The position numbers were made by a program, and so were the translations under genes. DNA of 64,000 nucleotides from Nocardia sp. BSTN01 (GTDB lineage: Bacteria; Actinomycetota; Actinomycetes; Mycobacteriales; Mycobacteriaceae). Of this stretch, positions 1 through 64,000 are shown piece after piece. Location: NCBI RefSeq assembly GCF_015354405.1, contig NZ_JADKYP010000019.1:48494-112493 (forward strand), in the 5' to 3' direction. The notes beneath the pieces are model-generated. The model was not told the DNA's origin. It saw only the letters and a list, made by a program, of their open reading frames with translations, and searched no databases. Position 1 is the stretch's first letter; every line of letters starts with the position of its first letter.

Positions 1-93
1 CGGACCGTCCGTCGCGAATTCGAGCAACGTCGTGGTTACCGATTGCTGAGGTCGAGATCACGTTCGCCCGGTCGGAGACTGCCTCACATTCCT

Positions 94-108
94 GTTAGGG
101 TTTCTAAC
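94..108. promoter_or_regulatory. Possible operator upstream of the MFS gene
   Basis: GTTAG and CTAAC arms are separated by five bases, 43 bases before the start of the transporter gene. The symmetry and spacing suit a dimeric repressor of the TetR or MarR kind. No regulator gene is visible because the window begins here. The arms are short, so chance is possible. Confidence 0.35.
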
Positions 109-151
109 CGGAGATTCACTCCACTTCCGTCTCGTGGGGAGGAAACCACCC

Positions 152-2461
152 GTGGCGCGCGTCAAATCCCGCCCGCACTACAACGTCGTCTTCGCGGTGC
201 TACTGCTCGGCATCTCGGCGTACGCATTGCTGCAGTCGATGGTCGTGCCGGTACTGGCCTTGCTGATTCCGGCCCTGCACACCACACAGAGCACCGCGAC
301 CTGGCTGATGACCGGCTATCTGCTCTCGGCCTCGGTGGCGACACCGATTCTCGGGCGGATCGGCGACAAGGTCGGCAAGGAACGCATGCTCGTCGTCACC
401 CTGGTCGCGCTGACGATCGGCTCGCTGATCGCGGCGCTGACCGAATCGGTCGGCGTGATGATCGTGGCGCGGGTGATCCAGGGCCTGGGCGGCGGCGTGA
501 TCCCGTTGGCGTTCGGCATCATTCGCGACGAATTCCCGGCGAAGAAACTGCACGGCGCGGTGGGCATCGCCTCCTCGCTGATCGCCGTCGGATCCGGGCT
601 GGGCCTGGTGCTCGCCGGCCCGATCGTCGAGCATCTCAACTACCACTGGCTGTTCTGGGTGCCGATGATCATCACCGCGATCGCGGCGGTGGCCGCGATC
701 ATGTTCGTGCCGGAGTCGCCGGTGCGCAGTCCGGGCAATATCAATTGGGGCGCGGCGATTCTGCTGTCGGCCTGGCTGGTGGCGCTGCTGCTGGCGGTGA
801 GCAAGGGCCCGTCGTGGGGCTGGGGCTCGGCGCTGACGCTGGGTCTGTTCGCGCTGGCCGTGCTGGCGGCGGCCGCCTGGATCGTGGTCGAGCTGAAATC
901 GACCACACCGCTGATCGATATGCGCACGATGCGGATTCCGGCCGTGTGGACGACGAATCTGGTGGCCGTGCTGACCGGCGCCGGAATGTACGCGATGATG
1001 ACCTTCCTGCCGCAGCTGCTGCAAACACCGAAATCGGTGGCGGGATACGGCCTGAGCGCCAGCATAACCCAATCCGGGCTGTACATGCTGCCGATGTCGG
1101 TAGCGATGTTCGTGATCGGCCTGTCGATCGGGCCGCTGGCGGCGCGCATCGGCCCCAAGGCGATCGTGCTGATCGGCAGCGTCATCGCCGTTCCGGCGTT
1201 CGTGATGCTCGCGGTCGGACACGACCACGGCTGGGAGATCTATCTGGCCGGTGCGCTGCTGGGTATCGGTATCGGACTGGCCTTCTCGTCGATGCCGGCC
1301 ATCATCGTCGCCGCGGTGCCGCCCGCTCAGACCGGTGCCGCCACCGGGATGAACGCCAACGTCCGCACCGTCGGCGGTGCGATCGGCAGCGCGGTCTCGG
1401 CCGTGCTGCTGACCTCGGGCGCCGCCACCGCGCACGGTCTGCCCGCGGATTCCGGATATTCCCGGGTCTTCTGGTTCCTGGCCGGGGTGTCCGTGCTCGC
1501 CGCGCTGGCGGCCCTGATCATTCCGTCGGTGCGCGCGCACGCGCCGCAGGCCGCCGCGGAGGAATCGGTCCTCGCGGAGCAGCCGGAATTCTCCAAACCG
1601 GAACTCGTCGCCGCGCACGAGGCTAATGCGGTGGTCGCCGGAATCGCCGGTCTGTCGGCGCCGCAGGCGGTGGATATGGCCGGCGACGACCGGGCGATCG
1701 GCGGCAGCATCCGCCGGGAGAACGGCGGTCCGGTGCCGGATGTGGCATTGACGCTGATCGACCAACGCGGACACCAGGTTTCGCGCGCCACGGGCGCATC
1801 CGACGGAAGTTACCGCCTCCCCGCCCCGGCACCCGGCAGTTATGTGCTGATCGCTTCCGCCGCCGCGCATCGCCCGGTCGCCGTCACCGTCGTCGTCGGC
1901 GCGGTGGCCCAGACCGTGGATCTGACGCTGCCGAGTTCCGGTGAGCTCACCGGGACCGTCCGCCGCGCCGGCGATGGGAAACCCGTTGCGGGAGCGACGG
2001 TTACGCTCACCGATCCGCGCGGGGAGGTGATCGGGGCGGCGGTCACCGGTGGCGACGGCGGCTACCGCTGCGGCGGCGTCGCGTCGGGCACCCACACCCT
2101 CGTCGTGGTCGCCGATCGGATGCACCCCACCGCCGTCACGCTCACCATCCCCGACAGCGGACTGCTGCACCACGATGTCGACCTGGAACCGATGGCGACC
2201 TTGGCCGGAGCCGTGGAAGCACACGGCAAGGCCGTCGCCAACGCGGAGGTGACCGTCCTGGACGCGAGTGGTGACCGGATCTCCACCGCCCGCACCGACG
2301 ACAACGGCCGTTATGTGGTCTCCGACCTCCCGGCCGGTCACTACACCGTGGTGGCGCGCGGATATCCCTCGGTGAGCAGCACCGTCACCGTCGGCGCGGG
2401 CCGGATCACCCACGACGTGGAGCTCGGCTACGACGAGTCGGCCTCCGTGGGCTGCGGCTGA
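152..2461 (+). CDS. MFS (DHA2/EmrB-type) transporter fused to three carboxypeptidase-regulatory-like repeats
   Basis: A proton-driven drug or metabolite exporter of the inner membrane. The first 500 or so residues are a multi-helix MFS domain with the family loop GRIGDKVGKERML between helices 2 and 3 and many hydrophobic segments. The last 250 or so residues hold three beta-sandwich repeats of about 80 residues, each with the pattern G-x-V..PV..A.VTL.D..G......T..DG.Y. This resembles carboxypeptidase-regulatory-like (CNA-B/PF13620-type) domains. I chose GTG at 152 because GGGGAGGA lies eight bases upstream; an in-frame GTG at 134 would overlap that site. The repeats could bind cell-wall material or a partner, but that is inference. 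Transporter call sure, substrate unknown. Confidence 0.88.
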   Translation: MARVKSRPHYNVVFAVLLLGISAYALLQSMVVPVLALLIPALHTTQSTATWLMTGYLLSASVATPILGRIGDKVGKERMLVVTLVALTIGSLIAALTESVGVMIVARVIQGLGGGVIPLAFGIIRDEFPAKKLHGAVGIASSLIAVGSGLGLVLAGPIVEHLNYHWLFWVPMIITAIAAVAAIMFVPESPVRSPGNINWGAAILLSAWLVALLLAVSKGPSWGWGSALTLGLFALAVLAAAAWIVVELKSTTPLIDMRTMRIPAVWTTNLVAVLTGAGMYAMMTFLPQLLQTPKSVAGYGLSASITQSGLYMLPMSVAMFVIGLSIGPLAARIGPKAIVLIGSVIAVPAFVMLAVGHDHGWEIYLAGALLGIGIGLAFSSMPAIIVAAVPPAQTGAATGMNANVRTVGGAIGSAVSAVLLTSGAATAHGLPADSGYSRVFWFLAGVSVLAALAALIIPSVRAHAPQAAAEESVLAEQPEFSKPELVAAHEANAVVAGIAGLSAPQAVDMAGDDRAIGGSIRRENGGPVPDVALTLIDQRGHQVSRATGASDGSYRLPAPAPGSYVLIASAAAHRPVAVTVVVGAVAQTVDLTLPSSGELTGTVRRAGDGKPVAGATVTLTDPRGEVIGAAVTGGDGGYRCGGVASGTHTLVVVADRMHPTAVTLTIPDSGLLHHDVDLEPMATLAGAVEAHGKAVANAEVTVLDASGDRISTARTDDNGRYVVSDLPAGHYTVVARGYPSVSSTVTVGAGRITHDVELGYDESASVGCG

Positions 2462-2462
2462 A

Positions 2463-2869
2463 TCAGGCCTCGATCTGCGGGTGCAGCCGGTTCACCGACC
2501 ACACTCGTCGTCTGCGGACGACGAGTGTGGTCGCCCCCAGGATGAGGACGAGGAATCCGGCCGGCACGACCAGGTCGCGGACGAGGTTGCCGGTGAGTCC
2601 GCCGGAGATGCCGACGCGCAGACCGTCGACGACCGCTCGGTGACGATATCGCCGACGCGCAGTTCGTCGTCGAGGCCGACCGCCGGCTCCGCCCGCGCCA
2701 TCCGCCCGGCCGGCGCCGGCAGCAGCGAGGTGCGCCCGGATCCCGAGCGCCCGGCAACGACACCGAGCTGTCCGGCCGCGAGTTCCACCGACACTCCGGC
2801 GAACGCGCATCCCCGTGCTCCGCGAGCCGTGATGCCGCGCGCGATGATCTCTACACCGTGGAAAGCCAT
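2463..2869 (-). pseudogene. Decayed ABC transporter: ATPase N-terminus joined to a permease-like C-terminus
   Basis: Reading leftward from ATG at 2869, the first 75 or so residues look like the start of an ABC ATP-binding protein. They include a Walker A-like GRSGSGRTSLL, followed directly by a segment that should lie much further along (VGLDDELRVGDIVTE). Around 2630-2640 the protein-like signal shifts to another frame. That frame encodes a hydrophobic helix (LVVPAGFLVLILGATTLVV) and a basic tail ending at 2463, like the C-terminus of an integral membrane permease. An intact ATPase would need about 200 residues or more, with Walker B and signature motifs, and none are present. I read this as an ATPase-permease gene pair collapsed by internal deletions. 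The exact permease family is uncertain. Confidence 0.6.
2497..2532. terminator. Perfect 16-bp inverted repeat, likely bidirectional terminator
   Basis: Two perfect 16-base arms (GACCACACTCGTCGTC and its complement) enclose the loop TGCG. The repeat begins 35 bases after the MFS stop codon, in the convergent gap with the decayed gene on the other strand. The very stable GC stem would form in either transcript. There is no clear T-run, which is common for actinobacterial terminators. The repeat also lies inside the residual coding sequence of the pseudogene. Confidence 0.6.
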
Positions 2870-2924
2870 GGGGCCGAGACCAACCCGTGCGCCCCGGTCC
2901 CCGTCCGCAGCGACATCCCGCCGT

Positions 2925-3089
2925 TCAGCCCAGCACCACGAACAGCACCACGATGACGATCAGCACGATGACCATGGTGACCACCAGCAGGATCGGGCTC
3001 TTGCGGTTGGTGACCGGCGAGTCGCTCAGCGAGACGTCCTCGCGCTCGGGATTCGCGGGCCGGTTCTGGTCGTCGAACCGTTCGGACAT
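2925..3089 (-). CDS. Small single-helix membrane protein (54 aa)
   Basis: ATG at 3089 is preceded by GGAGGTG five bases upstream, a strong ribosome site. The first 30 residues are polar and charged (MSERFDDQNRPANPEREDV). They are followed by SPILLVVTMVIVLIVIVVLF, a single uninterrupted transmembrane helix running nearly to the C-terminus. This topology puts a short disordered N-terminus in the cytoplasm. Similar tiny proteins of unknown role are common in actinomycetes. It lies between the decayed ABC gene and the PAS-ANTAR gene, all on the same strand, but nothing shows a functional link. Confidence 0.7.
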   Translation of the reverse strand: MSERFDDQNRPANPEREDVSLSDSPVTNRKSPILLVVTMVIVLIVIVVLFVVLG

Positions 3090-3155
3090 CGAGCACCTCC
3101 GGATCTGCGGGCGGTCGCTGCGTAATACCCGGGCGGTGCGTCGGCAAACTCGCCG

Positions 3156-3860
3156 CTAGTCGCCGACCTTCGGCCCCGGGATACGGGTGTGCACGGTGAG
3201 CAGCAGGTGGTCGAAGGCGGTGATGGTTTCCGGCGCCGGTGGTGCGACCAGGGGAAGTTCCTCGATGATCTGGGCGGCGAGGTCGCGCAGTTTGGTGTTG
3301 GTCTCCTGCGACCGCCACGCCAGCACCTTGAAGGCCTGCCGGGCGTTGATGCGGTACATGCGCATCAGCACGCCCTTGGCCTGTTCGATCACCGCGCGGT
3401 TCTCGATCACGTCGGGCAGGGTGGCCGAGAGGGTTTCGCGCTCGTTCTCGGCCAGGGTGTCGGTGAGGTCGATGTAGAAGCCGGCCGTGGCGGCGACCTG
3501 CCCGGCGTCGTCGTAGATCCGGTCGGCGACGACCATCACGTTGTGCACGCCGCCCGTGGTGTCGACGAACCGATGTCTGCTGGAGAAGGATTCACCCAGC
3601 TCGATGGCCCGAGCGATGGTCTTGGCGACCTCTTCGCGGTCGTCCGGATGTTTGTGCGCGAGCAGCAGTTCCGTGGTCGGGACGACGCCGCCGGGGGCAT
3701 ACCCGTGCATCCGGTACACCTCCTCCGACCATTCCCAGCGGCGGGTGGCGAACCAGAACCGGAACGATCCCACCTGCGGCATCCGGCCGGCGGGGACCGG
3801 GGTGGTCTCAGGTGTCGCGTTGTCGCGAATCGGGTCGTCGGTTCTATGCACAAGCATCAT
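3156..3860 (-). CDS. PAS and ANTAR domain regulator
   Basis: A predicted cytoplasmic sensor that would bind nascent RNA to prevent premature termination. Residues about 25-130 form a PAS_3-type fold (FWFATRRWEWSEEVYRMHGY, then HPDDREEV, ending FYIDLTD). Residues about 145-205 match the ANTAR three-helix domain, with the motif IEQAKGVLMRMY followed by the helix holding RINARQAFKVL. This arrangement is frequent in mycobacteria and Nocardia, where many paralogs exist. Two adjacent ATG codons (3860 and 3857) are possible starts, and the site upstream of them is weak. A much longer reading frame upstream has no PAS-like content and was not used. The ligand of the PAS domain is unknown. Confidence 0.85.
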   Translation of the reverse strand: MMLVHRTDDPIRDNATPETTPVPAGRMPQVGSFRFWFATRRWEWSEEVYRMHGYAPGGVVPTTELLLAHKHPDDREEVAKTIARAIELGESFSSRHRFVDTTGGVHNVMVVADRIYDDAGQVAATAGFYIDLTDTLAENERETLSATLPDVIENRAVIEQAKGVLMRMYRINARQAFKVLAWRSQETNTKLRDLAAQIIEELPLVAPPAPETITAFDHLLLTVHTRIPGPKVGD

Positions 3861-3969
3861 TATGTTCGCCCGGCAGAACCGCTGCCGTGGTTCGAACGCA
3901 CAGTGGACTGAACCGTTCGTTTTCCGTCCTGAGGCTGCCCTGTCTCGGAAATATGCCCCGGTGCAGTGC

Positions 3970-4917
3970 TCAGCCGGCGAGGGCCGCGCCGGGTGAGCGT
4001 CCGTAGTGGCGGCGGTAGAGCGCGGCGAAGCGACCGGGATGGCCGAAACCCCACGTGGTGGCAATGGCCGCGACGCTGTCGCCGTCGTCGGCACTGCCCG
4101 CGATCAGGTCTTCGTGGGCTCCCCGCAGCCGCATGCGCTTCAGATATGCGGTCGGCGTGGTGTCGAGGTGCCGGCGGAAGGCGATCTGCAGCGCCCGCAC
4201 GGTCACATAGGCCGCCGCGGCGATATCGACGACGGAGATGTCCTCGCGGATATGGGCCTCCATATAGGCCACCGCGCGCCGCACGGTCAGCGGATGCGCG
4301 TCCCTGCGATCGACGGGCGTCGCCTCGAGGCCCGCCGTGTTCGGAAAGGCGTACAGCACGGTCGCGGCGAGATACTGCGATGCCGTGGCCGCCACCAGCG
4401 GCGGCACCTCACCGTCGTAGGAGGCGGCGAGTTGTTGCATATGTGAGAGCACCGCGGTGAGCCGATGGCCCGCCTCCGGGGTGACGGTGCGGTGGCTCGC
4501 GAGCGCGACCTGGTCGGTATCGGGCCGATCGGCCGAGGCGACCCGGTTCAGCAGCGCCGGGTCGAACATCGTGATCGTGTAGCGGGCCTGATGGATGACG
4601 CCGGAATACGGCAGCTCCGGCGGGGTCAGAATGCCGACCTCACCCGGCCCGAACGTATCGGTGCCCACATCGACGTAGTTCTCCTCGACCCAGCCGGATT
4701 CGACACCGACCAGGCAGACCTTGTGCAACGGATCGGCGTCGTAGCTCATGTCGAAGCCGAGTTCGAGCCGGTCCAGACTCACCCCGCCCAGCATGTCGCG
4801 CGCGATCCGGCTGCGGACCGGGACCTCGGTGGCGTTGCCGATCTCCATGGTCGTGTAGTTCCGATTCAGGAACTGCTCGGTGGCAGCCAAGCTGTCGCTG
4901 TCGAACTCTACTGTCAT
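3970..4917 (-). CDS. AraC-family transcriptional regulator
   Basis: A 315-residue DNA-binding protein. The N-terminal 200 residues resemble the cupin-like ligand or oligomerisation domain of AraC-type activators of the AraC-binding-like family. The last 105 residues hold the double helix-turn-helix, with first recognition helix region ISVVDIAAAAYVTVRALQIA and second SVAAIATTWGFGHPGRFAA ending in the characteristic YRRHYGRSPG. ATG at 4917 has GGAGGATC upstream. The target and inducer are unknown; genes of this type often control nearby catabolic genes, but neither neighbour is an obvious target. Confidence 0.9.
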   Translation of the reverse strand: MTVEFDSDSLAATEQFLNRNYTTMEIGNATEVPVRSRIARDMLGGVSLDRLELGFDMSYDADPLHKVCLVGVESGWVEENYVDVGTDTFGPGEVGILTPPELPYSGVIHQARYTITMFDPALLNRVASADRPDTDQVALASHRTVTPEAGHRLTAVLSHMQQLAASYDGEVPPLVAATASQYLAATVLYAFPNTAGLEATPVDRRDAHPLTVRRAVAYMEAHIREDISVVDIAAAAYVTVRALQIAFRRHLDTTPTAYLKRMRLRGAHEDLIAGSADDGDSVAAIATTWGFGHPGRFAALYRRHYGRSPGAALAG

Positions 4918-5090
4918 CGGTGGGTGATCCTCCGCTGTGCCACTGCCGCCGCTCCGGGCACTGTCGCCTGGTCCAGCCCGCGCCGTGCGGACTTCGAAGC
5001 CTACTTGTCCATAGTGTGGCGGCGGCCCGCGTCGTGTCAGCCGGTGGTGACATGATTCTCGAGGCGGTAACGAATACGCGCCGGAAACGA

Positions 5091-5759
5091 TCAGAGAAGG
5101 GACGCCAGCGGGCTGCGGTCCAGGTCACGGCGCAGGTGCGCGACGTCGTCACAGACGAACGCCGCGCCGTCGGCCTCCAATTCGCCGCGGGAGATGCCGC
5201 CGCTCAGGACACCGATCGCCGCCACGCCGAGTTTCGTGCAGGCGCGCATGTCCCAGACCGTATCGCCGACGAACACCGCGCGCCGCGGCGTGACACCGGC
5301 CCGGTCGAGGGCCACCTGGACGATGGTCGGATCCGGTTTGGCCGTCTCCACGTCTTCGGCGCCGGTTACCGCGTACAACACCGACTCGCTGTCGAGCAGG
5401 TCGCGCAGCCGGGCCAATTCGTCCGGCGGCGCCGACGTGGCGAGGACGACGCGCAGGCCCGCGTCGTGCAGATGGCGCAGAATCTCGCGGGCGCCGGGCA
5501 GCAGAGTGAGTTCGACGGCGCGCTCGAGGTAGTAGCTGCTGTGCAGGTCGCTGGCGGTATCGGCGGTCTCGCTGTCGAGTTCGGGGGCGAGGGTGCGCAG
5601 CAGTTCGTCGCCGTCCATGCCGATACTGCGGTGGATCCGCCAGATCGGAACGTCCGCGTCGACCTCGCGGAAGGCCCGATGCCAGGTCACGGCGTGCAGA
5701 TAGTTGGAGTCGACGAGCGTGCCGTCGATATCGAAGAGGACGGCTGCGGGTTCGGGCAC
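5091..5759 (-). CDS. HAD-superfamily hydrolase, phosphoglycolate-phosphatase-like
   Basis: A soluble Mg-dependent phosphatase of 222 residues. Motif I is VLFDIDGTLVDSN near residue 8, with nucleophile Asp and acid-base Asp. Motif II is LATSAPP near 125, the Lys is in TAKPDPT near 160, and motif IV is FVGDTVWDMRA near 180. The helical cap between motifs I and II is of the C1 type found in beta-phosphoglucomutase and phosphoglycolate phosphatase. The GTG start at 5759 follows AAGGAG by about five bases. The substrate cannot be told from sequence. Confidence 0.88.
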   Translation of the reverse strand: MPEPAAVLFDIDGTLVDSNYLHAVTWHRAFREVDADVPIWRIHRSIGMDGDELLRTLAPELDSETADTASDLHSSYYLERAVELTLLPGAREILRHLHDAGLRVVLATSAPPDELARLRDLLDSESVLYAVTGAEDVETAKPDPTIVQVALDRAGVTPRRAVFVGDTVWDMRACTKLGVAAIGVLSGGISRGELEADGAAFVCDDVAHLRRDLDRSPLASLL

Positions 5760-6009
5760 GGCATCTCCTTCTGGTACGAGCCTGCACGACGCGCCATTCG
5801 AGAGCAGACGCCACTGTACCGAGCGGATGACGGTGCGGCGGCGAACATCCCCGCCGGAGTCGCCATACGTTCACTGTCGACGCATCACGAACCCGTCGGC
5901 TCGACGATCGAGGAAGGCGGTGTCTTCGGTGGGACCACGTGATTCGCCCAGATCGTCCCGCGCCGGCGGTGTATCAGGCATGGATCGCGCCGGCGGCCCG
6001 CACGCGGTG

Positions 6010-8229
6010 TCACCGGGTGCCGGCCGCCGCCGCGGGCGTGTTCTCCGTGCGCACGAACGACTCTGTCCGGTCGCCGTTTTCGTGTTCCCCGGCCGTCACC
6101 GGAACGCGGCGCAACCAGCGCGGTGCCCACCAGCAGACGTCGCCGAGCAGGCGCATCGTCGCCGGAACCAGCAGCACCCGCAGAATCGTGGCGTCGATGA
6201 GCAGGGCGGCGACCATGCCGAAGGCGATGTACTGCATCATCACCAGATCCGAGAGCGCGAAGGCGCCGGTGACGACAAGCAGGACCAGGGCGGCGGCGGT
6301 GATGATGCGCCCGGTGTGGGCGACACCGGCGCGAATCGCCGCGCGGGTGGACGCGCCCGCGGCCCGCGCCTCGACCATGCGTGAGAGCAGGAATATCTCG
6401 TAGTCGGTGGACAACCCATAGATGACCGACACGATCACCACCAGCACCAGTGCCATGATCGGCTGTGAGGTGAAGCCGAGCGGCCCGGCGCCGTGCCCGT
6501 CGATGAAGATCCAGGTGAGGATTCCGACCGTGGACCCGAGCCCGAGCAGATTCAACGCGGCCGCCTTCAACGGCAGCACCAGTGAGCGGAAACTCCATGC
6601 CATCAGGGCGGTGGTGGCGAGGAAGACGAGGGCGACCACCAGTGGTATCCGGTCGACGAGTGCGTCGATACTGTCCTTCTCGATGGCGGGCTGACCGCCG
6701 ACGAGCAGGGTGGTGCCCTTCGGCAGTGGTATCGAGCGCAGGTAATCGATCGCCGCATCCTTGTCGGCCGTGGACGTGAGCACCGTCTGCGTGGTGAACA
6801 CGCTGGACTGCGCGGGCCGCTGCAGCCAGGCCGGGAAGGGCGCCGCGAGACCCGGGGCGTGGCCGGCCTCGGCGAGTACGGTCTCCTTGGCGACGGGGTC
6901 GTAGGTGATCAGCACCAGATCGATCGGGTTGATGCGGCGCAGCGGGAAGATCGCGTCGAAGTGCTGCTGCGCCAGTCGGGTCGGATGATTCGGTGGCAGG
7001 AAGCGTTCGTTGATGGCGCCGAAGGCCAGGTCCCGGATCGGCGCGATCAGCACCAGCAGTCCGATGATCACCGAAACCGCCACGAACAGCGGCCTTGTCA
7101 TCACGCGGTCGGCGATCCGTCCCCAGAGATTGTCCGGAACCCGGCCCGGCGGTGTGGTCCGGCGGAACCAGGACACGCCGAAGCGGTCCACCCGGTGGCC
7201 GAGCACCGCCAGCATCGCGGGCAGCAAGGTGATCGAAGTGAACGCGGCCAGCGAGATGGTGATGATGGCGCCGTAGGCGAACGAACGCAGAAAGCCCTGC
7301 GGGAACGCCAGAATTGCGGCGGCGGCCACGGCCACGATGGTGGCCGAGAACACCACGGTGTGGCCCGCGGTCGCCACGGAACGCCGCACCGCGTCGTCGA
7401 CGTCACGACCGTCGGCGAGTTCGTCGCGGAACCGGCTCAGCACGAACAGCCCGTAATCGATGGCCAACCCCAGCCCGACCATCGAAACCACCGGCGAGAC
7501 GAAGGAATTGACCTCGGTGACGGTGGTCAGCAGCCGGATGAGGCCCCAGGCGCCGAGCACGGTGAGCCCGCCGACGATCAACGGCAGCGCCGCGGCCACC
7601 ACCCCGCCGAAGAGGAAGAACAGCAGCACCGCCACCGCGGGAATCGCGAACAGCTCCATGCGCTGCTGATCGTGGGCCATGGTGTCGTTCAGCGCGCCGA
7701 CCACCGCCTGCCCGCCGGCGACCTCCATATCGACGCCGGGAACGTCGAAGGCGTGCGCGACGGCTCGGAAGTTGCGCATCTGCTCGGTGGGGTTGTCGCC
7801 GTGGATGGCGATGGAGGCGAAGGCGTGCTGACGGTCCGCGGAGCCGAACATATCCGGAAGCGCCACACCCGTTGTGGTGGGCCAATATGCGGCGTTTACG
7901 CGATCGATTTGCTGGGGGAACCGCTTCGGCAGACTGTCGAGGCTCGCGACGATCGGCGCGGCGAAGGCCGGATCGTCGATCGTCGTTCCGGGCGGGGCGT
8001 GATACAGCACGACCACATCGGCGCTGTGGTCGCGTCCGAAGATCTCCTCGTGCACGTGCGCGGCTCGCACCGATTCCGAGGACGGATCGTCCCAGCCGCT
8101 GGAGCTCAGATGTTCGCCGAGGCCGAGCCCGTACCAGCCGAGGGCGAGCAGGCCGGCCACCAGCACGCCGATCACCGTGAACCGCCGGCGCAGCACGAGA
8201 TCGGCCCAGTGATTCGATTCGGCGGACAA
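6010..8229 (-). CDS. MMPL-family (RND) lipid transporter
   Basis: An integral membrane protein of 739 residues with the RND layout: one N-terminal helix (VIGVLVAGLLALGWYGL), a large periplasmic domain, five helices, then a second copy of the same arrangement. Charged residues within helices (GLAIDYGLFVLSRFRDEL in the first half and YGLSTDYEIFLLSRMVE in the second) match the proton-relay DY motifs of MmpL proteins. It is shorter than mycobacterial MmpL proteins of about 950 residues. TTG at 8229 is taken as start because GGAG lies seven bases upstream. It is divergent from the large polyketide synthase, which suggests export of that enzyme's lipid product. mmpL-pks-papA neighbourhoods are known for sulfolipid and polyacyltrehalose in mycobacteria; linking this pair is inference. 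Confidence 0.9.
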   Translation of the reverse strand: MSAESNHWADLVLRRRFTVIGVLVAGLLALGWYGLGLGEHLSSSGWDDPSSESVRAAHVHEEIFGRDHSADVVVLYHAPPGTTIDDPAFAAPIVASLDSLPKRFPQQIDRVNAAYWPTTTGVALPDMFGSADRQHAFASIAIHGDNPTEQMRNFRAVAHAFDVPGVDMEVAGGQAVVGALNDTMAHDQQRMELFAIPAVAVLLFFLFGGVVAAALPLIVGGLTVLGAWGLIRLLTTVTEVNSFVSPVVSMVGLGLAIDYGLFVLSRFRDELADGRDVDDAVRRSVATAGHTVVFSATIVAVAAAAILAFPQGFLRSFAYGAIITISLAAFTSITLLPAMLAVLGHRVDRFGVSWFRRTTPPGRVPDNLWGRIADRVMTRPLFVAVSVIIGLLVLIAPIRDLAFGAINERFLPPNHPTRLAQQHFDAIFPLRRINPIDLVLITYDPVAKETVLAEAGHAPGLAAPFPAWLQRPAQSSVFTTQTVLTSTADKDAAIDYLRSIPLPKGTTLLVGGQPAIEKDSIDALVDRIPLVVALVFLATTALMAWSFRSLVLPLKAAALNLLGLGSTVGILTWIFIDGHGAGPLGFTSQPIMALVLVVIVSVIYGLSTDYEIFLLSRMVEARAAGASTRAAIRAGVAHTGRIITAAALVLLVVTGAFALSDLVMMQYIAFGMVAALLIDATILRVLLVPATMRLLGDVCWWAPRWLRRVPVTAGEHENGDRTESFVRTENTPAAAAGTR

Positions 8230-8772
8230 ATGCCGGCTCCCAACTGTTTGCGCGGATCGGTTCGGCTGTCGTTTCGCGACGCTCGTCGCGAGACCGGGCC
8301 TGCGGTTTCGGCGGAATTTCCGGAAATTAACCGCCGCGTTGTCGTGGGGACGGCCGACAGCTGCCCCGGGGAAATGAGCGTTCGAGGAAAGATAGGACGC
8401 TTTGCGCGCGAACTCGGCCGGCGTACAGCGATTTTCCGACGGATCATAATCGCGGTGCGCCAGTCTTGTGAGCGGTGAGCAAAGCCCGCTGTCAGGCCAG
8501 GCTGTAGCGCCGAAATTGTACCGAATATCGTTGCGTCCTAATGGTTTCAGAGACCGATCGGTCGGCGTGGAACATTTCGGGACGACGGCTGGGCGGGTTC
8601 ACAAAATCGCCCCACGCGGTTGGTTGGAGGGTCCAAAAGTGGAGTGAATCTCTTCCATCTCCGATCACGGTCAATAGCGTGGGCGCCATCGGTCAATGCC
8701 CAGGACCGCAGAGAGACGAGTGAGTCGCCGAGACCAGCCGGTGGGCTCTGAACGCGAGACCGGAGGATATTC
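8230..8772. other. Divergent promoter region between mmpL and pks
   Basis: About 540 bases with no convincing gene. This must hold the promoters for both the transporter and the synthase operon. It includes a perfect palindrome listed separately and an A/T-richer patch around 8500-8530. A strong GGAGGA lies just ahead of the GTG start of the synthase. Confidence 0.6.
8552..8563. promoter_or_regulatory. Perfect palindrome GACCGATCGGTC, candidate operator
   Basis: A 12-base perfect palindrome 210 bases before the synthase start. The ACCGNNCGGT core is a common shape for TetR-type operators in actinobacteria. No TetR gene lies next to this locus, so a distant regulator would be needed. Palindromes of this size occur by chance in GC-rich DNA. 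Confidence 0.35.
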
Positions 8773-15216
<6,444 letters not shown>

Positions 15217-15247
15217 TGGCCCGCCGTTTCGCTGTCCGCCGGTGGAA

Positions 15248-16669
15248 GTGAGTAGTGTAACCGTGGTCGATTTCGGACTCATCGACGAATGGTCACCGCC
15301 GCCGGGGCGGATGCTCACCTGGGGCGCGTCACCGGAAGCGGTGGCGCGGGCCCGGACCGCCCCGGTGCATCCGGCGCCACCGTCGCTGCAACAGGAACAG
15401 TATCTGCGCCAAGCGGATCGGCACGCCGCCGCCGACTTCCGTTTCTCCGGACTGTGCCTGGCCACCGCGCAGATCCCGACCGGTGGCCTGGACCGGGAGG
15501 CGATGACGCGGATCGTCAACACCTTCCTGTTGCGTCACGACACCTTCCGGACCTGGTTCGACATCGGCGCCGACGGCACCGTGCGGCGGCATCTGGTGCC
15601 CGAGGACGTGGTGGACTTCATTCCGATCGACTACGGGTGGATCGACTATCCGGCCGCGATCCGTCAGCACGTCGAGAAGACGACTCCCGATCCGTTCCAG
15701 TGGGATTGCTTCACCTTCGGCGCCATCGAACACGGTGACGCGACCACGGTCTACCTCGCCGTCGATCACCTGCACACCGACGGGCTCGGGCAGTACCTGT
15801 CCGCGTCCGATTTCGCACAGCTGTATCTGTCCGAACTGAGCGGCGAGGCCGAACCGCTGCCACCGGCGGCGAGCTATCTGGACTACTGCGTCACCGAGCG
15901 CGGCTACAGCGATATGCTGACGCTGTCCTCGCCGGGCGTGCAGAAGTGGTTACAGTTGTTGCGCGGCAACGACAATCGGCTGCCGTCGTTTCCGCTCGAC
16001 CTCGGCAAGCGCTCGGACGGTTACAACCGCAGCGCCCACCGCACGGTCACCCTGCTCGACGAACACCAGGCGCTGGCCTTCGAAGAGATCTGCCGGGCCA
16101 ACGACGCGGAATTCGTGGGCGGAGTCTTCGCGGCCGCGGCTGTAGCAGAACGCGATCTCACCGATTCCGACTACTACTTCGGAATGACTCCCGTGAGTAC
16201 CAGAACCTCTGCGGCGGAGGGCAATTCGGTCGGCTGGTACGTGACGCTGGTGCCGGTGGCCTTCCCGCTGGGCCCCGGCACCCCCGTCACCCGCACCCTG
16301 AAGCTGGCCCAGCGCGCCTACGAGAACGGGCTCCGCCTGGCGCCCACCTCGTTCCATCGGGTGCTGGAACTGCTGCCCGCCGACTCCGAGATCAAGGCCG
16401 AACCCGGCTGGGTGACACCGATGATCTCGTTCATCGACGCCCGCGACTTTCTCGGCCACGAATTCTTCGACGAGGTGACGGCCGGCGTCTACGCCAACCG
16501 CGCCGCCTCGGAGGAGGCGCTGATCTGGGTCAACCGGCTGCCGTCGGGGACGACACTGAGCGTCATCTACCCCGACACCGCGGTCGCCCACGAATCGGTC
16601 GAGCGCTACATCGCGGCGATGCGCACGGTTTTCGCGTCGATCATCGATCGCGGCGCGGAAACGCATTGA
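15248..16669 (+). CDS. PapA-type acyltransferase (polyketide-associated)
   Basis: A free-standing condensation-domain enzyme of about 473 residues. It would transfer the acyl chain made by the synthase just upstream from its carrier protein onto a sugar or diol hydroxyl. The catalytic HxxxDG motif appears as HLHTDG near residue 178, and the structural DFG-like region is replaced by the family's N-terminal DFGLIDEWSPPPG. Length and N-terminus fit mycobacterial PapA1, PapA2 and PapA3, which acylate trehalose. Three in-frame GTG codons (15242, 15248, 15263) are possible starts and the ribosome site is weak, so I chose the middle one. The 31-base gap to the synthase suggests co-transcription. The acceptor is unknown. 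Confidence 0.88.
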   Translation: MSSVTVVDFGLIDEWSPPPGRMLTWGASPEAVARARTAPVHPAPPSLQQEQYLRQADRHAAADFRFSGLCLATAQIPTGGLDREAMTRIVNTFLLRHDTFRTWFDIGADGTVRRHLVPEDVVDFIPIDYGWIDYPAAIRQHVEKTTPDPFQWDCFTFGAIEHGDATTVYLAVDHLHTDGLGQYLSASDFAQLYLSELSGEAEPLPPAASYLDYCVTERGYSDMLTLSSPGVQKWLQLLRGNDNRLPSFPLDLGKRSDGYNRSAHRTVTLLDEHQALAFEEICRANDAEFVGGVFAAAAVAERDLTDSDYYFGMTPVSTRTSAAEGNSVGWYVTLVPVAFPLGPGTPVTRTLKLAQRAYENGLRLAPTSFHRVLELLPADSEIKAEPGWVTPMISFIDARDFLGHEFFDEVTAGVYANRAASEEALIWVNRLPSGTTLSVIYPDTAVAHESVERYIAAMRTVFASIIDRGAETH

Positions 16670-16684
16670 ACTACAGGAGGTTTC

Positions 16685-17380
16685 GTGGTGTCGGAAGGCC
16701 CCATGCTCTTTCGCGACCCCGGCATACCCGACGGTGAGAAATGCCGGTACACGGTCGGAACCGACGGCCGCAGTTCGGGTTTCGAGCTGACCAGCGTCGT
16801 CACCCACGAGAACGGCGGCTACCGGACGCTGCTCGAGGCGTCGAGCGGCGACGGCGAACTGGAACTGACCATCGATCAGCGCTTCGGCCGGGTCGGCGGA
16901 TTCCTGCGCGCCGAGGACTACCGAGCCGAAACCCGCGCTCACGGTGTGGTCGTCTCCCGCGAGGAAGCGCATTTCATCGACACCGTCCACCTCCCGATCG
17001 GCGGCGCACCAGCCCCGTTCCCCGCCGACATCATGCCGATCGTCGGCGGCATGACCCTGCTGCGCGGCCTCGACCTCACCGAGGGGGCGATGCAGTCGAT
17101 CGATACGTGGCTGGCCTTCTCGGTTCATTGGCCCCTGGTCGCCCGCGTGGACAAGCGCACGGTGGTGGCAGTCGGCGCGGGCGAGATCGAATGCCGCCAG
17201 GTGCGCCTGCGGCCGAGCTTCGGGCAGGTGAACATGTTGCTGGACAAGATGATCGGCGGATTGCTGCCGCCGTTCGTGGTGCATATCGAGGTGGAACCTC
17301 CCCATCGTCTGGTGCGCTCGAGTTTTCCGACCGAACTGGCGTTGTCGGCGCCGCGCAGCGTGATCGAGCTCGTCGGATGA
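16685..17380 (+). CDS. Unknown 231-aa protein of the lipid locus
   Basis: Not recognised. AGGAGG lies seven bases before the GTG at 16685, the best ribosome site in the locus. The gene starts 16 bases after the papA-like gene, so it is almost surely translated from the same mRNA. The protein has no signal peptide or membrane helix. It alternates short hydrophobic and polar stretches typical of an antiparallel beta barrel, such as YRTLLEASSGDGELELTID and VVAVGAGEIECRQVRLRP. A lipocalin or DUF3108-like lipid-binding fold is a guess. Position between acyltransferase and exporter suggests handling of the lipid product or its precursor. Confidence 0.85.
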   Translation: MVSEGPMLFRDPGIPDGEKCRYTVGTDGRSSGFELTSVVTHENGGYRTLLEASSGDGELELTIDQRFGRVGGFLRAEDYRAETRAHGVVVSREEAHFIDTVHLPIGGAPAPFPADIMPIVGGMTLLRGLDLTEGAMQSIDTWLAFSVHWPLVARVDKRTVVAVGAGEIECRQVRLRPSFGQVNMLLDKMIGGLLPPFVVHIEVEPPHRLVRSSFPTELALSAPRSVIELVG

Positions 17381-17441
17381 CGGGCATGACCGGGAGCGGA
17401 CCGGCGTTGGGCACAATGCGCCGGGCGAGCGCGGTGGCTCG

Positions 17442-18962
17442 ATGACGGGCGGGACCGACAGCACACGGTCGGCGCGCGGCGACCGAGCAGTGGTCGCAGA
17501 CCGTGTGGTCGGCAGCACAGTTGATGGCATCGGCGAGCCGGGGAAGCTCGGTGAGCCCGAAAATGGCGTCCTGCTTGCTGACTCGTCGCCTTCCGAATCG
17601 GCGGCATGGCTGGCCTTCGCCGGCTGTTTGATCGCGGTGTTCATGCAGATGATCGACGTGACGATCGTCAACACAGCCCTGCCGAGGATGACCTCCGATC
17701 TCGGCGCCTCCCGTTCGGCGGAACTGCTGGTGATCTCGGGCTATTCACTCGCCTTCGCCTGCACGCTGCTCAGCGCCGCCCGCCTCGGCGCCGTCGTCGG
17801 TCGCCGCGCCATGTTCCTCACGTCGGTGGTCGCGTTCACCGCCGCATCGGTGTGGTGCGGAGTGTGCACGGGGGCAACCGAATTGGTTGTCGCCCGCGTC
17901 GTACAAGGCGCGGCGGGGGCGGGCATGGCAGCCCAAACCATCGCCATCCTGATCGCCAGCTTCCCTCGCGGACGCCACTCCCTGGTCTTCGCTATGTACG
18001 GTGGCGTCGCCGGCTTCGCGGGCATGCTCGGACCCATCCTGGGCGGCGCCCTGCTGACCCTCGACATCGGCGGCTGGGGCTGGCGCACGGTCTTTGTGAT
18101 CAACCTACCCATCGGCATGGTCGCCTTCGCCCTCGCCTGGCGTTACCTGCGTATAGGCCATCCGCGTTCACCCGACCGCCTCGACCTGGGCGGCGCGGCA
18201 CTGTCCGGAGTCGGCCTACTCCTGGTCGTCTACGCCCTGGCCCTGGTCCAGCAACACGGCTGGCAAGCCCAGCCGATCGCCCTCGGCCTGGCCGGAGTGG
18301 TGGTGTGCGCCCTGTTCGTGGCCCACCAGATCCGGCGTTCGTCCCGCGGAGCGAGCCCTCTGATGCGCCTGGACCTGTTCTCCGACAAGGGCTTCCGCAT
18401 CGGCTCCATGCTGGTCTGCCTCTTCTTCGGCCTGTTCACCGCGTTCGTCTTCGCCGCCTCCATCACCATGCAGGACGTCCTCGGCTACACGCCTTGGCAC
18501 ACCGCGATCGTCATGACGCTGTTCGCGCTGGGCGCGGGAGCCGGTGCGATCGCCTCCCTGTTCCTGGTGCGCCAGTGGGGAATCCTGATCCTGGCCGCAG
18601 GCGTCACCCTCTACGGCGGCTGCATGGGCGGCGGCGCCATCTACCTCCACCTGACCAGCGGCATCGCCAACCCCCTGATCGCCGCCCCCGCCGTCTGCGC
18701 AGCCGGTTTCGGAGTAGGAATCTTCGCAGTCCAAATCCAGCCGATCATGCTGTCCGGCCTGAACGCCGACCGCATGTCGGAGACATCCGGTGTGGTCCCG
18801 ACCATCGAACAGATCGGCAACGCACTGGGTTTGGCGGTTCTGACCACCCTGTTCTTCCGCTCCCACACCCTCGACGGCGCGATCACCATGATGGTGGCTC
18901 TGGCCATGGTGTCCTTCGGATTGGGTGCCCTGACGTTGGCCTTGCCGCGAGCGCAGCACTGA
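17442..18962 (+). CDS. MFS exporter, DHA2/EmrB type
   Basis: A 506-residue transporter of the 14-helix drug:H+ antiporter class. After a polar N-terminus of about 50 residues, helix 1 reads LIAVFMQMIDVTIVNTAL, the DHA2 motif D1. The loop between helices 2 and 3 is LGAVVGRRAMFL. Motif C follows near GVAGFAGMLGPILGGAL. The predicted start ATG at 17442 lacks a ribosome site, and a downstream GTG could be used, shortening the polar leader. It lies 61 bases after the unknown 231-aa gene on the same strand, so it may export the polyketide lipid or an intermediate. A generic drug pump is the alternative. Confidence 0.88.
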   Translation: MTGGTDSTRSARGDRAVVADRVVGSTVDGIGEPGKLGEPENGVLLADSSPSESAAWLAFAGCLIAVFMQMIDVTIVNTALPRMTSDLGASRSAELLVISGYSLAFACTLLSAARLGAVVGRRAMFLTSVVAFTAASVWCGVCTGATELVVARVVQGAAGAGMAAQTIAILIASFPRGRHSLVFAMYGGVAGFAGMLGPILGGALLTLDIGGWGWRTVFVINLPIGMVAFALAWRYLRIGHPRSPDRLDLGGAALSGVGLLLVVYALALVQQHGWQAQPIALGLAGVVVCALFVAHQIRRSSRGASPLMRLDLFSDKGFRIGSMLVCLFFGLFTAFVFAASITMQDVLGYTPWHTAIVMTLFALGAGAGAIASLFLVRQWGILILAAGVTLYGGCMGGGAIYLHLTSGIANPLIAAPAVCAAGFGVGIFAVQIQPIMLSGLNADRMSETSGVVPTIEQIGNALGLAVLTTLFFRSHTLDGAITMMVALAMVSFGLGALTLALPRAQH

Positions 18963-19062
18963 GGTTCGTGGCGTGCGTGTCGGCCGCCTTCGTATCCGGC
19001 GGCACACCGTGCTGCCGGCTCGAAACGCGTCGTGCGGCAGGTGCCTTGACGCAGTGCCGCTG

Positions 19063-20334
19063 TTACACCGCGCAGTGTGCGGATGCGGTTCCGTCGGAGT
19101 CGCGTGGCGCCGTTGTCTCGGTTTGCCGCCAGGGCAGGAGGGCCGAGCTGGCGAGCAGGGCTGCGGTCGCGCAGCCGATCGCCACCCGTGGGCTGGTCGC
19201 GTCCGCGATGAGACCTCCCAGGACGATGAACGCGGGCTGGACGCTCTTCGCGCTGATCGACCATGCCGTGCGGACGCGGCTCATGTGATCGTCGGTGGTG
19301 CAGTTCATTCGGTACGTGGCGAAGACCGGGTTGAACACTCCGGCGCAGAGGAGCAGGAGAGTTTCGGCGGTCAGGATGACGAGGAGGCCCAGTGCGCTGG
19401 GGCCTGCGATCAGGAGTAGCCCCATCCAGCAGGTACGCAACGTACCGGAGCCGAGGAGGACCGCGCGTTGATCGAATCGCGCCACAAGTCTTGGGCTGCA
19501 CAAGGATCCGAGCAGGCCGCCGAGGCAGGGCAGTCCCAGAGCGAGTCCGTATTGCCACGGTGCGAAGTGCAGTTCGCGCAGCATGAGCAGGGCGAGCAAG
19601 GGGGTGGTGAGGGTGACCGCTCCGCCGAAGAGCATGCCGTTCCAGAACAGGCGGCGCAGTACGGGGTGATCGAAGATATAAGTCCATCCGCTGCGGATCT
19701 GACGACGCCACTGGTGCTCGGTGGGGGCATGCGCTGGTATCGGTTCGACGGTTGCGATGCTCCGGATCCCGAACGCGGACAGCAGATAACTGACCGCGTC
19801 GAGCGCCACGGTGATCGTTGCGCCGAATGTCGTGATGAGAACGCCGCCGATCGGAGCGCCGATGGTGGACGCGGTCCAGAAGGTCGATTCGAACCGGCTG
19901 TTGGCTCGCACGCGTTGCGGCTCGGCGACGATGGCCTTGACATAGGCCCCACTGGCGGCGTTGAACACCATTTCGCACAGGGTTTGCAGCGCGAGTACGA
20001 CGCAGAGTTGCCCGTAGGTCAGTGCACCGAAGCATGCGGCCAGAGGAACACTGGCGAGGGCCGCGAACGAGACGAGGTCGGCGTGCATCATGATGGAGCG
20101 TTTGCGACGAAATTCGATGAACGATCCCATCGGCAATGCGATTGCCGCACTGGCAAATCCGGCGATCGCCGCCATCAGCGAGACCTGCAGGGCCGAGGCG
20201 TGCACGACGAGGATGGCGACCAGTGGGAGAGCGCCCGCGCCCAAGGCGCTGCCTAATTGACTGACGGTCGAGGCCTGCCACAGGCGAGAGAAGTCGGGTG
20301 AGAGCCGATCGGTTTCGGCAGCGCCACATGTCAC
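19063..20334 (-). CDS. MFS transporter, EntS-like (MFS_3)
   Basis: A 12-helix exporter of about 423 residues. It begins LSPDFSRLWQASTVSQLGS, the start typical of the EntS/MFS_3 group, which includes enterobactin and macrolide exporters. Loop 2-3 reads GSFIEFRRKRSIMM. The GTG at 20334 has GGAG about nine bases upstream; an in-frame GTG at 20352 has none. It converges on the DHA2 transporter and is divergent from the secreted lipase. No siderophore or macrolide genes are near, so the substrate is unknown. Confidence 0.85.
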   Translation of the reverse strand: MTCGAAETDRLSPDFSRLWQASTVSQLGSALGAGALPLVAILVVHASALQVSLMAAIAGFASAAIALPMGSFIEFRRKRSIMMHADLVSFAALASVPLAACFGALTYGQLCVVLALQTLCEMVFNAASGAYVKAIVAEPQRVRANSRFESTFWTASTIGAPIGGVLITTFGATITVALDAVSYLLSAFGIRSIATVEPIPAHAPTEHQWRRQIRSGWTYIFDHPVLRRLFWNGMLFGGAVTLTTPLLALLMLRELHFAPWQYGLALGLPCLGGLLGSLCSPRLVARFDQRAVLLGSGTLRTCWMGLLLIAGPSALGLLVILTAETLLLLCAGVFNPVFATYRMNCTTDDHMSRVRTAWSISAKSVQPAFIVLGGLIADATSPRVAIGCATAALLASSALLPWRQTETTAPRDSDGTASAHCAV

Positions 20335-20911
20335 CAGACGGACTCCGATCACTCGGTGGTGGAGCCCATTGTGGCCGAACCTGTCTGAGATCGGTGATCG
20401 GGCGGCGACGCGGACACCACCGCCGCGACCGTCGGCGGAATCGTGGCCGCCTACACGGGAGTCGGCTCCCGAGGTTCGATACGCGGAATACCCGAGGAGT
20501 GGCTGTCGGCACGCGAGCTCCTGCCCGCATGGGCGCTGGAGGGACGCGGCGTCGGCCGGACTTCCCCCTTCCGAAGTCGTGCGTCAGGACCGCGACAGCG
20601 ATCGGCGGTGCAGCAAATCGTGGAAAGTGCGTCGCCTCATCGGGAAATCGCGAAGTTTCGCCGAGGTGTGCACGATCTGTTCGACCCCGCGCAGGCCAAC
20701 CGGTGTTGCGTGCGACGGGGTCGAAGGGACACGTGCCGGGCGTGTCCGCAACAGATCCGATGATTTCGCCTGGACCGGGAGTATCTTTCGGGAGTCGGTG
20801 CGGCGTCGGCCGCTGCCGACGTGCGCCCTTGTGTGCCGGATTTGCCGGGACTGTTCCATTTCTGCACGACCTTCGGTTCGAGTACAACTCTGACAGGGCG
20901 GGTGTGTTGTC
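20335..20911. other. Intergenic region between MFS exporter and secreted lipase
   Basis: About 575 bases that must contain both divergent promoters. Several open frames cross it, but their translations are Arg/Pro/Ser-rich without domain-like content, the usual noise of GC-rich DNA. I see no RNA gene or repeat here. Confidence 0.5.
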
Positions 20912-22894
20912 GTGAAATGTCTGCGGAGCGTCGCGGTCACGGTGGCGATCGGGTGTGCAGTGGGGTTGGGGCAGGCCGCCGCGGTCGCCGGCCCGCCGTC
21001 GCCTACCCAAGCGCCGTCCACTACCGGCCCGACGACTCCGTCGGCATCGGTCCCCGGCGAACCGTCCATCCCCGAGCAGGCTGTTCCCTCAATGCCCGGT
21101 CCAGCCGAGCCACCCGCCCCCGATCATGCCGCGCCTTCCGCGTCCGGCCCGGTTGCGCCATCAACCGCCGACCGGCCTGCGCAGTCCGGGTCGGGTCCTG
21201 CTTCGCAGTCGGCCGCTGATTCTGCTGTGCCGTCCGGGGCGGTTCCGGCCTTGCCGCCAGCTGCCGATCGGTCTGTGCAGTCCGGGTCGGGTCCTGCTTC
21301 GCGGTCGGCCGCTGATCCTGCTCTTCCGTCCGGAGCCGGTCCCGCTGCGCCGTCGACCTCCGATCGACCTGCGCCGTCAGCACCCAGTCCTGCTGCGCCG
21401 TCCGCCGGTGCTCCGGACGGTGCGTCCTCCGAACCGATTCCCCCTGCCGCACAGAAGGATCCGGGTCCGTCGGCGTTTCAGAAATGGCTCGACGACACCA
21501 TTCCCGCGCCGACGTCGGTGCTGCCCGGGATCGGGTCTGCGGCCGCCGATCCGGGCGGGTCTTCGGATCCGCAGGCGCTGTGGAAGGCGATTCAATCCAG
21601 TCCGACGGGGGATCCGTTCTTCGACGAGGCACCGGCGGATCTCGGGCATTACGCACCCGGTGATGTCATCGAATCGCGGGATGTCAGCTGGCCGGGGGTG
21701 CCGATGGTCTTCCTGACGGTGCTCACGCCGGTTCAGCGGGCGATACAGGTGAAATTCCGGACTACGAACTCCTCCGGTGCGCCGTCCTTCGGGACCGCGA
21801 CGCTGCTGTTGCCCTTCGGCCGGTGGACGGGGCCGGGGAGCCGGCCGGTGCTGTTGAACGCGCCGCCGATCAACGCGCTCAACCGGCGCTGCAGTCCCGG
21901 TTACGTGTTCTCCCACGGTTTCGACATCACGACCGGCGGTACCGGCAACGATTTCGTCCCGTCGGCGACGATGTGGGCGGCGAGCCAGAACTATGCGGTG
22001 GTGATCCCGGACCACGAGGGGCCCTTGATGGCCTATGCCGAGCCGACCGTGGCCGGCCACATCATGCTCGACACCGTGCGCGCGGTACGCAACCTGAAGC
22101 CGGACGAGTTCGGCGAGAGCCGTTTCGCGATGACCGGCTATTCCGGCGGGGCCATCGCCAGCTACGCCGCCGCGATGCTCGCGCACGAATACGCTCCGGA
22201 ACTGACTCCCCACCTGGCCGGGGCCGCCATGGGCGGCCTGCCCGTCGACTACGAATCCTTCGCGAAGACCTTCGACGGCACCTACGCCTCGGGACTGATG
22301 CTGACCGTGACGCTCGCGCTGGCCCGCGAACATCCCGAAATCCTCAGCCGCATGAATCATCTGGCGCAGTGGGCGGCCATTTCCCCGCTCAAGGATGTGT
22401 GCAGTTCGACCATGGCCGACATCGGAGTGTTCGTACCCTATGCGGCCGTGGCGAATATGGCCGACCCGCTTCACACCGAATTCGCCGACATGATGTTCCG
22501 GCGATTGAGCCTGAAGGGCCGCAAGGCCGGCATGCCGATCTATGTCTACAACGGCGTGCACGATCCCTGGATGCCGGTCGCGAAGGCCGAGGCGTTCTAT
22601 GCCGAACAGTGCGCTCTGGGAGTTCCGGCCATGAAGAGCATCGTGGGCGGGGAACATATCCTCGGCTACCTCGACGGCTTTCTCGGGTCGACGCAGTGGC
22701 TGGGCGAACGGTTGTCCGGTGTTCCGGCGCCGAACGCCTGCGAAGTGGCGCCGCGCCCGGATGCCGCACCGGGGCCGAGCACTTCGAGCAGCGCGCCCGG
22801 TGACGGTCCCGCGGCCGAGAAACCCTCCGCACCACCCGCACGGGCAGTAATGACGCCTCCGAGCCGATCCTCGGGTCCAAGCCAGGATCGCTGA
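20912..22894 (+). CDS. Secreted lipase (LIP family) with repetitive Pro/Ser/Ala linker
   Basis: An exported alpha/beta hydrolase of 660 residues. Residues 1-28 are a Sec signal peptide (MKCLRSVAVTVAIGCAVGL, cut near AVAG). Residues about 30-180 are low-complexity Pro/Ser/Ala with a 32-residue tandem repeat. Residues about 185-610 match the secretory lipase family. The nucleophile is Ser411 in GYSGG, there is a preceding DHEG (oxyanion region), and a late GGEH likely gives the catalytic His. The final 40 residues are again Pro/Ser-rich. Family members hydrolyse triacylglycerols and other esters. The disordered linker may span the cell envelope. GTG at 20912 has no strong ribosome site. Confidence 0.88.
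   Translation: MKCLRSVAVTVAIGCAVGLGQAAAVAGPPSPTQAPSTTGPTTPSASVPGEPSIPEQAVPSMPGPAEPPAPDHAAPSASGPVAPSTADRPAQSGSGPASQSAADSAVPSGAVPALPPAADRSVQSGSGPASRSAADPALPSGAGPAAPSTSDRPAPSAPSPAAPSAGAPDGASSEPIPPAAQKDPGPSAFQKWLDDTIPAPTSVLPGIGSAAADPGGSSDPQALWKAIQSSPTGDPFFDEAPADLGHYAPGDVIESRDVSWPGVPMVFLTVLTPVQRAIQVKFRTTNSSGAPSFGTATLLLPFGRWTGPGSRPVLLNAPPINALNRRCSPGYVFSHGFDITTGGTGNDFVPSATMWAASQNYAVVIPDHEGPLMAYAEPTVAGHIMLDTVRAVRNLKPDEFGESRFAMTGYSGGAIASYAAAMLAHEYAPELTPHLAGAAMGGLPVDYESFAKTFDGTYASGLMLTVTLALAREHPEILSRMNHLAQWAAISPLKDVCSSTMADIGVFVPYAAVANMADPLHTEFADMMFRRLSLKGRKAGMPIYVYNGVHDPWMPVAKAEAFYAEQCALGVPAMKSIVGGEHILGYLDGFLGSTQWLGERLSGVPAPNACEVAPRPDAAPGPSTSSSAPGDGPAAEKPSAPPARAVMTPPSRSSGPSQDR
21170..21361 (+). repeat. 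96-bp tandem repeat within the lipase linker
   Basis: Two consecutive 96-base units start at 21170 and 21266 and encode 32 residues each. The first 18 residues of each read DRPAQSGSGPASQSAADS and DRSVQSGSGPASRSAADP. A shorter third copy beginning with DRPAPS follows. The 26-base segment starting at 21181 recurs almost exactly at 21277. The period is a multiple of three, so copy number could change without frameshift. Confidence 0.8.
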
Positions 22895-23097
22895 CATCCG
22901 TCGGCGGCCGGCGCCGGTTGCAGCGGTCGGCCCCGATTGGTGGTGAACAAATGAGGTCTGGCAACAAATGGGTCCGGCGGAGTAGCGACAGCCGGCCCGG
23001 CATCAGCACACCTTGCTGCCGCCTCGGCTCGGCATATCGAGGACGAGACGGGCGGTGGATGCGACGCAGGATGTGGGCGTGCGGCTAGCCAGGCCGC

Positions 23098-23169
23098 ACT
23101 AATCGTGCACACCGCGCCCATTTGTGCGGTCTTTTTTCCGCCTTTTTCGCCGAGGTTTGCACGATTAGT
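23098..23169. repeat. Inverted-repeat element, copy 1
   Basis: ACTAATCGTGCA and TGCACGATTAGT form a perfect 12-base inverted repeat with 48 bases between the arms. A second related copy lies at 24925-24992 in the same orientation, and similarity continues past the right arm (AGTTCA.CCGACC.CGAC). It sits 111 bases before the flavoprotein start, in a 385-base gap that otherwise holds nothing recognisable. It could be a small non-autonomous mobile repeat, a hairpin or a pair of regulator sites. Confidence 0.7.
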
Positions 23170-23279
23170 TCAGCCGACCACGACCCGATCCGGGTTTTCG
23201 TGATCCACCTCACGGCCTGTCACAGGCGCGGGGGATGCGGCGTCTTATGCCCGACCCCCTCAGCAAATGGAGGAAGACA

Positions 23280-24464
23280 ATGACGAACAACGAAGTCCTC
23301 GTGATCGGTGGCGGATATGCCGGTGTGATGGCGGCCAACCGCTTGACGCAGCGTGACGATGTGCGGGTGACCGTGATCAATCCCCGCCAGGTCTTCGTTC
23401 CGCGGCTGCGGTTGCACCAGTTGGTGGGCGCGACGCACGATGCGGTCGTCGATTACCCGCATGTGCTGTCCGACAAGGTGCGGCTGGTCGTCGACAGCGT
23501 GACGCGGATCGACGCGGCGGGGCGCACGGTGCAGCTGGCCGGCGGTGACAGCATCGGCTACGACTATCTGGTCTACGCGGTGGGTAGCGGCATCCCCGCG
23601 CCGCAGGTGCCCGGTGCGGCCGAATTCGCCTATCCGGTAGCGACTTTGGAGGCGGCGCAGCGGCTGCGTTCGGCCCTCTTCGATACGCCCTCGTCGGCCG
23701 CGGTGACGGTGATCGGAGGCGGCCCGACCGGGATCGAGACCGCGGCCGAGCTGGCCGGACAAGGGCGCGCGGTCACCCTGGTGTGCGGCAGCGTTCTCGG
23801 TCCGTATCTGCATCCCAAGGCGCGGCGCACGGCGCACAAGTACCTCGCGAAACTTGGTGTGAAGGTCGTCGAAGGTTCCGACGCGACCGTCACCGCGATC
23901 GGGCGAGACGCGGTGGTCCTCGGCGACGGCCGGACCCTGGCCAGTGCCGTGACGATCTGGGCGGCGGGCTTCGGCGTACCGGATCTGGCCGCTCGCAGCG
24001 GACTGAGCGTCGATGCCGCCGGGCGGCTGCTCACCGACGAGACACTGACCAGCGTCGACGACGAACGCATCGTCGCGGCGGGTGATTCGTCGGCACCCTC
24101 GGATCTGCCGTTCCGCATGAGCGCCTATACGGCGTACTGCCTGGGCGCGCACGCCGCCGACACCGTCCTGCACCGCATCGCGGGGGAGCAACCCGCGGCG
24201 ATCGACCTCGCTTTCCCCGCCATGTGCCTCAGCTTCGGCCGGGACGCCGGGATCTATCAGCTCGGTCACAAGGACGAGACCGCCATGCGGCTGTACTTCG
24301 GCGGGTTCGCGGGCAAGAAGCTCAAGGAATTCGCATGCGAAGCGGGGATCAAGCATCTGGCGACCGAGGCCCGCAAACCCGGCTCGCACCACTGGTTCTC
24401 CGACGGCAAGCACCGGCCCGCGCAGCTGCAGGCACGGCACGACCACACTGTTCCGGTTGACTAG
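23280..24464 (+). CDS. NDH-2-like FAD/NAD(P)-dependent oxidoreductase
   Basis: A 394-residue flavoprotein of the pyridine nucleotide-disulphide oxidoreductase superfamily, close to type II NADH dehydrogenases. The FAD loop is VIGGGYAGVMAANRL at the N-terminus. The NAD(P) loop is VIGGGPTGIETAAEL near residue 145. The second FAD contact is IVAAGDSSAP near 265. There is no CxxxxC redox disulphide, which argues against a disulphide reductase. It lacks an obvious C-terminal membrane helix. ATG at 23280 follows GGAGG by eight bases. It stands alone between two copies of an inverted-repeat element. Confidence 0.87.
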   Translation: MTNNEVLVIGGGYAGVMAANRLTQRDDVRVTVINPRQVFVPRLRLHQLVGATHDAVVDYPHVLSDKVRLVVDSVTRIDAAGRTVQLAGGDSIGYDYLVYAVGSGIPAPQVPGAAEFAYPVATLEAAQRLRSALFDTPSSAAVTVIGGGPTGIETAAELAGQGRAVTLVCGSVLGPYLHPKARRTAHKYLAKLGVKVVEGSDATVTAIGRDAVVLGDGRTLASAVTIWAAGFGVPDLAARSGLSVDAAGRLLTDETLTSVDDERIVAAGDSSAPSDLPFRMSAYTAYCLGAHAADTVLHRIAGEQPAAIDLAFPAMCLSFGRDAGIYQLGHKDETAMRLYFGGFAGKKLKEFACEAGIKHLATEARKPGSHHWFSDGKHRPAQLQARHDHTVPVD

Positions 24465-25136
24465 GACCGGTTCATGCGGCTGTACGCGGCTCCCTGCCGC
24501 GACCGCACACGGATGGCGGCCGAAACCTTCAGTGCAGCAGGAGACACGCAGGTCTGTAAGCCCCCGATACCGACGTTGGGAGGTGCCGTGGTCGCGGGCC
24601 AGTATCCGCAGTTGCCGGTGCAGGGGTGCGGACATATCGGAGGGGTCAGCGGCCGCCGGTGAGTATGGCGACGGTGGACCGGTCGGGCGCGCCCTCGATG
24701 GGAAAGCGATGAGCATCGCGGCGCGTGCGTGCAGGAACTCGACGATGAACATCACGTCGGCGCCGGAGTGAAAGGCGCCGGCTTGTAGGGCGGTCGGCGA
24801 ACCGACGGAGACAGACGCCAAGCGAATGTCACCGCTGGGGACACCGCGTCGGTGACACCGTGCTCGAGAGGGGGCCATCGGCGTGAGTCTTCGCCAATGG
24901 TGAGTGGTTCGGCCGGGAGGGTGTACTAATCGTGCAAGCCTCGCCGTTATTTGCGGTTTTCGCGCAATCCCGCGAAGGTTTGCACGAATAGTTCACCCGA
25001 CCCCGACTGCGCCCCACACCCGTAACCGGCTACCGGCTGCGCAACATGATCATCACCGCGCCGATCGACACTCGAATTGTGTTCGGGCTGAGCGGAAGCC
25101 TGTGCGCGGACCGAGGCATCCGCTTACATCGACACC
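24465..25136. other. Long intergenic region with a repeat and a possible gene remnant
   Basis: About 670 bases without an intact gene. On the minus strand, around 24700-24800, one frame reads in a protein-like way (for example SPTALQAGAFHSGADVMFIV) but has no credible start, ribosome site or extension. It may be the scar of a lost gene. The right part contains copy 2 of the inverted-repeat element. Confidence 0.4.
24925..24992. repeat. Inverted-repeat element, copy 2
   Basis: ACTAATCGTGCA and TGCACGAATAGT match as an inverted repeat at 11 of 12 positions, 44 bases apart. The copy is in the same orientation as that at 23098-23169. The segment TTTGCACGA.TAGTTCA is shared by both copies. The interior is diverged and four bases shorter. 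Confidence 0.7.
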
Positions 25137-25961
25137 ATGGCAACAGCGGCACCGTCGCCCACCGACGCGGACACGTTCACCACCGAGTGGCAGGAATGGC
25201 ATCGCCGGCAAGAAGCGCATCTGTCCGACCGGCACGGCTTTCTCGCCATCACGAGTCTGCACTGGCTCACCGAGGACCCGCAGCGCTTCAACGATGCCCC
25301 CGGGGCTTGGTCGACCGGGGCCGACGGCGTGGTGGTCGTGCTGAACGAGCATGAAGAGCTGGTCGTCGACGGCGAGCCGGTGCGCGGCCGCTACGGGTTC
25401 GGCGTCATCCCCGAGCGCGGTGGCGTGAACGCGGTCTGGGGAGATGCGGTGATCGAGGTCGCCAAGCGAGGTGGCCATGACATCGTGCGCCCTCGCGATC
25501 CGAACACCCCGCTGCGCACCGCTTTTCGCGGCACTCCGGCGTTCGTGCCGGACCCGAAGTGGGCGGTCACCGGACGCTATGTGGCCTTCGAAGAGCCGCG
25601 GCCGACGACGGTCGGCGCCGCGGTGGAAGGACTCGAGCACGTCTACGACGCGCCGGGGCAGATCGAATTCGAGGTCGACGGTAAGTCGTTGCGCCTCACG
25701 GCTTTTCCCGGAAAGAGCCCCGGTGATCTGTCGGTGTTGTTCACCGACGCGACGTCCGGCGTCACCACCTACGCGGCGAATCGGGTGCTGCAGGTGCCGG
25801 CGCCGGATGCCGGCGGGACGGTGGTGCTCGACTTCAACCGTGCGGTGAATCTGCCGTGCGCGTACACCGATCTGGCGACCTGCCCGCTGCCACCGGCGGA
25901 GAACCGGCTGCCGATCGCGGTCGAGGCGGGGGAGAAGATTCCCTACGAGCGTCAGGGATGA
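25137..25961 (+). CDS. DUF1684 family protein
   Basis: A soluble protein of 274 residues with the hallmarks of DUF1684. These are an N-terminal helix with WQEWHRRQEAHLSD, the segment FLAITSLHWL, and near the C-terminus the conserved DFNRAVNLPCAYTD followed by CPLPPAENRLP. The family is predicted to be all-beta and has no established activity. Its stop codon overlaps the start of the luciferase-like gene (ATGA), so the two are probably translated together, suggesting a shared redox or catabolic role. ATG at 25137 has no strong ribosome site. Confidence 0.85.
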   Translation: MATAAPSPTDADTFTTEWQEWHRRQEAHLSDRHGFLAITSLHWLTEDPQRFNDAPGAWSTGADGVVVVLNEHEELVVDGEPVRGRYGFGVIPERGGVNAVWGDAVIEVAKRGGHDIVRPRDPNTPLRTAFRGTPAFVPDPKWAVTGRYVAFEEPRPTTVGAAVEGLEHVYDAPGQIEFEVDGKSLRLTAFPGKSPGDLSVLFTDATSGVTTYAANRVLQVPAPDAGGTVVLDFNRAVNLPCAYTDLATCPLPPAENRLPIAVEAGEKIPYERQG

Positions 25962-26980
25962 GCTCGCCGCGGATCGCTTCGCTGGCGTTTCTGACCCCGG
26001 GCAACTATCTCGACGACGATCCGTACGCCGGCCTCGAGGACACGCTGCGACTGTTCGAATACGGCGAGCGACTCGGGTTCGACGGCGCATGGATCCGGCA
26101 GCGGCATCTCGAGCACGGAGTCGGTTCGGCGGCGGTCTTCCTGGCCGCGGCCGCCCAGCGGACGAACCGAGTCGAATTGGGCGCGGCGGTGATTCCGATC
26201 GGGTACGAGAGCCCGTTCCGGCTGGCCGAGGACTTGTCACTGGCCGACGTGCTGTCCAGGGGGCGTTTGCAGCCGGGTTTCAGCGCGGGGACGCCACCGC
26301 ATGCCGACCTGATCGGTGATCTCGTGTTCGACGGCGACTGGCGCAACTTCGACCTGTCCTACGGCCGGGTGGCCCGCCTGATAGACAACCTGCGCGGCCG
26401 CTACCTCGGCGACGCCGACACCGTCATCCACTCGCCGGGCAACACCCAGCGCCCTCGGCTCCAGCCGCACAGCCCCGGCCTGGCCGACCGCGTCTGGTAC
26501 GGAGGTGGAAGCACCCGGTCGGTGCGCTGGGCGGCGGAGAACGGACTGAATCTGCTCAGCGGGAATATCGTATTCGGTGACCGCAGTGACGATTTCGTGA
26601 CCGCGCAACTGGGGCTCATCGACGACTATCGCGAACGCATCGATCCGTCGCGAACGGCGCGCGTCGCGATCGGACGGGTGATCGTCCCGTTCGACAGCGC
26701 CGACCGCGCGACCCGGGAGCGGTACCGCGCCTATGCCGCCGGCCGCCACGAACGCACCCTCGGCCCGCAGGGTGAGCGGCGGGTGCTGTTCGCCCCGGAT
26801 GTCGTCGGCACCGCCGAGCAGATTCTCGAACAGCTGCGGGCCGATCCGGTCCTCGCCCGGACCGGCGAACTGCGTCTGGAGCTGCCCTACGAATTCCATC
26901 GCGCGGACTACGAGCAGATCCTGCACGACACGGTGGAGCTGATCGCTCCGGAGCTGGGGTGGAAACCCGCACTCGCCTAG
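25958..26980 (+). CDS. Luciferase-like monooxygenase (LLM class)
   Basis: A 340-residue TIM-barrel enzyme likely to use reduced FMN or F420. The N-terminus has the family pattern IASLAFLTPGNY, then YGERLGFDGAWIRQRHLEHG and a strand leading to VELGAAVIPIGYESPFRLAEDL. Later YGGGSTRSVRWAAENGLNLL is the usual cofactor-phosphate region. Family members oxidise long-chain alkanes, sulfonates and other small molecules. The start overlaps the stop of the DUF1684 gene by four bases. The substrate is unknown. Confidence 0.88.
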   Translation: MSSPRIASLAFLTPGNYLDDDPYAGLEDTLRLFEYGERLGFDGAWIRQRHLEHGVGSAAVFLAAAAQRTNRVELGAAVIPIGYESPFRLAEDLSLADVLSRGRLQPGFSAGTPPHADLIGDLVFDGDWRNFDLSYGRVARLIDNLRGRYLGDADTVIHSPGNTQRPRLQPHSPGLADRVWYGGGSTRSVRWAAENGLNLLSGNIVFGDRSDDFVTAQLGLIDDYRERIDPSRTARVAIGRVIVPFDSADRATRERYRAYAAGRHERTLGPQGERRVLFAPDVVGTAEQILEQLRADPVLARTGELRLELPYEFHRADYEQILHDTVELIAPELGWKPALA

Positions 26981-27282
26981 GTCGACGGGAGAGGACCCCG
27001 CTCGGCGAACCGGGCCTGGTCCACACCCCGGACACCGCGACCGGGCGTGAGCCGCAGCGGCGATGATCGGATCGCCGACTCCTCAGACGGTCCAGCTCGC
27101 TTCTGCCGACCGCGGCGTCGCGCACCGCAACCATCGGGGCGCGAGTTTGAACGTGTGCTTCCGGGTATCCACACCATTGCTCGATGACGGTGTCGGCGCG
27201 TCTACCGACCCGCGATACGACACCCGGCGTTCCACCGTATTCGGTATCACCGTTCGTACTACGAGCCAGGAGGACGAGATCG
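26981..27282. other. Intergenic region before the small secreted protein
   Basis: About 300 bases. Frames on both strands are Arg-rich noise. It contains the presumed promoter and, at 27268-27273, the AGGAGG ribosome site for the next gene. Nothing else recognised. Confidence 0.5.
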
Positions 27283-27693
27283 ATGATGACCGGCCGGAAC
27301 TACCGAAACTCAGCTCTTGTCGTCACCGCCCTGGCAGGGATGGGGCTGGCCGCCGTGTCGACGGCCGCTCCAGCGCTCGCCGCCAACACCATCGACATCA
27401 AAGGGGTGGGGCCGGCCAATGTCGGGGTCGACTACACCTGCGATGCCAATTCCGGCACGTCCGCGGTCAAGGTCATGGTGGGCGATCCCAACGCCGACGC
27501 ACCGTCCGCGATGGGTACGCAACCGCAGGTCATCTGCAATGGTCAAACGCAGAGCACCGTGGTCGAGCTGACCGGACCCGACGGGTCGCCCGCACAGTTG
27601 CAGCAGGGCCAGACCGTGCAGGTCCGGGTGGCGTTGGTGGATCCTCAGGACACCGTGGTCTCCGGAAAGGCCAATGTGTTCAAGCTGGGGTAA
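27283..27693 (+). CDS. Small secreted protein of unknown function (136 aa)
   Basis: A Sec signal peptide spans residues 1-34, with basic start, hydrophobic core ALVVTALAGMGLAAVSTA and cleavage after APALA. The mature 100 residues are beta-rich, with two cysteines (YTCDAN and QVICNG) placed to form a disulphide. The pattern VGVDYTCDANSGTSAVKVMV and STVVELTGPDGSP suggests an immunoglobulin-like sandwich. AGGAGG precedes two ATG codons (27283 and 27286). Similar secreted proteins are widespread in Nocardia and relatives without known role. Its 3' end overlaps the convergent MATE gene by 14 bases. Confidence 0.85.
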   Translation: MMTGRNYRNSALVVTALAGMGLAAVSTAAPALAANTIDIKGVGPANVGVDYTCDANSGTSAVKVMVGDPNADAPSAMGTQPQVICNGQTQSTVVELTGPDGSPAQLQQGQTVQVRVALVDPQDTVVSGKANVFKLG

Positions 27694-28996
27694 CGACGGT
27701 GTATGCCCGCCATCGCCGGCGGGTGGCCGCGGCGCGCGCGGTCCAGCCCGCCACGATCGCGAGATAGACGCCCGGCAGCCCCCAGTGCAGCACTGCGGCC
27801 GCGATCCACACCGCGGGCAGGGTGACACAGACGACCGAGAACACGGACGCGGACATGACCGCTTTCGTGTTCCCGGCCGCGCGCAGCTGGGCGGCGTAAA
27901 CCATGCCGATCGACATGACCGGCGCCAGTATCGGCAACGACCACACCACCTCGCGCCCGGTCGCGCTCACCGCGGCGTCGCCGGTGACGAGCCGGAATAC
28001 CACCGGTGACAGCGCGGTGAGCAGCAGCGCGACCGCGCCCGAGGCGCCGGCCATCAGCACCGCGCCCGCCCGCACGACAGCGCGGCGGCCGCGGTCGTCG
28101 CCGGCGCCGAGGCACTGACCCGCCAGAACCGCCACCGCCACACCGATTCCGAACACGAGCATCCACACCAGCGATACCGCCAGGCTCATCACCCGGTGCG
28201 CGGCCAGACTCACTGTCCCCGCTCGCGCCACCACTGCCGTGACCACCGCATCGCTTCCGTAGCCGACGACTCCGAAGACGACATCCGGCACGGCGAGCCC
28301 GGTCACCGCGTGCAATACCGTGCGATTCACGCGATTCCGGACGGTTGCGAGGCCGATGGCCCGGCGAACACGCGGAATCAGTGCGAGCGTGCCCGCCGCG
28401 ACGGCGGTGGTCGAACCGGCCGCGGACCCGGCCGGCCCCCACCCCGCACCGAAGATCAGGAGCCACGACACCATCAGGTTCAGCACAGCCACCGCCACCG
28501 CGACCCGGGCGCCGGATCTCGTATCACCGATGCCGGCGAGTACACCACGCAGATGAGCCGTGACGGCCGTGAACGGCAACCCGCACAACAGAATCCACAA
28601 CATGACCGTCGCTTCACGCAGATCCGTGCTCACCGGCGCGGTCACCGCCACGATCGCGGGCGCGGCCGCCGCCGCGGCCACCGCGACCGTCACACCGACC
28701 GCGGCGGCGCCCGAAAGCCCTGTCGAAGCCACGGTCCGGACCGCCTCGATGTCCCCGCCGCCGTGCCGGCGCGCGACGAGTATCTGGGTGGCCGACCCCC
28801 AGGGCACCACCAGCGCGGTACAGCAGATCCATACCGGCAGGACCAGTGCGGCGACGCCGAGCGCCGCTGTCGACTGGTGTCCCAGCAGCGCGGTGTCGGT
28901 CACGCCCAGCACCAGCGTCGTCGCGGAGGTAAGGACGACGGGCGCCGCCAATTCGCTCACCTGACGAAGTCGCGCGATCCACGGTTTCCTCCCCAT
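27680..28996 (-). CDS. MATE-family efflux transporter
   Basis: A 12-helix membrane protein of 438 residues. It starts with ELAAPVVLTSATTLVLGVTD, the N-lobe helix 1 typical of MATE exporters, and has TALLGHQSTAALGVAAL in helix 2. The C-lobe repeats the pattern (IPDVVFGVVGYGSDAVVTAVVARAG, written here in parts as VPDVVFGVVGYG and DAVVTAVVARAG). MATE proteins export cationic drugs or metabolites using H+ or Na+. The closest subgroup appears to be DinF-like. ATG at 28996 is in a clear divergent promoter region with the GtrA gene. The substrate is unknown. Confidence 0.9.
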   Translation of the reverse strand: MGRKPWIARLRQVSELAAPVVLTSATTLVLGVTDTALLGHQSTAALGVAALVLPVWICCTALVVPWGSATQILVARRHGGGDIEAVRTVASTGLSGAAAVGVTVAVAAAAAAPAIVAVTAPVSTDLREATVMLWILLCGLPFTAVTAHLRGVLAGIGDTRSGARVAVAVAVLNLMVSWLLIFGAGWGPAGSAAGSTTAVAAGTLALIPRVRRAIGLATVRNRVNRTVLHAVTGLAVPDVVFGVVGYGSDAVVTAVVARAGTVSLAAHRVMSLAVSLVWMLVFGIGVAVAVLAGQCLGAGDDRGRRAVVRAGAVLMAGASGAVALLLTALSPVVFRLVTGDAAVSATGREVVWSLPILAPVMSIGMVYAAQLRAAGNTKAVMSASVFSVVCVTLPAVWIAAAVLHWGLPGVYLAIVAGWTARAAATRRRWRAYTVVTPA

Positions 28997-29133
28997 GGAG
29001 CGACTCTAATAGTGCTCCGGCACAGGATCTTCCAGTGGTTCGGAAATCCGAGCTACACCCGCCCGATCCCGTGTAAGCACCGTGTCAGCGCTGCGTCAGT
29101 CCGGTGACAGCGGCGTGGAAGACAGTTCTTTCC

Positions 29134-29664
29134 ATGAACAGCGGAGCACTCGCCACAGTCGGAGCCCGGAATGCCGTGTGGGATACGACGCTCGCCGGTC
29201 GTGTCGACTCGGCTCTCGGCATCGGACTCCCGGCGATGCTGCGCTCACAGTGGCTCGACCGCGGCCGGCGGTATGTGCGCAGTGACCACGCCTTCGCCCA
29301 ATTGATCCGTTTCGCGCTGGTCGGTGGCGCAAGCAATATCGCCTACGCACTGCTGTTCGTGGTCATGAGCGGGGTTGGGCCGCTCGTCGCGAATATCGTG
29401 GGCTCGCTGGTCAGTACGGCGATCGCGAACGAACTGCACCGCCGGCTCACCTTCCGGGCGGCCGGCCGCATCGGCTGGTTCACCGCGCAATGGGAAGGCG
29501 GCGGCCTCGCGCTCCTCGGTGTGGTGATCAGCACGGCCGCGCTGGCCGCCCTCCGTTTCTGGGCGCCCGGACTCGGCGATCTCACTCAGGCGAGCGCCGT
29601 CCTCGCCGTCACCGGCGCGGTCGGCGGTCTGCGGTTCCTGGCTCTGCGTGGCTTCGTCTTCTGA
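29134..29664 (+). CDS. GtrA-family membrane protein
   Basis: A four-helix protein of about 176 residues. The core begins with LIRFALVGGASNIAYALLF and continues ANIVGSLVSTAIANELHRR, both classic GtrA features. GtrA proteins are thought to move polyprenyl-linked sugars across the membrane for cell-envelope glycosylation. The N-terminal 50 residues before the first helix are polar and unusual in length. ATG at 29134 was chosen over GTG at 29104; neither has a strong ribosome site. No glycosyltransferase lies beside it, so the substrate cannot be inferred. Confidence 0.85.
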   Translation: MNSGALATVGARNAVWDTTLAGRVDSALGIGLPAMLRSQWLDRGRRYVRSDHAFAQLIRFALVGGASNIAYALLFVVMSGVGPLVANIVGSLVSTAIANELHRRLTFRAAGRIGWFTAQWEGGGLALLGVVISTAALAALRFWAPGLGDLTQASAVLAVTGAVGGLRFLALRGFVF

Positions 29665-29735
29665 GAGGCGGTATCATCGACCGCGATGACGACTCATTGC
29701 GATTCAGGATTGGGGGTCTCGTCCGCACACGGTGA

Positions 29736-31118
29736 GTGCTGATGCACCCTGTGACCGCGAACGGGAACGATTCCCGAATTCCCTTGTGGCTGCGGATACG
29801 CGAGTTCGCCGTACCGCCCACCATGATCGAGACCGCGACGACCCGGCGTCGTGCCGGGGACTGGGCCGGAGCATGTGCGGCGGCGGGTGTCGACGTCGAC
29901 GTCGATCCACGCGCACTGGCACGTGCCCACGGCAGCGAACTCGCCGCCCGGATATCGGGCGATCTGCGACATCTGGCGCCGGATCTGCTGCGCTGGCATA
30001 TGCCCAGGGTTGCCTGCGACGGCTTGTTACGGCCCGGCCTGACGACGACTCTGGCCCGGTACGATCCCGGAGAACGCGGAAAGCACTGCAGTAGACCGGG
30101 TTTCGTGCACCTCGTCGTCCGCACCGCGCCGGCCTGGGCGGACTCCGGACAGCGCATGAGCCTGGCGCTGTGGGACGAATCCCGTCCGGACGGCGGCATC
30201 GGCTCCCATCCCCATCCCCGGCCTAATCGCCGCTTCCGACTCGACCTGCACCGTCACCTCTGGGACGCACGACGAACCGACGAACTCGGAATGCGTTGTG
30301 GCACAGGCCGAGTAGCTGAAGACAACGCGATGGAAGCCGCGATCGCGGAGCAGGTCCCGCCGGGATGCGCCGTCGACCGGTGGGCAGCCGAGGCGGAGTT
30401 GCTGCTGCGCACCGACGGCTGTCCGCACGGTCCGCTGCAGGTGCGATTCGGTGCGCGACACCGGGTCGTCCTCGAGTACGAGGGAGACCCTCCCGCGCTC
30501 CGAATCGCGCACCGATACCCGCCCGGCGCGATGTCCGCGCTTCCTGTCCTGCCGTACGCGGCGACCTGGCTGCTTCCCGACCTGGCATTGATGCGCGCCG
30601 GTGCGATCACGGCCGATCGCCTGCATCCACTGGTCGCTTCGGCGCTCGTGCCGGAGTTCCTCTCGGCCCCAACCTCTTCCGTCGTGAGCGAGTACAGCCG
30701 TGCGCACCTGGTGCGGTGCCGGGGAGAGCAGCACCGCATCGGACTGGTGGACGGCACGCTGACCGCGCTGGATCACACCCCAGCCGAGCTGCGGCGAGAG
30801 GAACTGCTCGTCGCCCTGTCCGGCACACCGCTGCCCTGCCTGCAGGCGATCGACCTGGCGCACCGGCGACCGGATTGCCTTGCCGGCGTCGGTGATCGGT
30901 TGCGGCACGGCGATATCGCCGGTGCGCTGGACATCGTCGAGAACCTGCTCGGACCTGATGCGCGGTTGCGTTCGGGAGCGTTGCGCGACGAGCTGGAAGC
31001 GGCCGCACAGCGCGAGCACACCTACCGGCAATTCCGCAGTGGGCTGCCGGAATCCGCTCTGCCGAGGAAACGGCGCACCCGCCACCGCACACATCCGCGC
31101 CACGCGATGGCGCGCTGA
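29736..31118 (+). CDS. Unknown protein of the MoxR-VWA cassette (460 aa)
   Basis: Not assignable to a named family. It is a cytoplasmic protein without helices or signal. An N-terminal motif MIETATTRRRAGDWAGACAA lies near residues 30-49 and a helical region follows. The middle portion is beta-rich and ends in a basic tail (LPRKRRTRHRTHPRHA). It precedes the MoxR-type ATPase by 44 bases on the same strand, so all three genes are probably one operon. I take it to be a client, adaptor or effector of the ATPase-VWA pair. Start codons GTG 29736 and ATG 29742 are both possible. Confidence 0.8.
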   Translation: MLMHPVTANGNDSRIPLWLRIREFAVPPTMIETATTRRRAGDWAGACAAAGVDVDVDPRALARAHGSELAARISGDLRHLAPDLLRWHMPRVACDGLLRPGLTTTLARYDPGERGKHCSRPGFVHLVVRTAPAWADSGQRMSLALWDESRPDGGIGSHPHPRPNRRFRLDLHRHLWDARRTDELGMRCGTGRVAEDNAMEAAIAEQVPPGCAVDRWAAEAELLLRTDGCPHGPLQVRFGARHRVVLEYEGDPPALRIAHRYPPGAMSALPVLPYAATWLLPDLALMRAGAITADRLHPLVASALVPEFLSAPTSSVVSEYSRAHLVRCRGEQHRIGLVDGTLTALDHTPAELRREELLVALSGTPLPCLQAIDLAHRRPDCLAGVGDRLRHGDIAGALDIVENLLGPDARLRSGALRDELEAAAQREHTYRQFRSGLPESALPRKRRTRHRTHPRHAMAR

Positions 31119-31162
31119 CCGCACATCCACCCGCCTTCTACCGACACCAAGGTGATTCATCG

Positions 31163-32392
31163 ATGACCACATCTGCCTCGGCCACGGGCACCACCCGAAT
31201 CGACGCCGCCGGCGAACTGCTGACCCTGCTGAACGAGTCCACCACCGAGCCGGCCTCCGACATCCAACTGGAGGCCCTGACAGTGGCGGTGGCCGCGGAC
31301 CTTCCGGTGCTCCTGTGGGGCGAACCCGGGATCGGGAAGACCGCGGCGCTGACCCAGCTCGCCGACTCCCTGGACCTTCCGCTGACCACGGTGATCGCGA
31401 GTGTGCACGAGCCGTCCGACTTCTCGGGCCTGCCCGTCGTCGGCGACGATCCCGCGGCCCATGGTGTGCCGCTGGCCCCGCCCGACTGGGCGGTCCGGCT
31501 CGTGCGCGCCGGTCGCGGACTGCTGTTCCTGGACGAACTGTCGACCGCACCGCCCGCGGTGCAAGCGGCGCTGTTGCGGCTCGTCCTGGAACGCCGGATC
31601 GGCGCGTTGCGCCTACCTGCCGGTGTCCGCATCGTCGCCGCCGCCAACCCGCGCTCCTCGGCGGCCGACGGGTGGGAGCTGAGCGCGCCACTGGCCAACC
31701 GATTCGTCCACCTCACCTGGACGCACGACCCCGACGTCGTCGTGCGCGGACTCGGCGGAGTCTGGCCCCGCGCGAGTTTGCCCACGCTCGATCCCGAGAC
31801 CTTCCGGGAGGCAGTGTCTTTCGCCCGTCGCGCGGTGTGCGGACTGCTCGCTGCCCGGCCCGCGCTGGTGCATCGGATGCCCAGCGGTGAAGCACGCCGG
31901 GGCGGCGCCTGGCCCTCGCCGCGCACCTGGGAGATGACGCTGCGACTCATCGCCTTCGCCACCGCGGCCGGTGCCGGCCGGGATGTCCTTTCCCTGCTGG
32001 TCCGTGGGACCGTCGGTGACGGTCCCGGCTTCGAACTGCTCACCAGCATCGACCGGATGGAACTGCCCGACCCTGAGCAGCTGCTCGCCGATCCGGATAC
32101 CGCCGTCCTGCCGGAGCGTGGCGATCTGCGCCAGGCGGTGCTCGACGGGGTGGTGGCCGCGGTCCGCCGCAAACCGGAGAAGTCGCGCTGGGATGCGGCC
32201 TGGGCGCTGCTGGCGAAGGCCGTCGAGACCGGAGCGCCGGATCTGGTGGTGGTTCCCGCGACCACCCTCGCCGCACTGCGTCGCGACCACTGGGAGATCC
32301 CGGCCGCGATCGAGCGACTCGCCGGAATGGTGGCGGTGACGCGGACAGCGGATCGCGCCGCGGATCGCGTCGCCGCGCAGGCCGGACGATGA
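31163..32392 (+). CDS. MoxR-type AAA+ ATPase
   Basis: A 409-residue AAA+ protein. Walker A is GEPGIGKT with Lys59, Walker B is GLLFLDELSTAP, and sensor 1 is AANPRSS. Pore-loop-like VHEPSDFSGLPVV follows strand 2. MoxR ATPases pair with VWA-domain proteins to remodel or mature protein complexes, often inserting metal cofactors. The partner gene overlaps its stop codon (ATGA). The C-terminal 150 residues are helical with the lid subdomain and an extra tail. Function in this cassette is unknown; a chaperone-like remodelling of the upstream 460-aa protein is a reasonable inference. Confidence 0.9.
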   Translation: MTTSASATGTTRIDAAGELLTLLNESTTEPASDIQLEALTVAVAADLPVLLWGEPGIGKTAALTQLADSLDLPLTTVIASVHEPSDFSGLPVVGDDPAAHGVPLAPPDWAVRLVRAGRGLLFLDELSTAPPAVQAALLRLVLERRIGALRLPAGVRIVAAANPRSSAADGWELSAPLANRFVHLTWTHDPDVVVRGLGGVWPRASLPTLDPETFREAVSFARRAVCGLLAARPALVHRMPSGEARRGGAWPSPRTWEMTLRLIAFATAAGAGRDVLSLLVRGTVGDGPGFELLTSIDRMELPDPEQLLADPDTAVLPERGDLRQAVLDGVVAAVRRKPEKSRWDAAWALLAKAVETGAPDLVVVPATTLAALRRDHWEIPAAIERLAGMVAVTRTADRAADRVAAQAGR

Positions 32393-33615
32393 CGGCGCCC
32401 GCAGCCGTGGATTTCGACAAGCTCTGCGCCGCCCGCCTGCTGGCAGTGCGGGCCCGACCGTATCTGGCCACCGCTCTGTACGCGTTGCACCTCGTCGAGT
32501 CACGCGGTGTGCCGACGATGGGCGTGGACCGGTACTGGCGCTGCTACGTCTCACCGGTGTTCGTCGCCCGCACATCCGTGGAGGAACTGGCTTCGATTCT
32601 GGTACACGAGGTTTCGCATCTCCTGCGCGACCATCATGGACGCAGTGACCGGTTCGCTCGCGAGCACGACCTGACCGGCCCGGCGCAACGCCTGCGCATG
32701 AATATCGCCGCGGACGCCGAGATCAACGACGATGCTTTCGGTGACGGACTGATCCAGCCCGAGGGAGCTGTCCTACCGGCGAGCCTGGGACTGGACAGCG
32801 GTGAACTCATGGAGGACTACCTGCGCCAATTCCGCTTGGGGCAGCACACCCAGGACATGGCCTGGCTGGAGTGCGGCAGTGGAGCCGACGGACTCGACCG
32901 CGACTGGGAGCTGGGACCCGACGGTGCGAACGGCCTCAGCGATCAGGAATGCGAGGCGGTCCGGTTCCGCGTGGCACAGGGCATCGACGGTCGTCCGGGC
33001 AACGCGCCCCGAGGGTGGCGGCGCTGGGCGGAGGAGGCATTGCATCCACCGCAGCCGTGGCGCGACCTGCTGCGCGGCGCCATTCGCTCCGCGGTCTCCG
33101 CGGCCGGCGCCGGCGACGACTACACCTACGGCCGGCCGGCTCGGCGATCGGCCGGAGTACCCGGAGTGGTGCTACCGAGCCTGCGGCACACCCCGCCGCG
33201 AGTCAGCGTGGTCATCGACACCTCGGGGTCGGTGAGCGACGCGGAACTGGGCAGCGCACTGCTGGAAACGTTCGCCATCGTCCGTGCCGTGGGCGGTCGC
33301 CGCGATCTCGTCAAGGTTCTGTCGTGCGACGCCGCGGCGCGGATCGCGCAGCCGCTGTGCCGCGCGGAAGACATCGCGCTGGTCGGCGGCGGAGGCACCG
33401 ATCTGCGCGCGGGCTTCGCCGAAGCGCTACGCGCGCAAGCCCGTCCGGACGTGATCGTCGTCCTGACCGACGGTCACACGCCGTGGCCGGCGTCGCGGCC
33501 CGCCTGCCGGACGGTGGTGGGATTGCTGGGCCGGCAGCGGTCGTGGAACGAAGCCGATCCGGATGACGTTCCGGCTCGGCCGCCCGAATGGGCACGAGTC
33601 GTTCCGATCGGATGA
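32389..33615 (+). CDS. VWA-like protein with HExxH metallopeptidase domain (DUF2201 type)
   Basis: A 408-residue protein. Residues about 1-150 resemble the DUF2201 metallopeptidase-like domain: His73, Glu74 and His77 form HExxH in LVHEVSHLLRDHHG, preceded by a beta segment with RCYVSPVFVA-like residues (RCYVSPVFV). Residues about 255-400 are a von Willebrand A domain with the MIDAS residues in DTSGSVSD, a threonine in GGGGTDLR and the final Asp in VVLTDGHTP. Both centres look intact. The start overlaps the ATPase stop by four bases, so the two are translationally coupled. A zinc-dependent activity controlled by the ATPase is plausible but unproven. Confidence 0.9.
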   Translation: MTAPAAVDFDKLCAARLLAVRARPYLATALYALHLVESRGVPTMGVDRYWRCYVSPVFVARTSVEELASILVHEVSHLLRDHHGRSDRFAREHDLTGPAQRLRMNIAADAEINDDAFGDGLIQPEGAVLPASLGLDSGELMEDYLRQFRLGQHTQDMAWLECGSGADGLDRDWELGPDGANGLSDQECEAVRFRVAQGIDGRPGNAPRGWRRWAEEALHPPQPWRDLLRGAIRSAVSAAGAGDDYTYGRPARRSAGVPGVVLPSLRHTPPRVSVVIDTSGSVSDAELGSALLETFAIVRAVGGRRDLVKVLSCDAAARIAQPLCRAEDIALVGGGGTDLRAGFAEALRAQARPDVIVVLTDGHTPWPASRPACRTVVGLLGRQRSWNEADPDDVPARPPEWARVVPIG

Positions 33616-33635
33616 CAGCGGTACTCGTCGGCCCG

Positions 33636-34199
33636 TCAGTCGGATTCCGTCGCTTCCCGCAGGACGCGGAATTCGGCGGCCAGGGCGTCGAGGGTGTAGT
33701 GGGCATTGAGGCCGCTCGGATTGGGCAGCACCCAGATCTCGGTGGCGCCGAGGGTTTCGGCCTGGCGTCCGACGGTGGTTCGCGGCCGGCCGAAGGCGGT
33801 GCGGTAGGCGCCCAGACCGAGGACGGCCAGGACGCGGGGTCGGTAGTGCCGGACTCGCTCGGCGAGCGCCCGGCCGCCGTCGCGCAATTCCGCCGCGGTC
33901 AGCTCGTCGGCCTTCGCCGTCGTTCGCGCGGCGACGTTGGTGATGCCGAGCCCGAGGGCGAGCAGTTCCTTCTGCTCATCCGGACGGAACACGCGGGGAG
34001 TGAAGCCGGACCGGAACAGCGCGGGCCAGAAGCGGTTCCCGGGCCGTGCGAAATGGTGGCCGGTCGCACCCGACCACAGGCCCGGATTGATGCCGCAGAA
34101 CAGCACCCGCAGATCGGGTGCCACCAGATCGGGAATGGTCCGGTCCTTCGCGGCGGCCAGATCCGCCGGGGTGGGGCGGTACGCGGCGGAATGTGCCAT
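33636..34199 (-). CDS. mug: G/U mismatch-specific uracil-DNA glycosylase (Mug)
   Basis: A 187-residue DNA repair enzyme that removes uracil or ethenocytosine opposite guanine. The active-site strand reads VLFCGINPGLWSG, with the Asn expected for Mug, and the second motif NPSGLN matches the intercalating loop. HFARPGNRFWPALF is also typical of the family. Length is close to the 165-190 residues usual for Mug. It converges with the VWA gene with only 20 bases between stops and has no functional link to that cassette. Confidence 0.9.
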   Translation of the reverse strand: MAHSAAYRPTPADLAAAKDRTIPDLVAPDLRVLFCGINPGLWSGATGHHFARPGNRFWPALFRSGFTPRVFRPDEQKELLALGLGITNVAARTTAKADELTAAELRDGGRALAERVRHYRPRVLAVLGLGAYRTAFGRPRTTVGRQAETLGATEIWVLPNPSGLNAHYTLDALAAEFRVLREATESD

Positions 34200-34575
34200 C
34201 CGCCCAGTCTGCCGGACCGGGCGCCCCTACTGCCCACGGTGGTGGTCGTCGGCGGCGCGGAGTGCCCGCGGGTTGGCCGGAGTGTGCTGGACAACCGGAC
34301 TGTGCTGCGCCACGTCGTCCTCACACTTCACCTCCCGCCCGACGGCATGGCCGCCGCTGCTCTCCGCGAGATCGACACGTGGGTCGCGGACCGACTGCGG
34401 ATGAAAACAAGCTGACCAGCGCAGAGCCGGGCGGCTGTCCGCCGCCCGGTGTGATGCGACGCGAAAGGGCTGCGATGCTCGCGGGTCGCTGGTGGCGCGG
34501 CGGATCCCATTGCGACGGTGACGTAGTGGTGACCGATCACCAGCGCGGACGGGGTCCATTCGTTACCCTGGCTTG
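34200..34575. other. Intergenic region upstream of the GH1 gene
   Basis: About 375 bases. A plus-strand frame ending near 34415 reads rather protein-like (for example MAAAALREIDTWVADRL) but has no ribosome site and no family I recognise. It might be a 3' remnant. GGTGA and TCACC arms at 34528-34541, four bases apart, could be a weak operator for the glycosidase. Confidence 0.35.
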
Positions 34576-35922
34576 ATGCGATCCCGGTTTCTGCGCAATG
34601 TCTCGGCCGTGTTCGTCGCGGTTGCGTCGGTGTTGCTGAGTGGCACTCCGGCCCTGGCCGGCCCACCGATGCGGGCGGCAGCGCTCGCATCGCTGGACTC
34701 CGGATTCCTCTGGGGTGTGGCGAGTTCGGGCTTCCAGTCCGAAGGCCGTTCGCCCGACAGCAATTGGACGCGCTACATCGCGCGCAACCCGGGGTACGAA
34801 CCACTGCAGAATTCGGTCGACTTCGCCGATCGCTACGACTCCGATATCCGGCTGGCCGCCGATATGGGAATGCGGGTGTTCCGGGTCGGGATCGAATGGG
34901 CGCGGCTGCAACCCGAGCCCGGGAAATGGGACGACAACGCGTTCCGCTTCTACGATTCGGTGGTCGACAGCATCGTGCGCGCCGGGATGCGGCCGATGAT
35001 CACCCTCGACCACTGGGTGTATCCGGGCTGGGAGGCGGACCGGGGCGGCTGGCGCAATCCGGGCATGGTGGGCGATTGGCTGGCCAACATGCGTGCCGTC
35101 GTGGATCGCTATTCCTCGCGGAACCCGTTGTGGGTCACCGTGAACGAACCCGTCGCCTACATCCAGAACGAGGTTCGCGAGGCCGGCGCCGATGCCAATG
35201 CCATGCTGACCGGGGTCGTCGACGTGCACAATGCCAGCTACGACTACATCCATCAGAGGCAGCCCGGAGCTCAGGTCACCGCCAACGTGGGATATGTCGC
35301 GGGCGCGGAGGATCAGGTCAACGGTGAGTTGATGGACCGGATCGGCGCCCGGCTCGACTACGTGGGCGTCGACTACTACTTCGGATTCGACCCGGCGCAG
35401 TCGCTGTACAGTGCGATCGGCCGGGCCACCGGTTCGTCGCTGCCGAATCTGCCCGGCCCGCGCATCTGGGACATGCCGCTGCGCACCGAGGGCATCTATT
35501 ATGCGCTGCAGCACTATTCGCGCCGGTTCCCCGGTAAGCCGCTGTACATCGTCGAGAACGGCATGCCCACCGAGAACGGCCTGCCCCGCGGCGACGGCTA
35601 CACCCGCAGCGACCACCTCCGCGACACCGTCTACTGGCTGCAACGCGCCAAGGCCGACGGTATGAACGTGATGGGCTACAACTACTGGAGCCTCACCGAC
35701 AACTACGAATGGGGCAGCTACACACCACGTTTCGGCCTCTACACCGTCGACGTCCGCACCGATCCGTCGCTCACCCGCCGCCCCACCGACGCCGTCGGCA
35801 CCTACTCGCAGATCGTCGCCGCCGGCGGCGTCCCCGGCGGCTACCGCCCCACCCGCGCCCCGGCCCTGTGCATCTTCGTCGACCCGCCGGCCAGCTGCCT
35901 CAGCCCGGTCGCGGGGCCGTAG
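34576..35922 (+). CDS. Secreted glycoside hydrolase family 1 enzyme
   Basis: A 448-residue exported TIM-barrel glycosidase. Residues 1-28 are a signal peptide (FVAVASVLLSGTPALAG). The acid/base is Glu191 in TVNEPVAY and the nucleophile is Glu327 in YIVENGMP, both matching GH1 motifs. FLWGVASSGFQSEG at the start of the domain and WSLTDNYEWG near the end are further GH1 signatures. GH1 enzymes cleave beta-glucosides or beta-galactosides. The secreted location suggests use of external plant-type glycosides or wall glycans; the sugar cannot be told. The conserved TFNEP is TVNEP here, a tolerated variant. Confidence 0.92.
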   Translation: MRSRFLRNVSAVFVAVASVLLSGTPALAGPPMRAAALASLDSGFLWGVASSGFQSEGRSPDSNWTRYIARNPGYEPLQNSVDFADRYDSDIRLAADMGMRVFRVGIEWARLQPEPGKWDDNAFRFYDSVVDSIVRAGMRPMITLDHWVYPGWEADRGGWRNPGMVGDWLANMRAVVDRYSSRNPLWVTVNEPVAYIQNEVREAGADANAMLTGVVDVHNASYDYIHQRQPGAQVTANVGYVAGAEDQVNGELMDRIGARLDYVGVDYYFGFDPAQSLYSAIGRATGSSLPNLPGPRIWDMPLRTEGIYYALQHYSRRFPGKPLYIVENGMPTENGLPRGDGYTRSDHLRDTVYWLQRAKADGMNVMGYNYWSLTDNYEWGSYTPRFGLYTVDVRTDPSLTRRPTDAVGTYSQIVAAGGVPGGYRPTRAPALCIFVDPPASCLSPVAGP

Positions 35923-35969
35923 GAAGGGTTTGTCCGCAACTCGCGCCGGATCACAGGCCCGCGGACGAA

Positions 35970-35987
35970 CGCGAAAAAACTTTCGCG
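35970..35987. terminator. Short hairpin after the GH1 gene
   Basis: CGCGAAA and TTTCGCG form a perfect seven-base stem with loop AAAC, 48 bases after the stop codon of the glycosidase. There is no long T-run, so termination strength is uncertain. Confidence 0.45.
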
Positions 35988-36066
35988 GTGATGTCGATTC
36001 CAGGGGCGCCCCGTTCGAGGGGTAGGTGAGGGGCTGACAGGCAGCCCATCCTGGAAGGACAGAACC

Positions 36067-36636
36067 ATGCGCACACTGGTGGCTTTCGAGCACATGACCC
36101 TGGACGGTTACGCCTCGTCCGGCGAAGATCTGGGATTCGAGTTCACGTTCCGCGCCTACGACGACGAACTACAGGCCTACGCCGAGCACATCCAAGCCGA
36201 TTTCGACACCGCGATCTACGGCCGCGAAACCTATCTGGGGATGTTCGGGTACTGGTCGCAGCAGCCGAACGCCGAGAGTTCCCCGGGCGAGCGCCGCCAC
36301 GCCGAATGGGTCAACGCCGTGGACAAGATCGTCTGCTCCACCACGCTGGAGTCGGCCGAGTGGAACAACACCCGGCTGATCAGCAGCGACGTCGCCGCGC
36401 AGATCGACGCGCTCAAGCGTGAGGACGGCGGCGTGATCGCGATCTACGCCAGTCCCAAGCTGGTGCATTCGTTCATCGATATGGGTCTCGTCGACGAATT
36501 CCGCATCGTCGTCCATCCGGTCACGCTCGGTTCGGGCACCCCGGTGTTTCACGACCAGTCGAAACTGGATCTCGACCTGCTGGAGTCGAAGGCATTCGGT
36601 TCGGGCGCGGTGTATCTCCGCTACCAGGTGCGATGA
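36067..36636 (+). CDS. Dihydrofolate reductase / RibD C-terminal family protein
   Basis: A 189-residue protein of the DHFR-like RibD_C fold that usually binds NADPH. It opens with MRTLVAFEHMTLDGYAS, where SLDGY is typical of the family, and continues with YGRETYLGMFGYW. Similar proteins are often called YyaP or YwjB-type reductases and have no fixed substrate. It lies 14 bases before the DGPF gene, in the same orientation as the sigma factor, so it is a likely member of that module. GGAAGGAC precedes the ATG. Confidence 0.87.
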   Translation: MRTLVAFEHMTLDGYASSGEDLGFEFTFRAYDDELQAYAEHIQADFDTAIYGRETYLGMFGYWSQQPNAESSPGERRHAEWVNAVDKIVCSTTLESAEWNNTRLISSDVAAQIDALKREDGGVIAIYASPKLVHSFIDMGLVDEFRIVVHPVTLGSGTPVFHDQSKLDLDLLESKAFGSGAVYLRYQVR

Positions 36637-36650
36637 GGAAGGATGCGGAT

Positions 36651-37007
36651 ATGCGCTATCTGATGCTGATCCGTCTCGACCCCGCGGCCGCGCCGGTGCA
36701 GGGGCCCGACCCCGCCATGGCCGAGGATATGGGCAAACTGCTCGAGGAGATGACCAAGGCCGGCGTGCTGCTCGACACGGCGGGACTGCGACCCATCGAA
36801 GAAGGCGTCCGGGTTCGCCAGACCGGCGGCAAACAGACACTGCTCGACGGCCCGTTCAGCGAGTCCAAAGAGGTCATCGGCGGGTACTGCCTGCTGCAGA
36901 CCCGCTCGCAGGACGAAGCGACGGAATGGGGTTCGCGGTTTCTACGGCTGCACGGGCCGGAATGGGATATCGAACTGGAGATTCGCCAGCTCGACGACCA
37001 GGCTTGA
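36651..37007 (+). CDS. DGPF / YCII-related protein
   Basis: A 118-residue ferredoxin-like protein. It begins MRYLMLIRLDP and has the DGPF signature at LLDGPFSESKEVIGGYCL. Members of this family are encoded next to ECF42-type sigma factors and are thought to act with them. ATG at 36651 has AGGAAGGA eight bases upstream; an earlier ATG at 36633, overlapping the previous stop, is less likely. The sigma gene begins five bases after its stop. Confidence 0.9.
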   Translation: MRYLMLIRLDPAAAPVQGPDPAMAEDMGKLLEEMTKAGVLLDTAGLRPIEEGVRVRQTGGKQTLLDGPFSESKEVIGGYCLLQTRSQDEATEWGSRFLRLHGPEWDIELEIRQLDDQA

Positions 37008-37011
37008 CGCC

Positions 37012-38310
37012 ATGCCGTTACCCGAGGTGAGCGGCCGTTCGCACGCTGGTGCCGACGGCCACTCACCGGCGGCTCGGGCCGTGGAGGCGGCCTGGCGCAT
37101 CGAATGGCCGAAACTGGTGGCCGGACTCACCCGGCTGGTCGGTGATATCGCCACCGCCGAAGAGTTCGCACAGGACGCGCACCTGGCCGCCCTGGAACAG
37201 TGGCCGCGCGACGGGATTCCGCCGAATCCGGGCGGCTGGCTGATGCTCACCGCGAAACACCGTGCCATCGACCGGATCCGCCGCGACGCCACCTTCGCCC
37301 GGAAACTGCCGATGCTCGGGCACGACCTGCTCACCGAACACACCGGCGCGCAACCGGGTACGGCCGATATCGAGGACGACCTGCTGCGCATGGTGTTCAC
37401 CGCCTGCCATCCGGTGTTGTCGCAGCCCGCTCGGGTGGCGTTGACGTTGCGCATGGTCGGCGGCCTCACGACCGACGAGATCGCCCGCGCGTATCTCGTG
37501 CCGGAAACCACGGTGGCCCAACGGATCGTGCGCGCCAAACGGACCATCGCCGAGAAGAAGGTGCCCTACGAGGTTCCGTCGGGCCCGCAGCTGACCGAGC
37601 GGCTGGAGTCCGTGCTGGAGGTCGTCTACCTGATCTTCAACGAGGGGTATGCGGCCACCTCCGGCGAGAACTGGGTGCGCGCCGAACTCTGCGACGACGC
37701 ACTGCGTGTGGCGCGGATCCTCACCGGGCTGATGCCCCGGGAACCGGAAGCATTCGGCCTCGCGGCTCTGCTGGAATTGCAGGCCTCACGCACCGGTGCG
37801 CGCAGCGACGCGACGAAACAGCTTGTACTGCTTCCCGATCAGGACCGGAGCCGTTGGGATCAGCTGTCCATCCGCCGCGGCTTCGCCGCCCTCGGCAGGG
37901 CGCACAACCTGGCGGTGCGTCGCGGGGTTCCACCCGGTCGCTACGCCCTGCAAGGGGCCATCGCCGCCGCGCACGCCATGGCCGCCACCTCGGACGACAC
38001 CGATTGGCGACGCATCGCCGGTCTGTACGCCGTTCTCACCGAACGGTTTCCGTCGCCGGTCGTCGAGGTGAATCGCGCCGTCGCGGTGGCCATGGTGCAC
38101 GGCCCCGCCGCGGGTCTCGACCTCGTCGACGCGGTGGCCGCGACCGGCGCGCTCGACTCCTATCACCTGCTCCACGCCGTTCGCGCGCATTTCCTCGCGC
38201 AGTTGGACCGCCCGGCCGACGCTCGCGCCGCCTATCTGCGCGCCGCCGATCTCACCGCCAACGCTGCCGAACGAGCGTTGTTGCGCGACCGGGCGGCCCG
38301 GCTGGACTAG
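37012..38310 (+). CDS. ECF42-type RNA polymerase sigma factor with TPR-like C-terminal extension
   Basis: A 432-residue protein. Region sigma-2 lies about residues 25-95, with LVGDIATAEEFAQDAHLAAL and AKHRAIDRIRRDA. Sigma-4 lies about 120-185, with LTLRMVGGLTTDEIARAYL and AQRIVRAKRTI. The extra 230 residues form the long helical extension (DUF6596/TPR-like) that marks the ECF42 group, including YLIFNEGYAAT and NRAVAVAMVHGP. Unlike most ECFs there is no anti-sigma factor; the C-terminal extension and the DGPF partner are thought to control it. The target promoter is probably in front of this module. Confidence 0.92.
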   Translation: MPLPEVSGRSHAGADGHSPAARAVEAAWRIEWPKLVAGLTRLVGDIATAEEFAQDAHLAALEQWPRDGIPPNPGGWLMLTAKHRAIDRIRRDATFARKLPMLGHDLLTEHTGAQPGTADIEDDLLRMVFTACHPVLSQPARVALTLRMVGGLTTDEIARAYLVPETTVAQRIVRAKRTIAEKKVPYEVPSGPQLTERLESVLEVVYLIFNEGYAATSGENWVRAELCDDALRVARILTGLMPREPEAFGLAALLELQASRTGARSDATKQLVLLPDQDRSRWDQLSIRRGFAALGRAHNLAVRRGVPPGRYALQGAIAAAHAMAATSDDTDWRRIAGLYAVLTERFPSPVVEVNRAVAVAMVHGPAAGLDLVDAVAATGALDSYHLLHAVRAHFLAQLDRPADARAAYLRAADLTANAAERALLRDRAARLD

Positions 38311-38566
38311 GCGGAGTGTTCCCGGGCCACTGCGCCTTTCGGTGGCGCGGTCTTCCCCGCCGATACCCGTTGTTAGGGTGGTGGGGTGAGTTCTCCGGAG
38401 GCATCCGAACGGTAGCCGCTCGGCCTGTGGGCCGGGCGGCGTTGTGAGTGGGTTCCCGCCGATCGCTGAGCGACCGGTGCGGTTGGCGTATCTCGCAGCG
38501 CCGGATGATGCCGGTTTCATTCCCTGGGTGCCGTATGCGGCGCCCTGTCTTCTGGAGTACTTGCTC

Positions 38567-39775
38567 ATGCCCGTTGTGGTTGTCGTGCTGGCTGTCGCGG
38601 TTTTCGCGCAGGGCACATCGGAGTTCATGGTGTCGGGACTGCTGCGGCAGATCGCCGACGATCTCGGCGTCTCGCTCGGCGCCGCCGGTCTGCTGACCTC
38701 GCTGTTCGCGGCCGGAATGGTGGTGGGAGCGCCGACGATGGCGATGGCGGCGGGCCGTGTGCCGGTCCGATATTCGGCGACGGCGTTTCTCGCGGTGTTC
38801 TGCGGCGCTCACGTGATCGGTGCTACCGCAACGGGTTTCGCGCCGTTGCTGGTGACGCGGGGTGTCGCGGCGATCGCCGATGCCGGATTTCTCACGGTCG
38901 TGCTGGCCGCACTTCCGCGGCTGGTCGGCCCGGCGATGATCGGACGCGCGACCGCCGTCGTGGTCTCCGGGGTGACGGTGGCCTGCATCGCCGGGGTGCC
39001 CGCGGGCACCGTGCTGGGACAGGTCTGGGGCTGGCGTTCGGCGTTCTGGGCTGTCGCTGTCCTCAGCGCGGTGGCGCTCGTGCCGGTGTGGACGATGCTC
39101 GGCCGGCAGGGACGGGCCAGCGATGTGCCGAGTGGGCCCGCCCCGTCGATGCGGCGCGAATGGTCGGTGCTGAAGCAGCGGCCGGTCCTGATCGCCGTCG
39201 TGGCCGCAATCCTGGTCAACGCCGCGGCCTTCGCCGCATTCACCTATCTGGGCGCCATCGCGACCGCCGTCGCTGGAAATGGGTGGGTTCCCGTGGTGCT
39301 GGCCCTCTTCGGTGCCGGTTCGTTTCTCGGCGTGACGGTCACCGGTCGTTACAGTGACCGCCATCAGCGGCGGATCGTCCGTGCCGGAACGGCTCTGCTC
39401 GTCGGAGTCTGGCTCGTCGCCGCGGTGGCCGCGCACGTGCTGATCGGGGTGGTGGTCATGTCGGTGGTGGCGGGTGCGGTCGCGTTCGGCGTCGGTTCGA
39501 CGCTGATAGCGACGATCGTGCGGACCGCGACACCGGTTGCTCCCAGCATCGCCGGCGCGCTGGCGACCACCGCGTTGAATATCGGCGCCGTGCTCGGCCC
39601 GGTCGCCGCCGGTCCGGTGGTCGACCTCACCGGTCGCCCCGCCACCGCGTTGTGGTGCAGCGCCGCCTTCACCGCTGCCGCGCTGGGTGTCGTCGTACTG
39701 GAACGAAGTCGGCGCCGGACGAGCCGATCGAGCAGCGACATCGCCGATCGCTTCCCGTCGCGGCGTAGCAGGTGA
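38567..39775 (+). CDS. MFS drug exporter, DHA1 type (Cmx/AraJ-like)
   Basis: A 12-helix transporter of about 402 residues. It starts with a helix leading to VFAQGTSEFMVSGLL, the conserved start of the chloramphenicol-exporter group, and has MAAGRVPVRYSATAFL in loop 2-3. ATG at 38567 has GGAG ten bases upstream; an upstream extension in the same frame has no transporter-like sequence. It follows the sigma-factor gene by 256 bases and could be part of its regulon. The drug specificity is unknown. Confidence 0.87.
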   Translation: MPVVVVVLAVAVFAQGTSEFMVSGLLRQIADDLGVSLGAAGLLTSLFAAGMVVGAPTMAMAAGRVPVRYSATAFLAVFCGAHVIGATATGFAPLLVTRGVAAIADAGFLTVVLAALPRLVGPAMIGRATAVVVSGVTVACIAGVPAGTVLGQVWGWRSAFWAVAVLSAVALVPVWTMLGRQGRASDVPSGPAPSMRREWSVLKQRPVLIAVVAAILVNAAAFAAFTYLGAIATAVAGNGWVPVVLALFGAGSFLGVTVTGRYSDRHQRRIVRAGTALLVGVWLVAAVAAHVLIGVVVMSVVAGAVAFGVGSTLIATIVRTATPVAPSIAGALATTALNIGAVLGPVAAGPVVDLTGRPATALWCSAAFTAAALGVVVLERSRRRTSRSSSDIADRFPSRRSR

Positions 39776-39882
39776 CGGAGTGGTTGCCGGGTCCAGGAGT
39801 TTGCCCGCAACCTGTTCCAACTACCCGAACAGCGATAATGGGCGCGCAAGTGTTCGAAACCGAGATGGTGGGAGAGACGACT

Positions 39883-40731
39883 GTGAAGCTGATCGGTGTG
39901 ATCGGTGGCGGAACCATGGGTGCGGGAATCGCCGAGGTGTGCGCGAAGGCCGGAAGCGAGGTTCTCGTACTGGAGACGACGCCGGAGTTCGCCGAGGCGG
40001 CGCACAAGCGCATCGAATCGTCGATCTCGCGGGGTGTGACGAAGGGCAAGATCACCCAGGACGAGGCCGACGCCGTGCTCGCACGGGTGCGGGTGACCCT
40101 GGACATCGAGGACTTCGCCGACCGTGACCTGGTCATCGAGGCCGCGCCGGAGATCGAATCGCTGAAGTACGAGATCTTCGGCAAGCTGGACAAGATCGTG
40201 AAGCCGGCCGGCATCCTCGCCACCAACACCTCCTCGATCCCGGTGATCAAGGTGGCCGGTGCCACGCAGCGTCCCGAGCAGGTCGTCGGCCTGCACTTCT
40301 TCAACCCGGTGCCGGTGATGCCGCTGGTGGAGGTGATCTCGACGCTGGTCACCTCGCCGGAGACCGCCGCCGCCGTGACCGACTACGCGAAGAACACCCT
40401 GCACAAGACGACCGTGCAGGCCGGTGACCGCTCCGGATTCATCGTCAACGCGCTGCTGATCCCGTACCTGTGCCAGGCGGTGCGGATGCTGGAATCCGGC
40501 TACGCCAGCGCCGAGGACATCGACGCCGCGATGAAGGGCGGCTGCGGCTACCCGATGGGCCCGCTCACCCTGCTCGACACCGTCGGCCTGGACATCGCTC
40601 TGGCCGCCGCGGAATCGCTGTACGGCGAATTCGCCGAGCCGCACTACGCGCCGCCGGCGCTGCTGCGTCGCATGGTCGACGCCGGCCGCCTGGGCCGCAA
40701 GACCGGTCGCGGATTCTACGAGTACAGCTGA
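39883..40731 (+). CDS. fadB2: 3-hydroxybutyryl-CoA dehydrogenase
   Basis: A 282-residue enzyme that oxidises 3-hydroxyacyl-CoA with NAD(P), acting in fatty-acid degradation or butyrate-type metabolism. The nucleotide-binding loop is IGVIGGGTMGAGIAEVCAKA. The catalytic His lies in GLHFFNPVPVMPLVEV and the adjacent Asn in a later helix (RSGFIVNALLIPYL). Length matches FadB2 of mycobacteria. GTG at 39883 has GGGAGAG upstream, and the in-frame ATG codons at 39838 and 39865 are less well placed. The gene stands alone. Confidence 0.92.
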   Translation: MKLIGVIGGGTMGAGIAEVCAKAGSEVLVLETTPEFAEAAHKRIESSISRGVTKGKITQDEADAVLARVRVTLDIEDFADRDLVIEAAPEIESLKYEIFGKLDKIVKPAGILATNTSSIPVIKVAGATQRPEQVVGLHFFNPVPVMPLVEVISTLVTSPETAAAVTDYAKNTLHKTTVQAGDRSGFIVNALLIPYLCQAVRMLESGYASAEDIDAAMKGGCGYPMGPLTLLDTVGLDIALAAAESLYGEFAEPHYAPPALLRRMVDAGRLGRKTGRGFYEYS

Positions 40732-40873
40732 TCGCGGCGCCCCGCGTTCCCGGCCGGACATCGCTTTCCGCGTATCACCGGGAATGCGGGGAGAACCGTC
40801 CTGCGCCAACCGCTCGCCGCGACAGCGCACCGTCGAAACGCCTGGCCACCACTGGGTTTCGCGGCGGCGCCCG

Positions 40874-41029
40874 TCAGGTGTCCGGGTCTTCTTCCTGGTC
40901 GCGGGCGGGCCCGGGTCCGGCCAGTTTGCCGGAGGTCTCCGGCGGCGCGTCGACCGCGCGCTTGCCCTGGGTTTCCTGGTCGTCCTGTTCGGCATCCGTG
41001 TGCGTGTCGGTGTTGTCGGGGTGGTTCAT
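40874..41029 (-). CDS. Possible small acidic protein (51 aa)
   Basis: A short frame from ATG at 41029 encoding a very polar, acidic and probably disordered protein, for example MNHPDNTDTHTDAEQDDQET and a C-terminus PGPARDQEEDPDT. Codon use fits a coding region more than antisense noise. No ribosome site is obvious and no family is recognised. Listed as a hypothetical gene only. Confidence 0.4.
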   Translation of the reverse strand: MNHPDNTDTHTDAEQDDQETQGKRAVDAPPETSGKLAGPGPARDQEEDPDT

Positions 41030-41426
41030 GCCGTGCGCGTACCCGTTCGGCGGCTGTCGAATCGCCGGCCCGCGCCGATGAGCCGGTCTGCTCGGTAACG
41101 GTGCCGACGGAAACCGCAACGTGCGTCGACTGGCCGTCAAGTTACTGACAGTTCTCGACGGCTATCGCATGTCGTGCAGGGTGTGCCCACGAACTGCGCA
41201 GAGGCCGGGGTGGCAGTCACATGCAGCCGGCGGCGCATCTCCTCCAATGCTGCTGCCGTGGAGATCTTTCCAGACTTCGAGCGTGTGGATCTCGATGCGG
41301 GCTCATTCGTGCAAATCCGGCGACATTCGGCCACCTAGAGTGATAAGTTATCTATCATTCTCTCAATTACGACACCGCACGCGCGGATGTCGCGGCAAAG
41401 CTGCCGAGTGCTTCGGAGGTGTCCCC
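41030..41426. other. Intergenic region upstream of the cutinase-like gene
   Basis: About 400 bases. A plus-strand frame from GTG 41174 to the stop at 41338 could encode 54 residues ending FERVDLDAGSFVQIRRHSAT, but it has no ribosome site. A strongly A/T-rich patch at 41340-41370 with a palindrome is the probable promoter of the secreted hydrolase. Confidence 0.4.
41342..41352. promoter_or_regulatory. GATAA-G-TTATC palindrome in A/T-rich promoter patch
   Basis: A perfect 11-base palindrome within the most A/T-rich stretch of this part of the window, 75 bases upstream of the cutinase-like start. A repressor binding here would overlap the likely promoter. Confidence 0.35.
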
Positions 41427-42344
41427 GTGTCTCCGTATACACGCTGGAAATCCCTCGTGGCCGCCGGTCTGGTGGCGGTGACGTACGGCCTGGCGCAGCT
41501 CGGCGGAGGCGCGCCCGCGCATGCGATGCCGGCCTGTCCCGGCCTGTATGTGCTCGCCGTTCCCGGTACCTGGGAAACCTCCGACGACGACCCGCGCAAA
41601 GGGATGCTCGCGGCGAGTGTGGACGCACTCCCGGGCGACGTCGGTGTCGGCTACGTCGCCTACACCGCGACGGCGTTCCCGTGGGAGGGCGAGGTGTACG
41701 GCCGCTCCAAGCACGAAGCCGTCGACAAGGCCCGCGCCGCGGTCGCCGCGGTGGCACAGGCGTGCGCCACGACCCGCATCGCGATCCTCGGCTACAGCCA
41801 GGGCGCCGACGCCGCGGGTGATCTCGCGGCCGAGATCGGCACGGGCCACGGTGTGGTGGCGCCCGACCGAATCGCGTTGGTGGGCTTGGTCTCCGATCCC
41901 CGCCGTGCACCCACCGACACGCTGATCGGCCCGCCTGTGGGCGGTGCCGGCGCGGGCGGACCGCGCCCCGGCGGATTCGGCCTGCTCGCTGCGCGCACCT
42001 ACACGTTCTGCGCCGCCGGAGACCTGTATTGCGCGATGCCCGACGGGGATTTCGCGGGCCGCATCGCCGGATTCTTCGTGGAGATCTCGAATCCCGATCC
42101 GGCACTGTTCGACCGGTACTCCCGGGATGCGGCCGATCTTCTCGATTCGGCGCTGGCCGCGGGAGGCCTCGGATTGCTGGCCGGTCAGCTCGACGCGAGC
42201 GCCGTGGACGAGCGCAAGGCCCAGATCGCGGAGTTCGTGAATTCCGGCGTCCACCAGAGCTATCCGTTCTATGTCGTCGGCCCGGGCGGTGAGACGGCCC
42301 TGTCCTGGCTGCGCCGGCAACTGGTGGATCTGATAGGCAAGTGA
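41427..42344 (+). CDS. Secreted cutinase-family esterase
   Basis: A 305-residue exported alpha/beta hydrolase. The signal peptide covers about residues 1-37 (LVAAGLVAVTYGLAQL core, cut near AHAMP). The nucleophile is Ser124 in GYSQGAD, the pattern of cutinases and of mycobacterial Culp proteins. Cysteines in MPACPGLY and AQACATTR probably pair. The C-terminal 100 residues extend beyond a minimal cutinase. Family members hydrolyse cutin-like polyesters, phospholipids or triacylglycerols, and some remodel mycolates. GTG at 41427 has GGAGG eight bases upstream. Confidence 0.88.
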   Translation: MSPYTRWKSLVAAGLVAVTYGLAQLGGGAPAHAMPACPGLYVLAVPGTWETSDDDPRKGMLAASVDALPGDVGVGYVAYTATAFPWEGEVYGRSKHEAVDKARAAVAAVAQACATTRIAILGYSQGADAAGDLAAEIGTGHGVVAPDRIALVGLVSDPRRAPTDTLIGPPVGGAGAGGPRPGGFGLLAARTYTFCAAGDLYCAMPDGDFAGRIAGFFVEISNPDPALFDRYSRDAADLLDSALAAGGLGLLAGQLDASAVDERKAQIAEFVNSGVHQSYPFYVVGPGGETALSWLRRQLVDLIGK

Positions 42345-42351
42345 GGTGGGT

Positions 42352-42786
42352 ATGCGGGAAACGGCCGATCGTGGTGCGGTGGCGATCGTCGGTGCGGACG
42401 GGCCGCTCGGAAGTGTGATCGACCGCGTCTGCGAGCAGCAATCGGTGGCGGTGGTCGGCCGGGTGACCCGCAGAGGCTGGGTGATCGACGGGCCGCCCAC
42501 CGTGGTCATCGATGTCGGCTCGGCCGAAAACCTCTACGACAGTGCCGAATTCTGTCAGCGATGGGGCAGCGCCCTGCTGTACTGCGCGGCGAACCGGGAC
42601 CCCGACGGCTTGACCCGGTTGCGCGAATTGAGTGCCGCCGTGCCGGTGGGGCTGGTCACGACCCTCGCCCGGCCGCACACGCGGCTCGAGCTGGTGGCCG
42701 CGCAATTGCTCGGTGTCGCAGGGGAACTCGCGTCGGCGGCCCCCGGCTGGTATCCGATGGCGGATCGGTTCCGCGAAGCGAACTAG
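42352..42786 (+). CDS. Unknown small protein with Rossmann-like start (144 aa)
   Basis: Not recognised. The N-terminus reads VAIVGADGPLGSVIDRVCE, which resembles a glycine-rich nucleotide loop, followed by alternating strands and helices (TVVIDVGSAENLYDS, VPVGLVTTLARPHTR). This suggests half of a Rossmann fold, perhaps a stand-alone NAD-binding domain. It starts seven bases after the cutinase-like gene with GAGGTGGG as ribosome site, so the two are likely co-transcribed. Its 3' end overlaps the convergent fadD gene by four bases. Confidence 0.75.
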   Translation: MRETADRGAVAIVGADGPLGSVIDRVCEQQSVAVVGRVTRRGWVIDGPPTVVIDVGSAENLYDSAEFCQRWGSALLYCAANRDPDGLTRLRELSAAVPVGLVTTLARPHTRLELVAAQLLGVAGELASAAPGWYPMADRFREAN

Positions 42787-44432
42787 TCGGCGGGCGCGAC
42801 GCGTTCGGTCTCCAGCTGCCGCCGCAGCAATTTCCCGGTCGCGTTGCGCGGCAGTTCGTCGACGAAGACGACATCGCGCGGAACCTTGTGGCGGGCGAGA
42901 TTCGCCTTGACGTAGTCGCGGATCTCCTCGGCGTCGACACTGGCGCCGGCGGTGCGAACGACGAAGGCGCGCAGCCGCTTTCCGAAATCGCGGTCGTCCA
43001 CCCCGACCACCGCGGCCTCCGCGACGTCGGCCCGGTTCACCAGGAGGTTCTCGACCTCCAAGGGGTAGACGTTCTCACCGCCGGAGACGATCATGTCGTC
43101 GTCGCGGCCGTCGACGAACAGCCGGCCGTCGGCGTCGAAATGCCCGACGTCGCCGCTGCACAACAACCCGTCCACGATCTCCTTGTGCTGCCCGTCGGTG
43201 TATCCGGTGAAGCTGAGGCCACTGGAGACGAAGATCGTGCCGACCACACCGGGGGTGGTCACCGGTTTGCGGTCGGAGTCGTAGATCGCGACCCGGCATC
43301 CGACCGGCGGACGGCCGACCGTACCCGGCGCCTCGCGCATATCCTGCGGTGTCGCCACCGCCGCCACCGCGACCTCGGTGGAGGCGTACAGGTTGTAGAG
43401 CACCTCGCCGAAAACCTCCGCGGTGCGGCGGCTCAGATCCGGGGACACCGACGAACCGGCGGCGAAGATCACCTCCAGCGACGACGTGTCGTACTGCCGC
43501 AACACCGATTCGTCGAGATCGACGATGCGCTGCAACATCGTCGGCACCAGCACGAGGGTCGCGGCGCGGTATTCGGCCACCGCGGCGAGCGTGCGGGCCG
43601 GATCGAATTTGCGCTGCCGGAAGACGATTCGATTTCCCAGCGCCCAGCCCAGCGTGCACTGGGAAAGTCCGGTGCCGTGGAAGATGGGGGCGGCCATCAC
43701 CATCGTCGCCTCGCGCGGCAGCGGGATCCGGTCGAGGAACTGCGCCGACTGCAGCGGGGAAACCTTTTCGCGCGGAGCACCTTTCGGAGTTCCGGTGGTG
43801 CCGCTGGTGAGAATCACGAGCCCGCCGGGGCGCGGGGGCGCCGCGACGGGGTCGGTGGAGTGCGGCTCGGCCTGCGCGTAGATGGTGGTGATATCGGAGG
43901 TGCCCTCGTCGTCCCAGGTGAGCAGCCGGGGGATGTCGGCGGGGACGGCTCGGGCGCGGTCGGCGAATTCACTGTCCAGCAGCAGCGCGTCGACCTTCTC
44001 GCGGGCGACGACCTCGGCGAGCTGCGGGCCGGCGGATCCGGTGTTGAGCAGCACCACGCGGGCACCCAGCTTGCCCGCGGCCAGCAGGCTCAGGACCATG
44101 CCGCGGTGATCGCGGCACAGCACGGCGAGGACGGATCCCGGCCCGAAGCCGTGGGCGGCGAGCCCGCGGGTGAGTGCGTTGGATTCGCGGTCGAGCTCGT
44201 CGAAGGTGAGGGTGCCGCGTTCGTCGACCAGCGCCGGCGCGGTCGGAGTGCGGCGCGCGGCGTGGGCGAGCACCGTGACGAACGGGCCGTAGGTTCCCGC
44301 GTCGCGCGCGGTCCGGACGATATCGAGCGGATGCCACGGGTCGAACATGCCGCGCCGCCGCAACACCGATGCCGCGGCGAACGCGTGACCGACGGACCGG
44401 ACCAGCTCGCCCGCAGAACTCGACAGCACCAC
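42783..44432 (-). CDS. FadD-type acyl-CoA synthetase / acyl-AMP ligase
   Basis: An adenylate-forming enzyme of about 549 residues that activates fatty acids with ATP. The P-loop is ILTSGTTGTPKGAP. Adenine and hinge motifs are LYNLYASTEVAVAA and DGRLFVDGRDDDMIVSGGEN (A8 with hinge). The catalytic Lys is in RNATGKLLRR near the C-terminus. The mobile C-domain is intact. No FAAL-specific insertion is evident from reading, so CoA ligase activity is more likely than acyl-AMP ligase. GTG at 44432 follows GAGG; a longer frame from 44507 adds a basic leader without support. Possible supply of starter acyl units to the polyketide synthase is inference. Confidence 0.9.
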   Translation of the reverse strand: MVLSSSAGELVRSVGHAFAAASVLRRRGMFDPWHPLDIVRTARDAGTYGPFVTVLAHAARRTPTAPALVDERGTLTFDELDRESNALTRGLAAHGFGPGSVLAVLCRDHRGMVLSLLAAGKLGARVVLLNTGSAGPQLAEVVAREKVDALLLDSEFADRARAVPADIPRLLTWDDEGTSDITTIYAQAEPHSTDPVAAPPRPGGLVILTSGTTGTPKGAPREKVSPLQSAQFLDRIPLPREATMVMAAPIFHGTGLSQCTLGWALGNRIVFRQRKFDPARTLAAVAEYRAATLVLVPTMLQRIVDLDESVLRQYDTSSLEVIFAAGSSVSPDLSRRTAEVFGEVLYNLYASTEVAVAAVATPQDMREAPGTVGRPPVGCRVAIYDSDRKPVTTPGVVGTIFVSSGLSFTGYTDGQHKEIVDGLLCSGDVGHFDADGRLFVDGRDDDMIVSGGENVYPLEVENLLVNRADVAEAAVVGVDDRDFGKRLRAFVVRTAGASVDAEEIRDYVKANLARHKVPRDVVFVDELPRNATGKLLRRQLETERVAPAD

Positions 44433-44565
44433 ACAGACCTCGATCCACCTCGGCCGGCGAACCCTTCCGTATCGCTTCGCCGGATCACTGTCAGAATACA
44501 CATTCACATATTCGGTGGTGTGCTGTTCGGTTGAGCATTGCTGCCGGCAACCATATGGTGAGAAG

Positions 44566-44586
44566 ATGAGACGTCTGACACCTCAT
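44566..44586. promoter_or_regulatory. Candidate operator upstream of the MpaB-like gene
   Basis: ATGAGACGT and ACACCTCAT form an inverted repeat matching at seven of nine positions with a three-base centre, ending 20 bases before the start of the oxygenase gene. The centre overlaps an AGACGTCT core. It suits a TetR-type repressor, but no regulator gene lies next to it. Confidence 0.4.
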
Positions 44587-44606
44587 TGACCCTCGGAGTG
44601 ATACGC

Positions 44607-45467
44607 ATGAATCGAGCCGCCCGAACCGTTTCCGCGGCCCCGGCGCCGGATGCCGGACTAGCCCGCCGGCGGCAGTACATGGCCGGTCCCGCGGCATTGC
44701 TGGGTGGTCCGGCGAATGTCGTGATGCAGCTCGGTTTGCCGCCCGTCGGTCGCGGGGTCGTCGAAAGTACCGTGGAAAGCGGTCAATACGCACGGCATCC
44801 GCGCAAGCGTGGCCGCACGACGCTGACCTATCTGGCGGTGGCGATGCTGGGGACCGAGGAGGACCGCGTCGCCTACCGTGCCGCCGTCGACACCTCGCAC
44901 CGGCAGGTGCGTTCGCGCCGCGGCAGCCCGGTCCGCTACAACGCCTTCGATCCGCAACTTCAGCTGTGGGTGGCCGCCTGTATCTATCGCGGCGTCGATG
45001 ATTCAACCAGATTCTTCTATGGAAGAATTGACGATAACTTAGCCGATGAGTTCTACCGAGAGTCCGCGCGTTTCGGCACGACGTTGCAGATGCCGGAGCG
45101 GCTGTGGCCGCCGGATCGGGCCGCCTTCGACGAGTACTGGAACGCCAAGTTGGGCGAGATCTCGTTCGACGACGAGGTCCGCCGCTATCTGCTCGACCAG
45201 GTCATCGGCCTGGGCCCGTACAGTCGCGCCCAGCGCATCGCCTTCGCGCGGGTCAATCGCTTCTTCACCACCGGATTCCTTCCCCAGCAGTTCCGCGACG
45301 CACTCGGACTCGGATGGGGGCCGCGGCGGCAACGCACCTTCGAGATCGTGATGCGAACCATCGGAACGGTGCTGAAGCGCCTGCCCGAACACTGGCGCAG
45401 CTACCCGTTCGACGGGTACATCGAGGACATGCGGCGGCGACAGGCGCTCGGTAAGTCGCTGGTGTAA
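44607..45467 (+). CDS. MpaB-family (DUF2236) oxygenase
   Basis: A 286-residue protein of the family that contains fungal MpaB, bacterial latex-clearing oxygenase and many actinobacterial proteins, usually b-type haem enzymes. Recognisable features are MAGPAALLGGPANVVMQLG, HPRKRGRTTLTYLAVAMLGT and FDPQLQLWVAACIYRG. Many relatives have a histidine in the WVHAT segment; here it is WVAAC, so haem binding should be confirmed by alignment. ATG at 44607 has GGAG upstream. It is divergent from fadD, which may indicate a shared lipid-related role. Confidence 0.82.
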   Translation: MNRAARTVSAAPAPDAGLARRRQYMAGPAALLGGPANVVMQLGLPPVGRGVVESTVESGQYARHPRKRGRTTLTYLAVAMLGTEEDRVAYRAAVDTSHRQVRSRRGSPVRYNAFDPQLQLWVAACIYRGVDDSTRFFYGRIDDNLADEFYRESARFGTTLQMPERLWPPDRAAFDEYWNAKLGEISFDDEVRRYLLDQVIGLGPYSRAQRIAFARVNRFFTTGFLPQQFRDALGLGWGPRRQRTFEIVMRTIGTVLKRLPEHWRSYPFDGYIEDMRRRQALGKSLV

Positions 45468-45511
45468 ACGGCGCTCAGGGCGCTTCCCGCTCCTCGCCGA
45501 CGAGGGATACC

Positions 45512-45694
45512 GTGGATGTCATGCCGTTCCGCGTATACACGACAGCGAGTGGGCCGGACCATGAGCAGTCTTTCCCCGACCCGGAGGACAACTTCAAGTT
45601 CCTCGAGGGGGGAGTGCTGGCGGTGTACACCGCGACGAAGTACACGTATTACGCCCCCGGCTTCTGGACCCACCTCGAGGAACACAAACCCTGA
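45512..45694 (+). CDS. Small protein of unknown function (60 aa)
   Basis: Starts at GTG 45512, with GAGGG six bases upstream, or ATG 45521. The sequence reads like a folded mini-protein: FRVYTTASGPDHEQSFPDPE, then NFKFLEGGVLAVYTATKYTY ending WTHLEEHK, giving a strand-helix-strand pattern with several aromatics. Not a recognised family, but the composition differs clearly from antisense noise. Follows the oxygenase gene by 44 bases. Confidence 0.65.
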   Translation: MDVMPFRVYTTASGPDHEQSFPDPEDNFKFLEGGVLAVYTATKYTYYAPGFWTHLEEHKP

Positions 45695-45723
45695 GCGTCT
45701 CCGGTCGACGACTCGTGCGGGCG

Positions 45724-46323
45724 TCAGGCCTGGTGTCGCTCGGGTTGAGCTGCGAGTTCCATGATCAGGACGTCGAAGAGGGGCGCATCGGGCCAGTTCG
45801 GACGTAGATGTCCGACGCGTTGCCAACCCCATTTGAGGTATGCGTTGTACGCGCGGGTGTTCTCCGGTTCGACGAGCAGTGTGGCGCGTTCTTCGGAACG
45901 GTTCCGGAGCAGTTCGTCGTGCAGAGCATGGGCAAGTCCGTGGCCTGTGTGTTCTTGGCAGACCATGATCTCGCTGAGTGCGAAGGTGCGGGTGCCCGTT
46001 TCGGCGGTGAAGTCGTCGGTATCGCCGCTGTCGAGGTTGAGACCGTCCCACCAGGCTGTTTGGGGAGTGAGTGGCCATCCCCATGCTTGACCGATGGCGT
46101 TGCCTCGAACGCGGCTGATCACGAGTTCGAAACCGTTTGATCGTGCGGGATCGGTATATGCGTCGAACCGGGCCATGAACTGTTCTGGTGTGTCGAATAG
46201 CTCGCCTGATGCGACGACGTCGGCATAGGACCGGCGATAGATGTCTTCGATGATGTCTTTGAGTTTTCGCGCCTGGCCTGCGTCGAGGTGCTCGAACTCG
46301 ACGTCGTCGGGGAACTGGGTCAT
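45724..46323 (-). CDS. GNAT-family N-acetyltransferase
   Basis: A 199-residue acetyltransferase. The acetyl-CoA loop appears as VCQEHTGHGLAHALHDELL (Q/R-x-x-G-x-G/A form), followed by the strand RATLLVEPENTRAYNAYLKW, the usual motif B. The N-terminal half has a helical stretch DAGQARKLKDIIEDIYRRSY. Its ATG overlaps the stop of the upstream regulator gene (ATGA), so it is translationally coupled to that gene. The acceptor amine is unknown. This gene begins the less GC-biased island. Confidence 0.87.
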   Translation of the reverse strand: MTQFPDDVEFEHLDAGQARKLKDIIEDIYRRSYADVVASGELFDTPEQFMARFDAYTDPARSNGFELVISRVRGNAIGQAWGWPLTPQTAWWDGLNLDSGDTDDFTAETGTRTFALSEIMVCQEHTGHGLAHALHDELLRNRSEERATLLVEPENTRAYNAYLKWGWQRVGHLRPNWPDAPLFDVLIMELAAQPERHQA

Positions 46324-47669
46324 CCGGTGATGGCTTTCTGTGTGAGAGCGTCGAATTGGTGGCGGAAGGTGTCGCCCGCCGCTAGGTCGTCGGCGGCGCG
46401 GCGAACTGGTTCCAGGACGCGCAAGGTTCGTGTTGAGGCCACGGTGGAGAGGTCTGTGATCACTGGTGTGCCGGTCTCGAGTGCGCCTGCGACATCGCCC
46501 ATCTGTGCCCTTGTCGTGGCGATCCATGCGCGGAGATTGATCGCGTTGCGTGTGCCGGCCTGTTGGTCGGCGGCGATGGTGTACAGCTCGAGTGATCTCG
46601 GCAGATCGCCGACATCGCCGTATCCGCGCGCTTCGTGGCCGCCGATTTCAGCGTGGTTCATGAACCGTAGCCATTGGGGGCAGTCCTCGATCGCCTCGAA
46701 CTGAGCGGCATGGTCCATCTCGCGCCATGCGGTGGCAATGGCGCGGCCGAAGGCGACGCGATCGCCCAGAGCGGCTTCGGCCTGTGCTTCCCGTACAGCG
46801 ATCAGGGCGTGGATCCGGCCTGGAGGTCGGCCGCGCATGAGGTCGCGAGCGCGGCCGACAAGTTGTAAGGCTTTGTGTGGACTGGCTTTTCCGGCGCGTG
46901 CGAGCGCGATGGATTGGTTGGCCGCGCACAGGCAGGTGTCTGCGATCAAGTCGTCGTTGTCGGCTTCGGTGCCGAGCGCCATGGCGTCGGCAAAGCAATG
47001 CTGCGCTAGGCGATGGCGGTCTGCGTCGTAGGCCAGCCATCCGGCCAGTACCGCCAGTTCCCCGGTCGCGCTGGTGAATGTGACTCCGGTTTTGCTGTCG
47101 TACGTGCTGGTGTGCAGCGTGTGCTTGGCCCGCTCGAGTTGTCCGAGCGCGAAGTCGACCAGTTCGGCGCCACCGGTGTGTTGGTCTTGTTGTTCGAGGG
47201 CATCTACCGCGGTCAGTAAGCGGTGGGCGTCGCTCATCCCGATTCGGGCCTGATCGCCGGACAGGAAGGCTACTGCTCCGGTAGCGGCAAGCTTCCCGAA
47301 ATCGCGCCGTCTCACCTCTTCATCGACTTCCCGCTCGACTGCCCCGGACCCGGTCGAGCCAGGGGTGGTACTCGACGCGAAGACTGGTGCCGCGCCGCTG
47401 AGAACAGGATGCCAATTCGTAGCCGGCCGCGCACCATGCAGATGTATCCAGAACCGTTGTTCCTGAGCGGATGAGAGACGCTGGTACACGGTGTCGAGCG
47501 CTTCGGCTGACCGCCCTCTGACGGGACGGTCGTTGGTTGCCTTCTGCTCCCACTTCTGGACCGTTTCGACCTTAAAGCCGACGAATTCGGCGAATTCTTC
47601 TTGGGTCATCCGGAGGGCAACCTGGCGCAGTGCGCGAACTTCGGCCTTGGTCCATGTGCTCACGATCAT
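46320..47669 (-). CDS. XRE-type regulator with TPR-like C-terminal domain
   Basis: A 449-residue regulator. Residues about 1-60 carry a helix-turn-helix: VRALRQVALRMTQEEFAEFV then GFKVETVQKWEQKA, the XRE pattern. A linker holds RRRDFGKLAATGAVAFLS, a pseudo-Tat/TM-like segment often seen in this actinobacterial group. The remaining 300 residues are helical repeats of TPR type, for example LAVLAGWLAYDADRHRLAQH and TCLCAANQSIALARAGK. Such proteins sense small peptides or metabolites and control adjacent operons. It is divergent from the operon starting at 47891 and probably regulates it. ATG at 47669; GTG at 47663 is possible. Confidence 0.87.
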   Translation of the reverse strand: MIVSTWTKAEVRALRQVALRMTQEEFAEFVGFKVETVQKWEQKATNDRPVRGRSAEALDTVYQRLSSAQEQRFWIHLHGARPATNWHPVLSGAAPVFASSTTPGSTGSGAVEREVDEEVRRRDFGKLAATGAVAFLSGDQARIGMSDAHRLLTAVDALEQQDQHTGGAELVDFALGQLERAKHTLHTSTYDSKTGVTFTSATGELAVLAGWLAYDADRHRLAQHCFADAMALGTEADNDDLIADTCLCAANQSIALARAGKASPHKALQLVGRARDLMRGRPPGRIHALIAVREAQAEAALGDRVAFGRAIATAWREMDHAAQFEAIEDCPQWLRFMNHAEIGGHEARGYGDVGDLPRSLELYTIAADQQAGTRNAINLRAWIATTRAQMGDVAGALETGTPVITDLSTVASTRTLRVLEPVRRAADDLAAGDTFRHQFDALTQKAITG

Positions 47670-47857
47670 TGCCGCCCCCCTGGTTTCGGCGCTGGATATG
47701 AGAAGCGTACGACCTCCGTCGGAATTCCGTGCCTGGGTTCACACCTGAGGGTGAGCGACGCTAAATCCAGGCCTCCGCTGCCGGTCCGACCTCAAACCCT
47801 TTGGGACATCTCTCACCTGATTGTGACTCCACGATCGGCGCGAGATCGCGGCGCCGG

Positions 47858-47871
47858 GTGCCTGCAGGCAC
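47858..47871. promoter_or_regulatory. Perfect palindrome GTGCCTGCAGGCAC in divergent promoter
   Basis: A 14-base perfect palindrome 19 bases before the start codon at 47891, in the 221-base region between the XRE regulator and the operon it probably controls. Its length and location suit an operator for that regulator, or a 5' UTR hairpin just ahead of the GAGAGGA ribosome site. Confidence 0.45.
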
Positions 47872-47890
47872 GAGCTGAGAGGACTTCGCA

Positions 47891-48583
47891 ATGAGCTCCG
47901 GGAAGTGGAGTGTTGAGCACCCGACAGCAGTCGGTCTGGTGCGCGCCGATGTTTCTGGAACCCAAATGACACGACATGCCAGCATGATTCGTCGACATGC
48001 CCACCGTTTGGGGTACCTCTACGTTTACACGGTATGCCCGCCTGTCGACGATGATCCGATTGGGTATGCGCTGGGTGTGGCCGCCGGTTTCGATGCGGAC
48101 GCACTATTCGTCTACGACCTGGAGACGGTCGGTCATACGCCGAGCCGGGTGTGTGAGATGTTGGATCTGGAGACGGTCAGTCCGCCCGCGACCTGGGCGG
48201 TTGTCGTGTCCGGCGATGTCGCTTCGTCGCACGCCTACCCGGAGCAGTCGCTTACGGCCGAGGCGGCTCATCGAATCATGCAGCAGCACTCGAGTTGCCG
48301 TGCCTTCGGATGCCAGAGGAAGGCTGCCGCTTATAGCTTCCTGGTCCGCGCGGGCAAAATTGTCCCGCCGGTCGATAGTCCGCGTGAACGAGCTGCCGCG
48401 CGAGGATTGCCGTTCCGCCTAAGTCGCGACGTGTACGGCTCGATGCCCGAGGGCGTGACTCTGCCGACCCTACTGAACGTATTGGCCGGGCTCGCTGAGC
48501 TGGAAGGCGATGCGGACGATTCGGCCGCCACTGACCCGCTAGCCGATAGCGCTGAGGCTGGAAGTGCTGGCGGGCGGCCATGA
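47891..48583 (+). CDS. Resolvase-like protein lacking a clear catalytic motif (230 aa)
   Basis: Residues about 13-100 follow the layout of a serine-recombinase N-terminal domain: AVGLVRADVSGTQMTRHAS (strand, then helix), GYLYVYTVCPPVDD (second strand), and ADALFVYDLETVGHTPSRV, the usual D.lvv..ldRl segment. The catalytic Ser and following Arg cluster are not evident, and the C-terminal DNA-binding domain is replaced by an acidic tail. It may be a repurposed resolvase fold. GAGAGGA precedes the ATG. It is the first gene of the island operon and opposite the XRE regulator. Function unknown. Confidence 0.6.
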   Translation: MSSGKWSVEHPTAVGLVRADVSGTQMTRHASMIRRHAHRLGYLYVYTVCPPVDDDPIGYALGVAAGFDADALFVYDLETVGHTPSRVCEMLDLETVSPPATWAVVVSGDVASSHAYPEQSLTAEAAHRIMQQHSSCRAFGCQRKAAAYSFLVRAGKIVPPVDSPRERAAARGLPFRLSRDVYGSMPEGVTLPTLLNVLAGLAELEGDADDSAATDPLADSAEAGSAGGRP

Positions 48584-48825
48584 GCTTCGCGAGTTCTTCG
48601 GCAGCTCAGCGTGTTTCGCCTCTGCCTCACGAGCCGGATGTGGTTCTTCGTGTTCGCATCAGTCTCTTGAGCGGACAAGAACTGAGGTTCGTTGCGTGCG
48701 AGTCGGCGGCCCGCCGGTTCGCCGAGTACTGGGTCGCTTATCACCGGCCCGACACCGTCACGTTCGCACCGCCGGATCGGACGTGTCCGAGGCTCCCATG
48801 CGAGCGCCTGTGGGCACTCCCGTAG
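48580..48825 (+). CDS. Small protein of unknown function (81 aa)
   Basis: The ATG overlaps the stop of the resolvase-like gene (ATGA), so translation is coupled. Sequence such as VLRVRISLLSGQELRFVACE and RFAEYWVAYHRPDTVTF suggests a small alpha/beta domain. Not recognised. Its product could be a partner of the resolvase-like protein. Confidence 0.6.
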   Translation: MSFASSSAAQRVSPLPHEPDVVLRVRISLLSGQELRFVACESAARRFAEYWVAYHRPDTVTFAPPDRTCPRLPCERLWALP

Positions 48826-48877
48826 CCAGTTCCACTGATACTTCGCTTCCAATAGGACCGAAACGCAAGGGGCCAGA

Positions 48878-50437
48878 ATGTATGACCATCATCGAATTGA
48901 ACAAATAGTCATGCCGAGGAAGCTGAACGAGTTCATCCGGCAGGGCCCGACCGCGGATACAGCCGGCGCCGAGCTGCATCGTGCCCTCGATCTCGGAATG
49001 CTCTTCAAAGGGCAGCCTCATGTTTTCGAGAGGCGGATGTCGGCCGATGAGATTCGGGATCGTCTGGTGACCGAGTTGCCGGCCGAGGGACTGACAGTCG
49101 AAGCAGCCTTGGATCGTTTTATTGCCGAGATTCTGCCGCTGTGTAAGAACGAGGCGAGTCCTCGGTTCCTCGGCTTCGGCGATACCGGCGATGATCCGGC
49201 AGCGTTGGTCGGTGGTGTCCTTGCGATGTTGACGCAGCAGAACATGATCAATCAGAGCTTCGATTCACCGAGCGCTACCTTTATAGAGATTGCGGTACTG
49301 CGGTGGTTGCGGGAGTTGATCGGGTACCGCAATCTCGCCGTCGCCGATCTGTCGTCGGTGTGGGACGTCGGTGGCGTGGTTACGTACGGCGGAACGACGA
49401 GCAATGCCGTCGCGATGTTGTTGGCACGTGAGGCGAAAGCACCGGGAACGATGCAGCGCGGTGTGGCTGATGTCGATAGGTTCGGTGTTGTCGTGCCCCG
49501 TGGTATCGGTCATTACAGCGTGAAGAGTGCGTTGGCCTGGATCGGTGTGGGAGCGCGTGTGATCGAGGCGAAGACTCGCGGGTTTCGCTATGACCTGCAC
49601 GATTTGGTGCGATTGTTGGCAGAGCACCGGGGCCGGGTGATGGCTGTAGTCGCATATGCCGGCGACAGCCGGACGCAGACTGTCGACCATTTGCGCGAAG
49701 TGCACGATGTGGTCCGTGCTGTCGATCCGGCGATCTGGCTGCATGCCGATGCATGTTGGGGTCTGGTCGCCACATTCAGCGACGCGTTGCGTCACCTGGT
49801 AGCGGGCATCGAGTTGTTCGACAGCGTGACGGTCGACCCGCACAAGGTTATGGCGGTGCCATATGGGTTGAGCGCGTTACTGGTTCGGCGGCCGGACAGT
49901 CTGCGCATGGTCGCGAGTCATTCTGATCTGATCATGCAGGAGGACTTTGCCTTCGGGCAGGCTACGCCGTTCATCGGCACGAAAGACTGGTCGTCGTTGA
50001 AGCTATGGATGATGATGGTGACCAACGGGCGAACCGGGCTCGCGGAAATCGCCGAACGGCGAATCACCCTCGCACGTCGGTTTTCGAACTTGGTGGATGA
50101 GCGGCCTGGGTTGCGGCGCCTTCATGAACCCGAGCTTGCGGCAGTCGCATTCATTTGTCTTCCGTCCGACCTTTCCGCCGATGGGTGTCTCACCGCCGCG
50201 GACCTGGAAGAAATCAACGTGCTGAACCGCCGTGTCCACGAGCGGATACTCGAGGACGGGCGTTGGTATCTTCACCACTTCACTCTGCCCGATGACAACG
50301 GTGTGCTTCGCCGCGGAGAGATTGTGCATGCGCTGCGGTTCATGGCGAACAATCCGCGGCTGACCGACAGTCACATGACCCAGGCCCTGGACTACGTGGC
50401 AGAGCTCTGCCGGCTGGTGGAGGCGTGCGATGAGTGA
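48878..50437 (+). CDS. PLP-dependent amino-acid decarboxylase (group II)
   Basis: A 519-residue enzyme that would remove CO2 from an amino acid using pyridoxal phosphate. The PLP lysine is Lys323 in TVDPHKVMAVPYG, and the ring-stacking region is WLHADACWGL. SPRFLGFGDTGDDPAALVGG and YGGTTSNAVAMLLA are typical of the glutamate/aromatic/diaminobutyrate decarboxylase family. The substrate is not decided by these motifs. ATG at 48878 follows AAGGGG; an overlapping out-of-frame ATG at 48882 opens an eight-codon frame (MTIIELNK). The 3' end overlaps the methyltransferase by eight bases. Confidence 0.88.
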   Translation: MYDHHRIEQIVMPRKLNEFIRQGPTADTAGAELHRALDLGMLFKGQPHVFERRMSADEIRDRLVTELPAEGLTVEAALDRFIAEILPLCKNEASPRFLGFGDTGDDPAALVGGVLAMLTQQNMINQSFDSPSATFIEIAVLRWLRELIGYRNLAVADLSSVWDVGGVVTYGGTTSNAVAMLLAREAKAPGTMQRGVADVDRFGVVVPRGIGHYSVKSALAWIGVGARVIEAKTRGFRYDLHDLVRLLAEHRGRVMAVVAYAGDSRTQTVDHLREVHDVVRAVDPAIWLHADACWGLVATFSDALRHLVAGIELFDSVTVDPHKVMAVPYGLSALLVRRPDSLRMVASHSDLIMQEDFAFGQATPFIGTKDWSSLKLWMMMVTNGRTGLAEIAERRITLARRFSNLVDERPGLRRLHEPELAAVAFICLPSDLSADGCLTAADLEEINVLNRRVHERILEDGRWYLHHFTLPDDNGVLRRGEIVHALRFMANNPRLTDSHMTQALDYVAELCRLVEACDE

Positions 50438-51347
50438 GCTCGGTCAGTTCCGGGCCGTGTACGAGGCCGCTGGTGTGTACGACAAGCTGTTGTTGCCGCA
50501 CTACTTCGACGGCCGAGATGACGTGGCGATGGTCGCGGACCTGCTCGAGCGCACGATCGGTGTGCCCGGCCAGACGTTGTCCGTTGTTGAATTCGGTTGT
50601 GGTACAGGACGAATGACCTCGGTGCTGGAGCCATATGCCTTTCGATTGGTGGCTTGTGACTACAGTGCGGCCATGATCGATGCTGTGGTCGACAACGTCG
50701 CGGCAGTCGAAACGGTCCGGGCGGATACTCGTGACGCGGTAGCAAAGTTATTGCGCGAGGGTCAAGGCGGTCGGTTCGATATCGTCGCGGCGTTCTGGTC
50801 GTTGAGCTATCCGATAGGGGAGTTCTTCGAGCAAATGTCCGCTCACGCGATTACACCTCTCGAGGACGTCGCCCTGGCTCGGGAGCGAGCCATGCATTTC
50901 GTCGAGGACATGCTGAAACTACTTGCACCTCAAGGACACTTCCTCGCCGTGCACTTCGATGCTGAGACGCCAGAGCAACGGCTTGTCACCCGACTGTGGG
51001 AACGAGTCTGCCCATTTCCTGAGGGCGGGCGCAGCTACACGCTGAGCCTTCTGCTCGACGGGCTACGTGTCTACGAGGACCATGGGTATGGCGTTCTGTC
51101 GCACACGCGCTGTGGTGGTTCGGCCGTGGCGCCCAACCGGGAAGCGGCGTTGCGATGGTTCCTGGTGGTGCACCTCAAGAGCTATCCAGCACTTGTTCGG
51201 GACCCGCAAGTCCACGCGGAGATTGAGGAGTTCATCGCCCGTTACGCGCTGCCAGACGGTTCGGTCGCCCTGCCCAGTGGGGCCCACGTAGTCCATTTCC
51301 GGCGCAGCGGCCACCCGGTCTGTCACATCCCGCGGAGGCAGCCATGA
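50430..51347 (+). CDS. Class I SAM-dependent methyltransferase
   Basis: A 305-residue enzyme. Motif I is VVEFGCGTGRMTSVLEP, motif II follows at RLVACDYSAAMIDAV with the acidic residue for ribose, and post-motif segments include FDIVAAFWSLSYPIGEF. N- and C-terminal extensions beyond the Rossmann core are present. Overlaps the decarboxylase by eight bases and the nucleotidyltransferase by four, so the three are one translational unit. It would methylate the decarboxylation product or a derived metabolite, or, alternatively, a nucleic acid; the target is unknown. Confidence 0.87.
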   Translation: MSELGQFRAVYEAAGVYDKLLLPHYFDGRDDVAMVADLLERTIGVPGQTLSVVEFGCGTGRMTSVLEPYAFRLVACDYSAAMIDAVVDNVAAVETVRADTRDAVAKLLREGQGGRFDIVAAFWSLSYPIGEFFEQMSAHAITPLEDVALARERAMHFVEDMLKLLAPQGHFLAVHFDAETPEQRLVTRLWERVCPFPEGGRSYTLSLLLDGLRVYEDHGYGVLSHTRCGGSAVAPNREAALRWFLVVHLKSYPALVRDPQVHAEIEEFIARYALPDGSVALPSGAHVVHFRRSGHPVCHIPRRQP

Positions 51348-52051
51348 GCATTCTCGCCGCAGTGGAACAGGCCTGCCGTATACGGGGCGACTACGTCGGC
51401 CGTCAGGGCTATGGACTGGTCTACGGCTCGCACGCCACCGGGACCGGCACGCCGACATCAGACCTGGACCTCGTCCTGATCGGTCCTGAGCAACTTTCCG
51501 CAGCACGAATGAGCCAGCTCATAGCCGAGATCTGCGCCCTTCACCATCGATTCGGGCTCGACTTGGATACCGAAGTCGCCTACGAGACGAAGCTGTTTGC
51601 CACTTTCGATGACGTCCACAACGCCGTCGCGCTGCGGTGTTTCGACCGCGACGACGGAATAATCCGGGCAGTCCCAGTAGTGGCCGAGCCCGCGTTTCTG
51701 AACTCCCATCGGTTTGGATCGCGCCTACTGCTCAACGCCCTCACCAGTCCACACATCTTTCTCGGTGGCGACACCACTCGATATCGCGTTCACCTGCAGG
51801 AAGCAGAGGCAGCGCTGGCGCGGCTCGCGTTGGCATTGGTCTCGGACACGGTCGTGAGCATGGCTGACATCAGCCGCGCCGTCGTCAGTTGTGCGAGCGC
51901 GGTTGGTAAGGACTTCCTCGGGTACGACGATGGAGCGCACCTGCGGTCGACACTTGCACGGGGGTTGGGCGAACTCATGGCCGAAGGATTCATCAGCGAC
52001 ATCGACGGCACACACATCCGCAAACCGACGGATCGACCGCAAGAGATCTGA
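51344..52051 (+). CDS. Pol-beta-superfamily nucleotidyltransferase
   Basis: A 235-residue protein. YGSHATGTGTPTSDLDLVLI matches the family motif GS..G....SD.D with both metal-binding aspartates; a third acidic residue may lie in LDTEVAYE. The C-terminal 100 residues are helical. Relatives include antibiotic nucleotidyltransferases and minimal MNT proteins of toxin-antitoxin pairs. Here it follows a methyltransferase by overlap and precedes an ArgRS, which favours a metabolic or tRNA-linked role. Activity not assigned. Confidence 0.85.
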   Translation: MSILAAVEQACRIRGDYVGRQGYGLVYGSHATGTGTPTSDLDLVLIGPEQLSAARMSQLIAEICALHHRFGLDLDTEVAYETKLFATFDDVHNAVALRCFDRDDGIIRAVPVVAEPAFLNSHRFGSRLLLNALTSPHIFLGGDTTRYRVHLQEAEAALARLALALVSDTVVSMADISRAVVSCASAVGKDFLGYDDGAHLRSTLARGLGELMAEGFISDIDGTHIRKPTDRPQEI

Positions 52052-52122
52052 GATGCCAACAGGCCTGCCCCTTGCCGGCCTGGGATACTGGCCCATCCCT
52101 ACTATTCAGGAGGATTCTTCCC

Positions 52123-53889
52123 GTGGCCCACACCGGGGTTCTGCCGTTGATCGACCTTGTCGCTGATGCCGTGTCTCGTGCGGTCAGCGTGGTCCGACCC
52201 GATGCGGCAGGCGCCGACCCGGTAGTCCGACGATCCGCACACGCCGATTTCCAATCCAACGTTGCTCTTTCTCTGGCCAAGCGATTGAAGACCAAGCCGG
52301 TCGAACTGGCGACTGAATTCGCCGAGAACCTGGAATCCGTTGGAGCGCCGGTAGTTTCGGTGGAGCTGTCCGGCCCTGGTTTTCTGAATATCGGGGTTTC
52401 CGATAGGGCGGTGTGGCGGCAGGTCGCGGCACGACTGGTCGATGACCGCCTCGGGGTGGCGGCGTCGGAGGATGGTCGTCGGACGGTGATCGATTACTCG
52501 GCGCCCAACATCGCCAAGGAGATGCACGTCGGGCATCTGCGGACGACGATCATCGGCGACAGCTTGGCCCGCGTGCTGGAGTTCCTGGGGGCGAAGGTGG
52601 TTCGTCAGAATCACTTGGGCGACTGGGGAACTCAGTTCGGGATGCTGATCCAATACTTGGACGAACACCCGAATGCGCGCTGGCGGCACGAGGACCTCGC
52701 TGAGCGGGACGGATCGTCGGTGTCCGCGTTGGACGGGTTGTACAAGGCTGCGCGTAAGGAGTTCGACGCCGACTCGGCGTTCGCGGACAGGTCGCGGGCA
52801 CGGGTGGTGGCGTTGCAGGCCGGTGACCCGGCGACGCTGGCTCGGTGGCGTGAGATCGTCTCCGAGTCGGAACAAGCTTTCGCCGACATCTACAGTCGGC
52901 TCGGGGTGCTGCTGACTGCCGAGGATTCGGTGGGGGAATCGTTCTACAACTCGATGCTGGCGGACACCATCGACGAGCTGGTCGGCAAGGGGATCGCGGT
53001 CGAGAGCGATGGCGCGCTGGTCGTTTTCTCCGAGGAAGTGAACGGTCCGGACGGCCGGCCCGTGCCATTGATGGTGCGCAAAAGCGACGGTGGATACGGT
53101 TACGACACAACCGATCTCGCTACGATCCACTACCGGATCAACGAGTTGGGGGCGCAACGGCTGCTGTATGTGACCGACTCCCGCCAAGCCCTGCACTTCC
53201 AACTGACCTTCGAAACCGCGAGGCGCGCAGGCTGGCTCACCGACAAAGTCGACGCGGAGCACATCGCCTACGGCACGGTCCTCGGCCCCGACGGCAGGCC
53301 GTTCAAGACCCGCGCCGGTGGAACCGTGCGATTGATGGACCTACTCGACGACGCTTTCACGAAGGCCCGTGAAGTTGTCGCTGACAAAGACCCCGACCTG
53401 GACCCGGCAGAGCTGGACAACATCGCCGAACAGGCCGGGATCGGTGCAGTGAAGTATGCCGATCTGTCGACTTCGCGGGTCAAGGACTACACCTTCGACC
53501 TCGACCGCATGATCGCATTCAACGGAAACACCTCCGTATATCTGCAATACGCGCATACGCGGATCCGTTCGATCCTCCGCAAGGCGGGCGAGCCTGCACC
53601 GGTTGTCGATATCGACCTGGTTCTTGAACCGGCCGAACGTGCGCTCGCCTTGGAACTCGATACCTATAGCTCGACCGTCCGTGAGGTCGCCGAATTACTC
53701 GAGCCACACCGGTTGTGCGGATATCTGTACGAGCTGGCGCGCGACTTCACCACCTTCTACGACAACTGCCCCGTCCTGAGCGTGCCCGAACCTGTGCGAG
53801 GCAACCGCCTGGCGTTGTGTCAGCTGACTGCCGCGACGCTCGCTCACGGGCTCGGGCTTTTGGGAATCGCTGCCCCTGAACGGATGTAG
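52123..53889 (+). CDS. Arginyl-tRNA synthetase of the E. coli type (second-type ArgRS)
   Basis: A class I synthetase of 588 residues. The HIGH element is in APNIAKEMHVGHLRTTIIGD, followed by HLGDWGTQFGMLIQYL. A later DSRQALHFQL, FKTRAGGTVRL in place of KMSKS, and terminal GIAAPERM match ArgRS. The catalytic parts look complete. This sequence style matches E. coli ArgRS, whereas the housekeeping ArgRS of mycobacteria and Nocardia reads EFVSANPTGPIHIGGTRW at this point. It is thus likely an extra, acquired copy. GTG at 52123 has AGGAGGA upstream. Possible roles are self-resistance against an arginine-like antibiotic or supplying Arg-tRNA to biosynthesis. Confidence 0.92.
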   Translation: MAHTGVLPLIDLVADAVSRAVSVVRPDAAGADPVVRRSAHADFQSNVALSLAKRLKTKPVELATEFAENLESVGAPVVSVELSGPGFLNIGVSDRAVWRQVAARLVDDRLGVAASEDGRRTVIDYSAPNIAKEMHVGHLRTTIIGDSLARVLEFLGAKVVRQNHLGDWGTQFGMLIQYLDEHPNARWRHEDLAERDGSSVSALDGLYKAARKEFDADSAFADRSRARVVALQAGDPATLARWREIVSESEQAFADIYSRLGVLLTAEDSVGESFYNSMLADTIDELVGKGIAVESDGALVVFSEEVNGPDGRPVPLMVRKSDGGYGYDTTDLATIHYRINELGAQRLLYVTDSRQALHFQLTFETARRAGWLTDKVDAEHIAYGTVLGPDGRPFKTRAGGTVRLMDLLDDAFTKAREVVADKDPDLDPAELDNIAEQAGIGAVKYADLSTSRVKDYTFDLDRMIAFNGNTSVYLQYAHTRIRSILRKAGEPAPVVDIDLVLEPAERALALELDTYSSTVREVAELLEPHRLCGYLYELARDFTTFYDNCPVLSVPEPVRGNRLALCQLTAATLAHGLGLLGIAAPERM

Positions 53890-54030
53890 ACCGCAATCGA
53901 AGAGAACTGTCGCCGCGACGCGGAGCACCGCACCAAGCCATATCTGGGCTGAATGGGCATCCGGCCGCAGATCGGGCCGACACCCAGCCGGGGCGCGGCT
54001 ACATCCGTCACCGCGTGACCTTCGCCCCGG

Positions 54031-54056
54031 TTGCACCCCTCACTCGAGGAGTGCAA
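54031..54056. terminator. Hairpin between ArgRS and NUDIX genes
   Basis: TTGCACCCCTC and GAGGAGTGCAA pair at 10 of 11 positions around loop ACTC, in the convergent gap between two genes. It can serve both directions. Confidence 0.5.
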
Positions 54057-54114
54057 ACCCTGCTCCCTGGTCGCCGGACCGGGGAAACCCCAGCGCCCAG
54101 AGGTGTTGCGGCCG

Positions 54115-54675
54115 CTACGCGGACAGCGCGGTGCGCAGTTTGGTGAGGAATCGGCCTATGTGCGGGTCGGATTCGGGGATGGTGTCGCGATCGATCTCCC
54201 ACCAGCGGCCGCCTGCGAATTCGCGCGGGTCGAGGGTGAAGGGGTGGTCGCGGTGGCCGCGGATCACGTACCAGAGCGAGACGTCGCGGTGGGGGTGAGC
54301 GCCGACTGTTCGGGTGCTGGTGAGGAACAGGGGACGTTCGCCGACGACGGTGAAATCGGCGTCCGTTCCGAGTTCTTCGGCGGCTTCTCGTCGCGCGGCG
54401 TGCAGAGGGTCTTCCCCCGGATCCACGTGACCGCCCATGGGCAGGCGTAGTCCGGACTTGCGGTGGGCGCCGAGCAGTACGGCGCGGGCATCCGGATCGA
54501 CGACCACCACATATGAGACCAGGTGTTGTGGCGGTGTGGCCGGGGGTTCCCGGCGGAAGATGTCGTCGGTGGCGGCGAGCCAGGACAGTGTCTCCCGGAT
54601 GTGCTCCTGCTCGAGGGGGTCCAGCGGGGTGATCGCTGCGACGATGTCCGCGACGACCGCGGTGGCGGGGTGCAT
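54115..54675 (-). CDS. NUDIX hydrolase
   Basis: A 186-residue pyrophosphohydrolase. The full NUDIX box is present: GHVDPGEDPLHAARREAAEE followed by LG, matching GX5EX7REUXEEXGU. The preceding strand VVVVDPDARAVLLGAHRKSG is the usual substrate platform. These enzymes hydrolyse nucleoside diphosphates linked to another moiety, such as oxidised dNTPs or nucleotide sugars. The N-terminal 50 residues are helical. ATG at 54675 has no strong ribosome site. The gene ends near the ArgRS but transcribes in the opposite direction. Confidence 0.9.
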   Translation of the reverse strand: MHPATAVVADIVAAITPLDPLEQEHIRETLSWLAATDDIFRREPPATPPQHLVSYVVVVDPDARAVLLGAHRKSGLRLPMGGHVDPGEDPLHAARREAAEELGTDADFTVVGERPLFLTSTRTVGAHPHRDVSLWYVIRGHRDHPFTLDPREFAGGRWWEIDRDTIPESDPHIGRFLTKLRTALSA

Positions 54676-54725
54676 GGGGCGACGATAGCGGCGGGTACCG
54701 ACAATCGAGCCGGGCTACTCGGGGG

Positions 54726-55685
54726 CTACTGCGGGCGGGTGAGGCGCAGTTGCGCGATCAGCGCCTTGTGATCGGCACCGGGCAGGCGGATCGTGTCGAC
54801 GGTGTCCGCGTGGCCGTCGGCGACCAGGATGTGGTCGATGCCGACCAGTGGTGGCCAGCGCTTGTCGGTCGGATATGTGACGAGGTGGCCGGCGCCCTCC
54901 TGTTCGACGGCGTCGTGGAACCGGTCGGAGAGCATCGCGCGGAATTGGGCATGGTCGAAGGTCGCGTTGAAATCGCCGCCGACGATCACCGGCCGATCCG
55001 CGGGCGAACGGTCGAGAATGGCTCGTAGCCGGGACAATTCGTCGGCCCACAGGTGTATTCCGGAGATCGGGGGCACCGGATGGAAGGCATAGACGCTGAC
55101 CGGTCCGACCCCCGGGACGGTGGCGGTCGCGGAGAGCTGGTTCAGGACGAATCCGTCGTATTCGACAGTGTCCGAGAGTGGATAGGCGCTCCAGATTCCG
55201 GTACCGGTGGCGGTGCGCCCGGGTGACAGATATCGATGCGGCAGCAACCGGTCCAGGCCCACGCCCTCGAGGGCGTGCACCGCGGCCGGAGTCAGTTCCT
55301 CGACGGTCAGAATGCCGACCTTGCGTTCGCGCACCTGCTCGATCAGCGCGTGCGGATCCGCGCCGTCGAAGAGCAGATTGGCCTGCATCACCGTCACCGG
55401 TGTGCCGTGATCGCCGGGGGAGCGGCCGACATACAGCGGAGCCTGCGTCCAGATCGCCACGCCCACAACGGCAATGGCCACCGCGACCCCGGCCCACCGC
55501 TTCGCGGCAGCGAACAGTGCCACCCCGACCAGCGCGGCACACATCAGATACGGCGCACCCGACGCCGCCAGAATCAGCCAGCGGGACTCGGTTCGATTGA
55601 AGTGCAGTGCCACTCCGGCGGCGCCGACCAGGGTCGCGACCACCGCAAACGATTCGAGCGTGATCCGCCCCCACGCCGCCTTCAC
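54726..55685 (-). CDS. Membrane-anchored endonuclease/exonuclease/phosphatase-family protein
   Basis: A 319-residue protein. The first 100 residues have three hydrophobic helices (for example FAVVATLVGAAGVALHF and VAVAIAVVGVAIWTQA). The rest is an EEP domain with VMQANLLFD (Asn for metal), VEELTP (Glu), VIVGGDFNATF (Asp-x-Asn) and a final GADHKAL (Asp-His), the standard catalytic set. The domain would face outside. Members include sphingomyelinase-like and DNase-like phosphodiesterases. GTG at 55685 was chosen because it follows GGGAG. The substrate is unknown. Confidence 0.86.
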   Translation of the reverse strand: MKAAWGRITLESFAVVATLVGAAGVALHFNRTESRWLILAASGAPYLMCAALVGVALFAAAKRWAGVAVAIAVVGVAIWTQAPLYVGRSPGDHGTPVTVMQANLLFDGADPHALIEQVRERKVGILTVEELTPAAVHALEGVGLDRLLPHRYLSPGRTATGTGIWSAYPLSDTVEYDGFVLNQLSATATVPGVGPVSVYAFHPVPPISGIHLWADELSRLRAILDRSPADRPVIVGGDFNATFDHAQFRAMLSDRFHDAVEQEGAGHLVTYPTDKRWPPLVGIDHILVADGHADTVDTIRLPGADHKALIAQLRLTRPQ

Positions 55686-55914
55686 GCTCCCGACCCCCGC
55701 ACCCTGGATCCGGTGATCGCCCGCCGCGCGGCTTCGTTCGCCGTCGTCGCATCCCGCAGGCAGGACGCCGGGAGACAAGGCCGTTCGGCCGTCCTCCGAC
55801 AGGGATTGTCGTGCTCGTCGCCGACTGTGCGGATCCCGTACGCGCACGGCTCGGGCGGGGGAAACGGCACGGTACTCCCATCGATCGATCGGCTCGCGGA
55901 TGTGGTGAGTGTAT

Positions 55915-56553
55915 TCAGTCCTCCCGGACGGGTTTTCGGCCGTCCGACGGTGCGGCCGTGCCGTACAGCACGTTGGTGACCAGGGTGGTGGCGAAATGCT
56001 CGCCGAGCGGCAGATTCGGTAGCAGCAGGCGGTGGTAGCAGGCGCCCCACAGTTGGTCCACGACGCTCTCCGGATCGATATCGGCGCGCAGTTGCCCGCG
56101 CTGCTGCGCGCGGCGTATGGCCTCCACGGCCAGTCGGCGGCGCGGTCCCGAATAGCGTTCGAGCAGGGCGGCGGACAGGTCCGGATCGGTTTGGGCCTGA
56201 CCGATGAGTTCGGCGATCACCCGTCCGGCGCGCGTGCGGGTGAGGACGTGAACGAACGAGCGGAGCTGGGCGGTCAGATCGGCTTCGATATCGCCGGTAT
56301 CCGGGAAGGTGAGCGCGGATTCGACGGCATGGAAGTATCCGTCGAGCGCGAGCGCGCCCTTCGACGGCCACCATTTGTACAGCGTCGTCTTGCTGACGCC
56401 GGCCTTCTCGGCGACCGCCTCGATGGTGAACGCGCCCATCCCCGATTCGAGGAGCAGCGCGCCGGCGGCGTCGAGCGCTTCGGCGCGCACTTCGGCAGCC
56501 GGACGGCGGCCGCGGCCTCGTCGCTTCCGCCCCGCCTCGTCCTGTTCGGGCAT
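55915..56553 (-). CDS. TetR-family repressor
   Basis: A 212-residue regulator. The helix-turn-helix reads GAFTIEAVAEKAGVSKTTLY then KWWPSKGALALDGY, typical of TetR. The C-terminal half is the helical ligand/dimer domain with VDQLWGACYHRLLLPNLPLG, the TetR_C_16-like end. ATG at 56553 has GGAGG seven bases upstream; an earlier ATG would overlap that site. It is divergent from the SDR gene, with a palindrome between them that it probably binds. Confidence 0.92.
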   Translation of the reverse strand: MPEQDEAGRKRRGRGRRPAAEVRAEALDAAGALLLESGMGAFTIEAVAEKAGVSKTTLYKWWPSKGALALDGYFHAVESALTFPDTGDIEADLTAQLRSFVHVLTRTRAGRVIAELIGQAQTDPDLSAALLERYSGPRRRLAVEAIRRAQQRGQLRADIDPESVVDQLWGACYHRLLLPNLPLGEHFATTLVTNVLYGTAAPSDGRKPVRED

Positions 56554-56612
56554 TTCGACCTCCGTTTCCGAACTCCTACAGCGTGACATATGGACGCAGC
56601 GTTCACAATCTG

Positions 56613-56618
56613 ATTATA
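56613..56618 (-). promoter_or_regulatory. -10 box of the tetR promoter
   Basis: On the minus strand the six bases read TATAAT, a perfect -10 element, 60 bases upstream of the repressor start. Its two outermost bases overlap one end of the 19-base palindrome listed separately. Confidence 0.5.
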
Positions 56619-56635
56619 TGGACTGTCAGTTCATA
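56617..56635. promoter_or_regulatory. TetR operator between tetR and SDR genes
   Basis: TATGGACTG and CAGTTCATA are inverted repeats matching at eight of nine positions around a central T. The site ends 18 bases before the SDR start and covers the tetR -10 region, so binding would block both genes. This is the best-supported operator in the window. Confidence 0.7.
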
Positions 56636-56653
56636 AATCCGAGGGAGTGCATC

Positions 56654-57388
56654 ATGGATGAAGACACGCGCGTCGCACTGGTGACGGGAGCGTCGGGCGG
56701 CATCGGTCGCGCCGTCGCCCGGCGTCTCGCGGCCGACGGGATGGCCGTCGGCGTCCACTACGCCGCAAATAAGACCGCGGCCGACGAGCTCGTGGCCGAA
56801 CTCGAAGGACGCGGCGGTCGAGCCCTGGCGGTGGGCGGCGACGTGGCCGACGAACACGCGATGGCTGCCGCGTTCGACGCGGTGGAGGCCGCCTTCGGCG
56901 GGATCGACGTCGTCGTCGCCACGGCCGGGATCATGACGCTGGGACCGATCGCCGACTTCGATCTCGACGCACTGGATCGCATGCACCGCACCAACATTCG
57001 CGGTACCTTCGTCGTCGCCCAGCAGGCCGCGCGGCGGGTGCGTTCGGGCGGCGCCGTCATCACGTTCTCCACCTCGGTGACCCGCTTGGCGCCTCCCGGT
57101 TACGCCGCCTATGCGGCGAGCAAGGGGGCGGTCGAGGCGATGACTCTGATCCTGGCCCGCGAACTGCGGGGCCGCGACATCACCGTGAACGCGGTCGCGC
57201 CGGGCCCCACGGCCACGCCCCTGTTCCTCGACGGCAAAGATCAGGAGGCCGTCGACCGCCTCGCCGCGCAGTCCCCGCTGGAACGGCTCGGCACCCCCGA
57301 CGACATCGCCGAAGCAGTCGCCTTCCTGGCCGGTCCGGGTCGCTGGATCAACGGACAGGTGATCTTCGCCAACGGCGCCATCGCCTGA
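56654..57388 (+). CDS. Short-chain dehydrogenase/reductase
   Basis: A 244-residue classical SDR. The nucleotide loop is VTGASGGIGRAVARRLA, the NADP-preferring basic residues follow, and the active-site pair is in YAAYAASKGAVEAM (YxxxK) with upstream Ser in ITFSTSVTR. The C-terminal GRWINGQVIFANGA matches FabG-like reductases. It is likely controlled by the divergent TetR. ATG at 56654 has GAGGGAG upstream. The substrate is unknown. Confidence 0.92.
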   Translation: MDEDTRVALVTGASGGIGRAVARRLAADGMAVGVHYAANKTAADELVAELEGRGGRALAVGGDVADEHAMAAAFDAVEAAFGGIDVVVATAGIMTLGPIADFDLDALDRMHRTNIRGTFVVAQQAARRVRSGGAVITFSTSVTRLAPPGYAAYAASKGAVEAMTLILARELRGRDITVNAVAPGPTATPLFLDGKDQEAVDRLAAQSPLERLGTPDDIAEAVAFLAGPGRWINGQVIFANGAIA

Positions 57389-57484
57389 CCGCCCACCCAG
57401 CGGGAGAATTCGCCGGAATCGTCCGGAGAGTGGTCACACTCTTGCCATTCTGAGCGGATATCTCGCCGGAGCGGAGGTGGGCGA

Positions 57485-58648
57485 ATGGATGAGCCGGGTG
57501 CCGAGGCGCCGCGACTGCGCGAACTCGGTGTGGACCCGGACGCCGTGTTGCGGCTGATCCGATACTTCGACGGTTTCGACGAATCCGACACCAACGCGGA
57601 TGCGGTGGTCCGGGCCGCGGCCTTGCTGGCCGAATGCCCGGCGGCCGCGAGCTGGCCGTCCGGCACGACGATCCGCTACGACGCGGCCGGCCGCCCGTTG
57701 CCGGCGATGATGCCGCCGCCGGAGGCGAGCGGTGAACCGGCGGTGTGGCTCGAGCGGGCCGGCGCCGCGCACGCACTCGATGCCGTCCTGGTGGATCGCC
57801 TGCGGCACAGTCTGCGGGTGGTGGCGGTGCGCGGTTCGGCGGCCGGGCCGACGGGTCTGGACGACCCCGCCCTGCTCGAGGTGGTGCTGTCGGAGAAGCA
57901 ACGGCGCGAGGATCGGGTGCGGGCCATGCGCCTGCTCGGGATCGATCCGGGGCAGCCGATGCGGGTGATCGCGGTGTCGGGACCCGGTGCGGCGGACGCG
58001 GTCCGGATCATCGGGGCCCGGGGCCGGCTGGTGCGTTCGGCCGTGATCGGCGCGAGCACCGCGGTGCTGATCCAGGACCGGGAAACCTGCCGGGAGCTGT
58101 CGGACGTGCTGAATTCCGCTGTGGTGCAAGAATTTCCGGCATCGCGCCGAGGTGCGGGCGGGCCGTGGGTGGGGATGGGGGAGCGGCTGCCGGCCTACGC
58201 GGCCGCCACGTCGTGGGACCAGGCGCGGCGGGCGTTGCGTTTCGCCTCCTCGACCTGGCACGGGCGCCGGGTGGTCGCCTACGAGCGCCTCGGATCCCTG
58301 GCCCTCCTCGGCGAGCTGCCCGTGCAGCGACTGCTGGGCACCTCGGATGTATTGCGAGTCAACGAATTCGCCGCCACCGAGGCCGGTGCGCTCGCCGTCG
58401 ACACGCTCGAGGCGTTCTGCGTCTTCGGATCGCTGCGGCGCACCGCGGCGGAACTGCATCTGCATCACAGCACCGTGGCCGCGCGCATCGCGCAGGTCGA
58501 GGCGGTGATGGGCTGGGACGTCGACGAGGCGCTCGACCGCTTCATGGCCACCCTCGCCCTGATGGTGCGTCGCATCGCGCTGTCCTCGGCCGAACTCGCC
58601 GCGGATCCGGGAGCGGCCGGGCGAGCCGATCCGACGGGTGTCGGATGA
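57485..58648 (+). CDS. PucR/CdaR-type regulator with C-terminal helix-turn-helix
   Basis: A 387-residue regulator. The last 70 residues read FGSLRRTAAELHLHHSTVAA then RIAQVEAVMGWDVDEALDRF, the PucR_HTH pattern. The middle region (RVIAVSGPGAADAVRIIGA and VAYERLGSLALLGELP) matches the GGDEF-like central domain of these proteins. There is no separate N-terminal sensor domain. GGAGGTGGG lies six bases before the ATG. It precedes the NTF2-like and acyl-CoA synthetase genes on the same strand and probably controls them. Confidence 0.85.
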   Translation: MDEPGAEAPRLRELGVDPDAVLRLIRYFDGFDESDTNADAVVRAAALLAECPAAASWPSGTTIRYDAAGRPLPAMMPPPEASGEPAVWLERAGAAHALDAVLVDRLRHSLRVVAVRGSAAGPTGLDDPALLEVVLSEKQRREDRVRAMRLLGIDPGQPMRVIAVSGPGAADAVRIIGARGRLVRSAVIGASTAVLIQDRETCRELSDVLNSAVVQEFPASRRGAGGPWVGMGERLPAYAAATSWDQARRALRFASSTWHGRRVVAYERLGSLALLGELPVQRLLGTSDVLRVNEFAATEAGALAVDTLEAFCVFGSLRRTAAELHLHHSTVAARIAQVEAVMGWDVDEALDRFMATLALMVRRIALSSAELAADPGAAGRADPTGVG

Positions 58649-58731
58649 ATCCGGCCCTTCCGGCGACACGCGGCGGGTGATCCGGATCACTCGACTCGGT
58701 CATGATCCGCAGCGACAGAAGGAGTTTCGAC

Positions 58732-59283
58732 ATGGCAGTCATCGATCCGAACCGCACCTGGGCGCCGCTGGAAGAGCGGCTGGCCACCACCACGAACGCA
58801 CGGCACCGGCAGGTGCTCGAGATCGTCATCGAACATATGAAGGCCGAAGCGAAGCCGGATCTGGACGGCCTCATGCGGACGCTGGTATCCGAACCGGCCT
58901 ACCACTTCTGGAACGCCGGACAGGATGTCGGGCCGAAGGGATGGGACGGCGTGCACACCTACTATTCGGATTTCGTCGCGAGCCGCAGCAATATCCTCGA
59001 ATACGCCCTCGACCGATTGGTCGTCGACGATCGCTGTGTAGTGACCGAGGGCTTCCTGAAACAGATCTATCCGGGCGCATATGCCGCACAGATCGGCCTC
59101 CCCGTCGACGACACCGCGGCCGACTATCTGGTCGTCTTCCGGCAGCTGCTGTTGTGGCCCGTCGACCCGGAGGGCCGGATCGTCGGCGAGGACTCCTACC
59201 ACTCCGGACCGGTGGAGATCCGCAAATTGAGTGTCGACGAACTGCCCGGTGAATACGTCGAACTCGTCCACTCGAAGGCGTGA
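58732..59283 (+). CDS. NTF2-like (SnoaL-type) protein
   Basis: A 183-residue protein. Helical start (RHRQVLEIVIEHMKAEAKPD), then the HFWNAGQDVGPKGWDGVHTY region and a beta sheet (LVVDDRCVVTEGFLKQIYPG) fit a cone-shaped NTF2 fold used by small isomerases, dehydratases or steroid-binding proteins. Catalytic residues cannot be named from sequence alone. ATG at 58732 follows AAGGAG. It is 38 bases before the acyl-CoA synthetase gene, suggesting a shared degradative pathway. Confidence 0.78.
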   Translation: MAVIDPNRTWAPLEERLATTTNARHRQVLEIVIEHMKAEAKPDLDGLMRTLVSEPAYHFWNAGQDVGPKGWDGVHTYYSDFVASRSNILEYALDRLVVDDRCVVTEGFLKQIYPGAYAAQIGLPVDDTAADYLVVFRQLLLWPVDPEGRIVGEDSYHSGPVEIRKLSVDELPGEYVELVHSKA

Positions 59284-59320
59284 GAACGGCCAGACTCGGC
59301 TGATGGAAGGCGATACGGAA

Positions 59321-60997
59321 ATGACCGAACCATCCCCTGCGACCGTGGACGTGCGCCGGGCGGATGTCGCGACCCTGCTGCTCGACCGGCTCGGTGACGA
59401 GCGGCTCGGACTGCGCACCCGCGACCGGGATTGGACCTGGGACGCGGTGGTCCGGGAATCGGCCGCCCGCGCGGATCTGGCGCACTCGCTGCGCCGCGAC
59501 GGGCCCTTCCATATCGGGGTCCTGCTGGACAATGTTCCCGACTTCGTCTTCTGGCTGGGGGCGGCGGCCCTGGCAGGGGCCACGGTCGCCGGCCTGAATC
59601 CCACCCGCGGTGACGCTCAGCTGGCGGCGGACATCCGATATGTCGACTGCCAGCTGATCGTCACCGACGCGGCCGGGATGGCGCGCCTGCGCGACCTGGA
59701 TCTCGACCTTCCCGACGACCGGTACCTGCTGGTCGACGACCCCGGCTATGCCGCGCTCGTCGATTCCCATCGGGTCGAACCGGCGGCCGCGGGCGGCCCG
59801 GACGCGCTGATGCTGTTGCTGTTCACCTCCGGCACCACCGGAACCTCGAAGGCGGTGAGATGCAGTCAGCGCCGCCTGGCGATGGTCGCGTACGCGGCGC
59901 GGGACAAATACGGTCATGTGCGCGACGATGTCGACTACTGCTGTATGCCGCTGTTCCACGGCAATGCCATCATGGCGTTGTGGGCGCCGGCGCTGACGGT
60001 CGGCGCGACGGTATGCCTGACACCGAAATTCTCAGCCTCCCAATTCCTTCCGGATATCCGCTATTTCGGCGCGACCTTCTTCACCTATGTCGGCAAGGCG
60101 CTGGGATATCTGCTCGCCACACCCGAAACACCACACGACGGTGACAACGACCTGGTACGCGGTTTCGGCACCGAGGCGTCGGTGGCCGATCAGGGGGAAT
60201 TCCGGCGCCGCTTCGGCGCCGAATTGTTCGAGGGCTACGGTTCCAGTGAGGGTGCGACCCTGGCGGCGCTGGACCCGAACGCCCCACCCGCGGCCCTCGG
60301 CCGTCCCGCACACGCCGGTGTCGCGGTGGTGAATCCGGATACGTTGCGCGAATGTGTGCGCGCCGAACTCGACGAATTCGGCCGGGTCCGCAATCCCGAC
60401 GAGGCGATCGGCGAGATGATCGACAAGGCCGGCGCGCTGGCCTTCGAGGGCTACTACAAGAACGACGCCGCCGATGCCGAACGCATTCGCAACGGCTGGT
60501 ACTGGACCGGAGATCTCGGCTACATCGATACCGACGGTTTCCTGTATTTCGCAGGCCGCAAGGGCGATTGGATTCGCGTCGACGGGGAGAACACCTCCGT
60601 CCTGATGGTCGAACAGGTACTGCGCCGCCACCCCGCGGTCATCGCCGCGGCCGCGTTCGGTGTCCCGGACCCGCGATCCGGTGACCAGGTGATGGCCGCT
60701 GTGGAGGTCGCCGACCCGGCGTCGTTCGATGTGCGCGAATTCGCCGAATTCCTCACCGCGCAACGGGATCTCGGCACGAAGGGTACGCCGCGACTGCTTC
60801 GGGTGTCGGCGAATCTGCCGGTCACCGGCTCCAACAAGGTGCTCAAACGTCAGCTACAGGAGCAGGCGTGGCGCACCGACGAGACCGTCTATCGGTGGAT
60901 CGGCCGCGGCAAACCCGAATACGAACCCATGACGGCGGCGGACAAGAAGGCATGGGAGGCCGAATTCGCGACCTACGGCCGGGAGCGCCTGGTGTAA
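59321..60997 (+). CDS. Acyl-CoA synthetase (class I adenylate-forming enzyme)
   Basis: A 558-residue ATP-dependent ligase. The P-loop is LLFTSGTTGTSKAVRC. Later YGSSEGATLAALD is the adenine-binding stretch, TGDLGYIDTDGFLYFAGRKG contains the hinge Asp, and GSNKVLKRQL holds the catalytic Lys. The closest style is the FadD13/17/19 group that activates steroid side-chain or aromatic acids. ATG at 59321 was chosen; an in-frame ATG at 59303 lacks a ribosome site. It follows the NTF2-like gene. The substrate is unknown. Confidence 0.9.
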   Translation: MTEPSPATVDVRRADVATLLLDRLGDERLGLRTRDRDWTWDAVVRESAARADLAHSLRRDGPFHIGVLLDNVPDFVFWLGAAALAGATVAGLNPTRGDAQLAADIRYVDCQLIVTDAAGMARLRDLDLDLPDDRYLLVDDPGYAALVDSHRVEPAAAGGPDALMLLLFTSGTTGTSKAVRCSQRRLAMVAYAARDKYGHVRDDVDYCCMPLFHGNAIMALWAPALTVGATVCLTPKFSASQFLPDIRYFGATFFTYVGKALGYLLATPETPHDGDNDLVRGFGTEASVADQGEFRRRFGAELFEGYGSSEGATLAALDPNAPPAALGRPAHAGVAVVNPDTLRECVRAELDEFGRVRNPDEAIGEMIDKAGALAFEGYYKNDAADAERIRNGWYWTGDLGYIDTDGFLYFAGRKGDWIRVDGENTSVLMVEQVLRRHPAVIAAAAFGVPDPRSGDQVMAAVEVADPASFDVREFAEFLTAQRDLGTKGTPRLLRVSANLPVTGSNKVLKRQLQEQAWRTDETVYRWIGRGKPEYEPMTAADKKAWEAEFATYGRERLV

Positions 60998-61128
60998 CCG
61001 CATAGCATCGGCGCCGCTCGCGGATGCCGCAACTGCCTCGCGCATTCCCCGCCCTCGGCGGTAACTGGGCGGTTACTGTGAAACCGCGGCACCGTCGCAC
61101 ATGCGGTTCACGGTCGGAAGGGGTCGTG

Positions 61129-61743
61129 ATGAACGGCATCGTGGTTGCGCTCGTGGGAGCCCTGCTGTGCTTCTACGGAATCAGGTCGGTTCACCTGGGG
61201 ATCCTGGCGATCGGATTCGGCGTCGGCTGGCTGATCGCGGATCTGTTCACGTCGTCGTTCCTGTGGCTGCTGCTGTTCGGAGCGATCGGGGCGCTCTCCT
61301 CGTGGGTGGTGACCTCGCTGATCTTCCGCTTCGCGGCCTTTGTCATCGGCGGGCTGACCGGCGCTATGGTCGGCGCCAAATTGGCGTCGGTGCTGCAACC
61401 GGGTGACAAGAACTGGGCGCTCAGCATGATCGTGATCCTGGCGGTCGCCGTGGCCGGTGGCTTCCTCGCCGACCGCTACCGGGCCCGCGCTCTGCTGTGG
61501 CTGACCTCGATCGGCGGTGCGAGCATGATGCTGAGCGGCATCGGGCGTATGAACGATCACCTGTCGTTCCTGCGGGCGCCGGATTCCACGTGGCAGCAGA
61601 TCTTTTCGGCGCTGGCCTGGATCGCGCTGTCGGCGGCGGGCTGGATCGTGCAACGCCATCTGTTCGCCGAGAAGCTCGGTATCGACCATCTCGCCGGGCG
61701 CGACAAGCACAAGGGCGGCGGCGCCGTCGCCACCGGGCACTGA
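61129..61743 (+). CDS. DUF4203-like multi-helix membrane protein
   Basis: A 204-residue membrane protein with about six to seven helices, several rich in Gly, as in VVALVGALLCFYGIRSVHLG, VGWLIADLFTSSFLWLLLFG and FVIGGLTGAMVGAKLASVL. The repeated glycine pattern and length fit the TMEM198/DUF4203-type family of unknown role. A basic, Gly-rich tail (GRDKHKGGG) follows the last helix. ATG at 61129 is preceded by AAGGGG. Confidence 0.75.
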   Translation: MNGIVVALVGALLCFYGIRSVHLGILAIGFGVGWLIADLFTSSFLWLLLFGAIGALSSWVVTSLIFRFAAFVIGGLTGAMVGAKLASVLQPGDKNWALSMIVILAVAVAGGFLADRYRARALLWLTSIGGASMMLSGIGRMNDHLSFLRAPDSTWQQIFSALAWIALSAAGWIVQRHLFAEKLGIDHLAGRDKHKGGGAVATGH

Positions 61744-61846
61744 GACCGGTATCCCGCCCGCCGTCACTTCATCCGATTCGGGTGAGGTGGGCGGGCCTCA
61801 CCCGCGGCACAGTCGTCACCGAACCCCTGCTCGGAAGGAGTCGGAG

Positions 61847-61957
61847 ATGACAACCTCGTGGCAGCGCCGGGCGTCGGCCCACAGCCACCCCGTGCGGCAG
61901 GGTTTCGCCGCCGATATCTCGATCTGGGCCGTCGCCACCTGGCGCCCGCAGATGTGA
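61847..61957 (+). CDS. 36-aa upstream ORF ahead of the GAP-family gene
   Basis: ATG at 61847 has GGAAGGAG eight bases upstream, a far better ribosome site than that of the following gene. The peptide starts MTTSWQRRASAHSHPVRQGF and ends with WAVATWRPQM, amphipathic and basic. The stop codon lies seven bases before the next ATG, close enough for ribosomes to reinitiate. It could be a leader peptide setting expression of the membrane protein, or a small protein in its own right. No conserved family is recognised. Confidence 0.5.
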   Translation: MTTSWQRRASAHSHPVRQGFAADISIWAVATWRPQM

Positions 61958-61964
61958 TGCGGAC

Positions 61965-62624
61965 ATGGGTGCTGTCCTCGGCGATCTGCTGCCCCTGGCG
62001 GTCGGTGTCGCGATCTCACCGATACCGATCGTCGCCGCCATTCTGATCATCCTCTCGGCGAACGCCGCCCGCGCCGGAACCGGCTTCGCGATCGGCTGGG
62101 TGCTCGGAATCGTGGTCGTCACAGCGATTTTCGTGGTGCTCTCCGGAACACTGTCGGATTCGCAGGACACGCAATCCTCGACGGTGACCGCGTGGGTGAA
62201 GATCGTGCTGGGCATCGTGCTGCTGGGACTGGCCGCGATGCAGTGGCGGTCGCGGTCGGACACCGGCGTACCCGGATGGATGCGGGCGATCGACACGCTG
62301 AGCGCGGTGGGCGCGGTCGGCCTGGGCGCGCTGCTGTCGGCGGTGAATCCGAAGAATCTGCTGCTCTGTGTCTCGGCCGGGGTGGCCATCGGCACGAGTG
62401 GGATCGGCGGTGGCCCGCAGGTGATCGCCGTGCTGGTGTTCACGGTGATCGCGGCCGCCAGTGTGCTGGTGGTGGTGATCGGCTATCTGGTGGCCGCCGA
62501 ACGACTGCGGGAACCGCTCGATCGCGCCCGGCGGTGGTTACAGGCGAACAACCACGTCGTGATGGCGATCGTGCTGCTGGTGATGGGCGCCGTCGTCCTG
62601 GGAAAGGGAATCGGCGGACTGTGA
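61965..62624 (+). CDS. GAP-family (Sap-like) lipid-addressing membrane protein
   Basis: A 219-residue membrane protein with six helices. LLPLAVGVAISPIPIVAAIL near the start and LLSAVNPKNLLLCVSAGVAI in the middle are the family's signatures, including the conserved NPKN. GAP proteins, such as mycobacterial Sap for sulfolipid-1, help place glycolipids in the outer envelope. It is far from the polyketide locus of this window, so a link to that product is only possible. The start has a weak ribosome site and seems coupled to the short ORF upstream. Confidence 0.85.
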   Translation: MGAVLGDLLPLAVGVAISPIPIVAAILIILSANAARAGTGFAIGWVLGIVVVTAIFVVLSGTLSDSQDTQSSTVTAWVKIVLGIVLLGLAAMQWRSRSDTGVPGWMRAIDTLSAVGAVGLGALLSAVNPKNLLLCVSAGVAIGTSGIGGGPQVIAVLVFTVIAAASVLVVVIGYLVAAERLREPLDRARRWLQANNHVVMAIVLLVMGAVVLGKGIGGL

Positions 62625-62629
62625 CCGGG

Positions 62630-62854
62630 TCAGCGGCGGCCGCGCCGGGTGAACAGGCCCACGATCCAGCCGACGACGAACATGATCAGCAGCACCAGCC
62701 ACAGCGGCGACCGGATGGTCACGGTGAGGATGTTGATGTCGACGCGATGATGATTCTGCGCGACGAAGATGACGGCCAGGACCGCCAGCACGATCGCCAC
62801 CCACTGCCGCGGCGAGATGCGGGACAGCAGGGAAGGTTTTGCGGCCCGATCCAT
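62630..62854 (-). CDS. LapA-domain (DUF1049) membrane protein
   Basis: A 74-residue protein with two helices, QWVAIVLAVLAVIFVAQN and LWLVLLIMFVVGWIVGLF, separated by the conserved HRVDINILTVTIRSP, and a basic C-terminus. This is the LapA/YciS-like layout, linked in other bacteria to envelope assembly. It converges with the GAP gene, stops six bases apart. GGAGGAGAC precedes the ATG. Confidence 0.87.
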   Translation of the reverse strand: MDRAAKPSLLSRISPRQWVAIVLAVLAVIFVAQNHHRVDINILTVTIRSPLWLVLLIMFVVGWIVGLFTRRGRR

Positions 62855-63044
62855 GGTCTCCTCCTGTGGCTCGTCGATGACACGGGCATCGCCGACCGGC
62901 AGCGCCGGATGCCGTCGAGCCGATGATCCGCCGGACGAGCCGTTCCTACTTCACCCGTCTCGGGTGAGGTCGTCACCCCAGCGAGCTGGGAATGTCGCAG
63001 GCGAGTCGACACAACCAGCCTTCGTGCAGATTGGGGTGCGTGCT

Positions 63045-64000
63045 ATGACCGGCCAGGGCGACGTTTCCGGGAGTGTGCGGACACAGAACGAGGAGGCGAC
63101 CCGGGCCCTGCCCTTCGGGGACGATCAGGATTTCGCGGACGCGCGACGCGGATTCATCGCGGCGCTGGAACCCGGTGTGATCGAGAATGCGGCCGGCGAT
63201 GTGGTGTGGGACAGCGACGGTTACGCCTTCCTCGACGCGGAATGCCCGCCCACCGTGCATCCCAGCCTGTGGCGGCAGTCGAAATTGTGTGCCATACAAG
63301 GGTTGTTCGAGGTGACCGAGGGGATTTATCAGATTCGCGGGCTCGATCTGTCGAATATGACCGTGGTCGAGGGCGATACCGGCGTGATCGTGATCGATCC
63401 GCTGATCTCCCGGGAAACCGCCGCCGCGGGACTCGCGCTGTATCGCACGCATCGCGGTGACCGGCCGGTGACCGGGGTGATCTATTCGCATTCGCATATC
63501 GATCATTTCGGCGGCGTCAAAGGCGTGACCACGCCGGAGGATGTCGCGGCGGGCCGCTGCCCGGTTCTCGCGCCCGCGGGATTCGTCGGACATGCCGTCG
63601 AGGAGAACGTCTACGCCGGCACCGCCATGGCCCGCCGCGCCGCCTACATGTACGGCGCCGCCCTGGGGCGGGGGCCGAAGGGGGCGGTCGGCGCCGGATT
63701 GGGGCCGACGACCTCGACCGGAACCCCGACCCTCATCACACCCACGACCGACATCACCCACACCGGGCAGACGGAGATCGTCGACGGTGTGCGCATCGAA
63801 TTCCAGATGACGCCGGGCACCGAGGCGCCGTCGGAGATGAATTTCTATTTTCCCGACCGGCGCGCACTGTGTATGGCGGAGAACGCGACGCACACCTTGC
63901 ACAATCTGCTCACACTGCGTGGCGCCCTGGTGCGCGACCCGCATGTGTGGTCGAAATATCTGACCGAATCGATCAATCGTTATGCCGCACAGGCGGATGT
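63045..64000 (+). CDS. MBL-fold alkylsulfatase (5' part, runs off the window)
   Basis: About 318 residues are visible before the window ends. The metallo-beta-lactamase zinc motif is YSHSHIDHFGG (HxHxDH), and FADARRGFIAALEPGVIE with NAAGDVVWDSDGYAF at the start matches the SdsA1/BDS1 alkylsulfatase family. Later MTPGTEAPSEMNFYFPDRRA and CMAENATHTLHNLLTLRG are the usual second zinc and substrate regions. Such enzymes cleave long-chain alkyl sulfates to alcohols. Full-length members have 620-660 residues. No signal peptide is seen from ATG at 63045. Confidence 0.92.
   Translation, partial: MTGQGDVSGSVRTQNEEATRALPFGDDQDFADARRGFIAALEPGVIENAAGDVVWDSDGYAFLDAECPPTVHPSLWRQSKLCAIQGLFEVTEGIYQIRGLDLSNMTVVEGDTGVIVIDPLISRETAAAGLALYRTHRGDRPVTGVIYSHSHIDHFGGVKGVTTPEDVAAGRCPVLAPAGFVGHAVEENVYAGTAMARRAAYMYGAALGRGPKGAVGAGLGPTTSTGTPTLITPTTDITHTGQTEIVDGVRIEFQMTPGTEAPSEMNFYFPDRRALCMAENATHTLHNLLTLRGALVRDPHVWSKYLTESINRYAAQAD

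Follow-up and report, generated by a model that had tools for sequence, protein, structure and literature searches.

We find that a compact operon in Nocardia sp. BSTN01 is real and that it is built on a conserved core of four genes, which encode a PLP-dependent decarboxylase, a SAM-dependent methyltransferase, a pol-beta nucleotidyltransferase and a second arginyl-tRNA synthetase (ArgRS). The locus lies at 45724..53889 of the window, by which we mean the whole stretch of 64,000 nucleotides that was analysed. In our judgement the chances are about even that such cassettes make an inhibitor of ArgRS or of methionyl-tRNA synthetase (MetRS) that derives from an amino acid and bears a nucleotide, and that the synthetase encoded in the cassette gives immunity to it. 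More tentatively, we propose that the locus belongs to a previously undescribed, phylum-spanning cassette family, in which the decarboxylase and nucleotidyltransferase are combined with an exchangeable ArgRS, MetRS or NRPS adenylation module to make aminoacyl-nucleotide-type inhibitors of ArgRS or MetRS, that the unit is mobile and reaches even 0.7 Mb Patescibacteria assemblies, and that the type of synthetase carried is the one that the host lacks. No paper describing this gene combination was found in our literature search.

Results

At the place given by the initial annotation lie eight closely packed genes, arranged as two divergent arms, and their coordinates confirm overlaps of 4 to 8 bases: 4 between the XRE and GNAT genes (46320-46323), 4 between the 'resolvase-like' gene and the 81-aa reading frame (48580-48583), 8 between the decarboxylase and methyltransferase genes (50430-50437) and 4 between the methyltransferase and nucleotidyltransferase genes (51344-51347). 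The lower third-position G/C that had been noticed, and for which a plot had been suggested, is also evident. G+C per kilobase is 0.60-0.63 over 45-54 kb against 0.68-0.70 over 37-45 kb and 0.67-0.72 over 54-60 kb, although other single kilobases of the window likewise dip to 0.63-0.66, and third-position G+C is 0.65-0.76 in the cassette genes versus 0.79-0.94 in picked neighbouring genes, with one exception at 0.75. A promoter and terminator scan gave signal near that of the shuffled control. ARAGORN found no tRNA gene in the window and tRNAs in 11/83 loci, with a single tRNA-Met, in L092, 0.2 kb before a gene encoding a nucleotidyltransferase-aminotransferase; a dedicated tRNA gene was thus rejected as part of the cassette.

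The families first assigned to the core genes, all on the forward strand, hold. The group II PLP-dependent decarboxylase (48878..50437; Pfam Pyridoxal_deC, 138 bits) is closest to the decarboxylases that act on cysteine sulfinate, glutamate and diaminobutyrate. Its residues H212, D291, K323 and R487, which we take to be catalytic, and the family hallmarks D102 and D263-S264-R265 reach at least 95% invariance across 74 sequences, an alignment that excludes L095, L097, L098, L107 and L109 as split or short genes. The next gene (50430..51347) encodes a protein of class I SAM-dependent methyltransferase fold (Pfam; AlphaFold model pLDDT 91.7), which is core in ArgRS-type cassettes and has relatives in two Patescibacteria loci. 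The pol-beta-superfamily nucleotidyltransferase (51344..52051; Pfam NTP_transf_2, 25 bits, cut-off 21; model pLDDT 95.1) shows the GS...DxD motif, a third Asp and a helical C-terminal part, and its D40, D42, D75 and K83 are invariant in 34 homologues. The second, full-length ArgRS (52123..53889; TIGR00456, 468 bits) has an N-terminal domain and a DALR anticodon-binding domain (DALR_1). Its reading frame opens at 52072, but the start is probably GTG at 52123, behind AGGAGG at 52108-52113, which gives a protein of about 588 aa, the length seen in relatives. Elsewhere in this genome a single further ArgRS was found; it matches the cassette enzyme in two pieces, at 36 and 30%, so the description of the enzyme as foreign in type is borne out.

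To collect relatives, contigs were scanned by the decarboxylase alone, via two short peptide patterns. Among the best 80 of 84 relatives (78 distinct loci), which come from Actinomycetes, Firmicutes, Patescibacteria, Alphaproteobacteria, Myxococcales and others, the nucleotidyltransferase is present at 71/78 and a synthetase at 56/78 (22 ArgRS, 34 MetRS), against 0/18 ordinary decarboxylase loci; the HMM score thresholds for this tally are our own choice, and three Lactobacillus loci tallied without a nucleotidyltransferase have a similar motif by eye. The system is therefore not restricted to actinomycetes. Patescibacteria MAGs of 0.7 Mb would be unexpected makers of an antibiotic, an observation that speaks against an inhibitor. 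The idea of an acquired gene set survives for the core, whose order, decarboxylase-methyltransferase-nucleotidyltransferase-ArgRS, is the same in 12 Nocardia loci (the window included) and in other actinomycetes, a comparison that the initial annotation had proposed; an order-wide profile search gave 1/397, at three scored candidates per genome. The core is absent from the sibling genome G040 (L139), in which both flanks are kept at 95.6% and 95.3% identity (blastn) and 1.7 kb of other DNA stands in place of the 6.5 kb cassette. The stretch without a match there, 47431..53920, gives approximate limits of the swapped cassette, from inside the XRE gene to about 30 bases past ArgRS, and the difference is one of presence and absence that may have arisen in either direction. 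Distances among decarboxylases, nucleotidyltransferases and synthetases are correlated (r 0.70-0.92; 0/2000 permutations as high) when L095, L097, L098, L107, L109, L059 and L094, and for MetRS also L057, are excluded, a pattern that joint descent would also produce.

The XRE-TPR, GNAT and 'resolvase-like' genes, which the initial annotation had counted as members, are exchangeable surroundings of the core. The XRE helix-turn-helix regulator with an NsdA-type TPR part (46320..47669, reverse strand; NCBIfam NsdA_fam_reg, 165.6 bits) adjoins the core as a full-length gene in the two closest relatives, with distant or partial matches in L024, L025 and L031, and our own HMM finds it in 5/78 loci of the best 80 of 84 relatives. 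The GNAT-family N-acetyltransferase gene (45724..46323, reverse strand; Pfam Acetyltransf_1), whose start at 46323, corrected from 46527, overlaps the XRE stop, adjoins the core in L019 and L020, is fragmentary in L026, stands in L025 together with an XRE gene some 4.3 kb away from the core, and is retained in the sibling that has no cassette. The 230-aa 'resolvase-like' protein (47891..48583, forward strand) matches nothing in Pfam, NCBIfam or PADLOC and was rejected as a part of the system, since its family is multicopy in Nocardia, with a match in 146/150 genomes and at least 15 places in the window genome. An accessory 81-aa protein of no assigned family (48580..48825, forward strand) is 90-91% identical in L019 and L020 and has a 43% homologue in L034. 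The 14-base perfect palindrome GTGCCTGCAGGCAC does exist in the divergent intergenic region (47858..47871), yet the window contains 15 perfect palindromes of this length, and the two closest relatives show 1 and 2 mismatches in it, so it gives no evidence of an operator, a role that we reject, and is probably due to chance.

Other genes come and go among distant variants; transporters and an NRPS module occur in some of them. HIT-like proteins, recognised by motif, occur in L057 and L087, and a type I phosphodiesterase in 9/78 loci of the best 80 of 84 relatives. An MFS gene follows the decarboxylase and aminotransferase genes on a Streptomyces plasmid and is seen by eye in three of the four Lactobacillus/Fusobacteriales variants. 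In variants of these two groups the nucleotidyltransferase is fused to an adenylation-carrier unit whose C-terminus looks, by eye, condensation-like. No exporter or peptide carrier was seen in the window cassette.

The cassette synthetase is a second copy, with the host copy elsewhere, in 22/25 genomes tested. For MetRS this holds in 17/20, among which one other copy has an in-frame stop and one is partial. In the tree the cassette MetRS fall into two clades (SH-aLRT 100 and 97), both separate from the host copies, and in one of these clades, M2, both L13W and P257V are found in 26/26 sequences and in 0/22 readable ordinary copies from such genomes; the comparison took one best-scoring MetRS per locus, leaving out the second MetRS of L097 and L098, and L128 and L159 have no position 13. 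At the same time N391, R395 and W461, presumably the residues that read tRNA-Met, are kept in 34 cassette MetRS except for one gap in the split L081 gene. These results suggest that M2 enzymes have an altered amino-acid site and should still charge tRNA. The M2 MetRS was not found in seven Met-type or variant genomes (L065, L083, L090, L072, L096, L106 and L104), so the system can do without a MetRS copy.

The cassette ArgRS shows no change at the checked positions of the arginine pocket, whose residues are kept in 23/23 sequences, and is a second copy in 5/5 genomes tested. All five hosts of these ArgRS-bearing cassettes have a distant second ArgRS of type A, while five Streptomyces cassettes lack ArgRS and their hosts (5/5) show only the cassette-like type B enzyme; 79/81 Streptomyces show no type A ArgRS. 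Typing used an E limit of 1e-12 and known type A copies score 1e-15 to 1e-22, so that a more diverged type A copy may have escaped. The pattern, in 5 + 5 genomes, is taxonomically confounded (Streptomyces versus others), and a biosynthetic requirement for a type B ArgRS would explain it as well. A relation to the ichizinone cluster was rejected, because its authors call the neighbouring ArgRS unrelated.

Discussion

We suggest that the cassette may be a compact biosynthesis-plus-immunity locus. The decarboxylase and nucleotidyltransferase, joined in the ArgRS type by the methyltransferase, would assemble a small, nucleotide-carrying molecule from an amino acid. Such a predicted product would most likely mimic arginyl-adenylate in the ArgRS type or methionyl-adenylate in the MetRS type, and could thereby poison the cognate synthetase of susceptible cells, while the cassette synthetase would serve as an insensitive second copy with which translation goes on in the producer. 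HIT-like proteins, the type I phosphodiesterase and the GNAT of the window are possible, variable detoxification genes.

A less probable reading makes the synthetase a biosynthetic enzyme. It would provide Arg- or Met-adenylate, or aminoacyl-tRNA, for condensation with the product of the decarboxylase, and immunity would be secondary or absent as in a valanimycin-like pathway, or both roles would be combined as in albomycin. The two nucleotidyltransferase-fusion variants tested have no M2 MetRS, so that the adenylation unit and M2 MetRS seem to be mutually replacing activators, and the pocket change in M2 may reflect a new substrate. Seven positions distinguish Met-type from Arg-type decarboxylases, including 92, 105, 129 and 294 (E/D/D/W versus F/N/C/H); this too would suit a donor, although the Arg-type sequences form one tree branch and the differences may therefore be one event. 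The albomycin SerRS2 reportedly provides seryl-adenylate and confers immunity as well (PMC9032320). Against a donor, the core genes as read show no evident aminoacyl-tRNA-dependent transferase, GNAT is confined to the window and its close kin, and hosts with a type A ArgRS would need no second enzyme if any Arg-tRNA were enough.

The initial annotation had offered either a small-molecule cluster, whose synthetase would protect the producer or act as a donor, or a conflict system. The former fits better because PADLOC names no system, no relative is confirmed in viral contigs and distant variants carry transporters and an NRPS module. That the nucleotidyltransferase and an altered synthetase guard tRNA charging as an anti-phage defence is, in our view, improbable. 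In the 20 kb read at each of five Nocardia loci there are genes that resemble, by eye, type I restriction-modification, XRE regulators are close by, the cassette is present or absent between siblings, the methyltransferase hits the methyltransferase portion of mad2, a defence protein (49.7 bits, PADLOC), and pol-beta nucleotidyltransferases are known in toxin-antitoxin and defence systems, although the PADLOC matches of this one are weak and those to MntA and PDC below or near noise. However, 6/8 proteins have no PADLOC match, Pfam finds no HEPN or nuclease family among the cassette proteins, and a decarboxylase, a methyltransferase and a CobD/HisC-like aminotransferase suggest a metabolic role; a PADLOC-type system was rejected, as was phage carriage, the only phage matches being two genes for diaminobutyrate decarboxylase at 25%. 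Equally improbable is an ordinary operon of catabolic or polyamine type that a synthetase gene has joined as a hitch-hiker: the nearest decarboxylase families would suit it, but the cross-phylum co-occurrence with two class I synthetase families (0/18 in the controls) and the correlated distances speak against it.

Should the inhibitor proposal hold, one would expect natural products that inhibit arginyl- and methionyl-tRNA synthetase, enzymes against which, to our knowledge, few or none are known. This type of decarboxylase beside a pol-beta nucleotidyltransferase would then be a search signature for cultured actinomycetes, lactobacilli and uncultured lineages, the second MetRS in some very small Patescibacteria genomes would be accounted for, and the presence or absence of a cassette resistance gene according to the host's own enzyme type would become a testable case. 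The M2 signature (W13, V257) is a probe of how the amino-acid pocket of MetRS can be rebuilt.

Among known systems, the type VII toxin-antitoxin (HEPN-MNT) is unlike the cassette, in which the HEPN family is absent and the MntA score is 23.2 bits against a cut-off of 60. MshC has lost its anticodon-binding domain, while the cassette ArgRS keeps DALR_1 and the cassette MetRS keep the anticodon residues. As a CysRS-like mycothiol ligase (PMC9437257), MshC is nevertheless a comparable class I synthetase relative in metabolism. In microcin C there are parallels in the adenylyltransferase logic, in a SAM-dependent enzyme with a PLP decarboxylase and in a synthetase as presumed target; some cassette loci have GNAT or HIT-like genes, some variants an MFS gene, and a homologue of the window methyltransferase sits in a ThiF-MFS operon of Exiguobacterium plasmid pE73. 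Unlike microcin C, the window cassette encodes no ThiF/MccB family protein, its nucleotidyltransferase is of the NTP_transf_2, pol-beta type and the synthetase gene lies inside the cassette; recognisable homology to the E. coli aminopropylation enzymes MccD and MccE was rejected by BLASTP of the methyltransferase and decarboxylase against ATCC 25922 and by hhalign (MccE). The valanimycin pathway contains the decarboxylase VlmD. With the aminoacyl-tRNA transferase VlmA and the SerRS VlmL (PMC12945691, PMC9032320), it shares with our loci a decarboxylase and a dedicated synthetase in one cluster, but the cassette adds a nucleotidyltransferase and has ArgRS or MetRS instead of SerRS, and the cassette neighbourhoods that were read showed no evident conserved aminoacyl-tRNA transferase of GNAT fold. 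HIT hydrolases confer microcin C immunity (PMC7157772), and producers of albomycin, mupirocin, indolmycin and agrocin 84 carry an insensitive second synthetase (PMC9032320, PMC9437257). Our cassettes differ from these producers in having ArgRS or MetRS, another biosynthetic core and an insensitivity that is predicted, but they share with them a distant second essential synthetase beside small-molecule enzymes, with the housekeeping copy elsewhere.

Results

At 45,724-53,889 of the window, eight genes are arranged in two divergent arms, as the initial annotation had proposed. By family search, the leftward genes encode a TPR regulator of the XRE/NsdA type and a GNAT protein. The rightward ones encode a PLP decarboxylase of group II, a protein with a class I methyltransferase fold (MT), a nucleotidyltransferase of the pol-beta type (NT) and a full-length ArgRS, together with an 81-aa ORF and a 230-aa protein (47891-48583). 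This last protein had been described as resolvase-like; no family model matches it, and it is one member of a family that is multicopy in Nocardia, detected in 146 of 150 genomes (E 0.001) and, in the window genome, at a minimum of 14 further places. The deviant composition claimed for the locus is borne out, since G+C is 0.60-0.63 per kb versus 0.67-0.72 in the 6-8 kb on either side, and GC3 is likewise lower than in the neighbours.

The cassette can be replaced as a unit. In G040, a sibling genome without it, the DNA matches window positions 43,883-47,431 and 53,920-56,451 at about 95.5% identity, and between these flanks it has 1.7 kb of other DNA, compared with 6.5 kb in the window. The break on the left falls within the XRE gene, the one on the right about 30 bases beyond the ArgRS stop. 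The difference may be a gain in the window or a loss in G040, and the site beside the XRE-GNAT pair may be an exchange hot spot. At the cassette site of the sibling (locus L139, about 2505-3723) there are two genes that by eye appear to be Nudix-like and XRE-like, respectively.

Comparison of the decarboxylase with 151 genomes of the genus found 12 places at 63-100% identity, the window included, and five nearly full-length matches at 39-40%, the remaining matches being weaker. Neighbourhoods of up to 20 kb were compared for 16 of these places. The decarboxylase-MT-NT-ArgRS order is kept in all 11 closer loci fetched, but only the two nearest relatives have the XRE, GNAT, 230-aa and 81-aa genes jointly adjoining it. 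A third relative has an XRE gene in two pieces and a GNAT gene about 4 kb from the core, and in three more Nocardia loci the matches to XRE or GNAT are partial or distant. In the five distant loci, the decarboxylase and NT are accompanied by a MetRS, which replaces MT and ArgRS. Directly upstream of the decarboxylase, four Nocardia loci (L022, L023, L027 and L028) carry tandem related proteins of about 370 and 480-530 aa; judged by eye, both contain a Nudix-box-like RE-x-x-EE stretch and the larger one an XRE-like part.

A decarboxylase-profile scan of a genome contig collection gave 84 relatives, of which 78 distinct loci were kept. Among the named carriers listed, N. nova MDA0897 and N. mikamii come closest, their decarboxylases being 94% identical to that of the window. 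Their carriers include the actinomycetes Nocardia, Streptomyces, Kitasatospora, Frankia, Glycomyces, Pseudonocardiaceae and Promicromonospora, many Bacilli and Clostridia MAGs, Patescibacteria, Alphaproteobacteria, Myxococcales, Lactobacillus, Fusobacteriales and Pacearchaeota. Using models built from loci of this analysis, we found within 6.5 kb an NT in 71 of the 78 loci, a synthetase of either kind in 56 (MetRS 34, ArgRS 22), MT in 24, a CobD/HisC-like aminotransferase in 24, a type I phosphodiesterase in nine, a RelA/SpoT gene in eight and XRE-TPR in five. None of 18 ordinary Nocardia decarboxylase loci used as controls had NT, MT or a synthetase, and one had a weak aminotransferase match. 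Of the 22 loci that lack a synthetase, several stop at a contig edge. The eight loci with a RelA/SpoT homologue are of the Bacilli type (L066, L070, L073, L074, L076, L082, L085 and L093); the protein is short (480 aa in L066), and its gene is found upstream of the decarboxylase, either next to it or up to about 4 kb away.

Decarboxylase distances correlate with those of MetRS (r = 0.72, 30 loci) and of ArgRS (r = 0.92, 21 loci), with 0 of 2000 permutations as high in either case; joint descent and joint transfer both explain this. In a quick tree of the decarboxylases, those of the ArgRS type fall inside MetRS-type lineages, and the synthetase label takes five changes where the minimum possible is two, so synthetases have probably been exchanged between cassettes. 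The decarboxylases keep their catalytic residues, and the family hallmarks D102 and D263-S264-R265 are found across partner types. Seven other positions, including 92, 105, 129 and 294 (three of these four acidic in the Arg type), separate Arg- from Met-type enzymes, but the Arg-type decarboxylases form a single branch. Among enzymes of solved structure, cysteine-sulfinate, glutamate and diaminobutyrate decarboxylases are the nearest, along with an unnamed group II enzyme. In NT, three aspartates and one lysine are kept in 34 of 34 proteins, and the predicted structure models well.

In Lactobacillus and Fusobacteriales (L106 8824-14867, L107, L109 and L096), the decarboxylase is accompanied by a 1100-aa NT-adenylation-carrier-condensation-like fusion, whose condensation-like C-terminus was judged by eye and which in L109 is cut by the contig end. 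A gene resembling an MFS transporter adjoins the fusion in three of these four loci. The adenylation-carrier unit would be a different amino-acid activator replacing the synthetase, and these loci perhaps constitute a small undescribed NRPS pathway.

The window ArgRS had been called foreign-type, and rightly so: the one other ArgRS of the genome is only 36 and 30% identical to it, in two pieces. The canonical arginine-pocket residues checked are kept in 23 of 23 cassette ArgRS, with no alteration at any of these positions. Cassette ArgRS are of one kind (type B), and four other hosts of ArgRS cassettes (L037, L041, L051 and L087), like the window genome, have a second ArgRS of the distant type A (28-40% identical, in pieces). 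In five Streptomyces hosts of a cassette that lacks ArgRS (L048, L049 and L054-L056), only one ArgRS was found, of type B and 52-55% identical to the cassette enzyme. All 81 Streptomyces genomes searched have type B, one has a second type B and two also have type A. The two with both types (G602 and G616) may hold further cassettes. Because ArgRS-less cassettes sit in type B hosts and ArgRS cassettes in type A hosts, a cell that carries the cassette seems to require an ArgRS of type B. This pattern is confounded with taxonomy, and a divergent type A copy could have escaped the E limit of 1e-12; Kitasatospora (L087), a neighbour of Streptomyces, follows the rule.

A second, ordinary MetRS occurs in 17 of 20 genomes tested with a MetRS-type locus (one copy with an in-frame stop, one partial). 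The other three (L084, L091 and L088) are MAGs, in which there may be no MetRS besides that of the cassette, or the assembly may be incomplete. The MetRS of cassettes form two clades apart from host enzymes, M1 (8 rows, SH-aLRT 100) and M2 (26 rows, 97). In E. coli numbering, D52, Y260 and H301 are kept in all of them, as are the anticodon residues N391, R395 and W461, apart from a single gap in L081, where the gene is split. Position 13 is tryptophan and position 257 valine in 26 of 26 M2 rows; in the 22 readable ordinary copies, position 13 is I or L and position 257 is L or P. Three loci without a synthetase (L064, L070 and L077) have an M2 MetRS elsewhere in the genome, that of L064 being partial and showing V257 only, and M2 was not found in seven genomes with a variant cassette.

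Discussion

We favour, at roughly even odds, the reading that the cassette makes a putative inhibitor of ArgRS or MetRS and that its synthetase confers immunity. The host ArgRS pattern fits the replacement of a target in this way; less simply, it also fits a requirement for type B in biosynthesis. Against the inhibitor and immunity reading stand the seven variant genomes without M2 MetRS and the unaltered ArgRS pocket residues among those checked, and the window cassette contains no exporter gene. It is possible, with clearly lower probability, that the synthetase instead donates an amino acid in biosynthesis, a role compatible with immunity, as the two are not exclusive in albomycin (PMC9032320). 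That the cassette is a defence system seems improbable to us, and that it serves ordinary metabolism equally so. No description of this gene set was found in the open-access papers searched.

In microcin C, the poison of AspRS is a peptidyl-adenylate carrying decorations that are added by a SAM enzyme and a PLP decarboxylase (PMC7157772, PMC10491745). The MT family also occurs in a microcin-C-like operon on plasmid pE73 of Exiguobacterium alkaliphilum (L113, 4739-8864), with genes for a ThiF adenylyltransferase, an AAA protein, an MFS transporter and a methyltransferase, the last 27% identical to the window MT (E 9e-22). Since the E. coli microcin C enzymes are not recognisable homologues of the window MT and decarboxylase, the resemblance is, by analogy, one of shared logic and not of membership.
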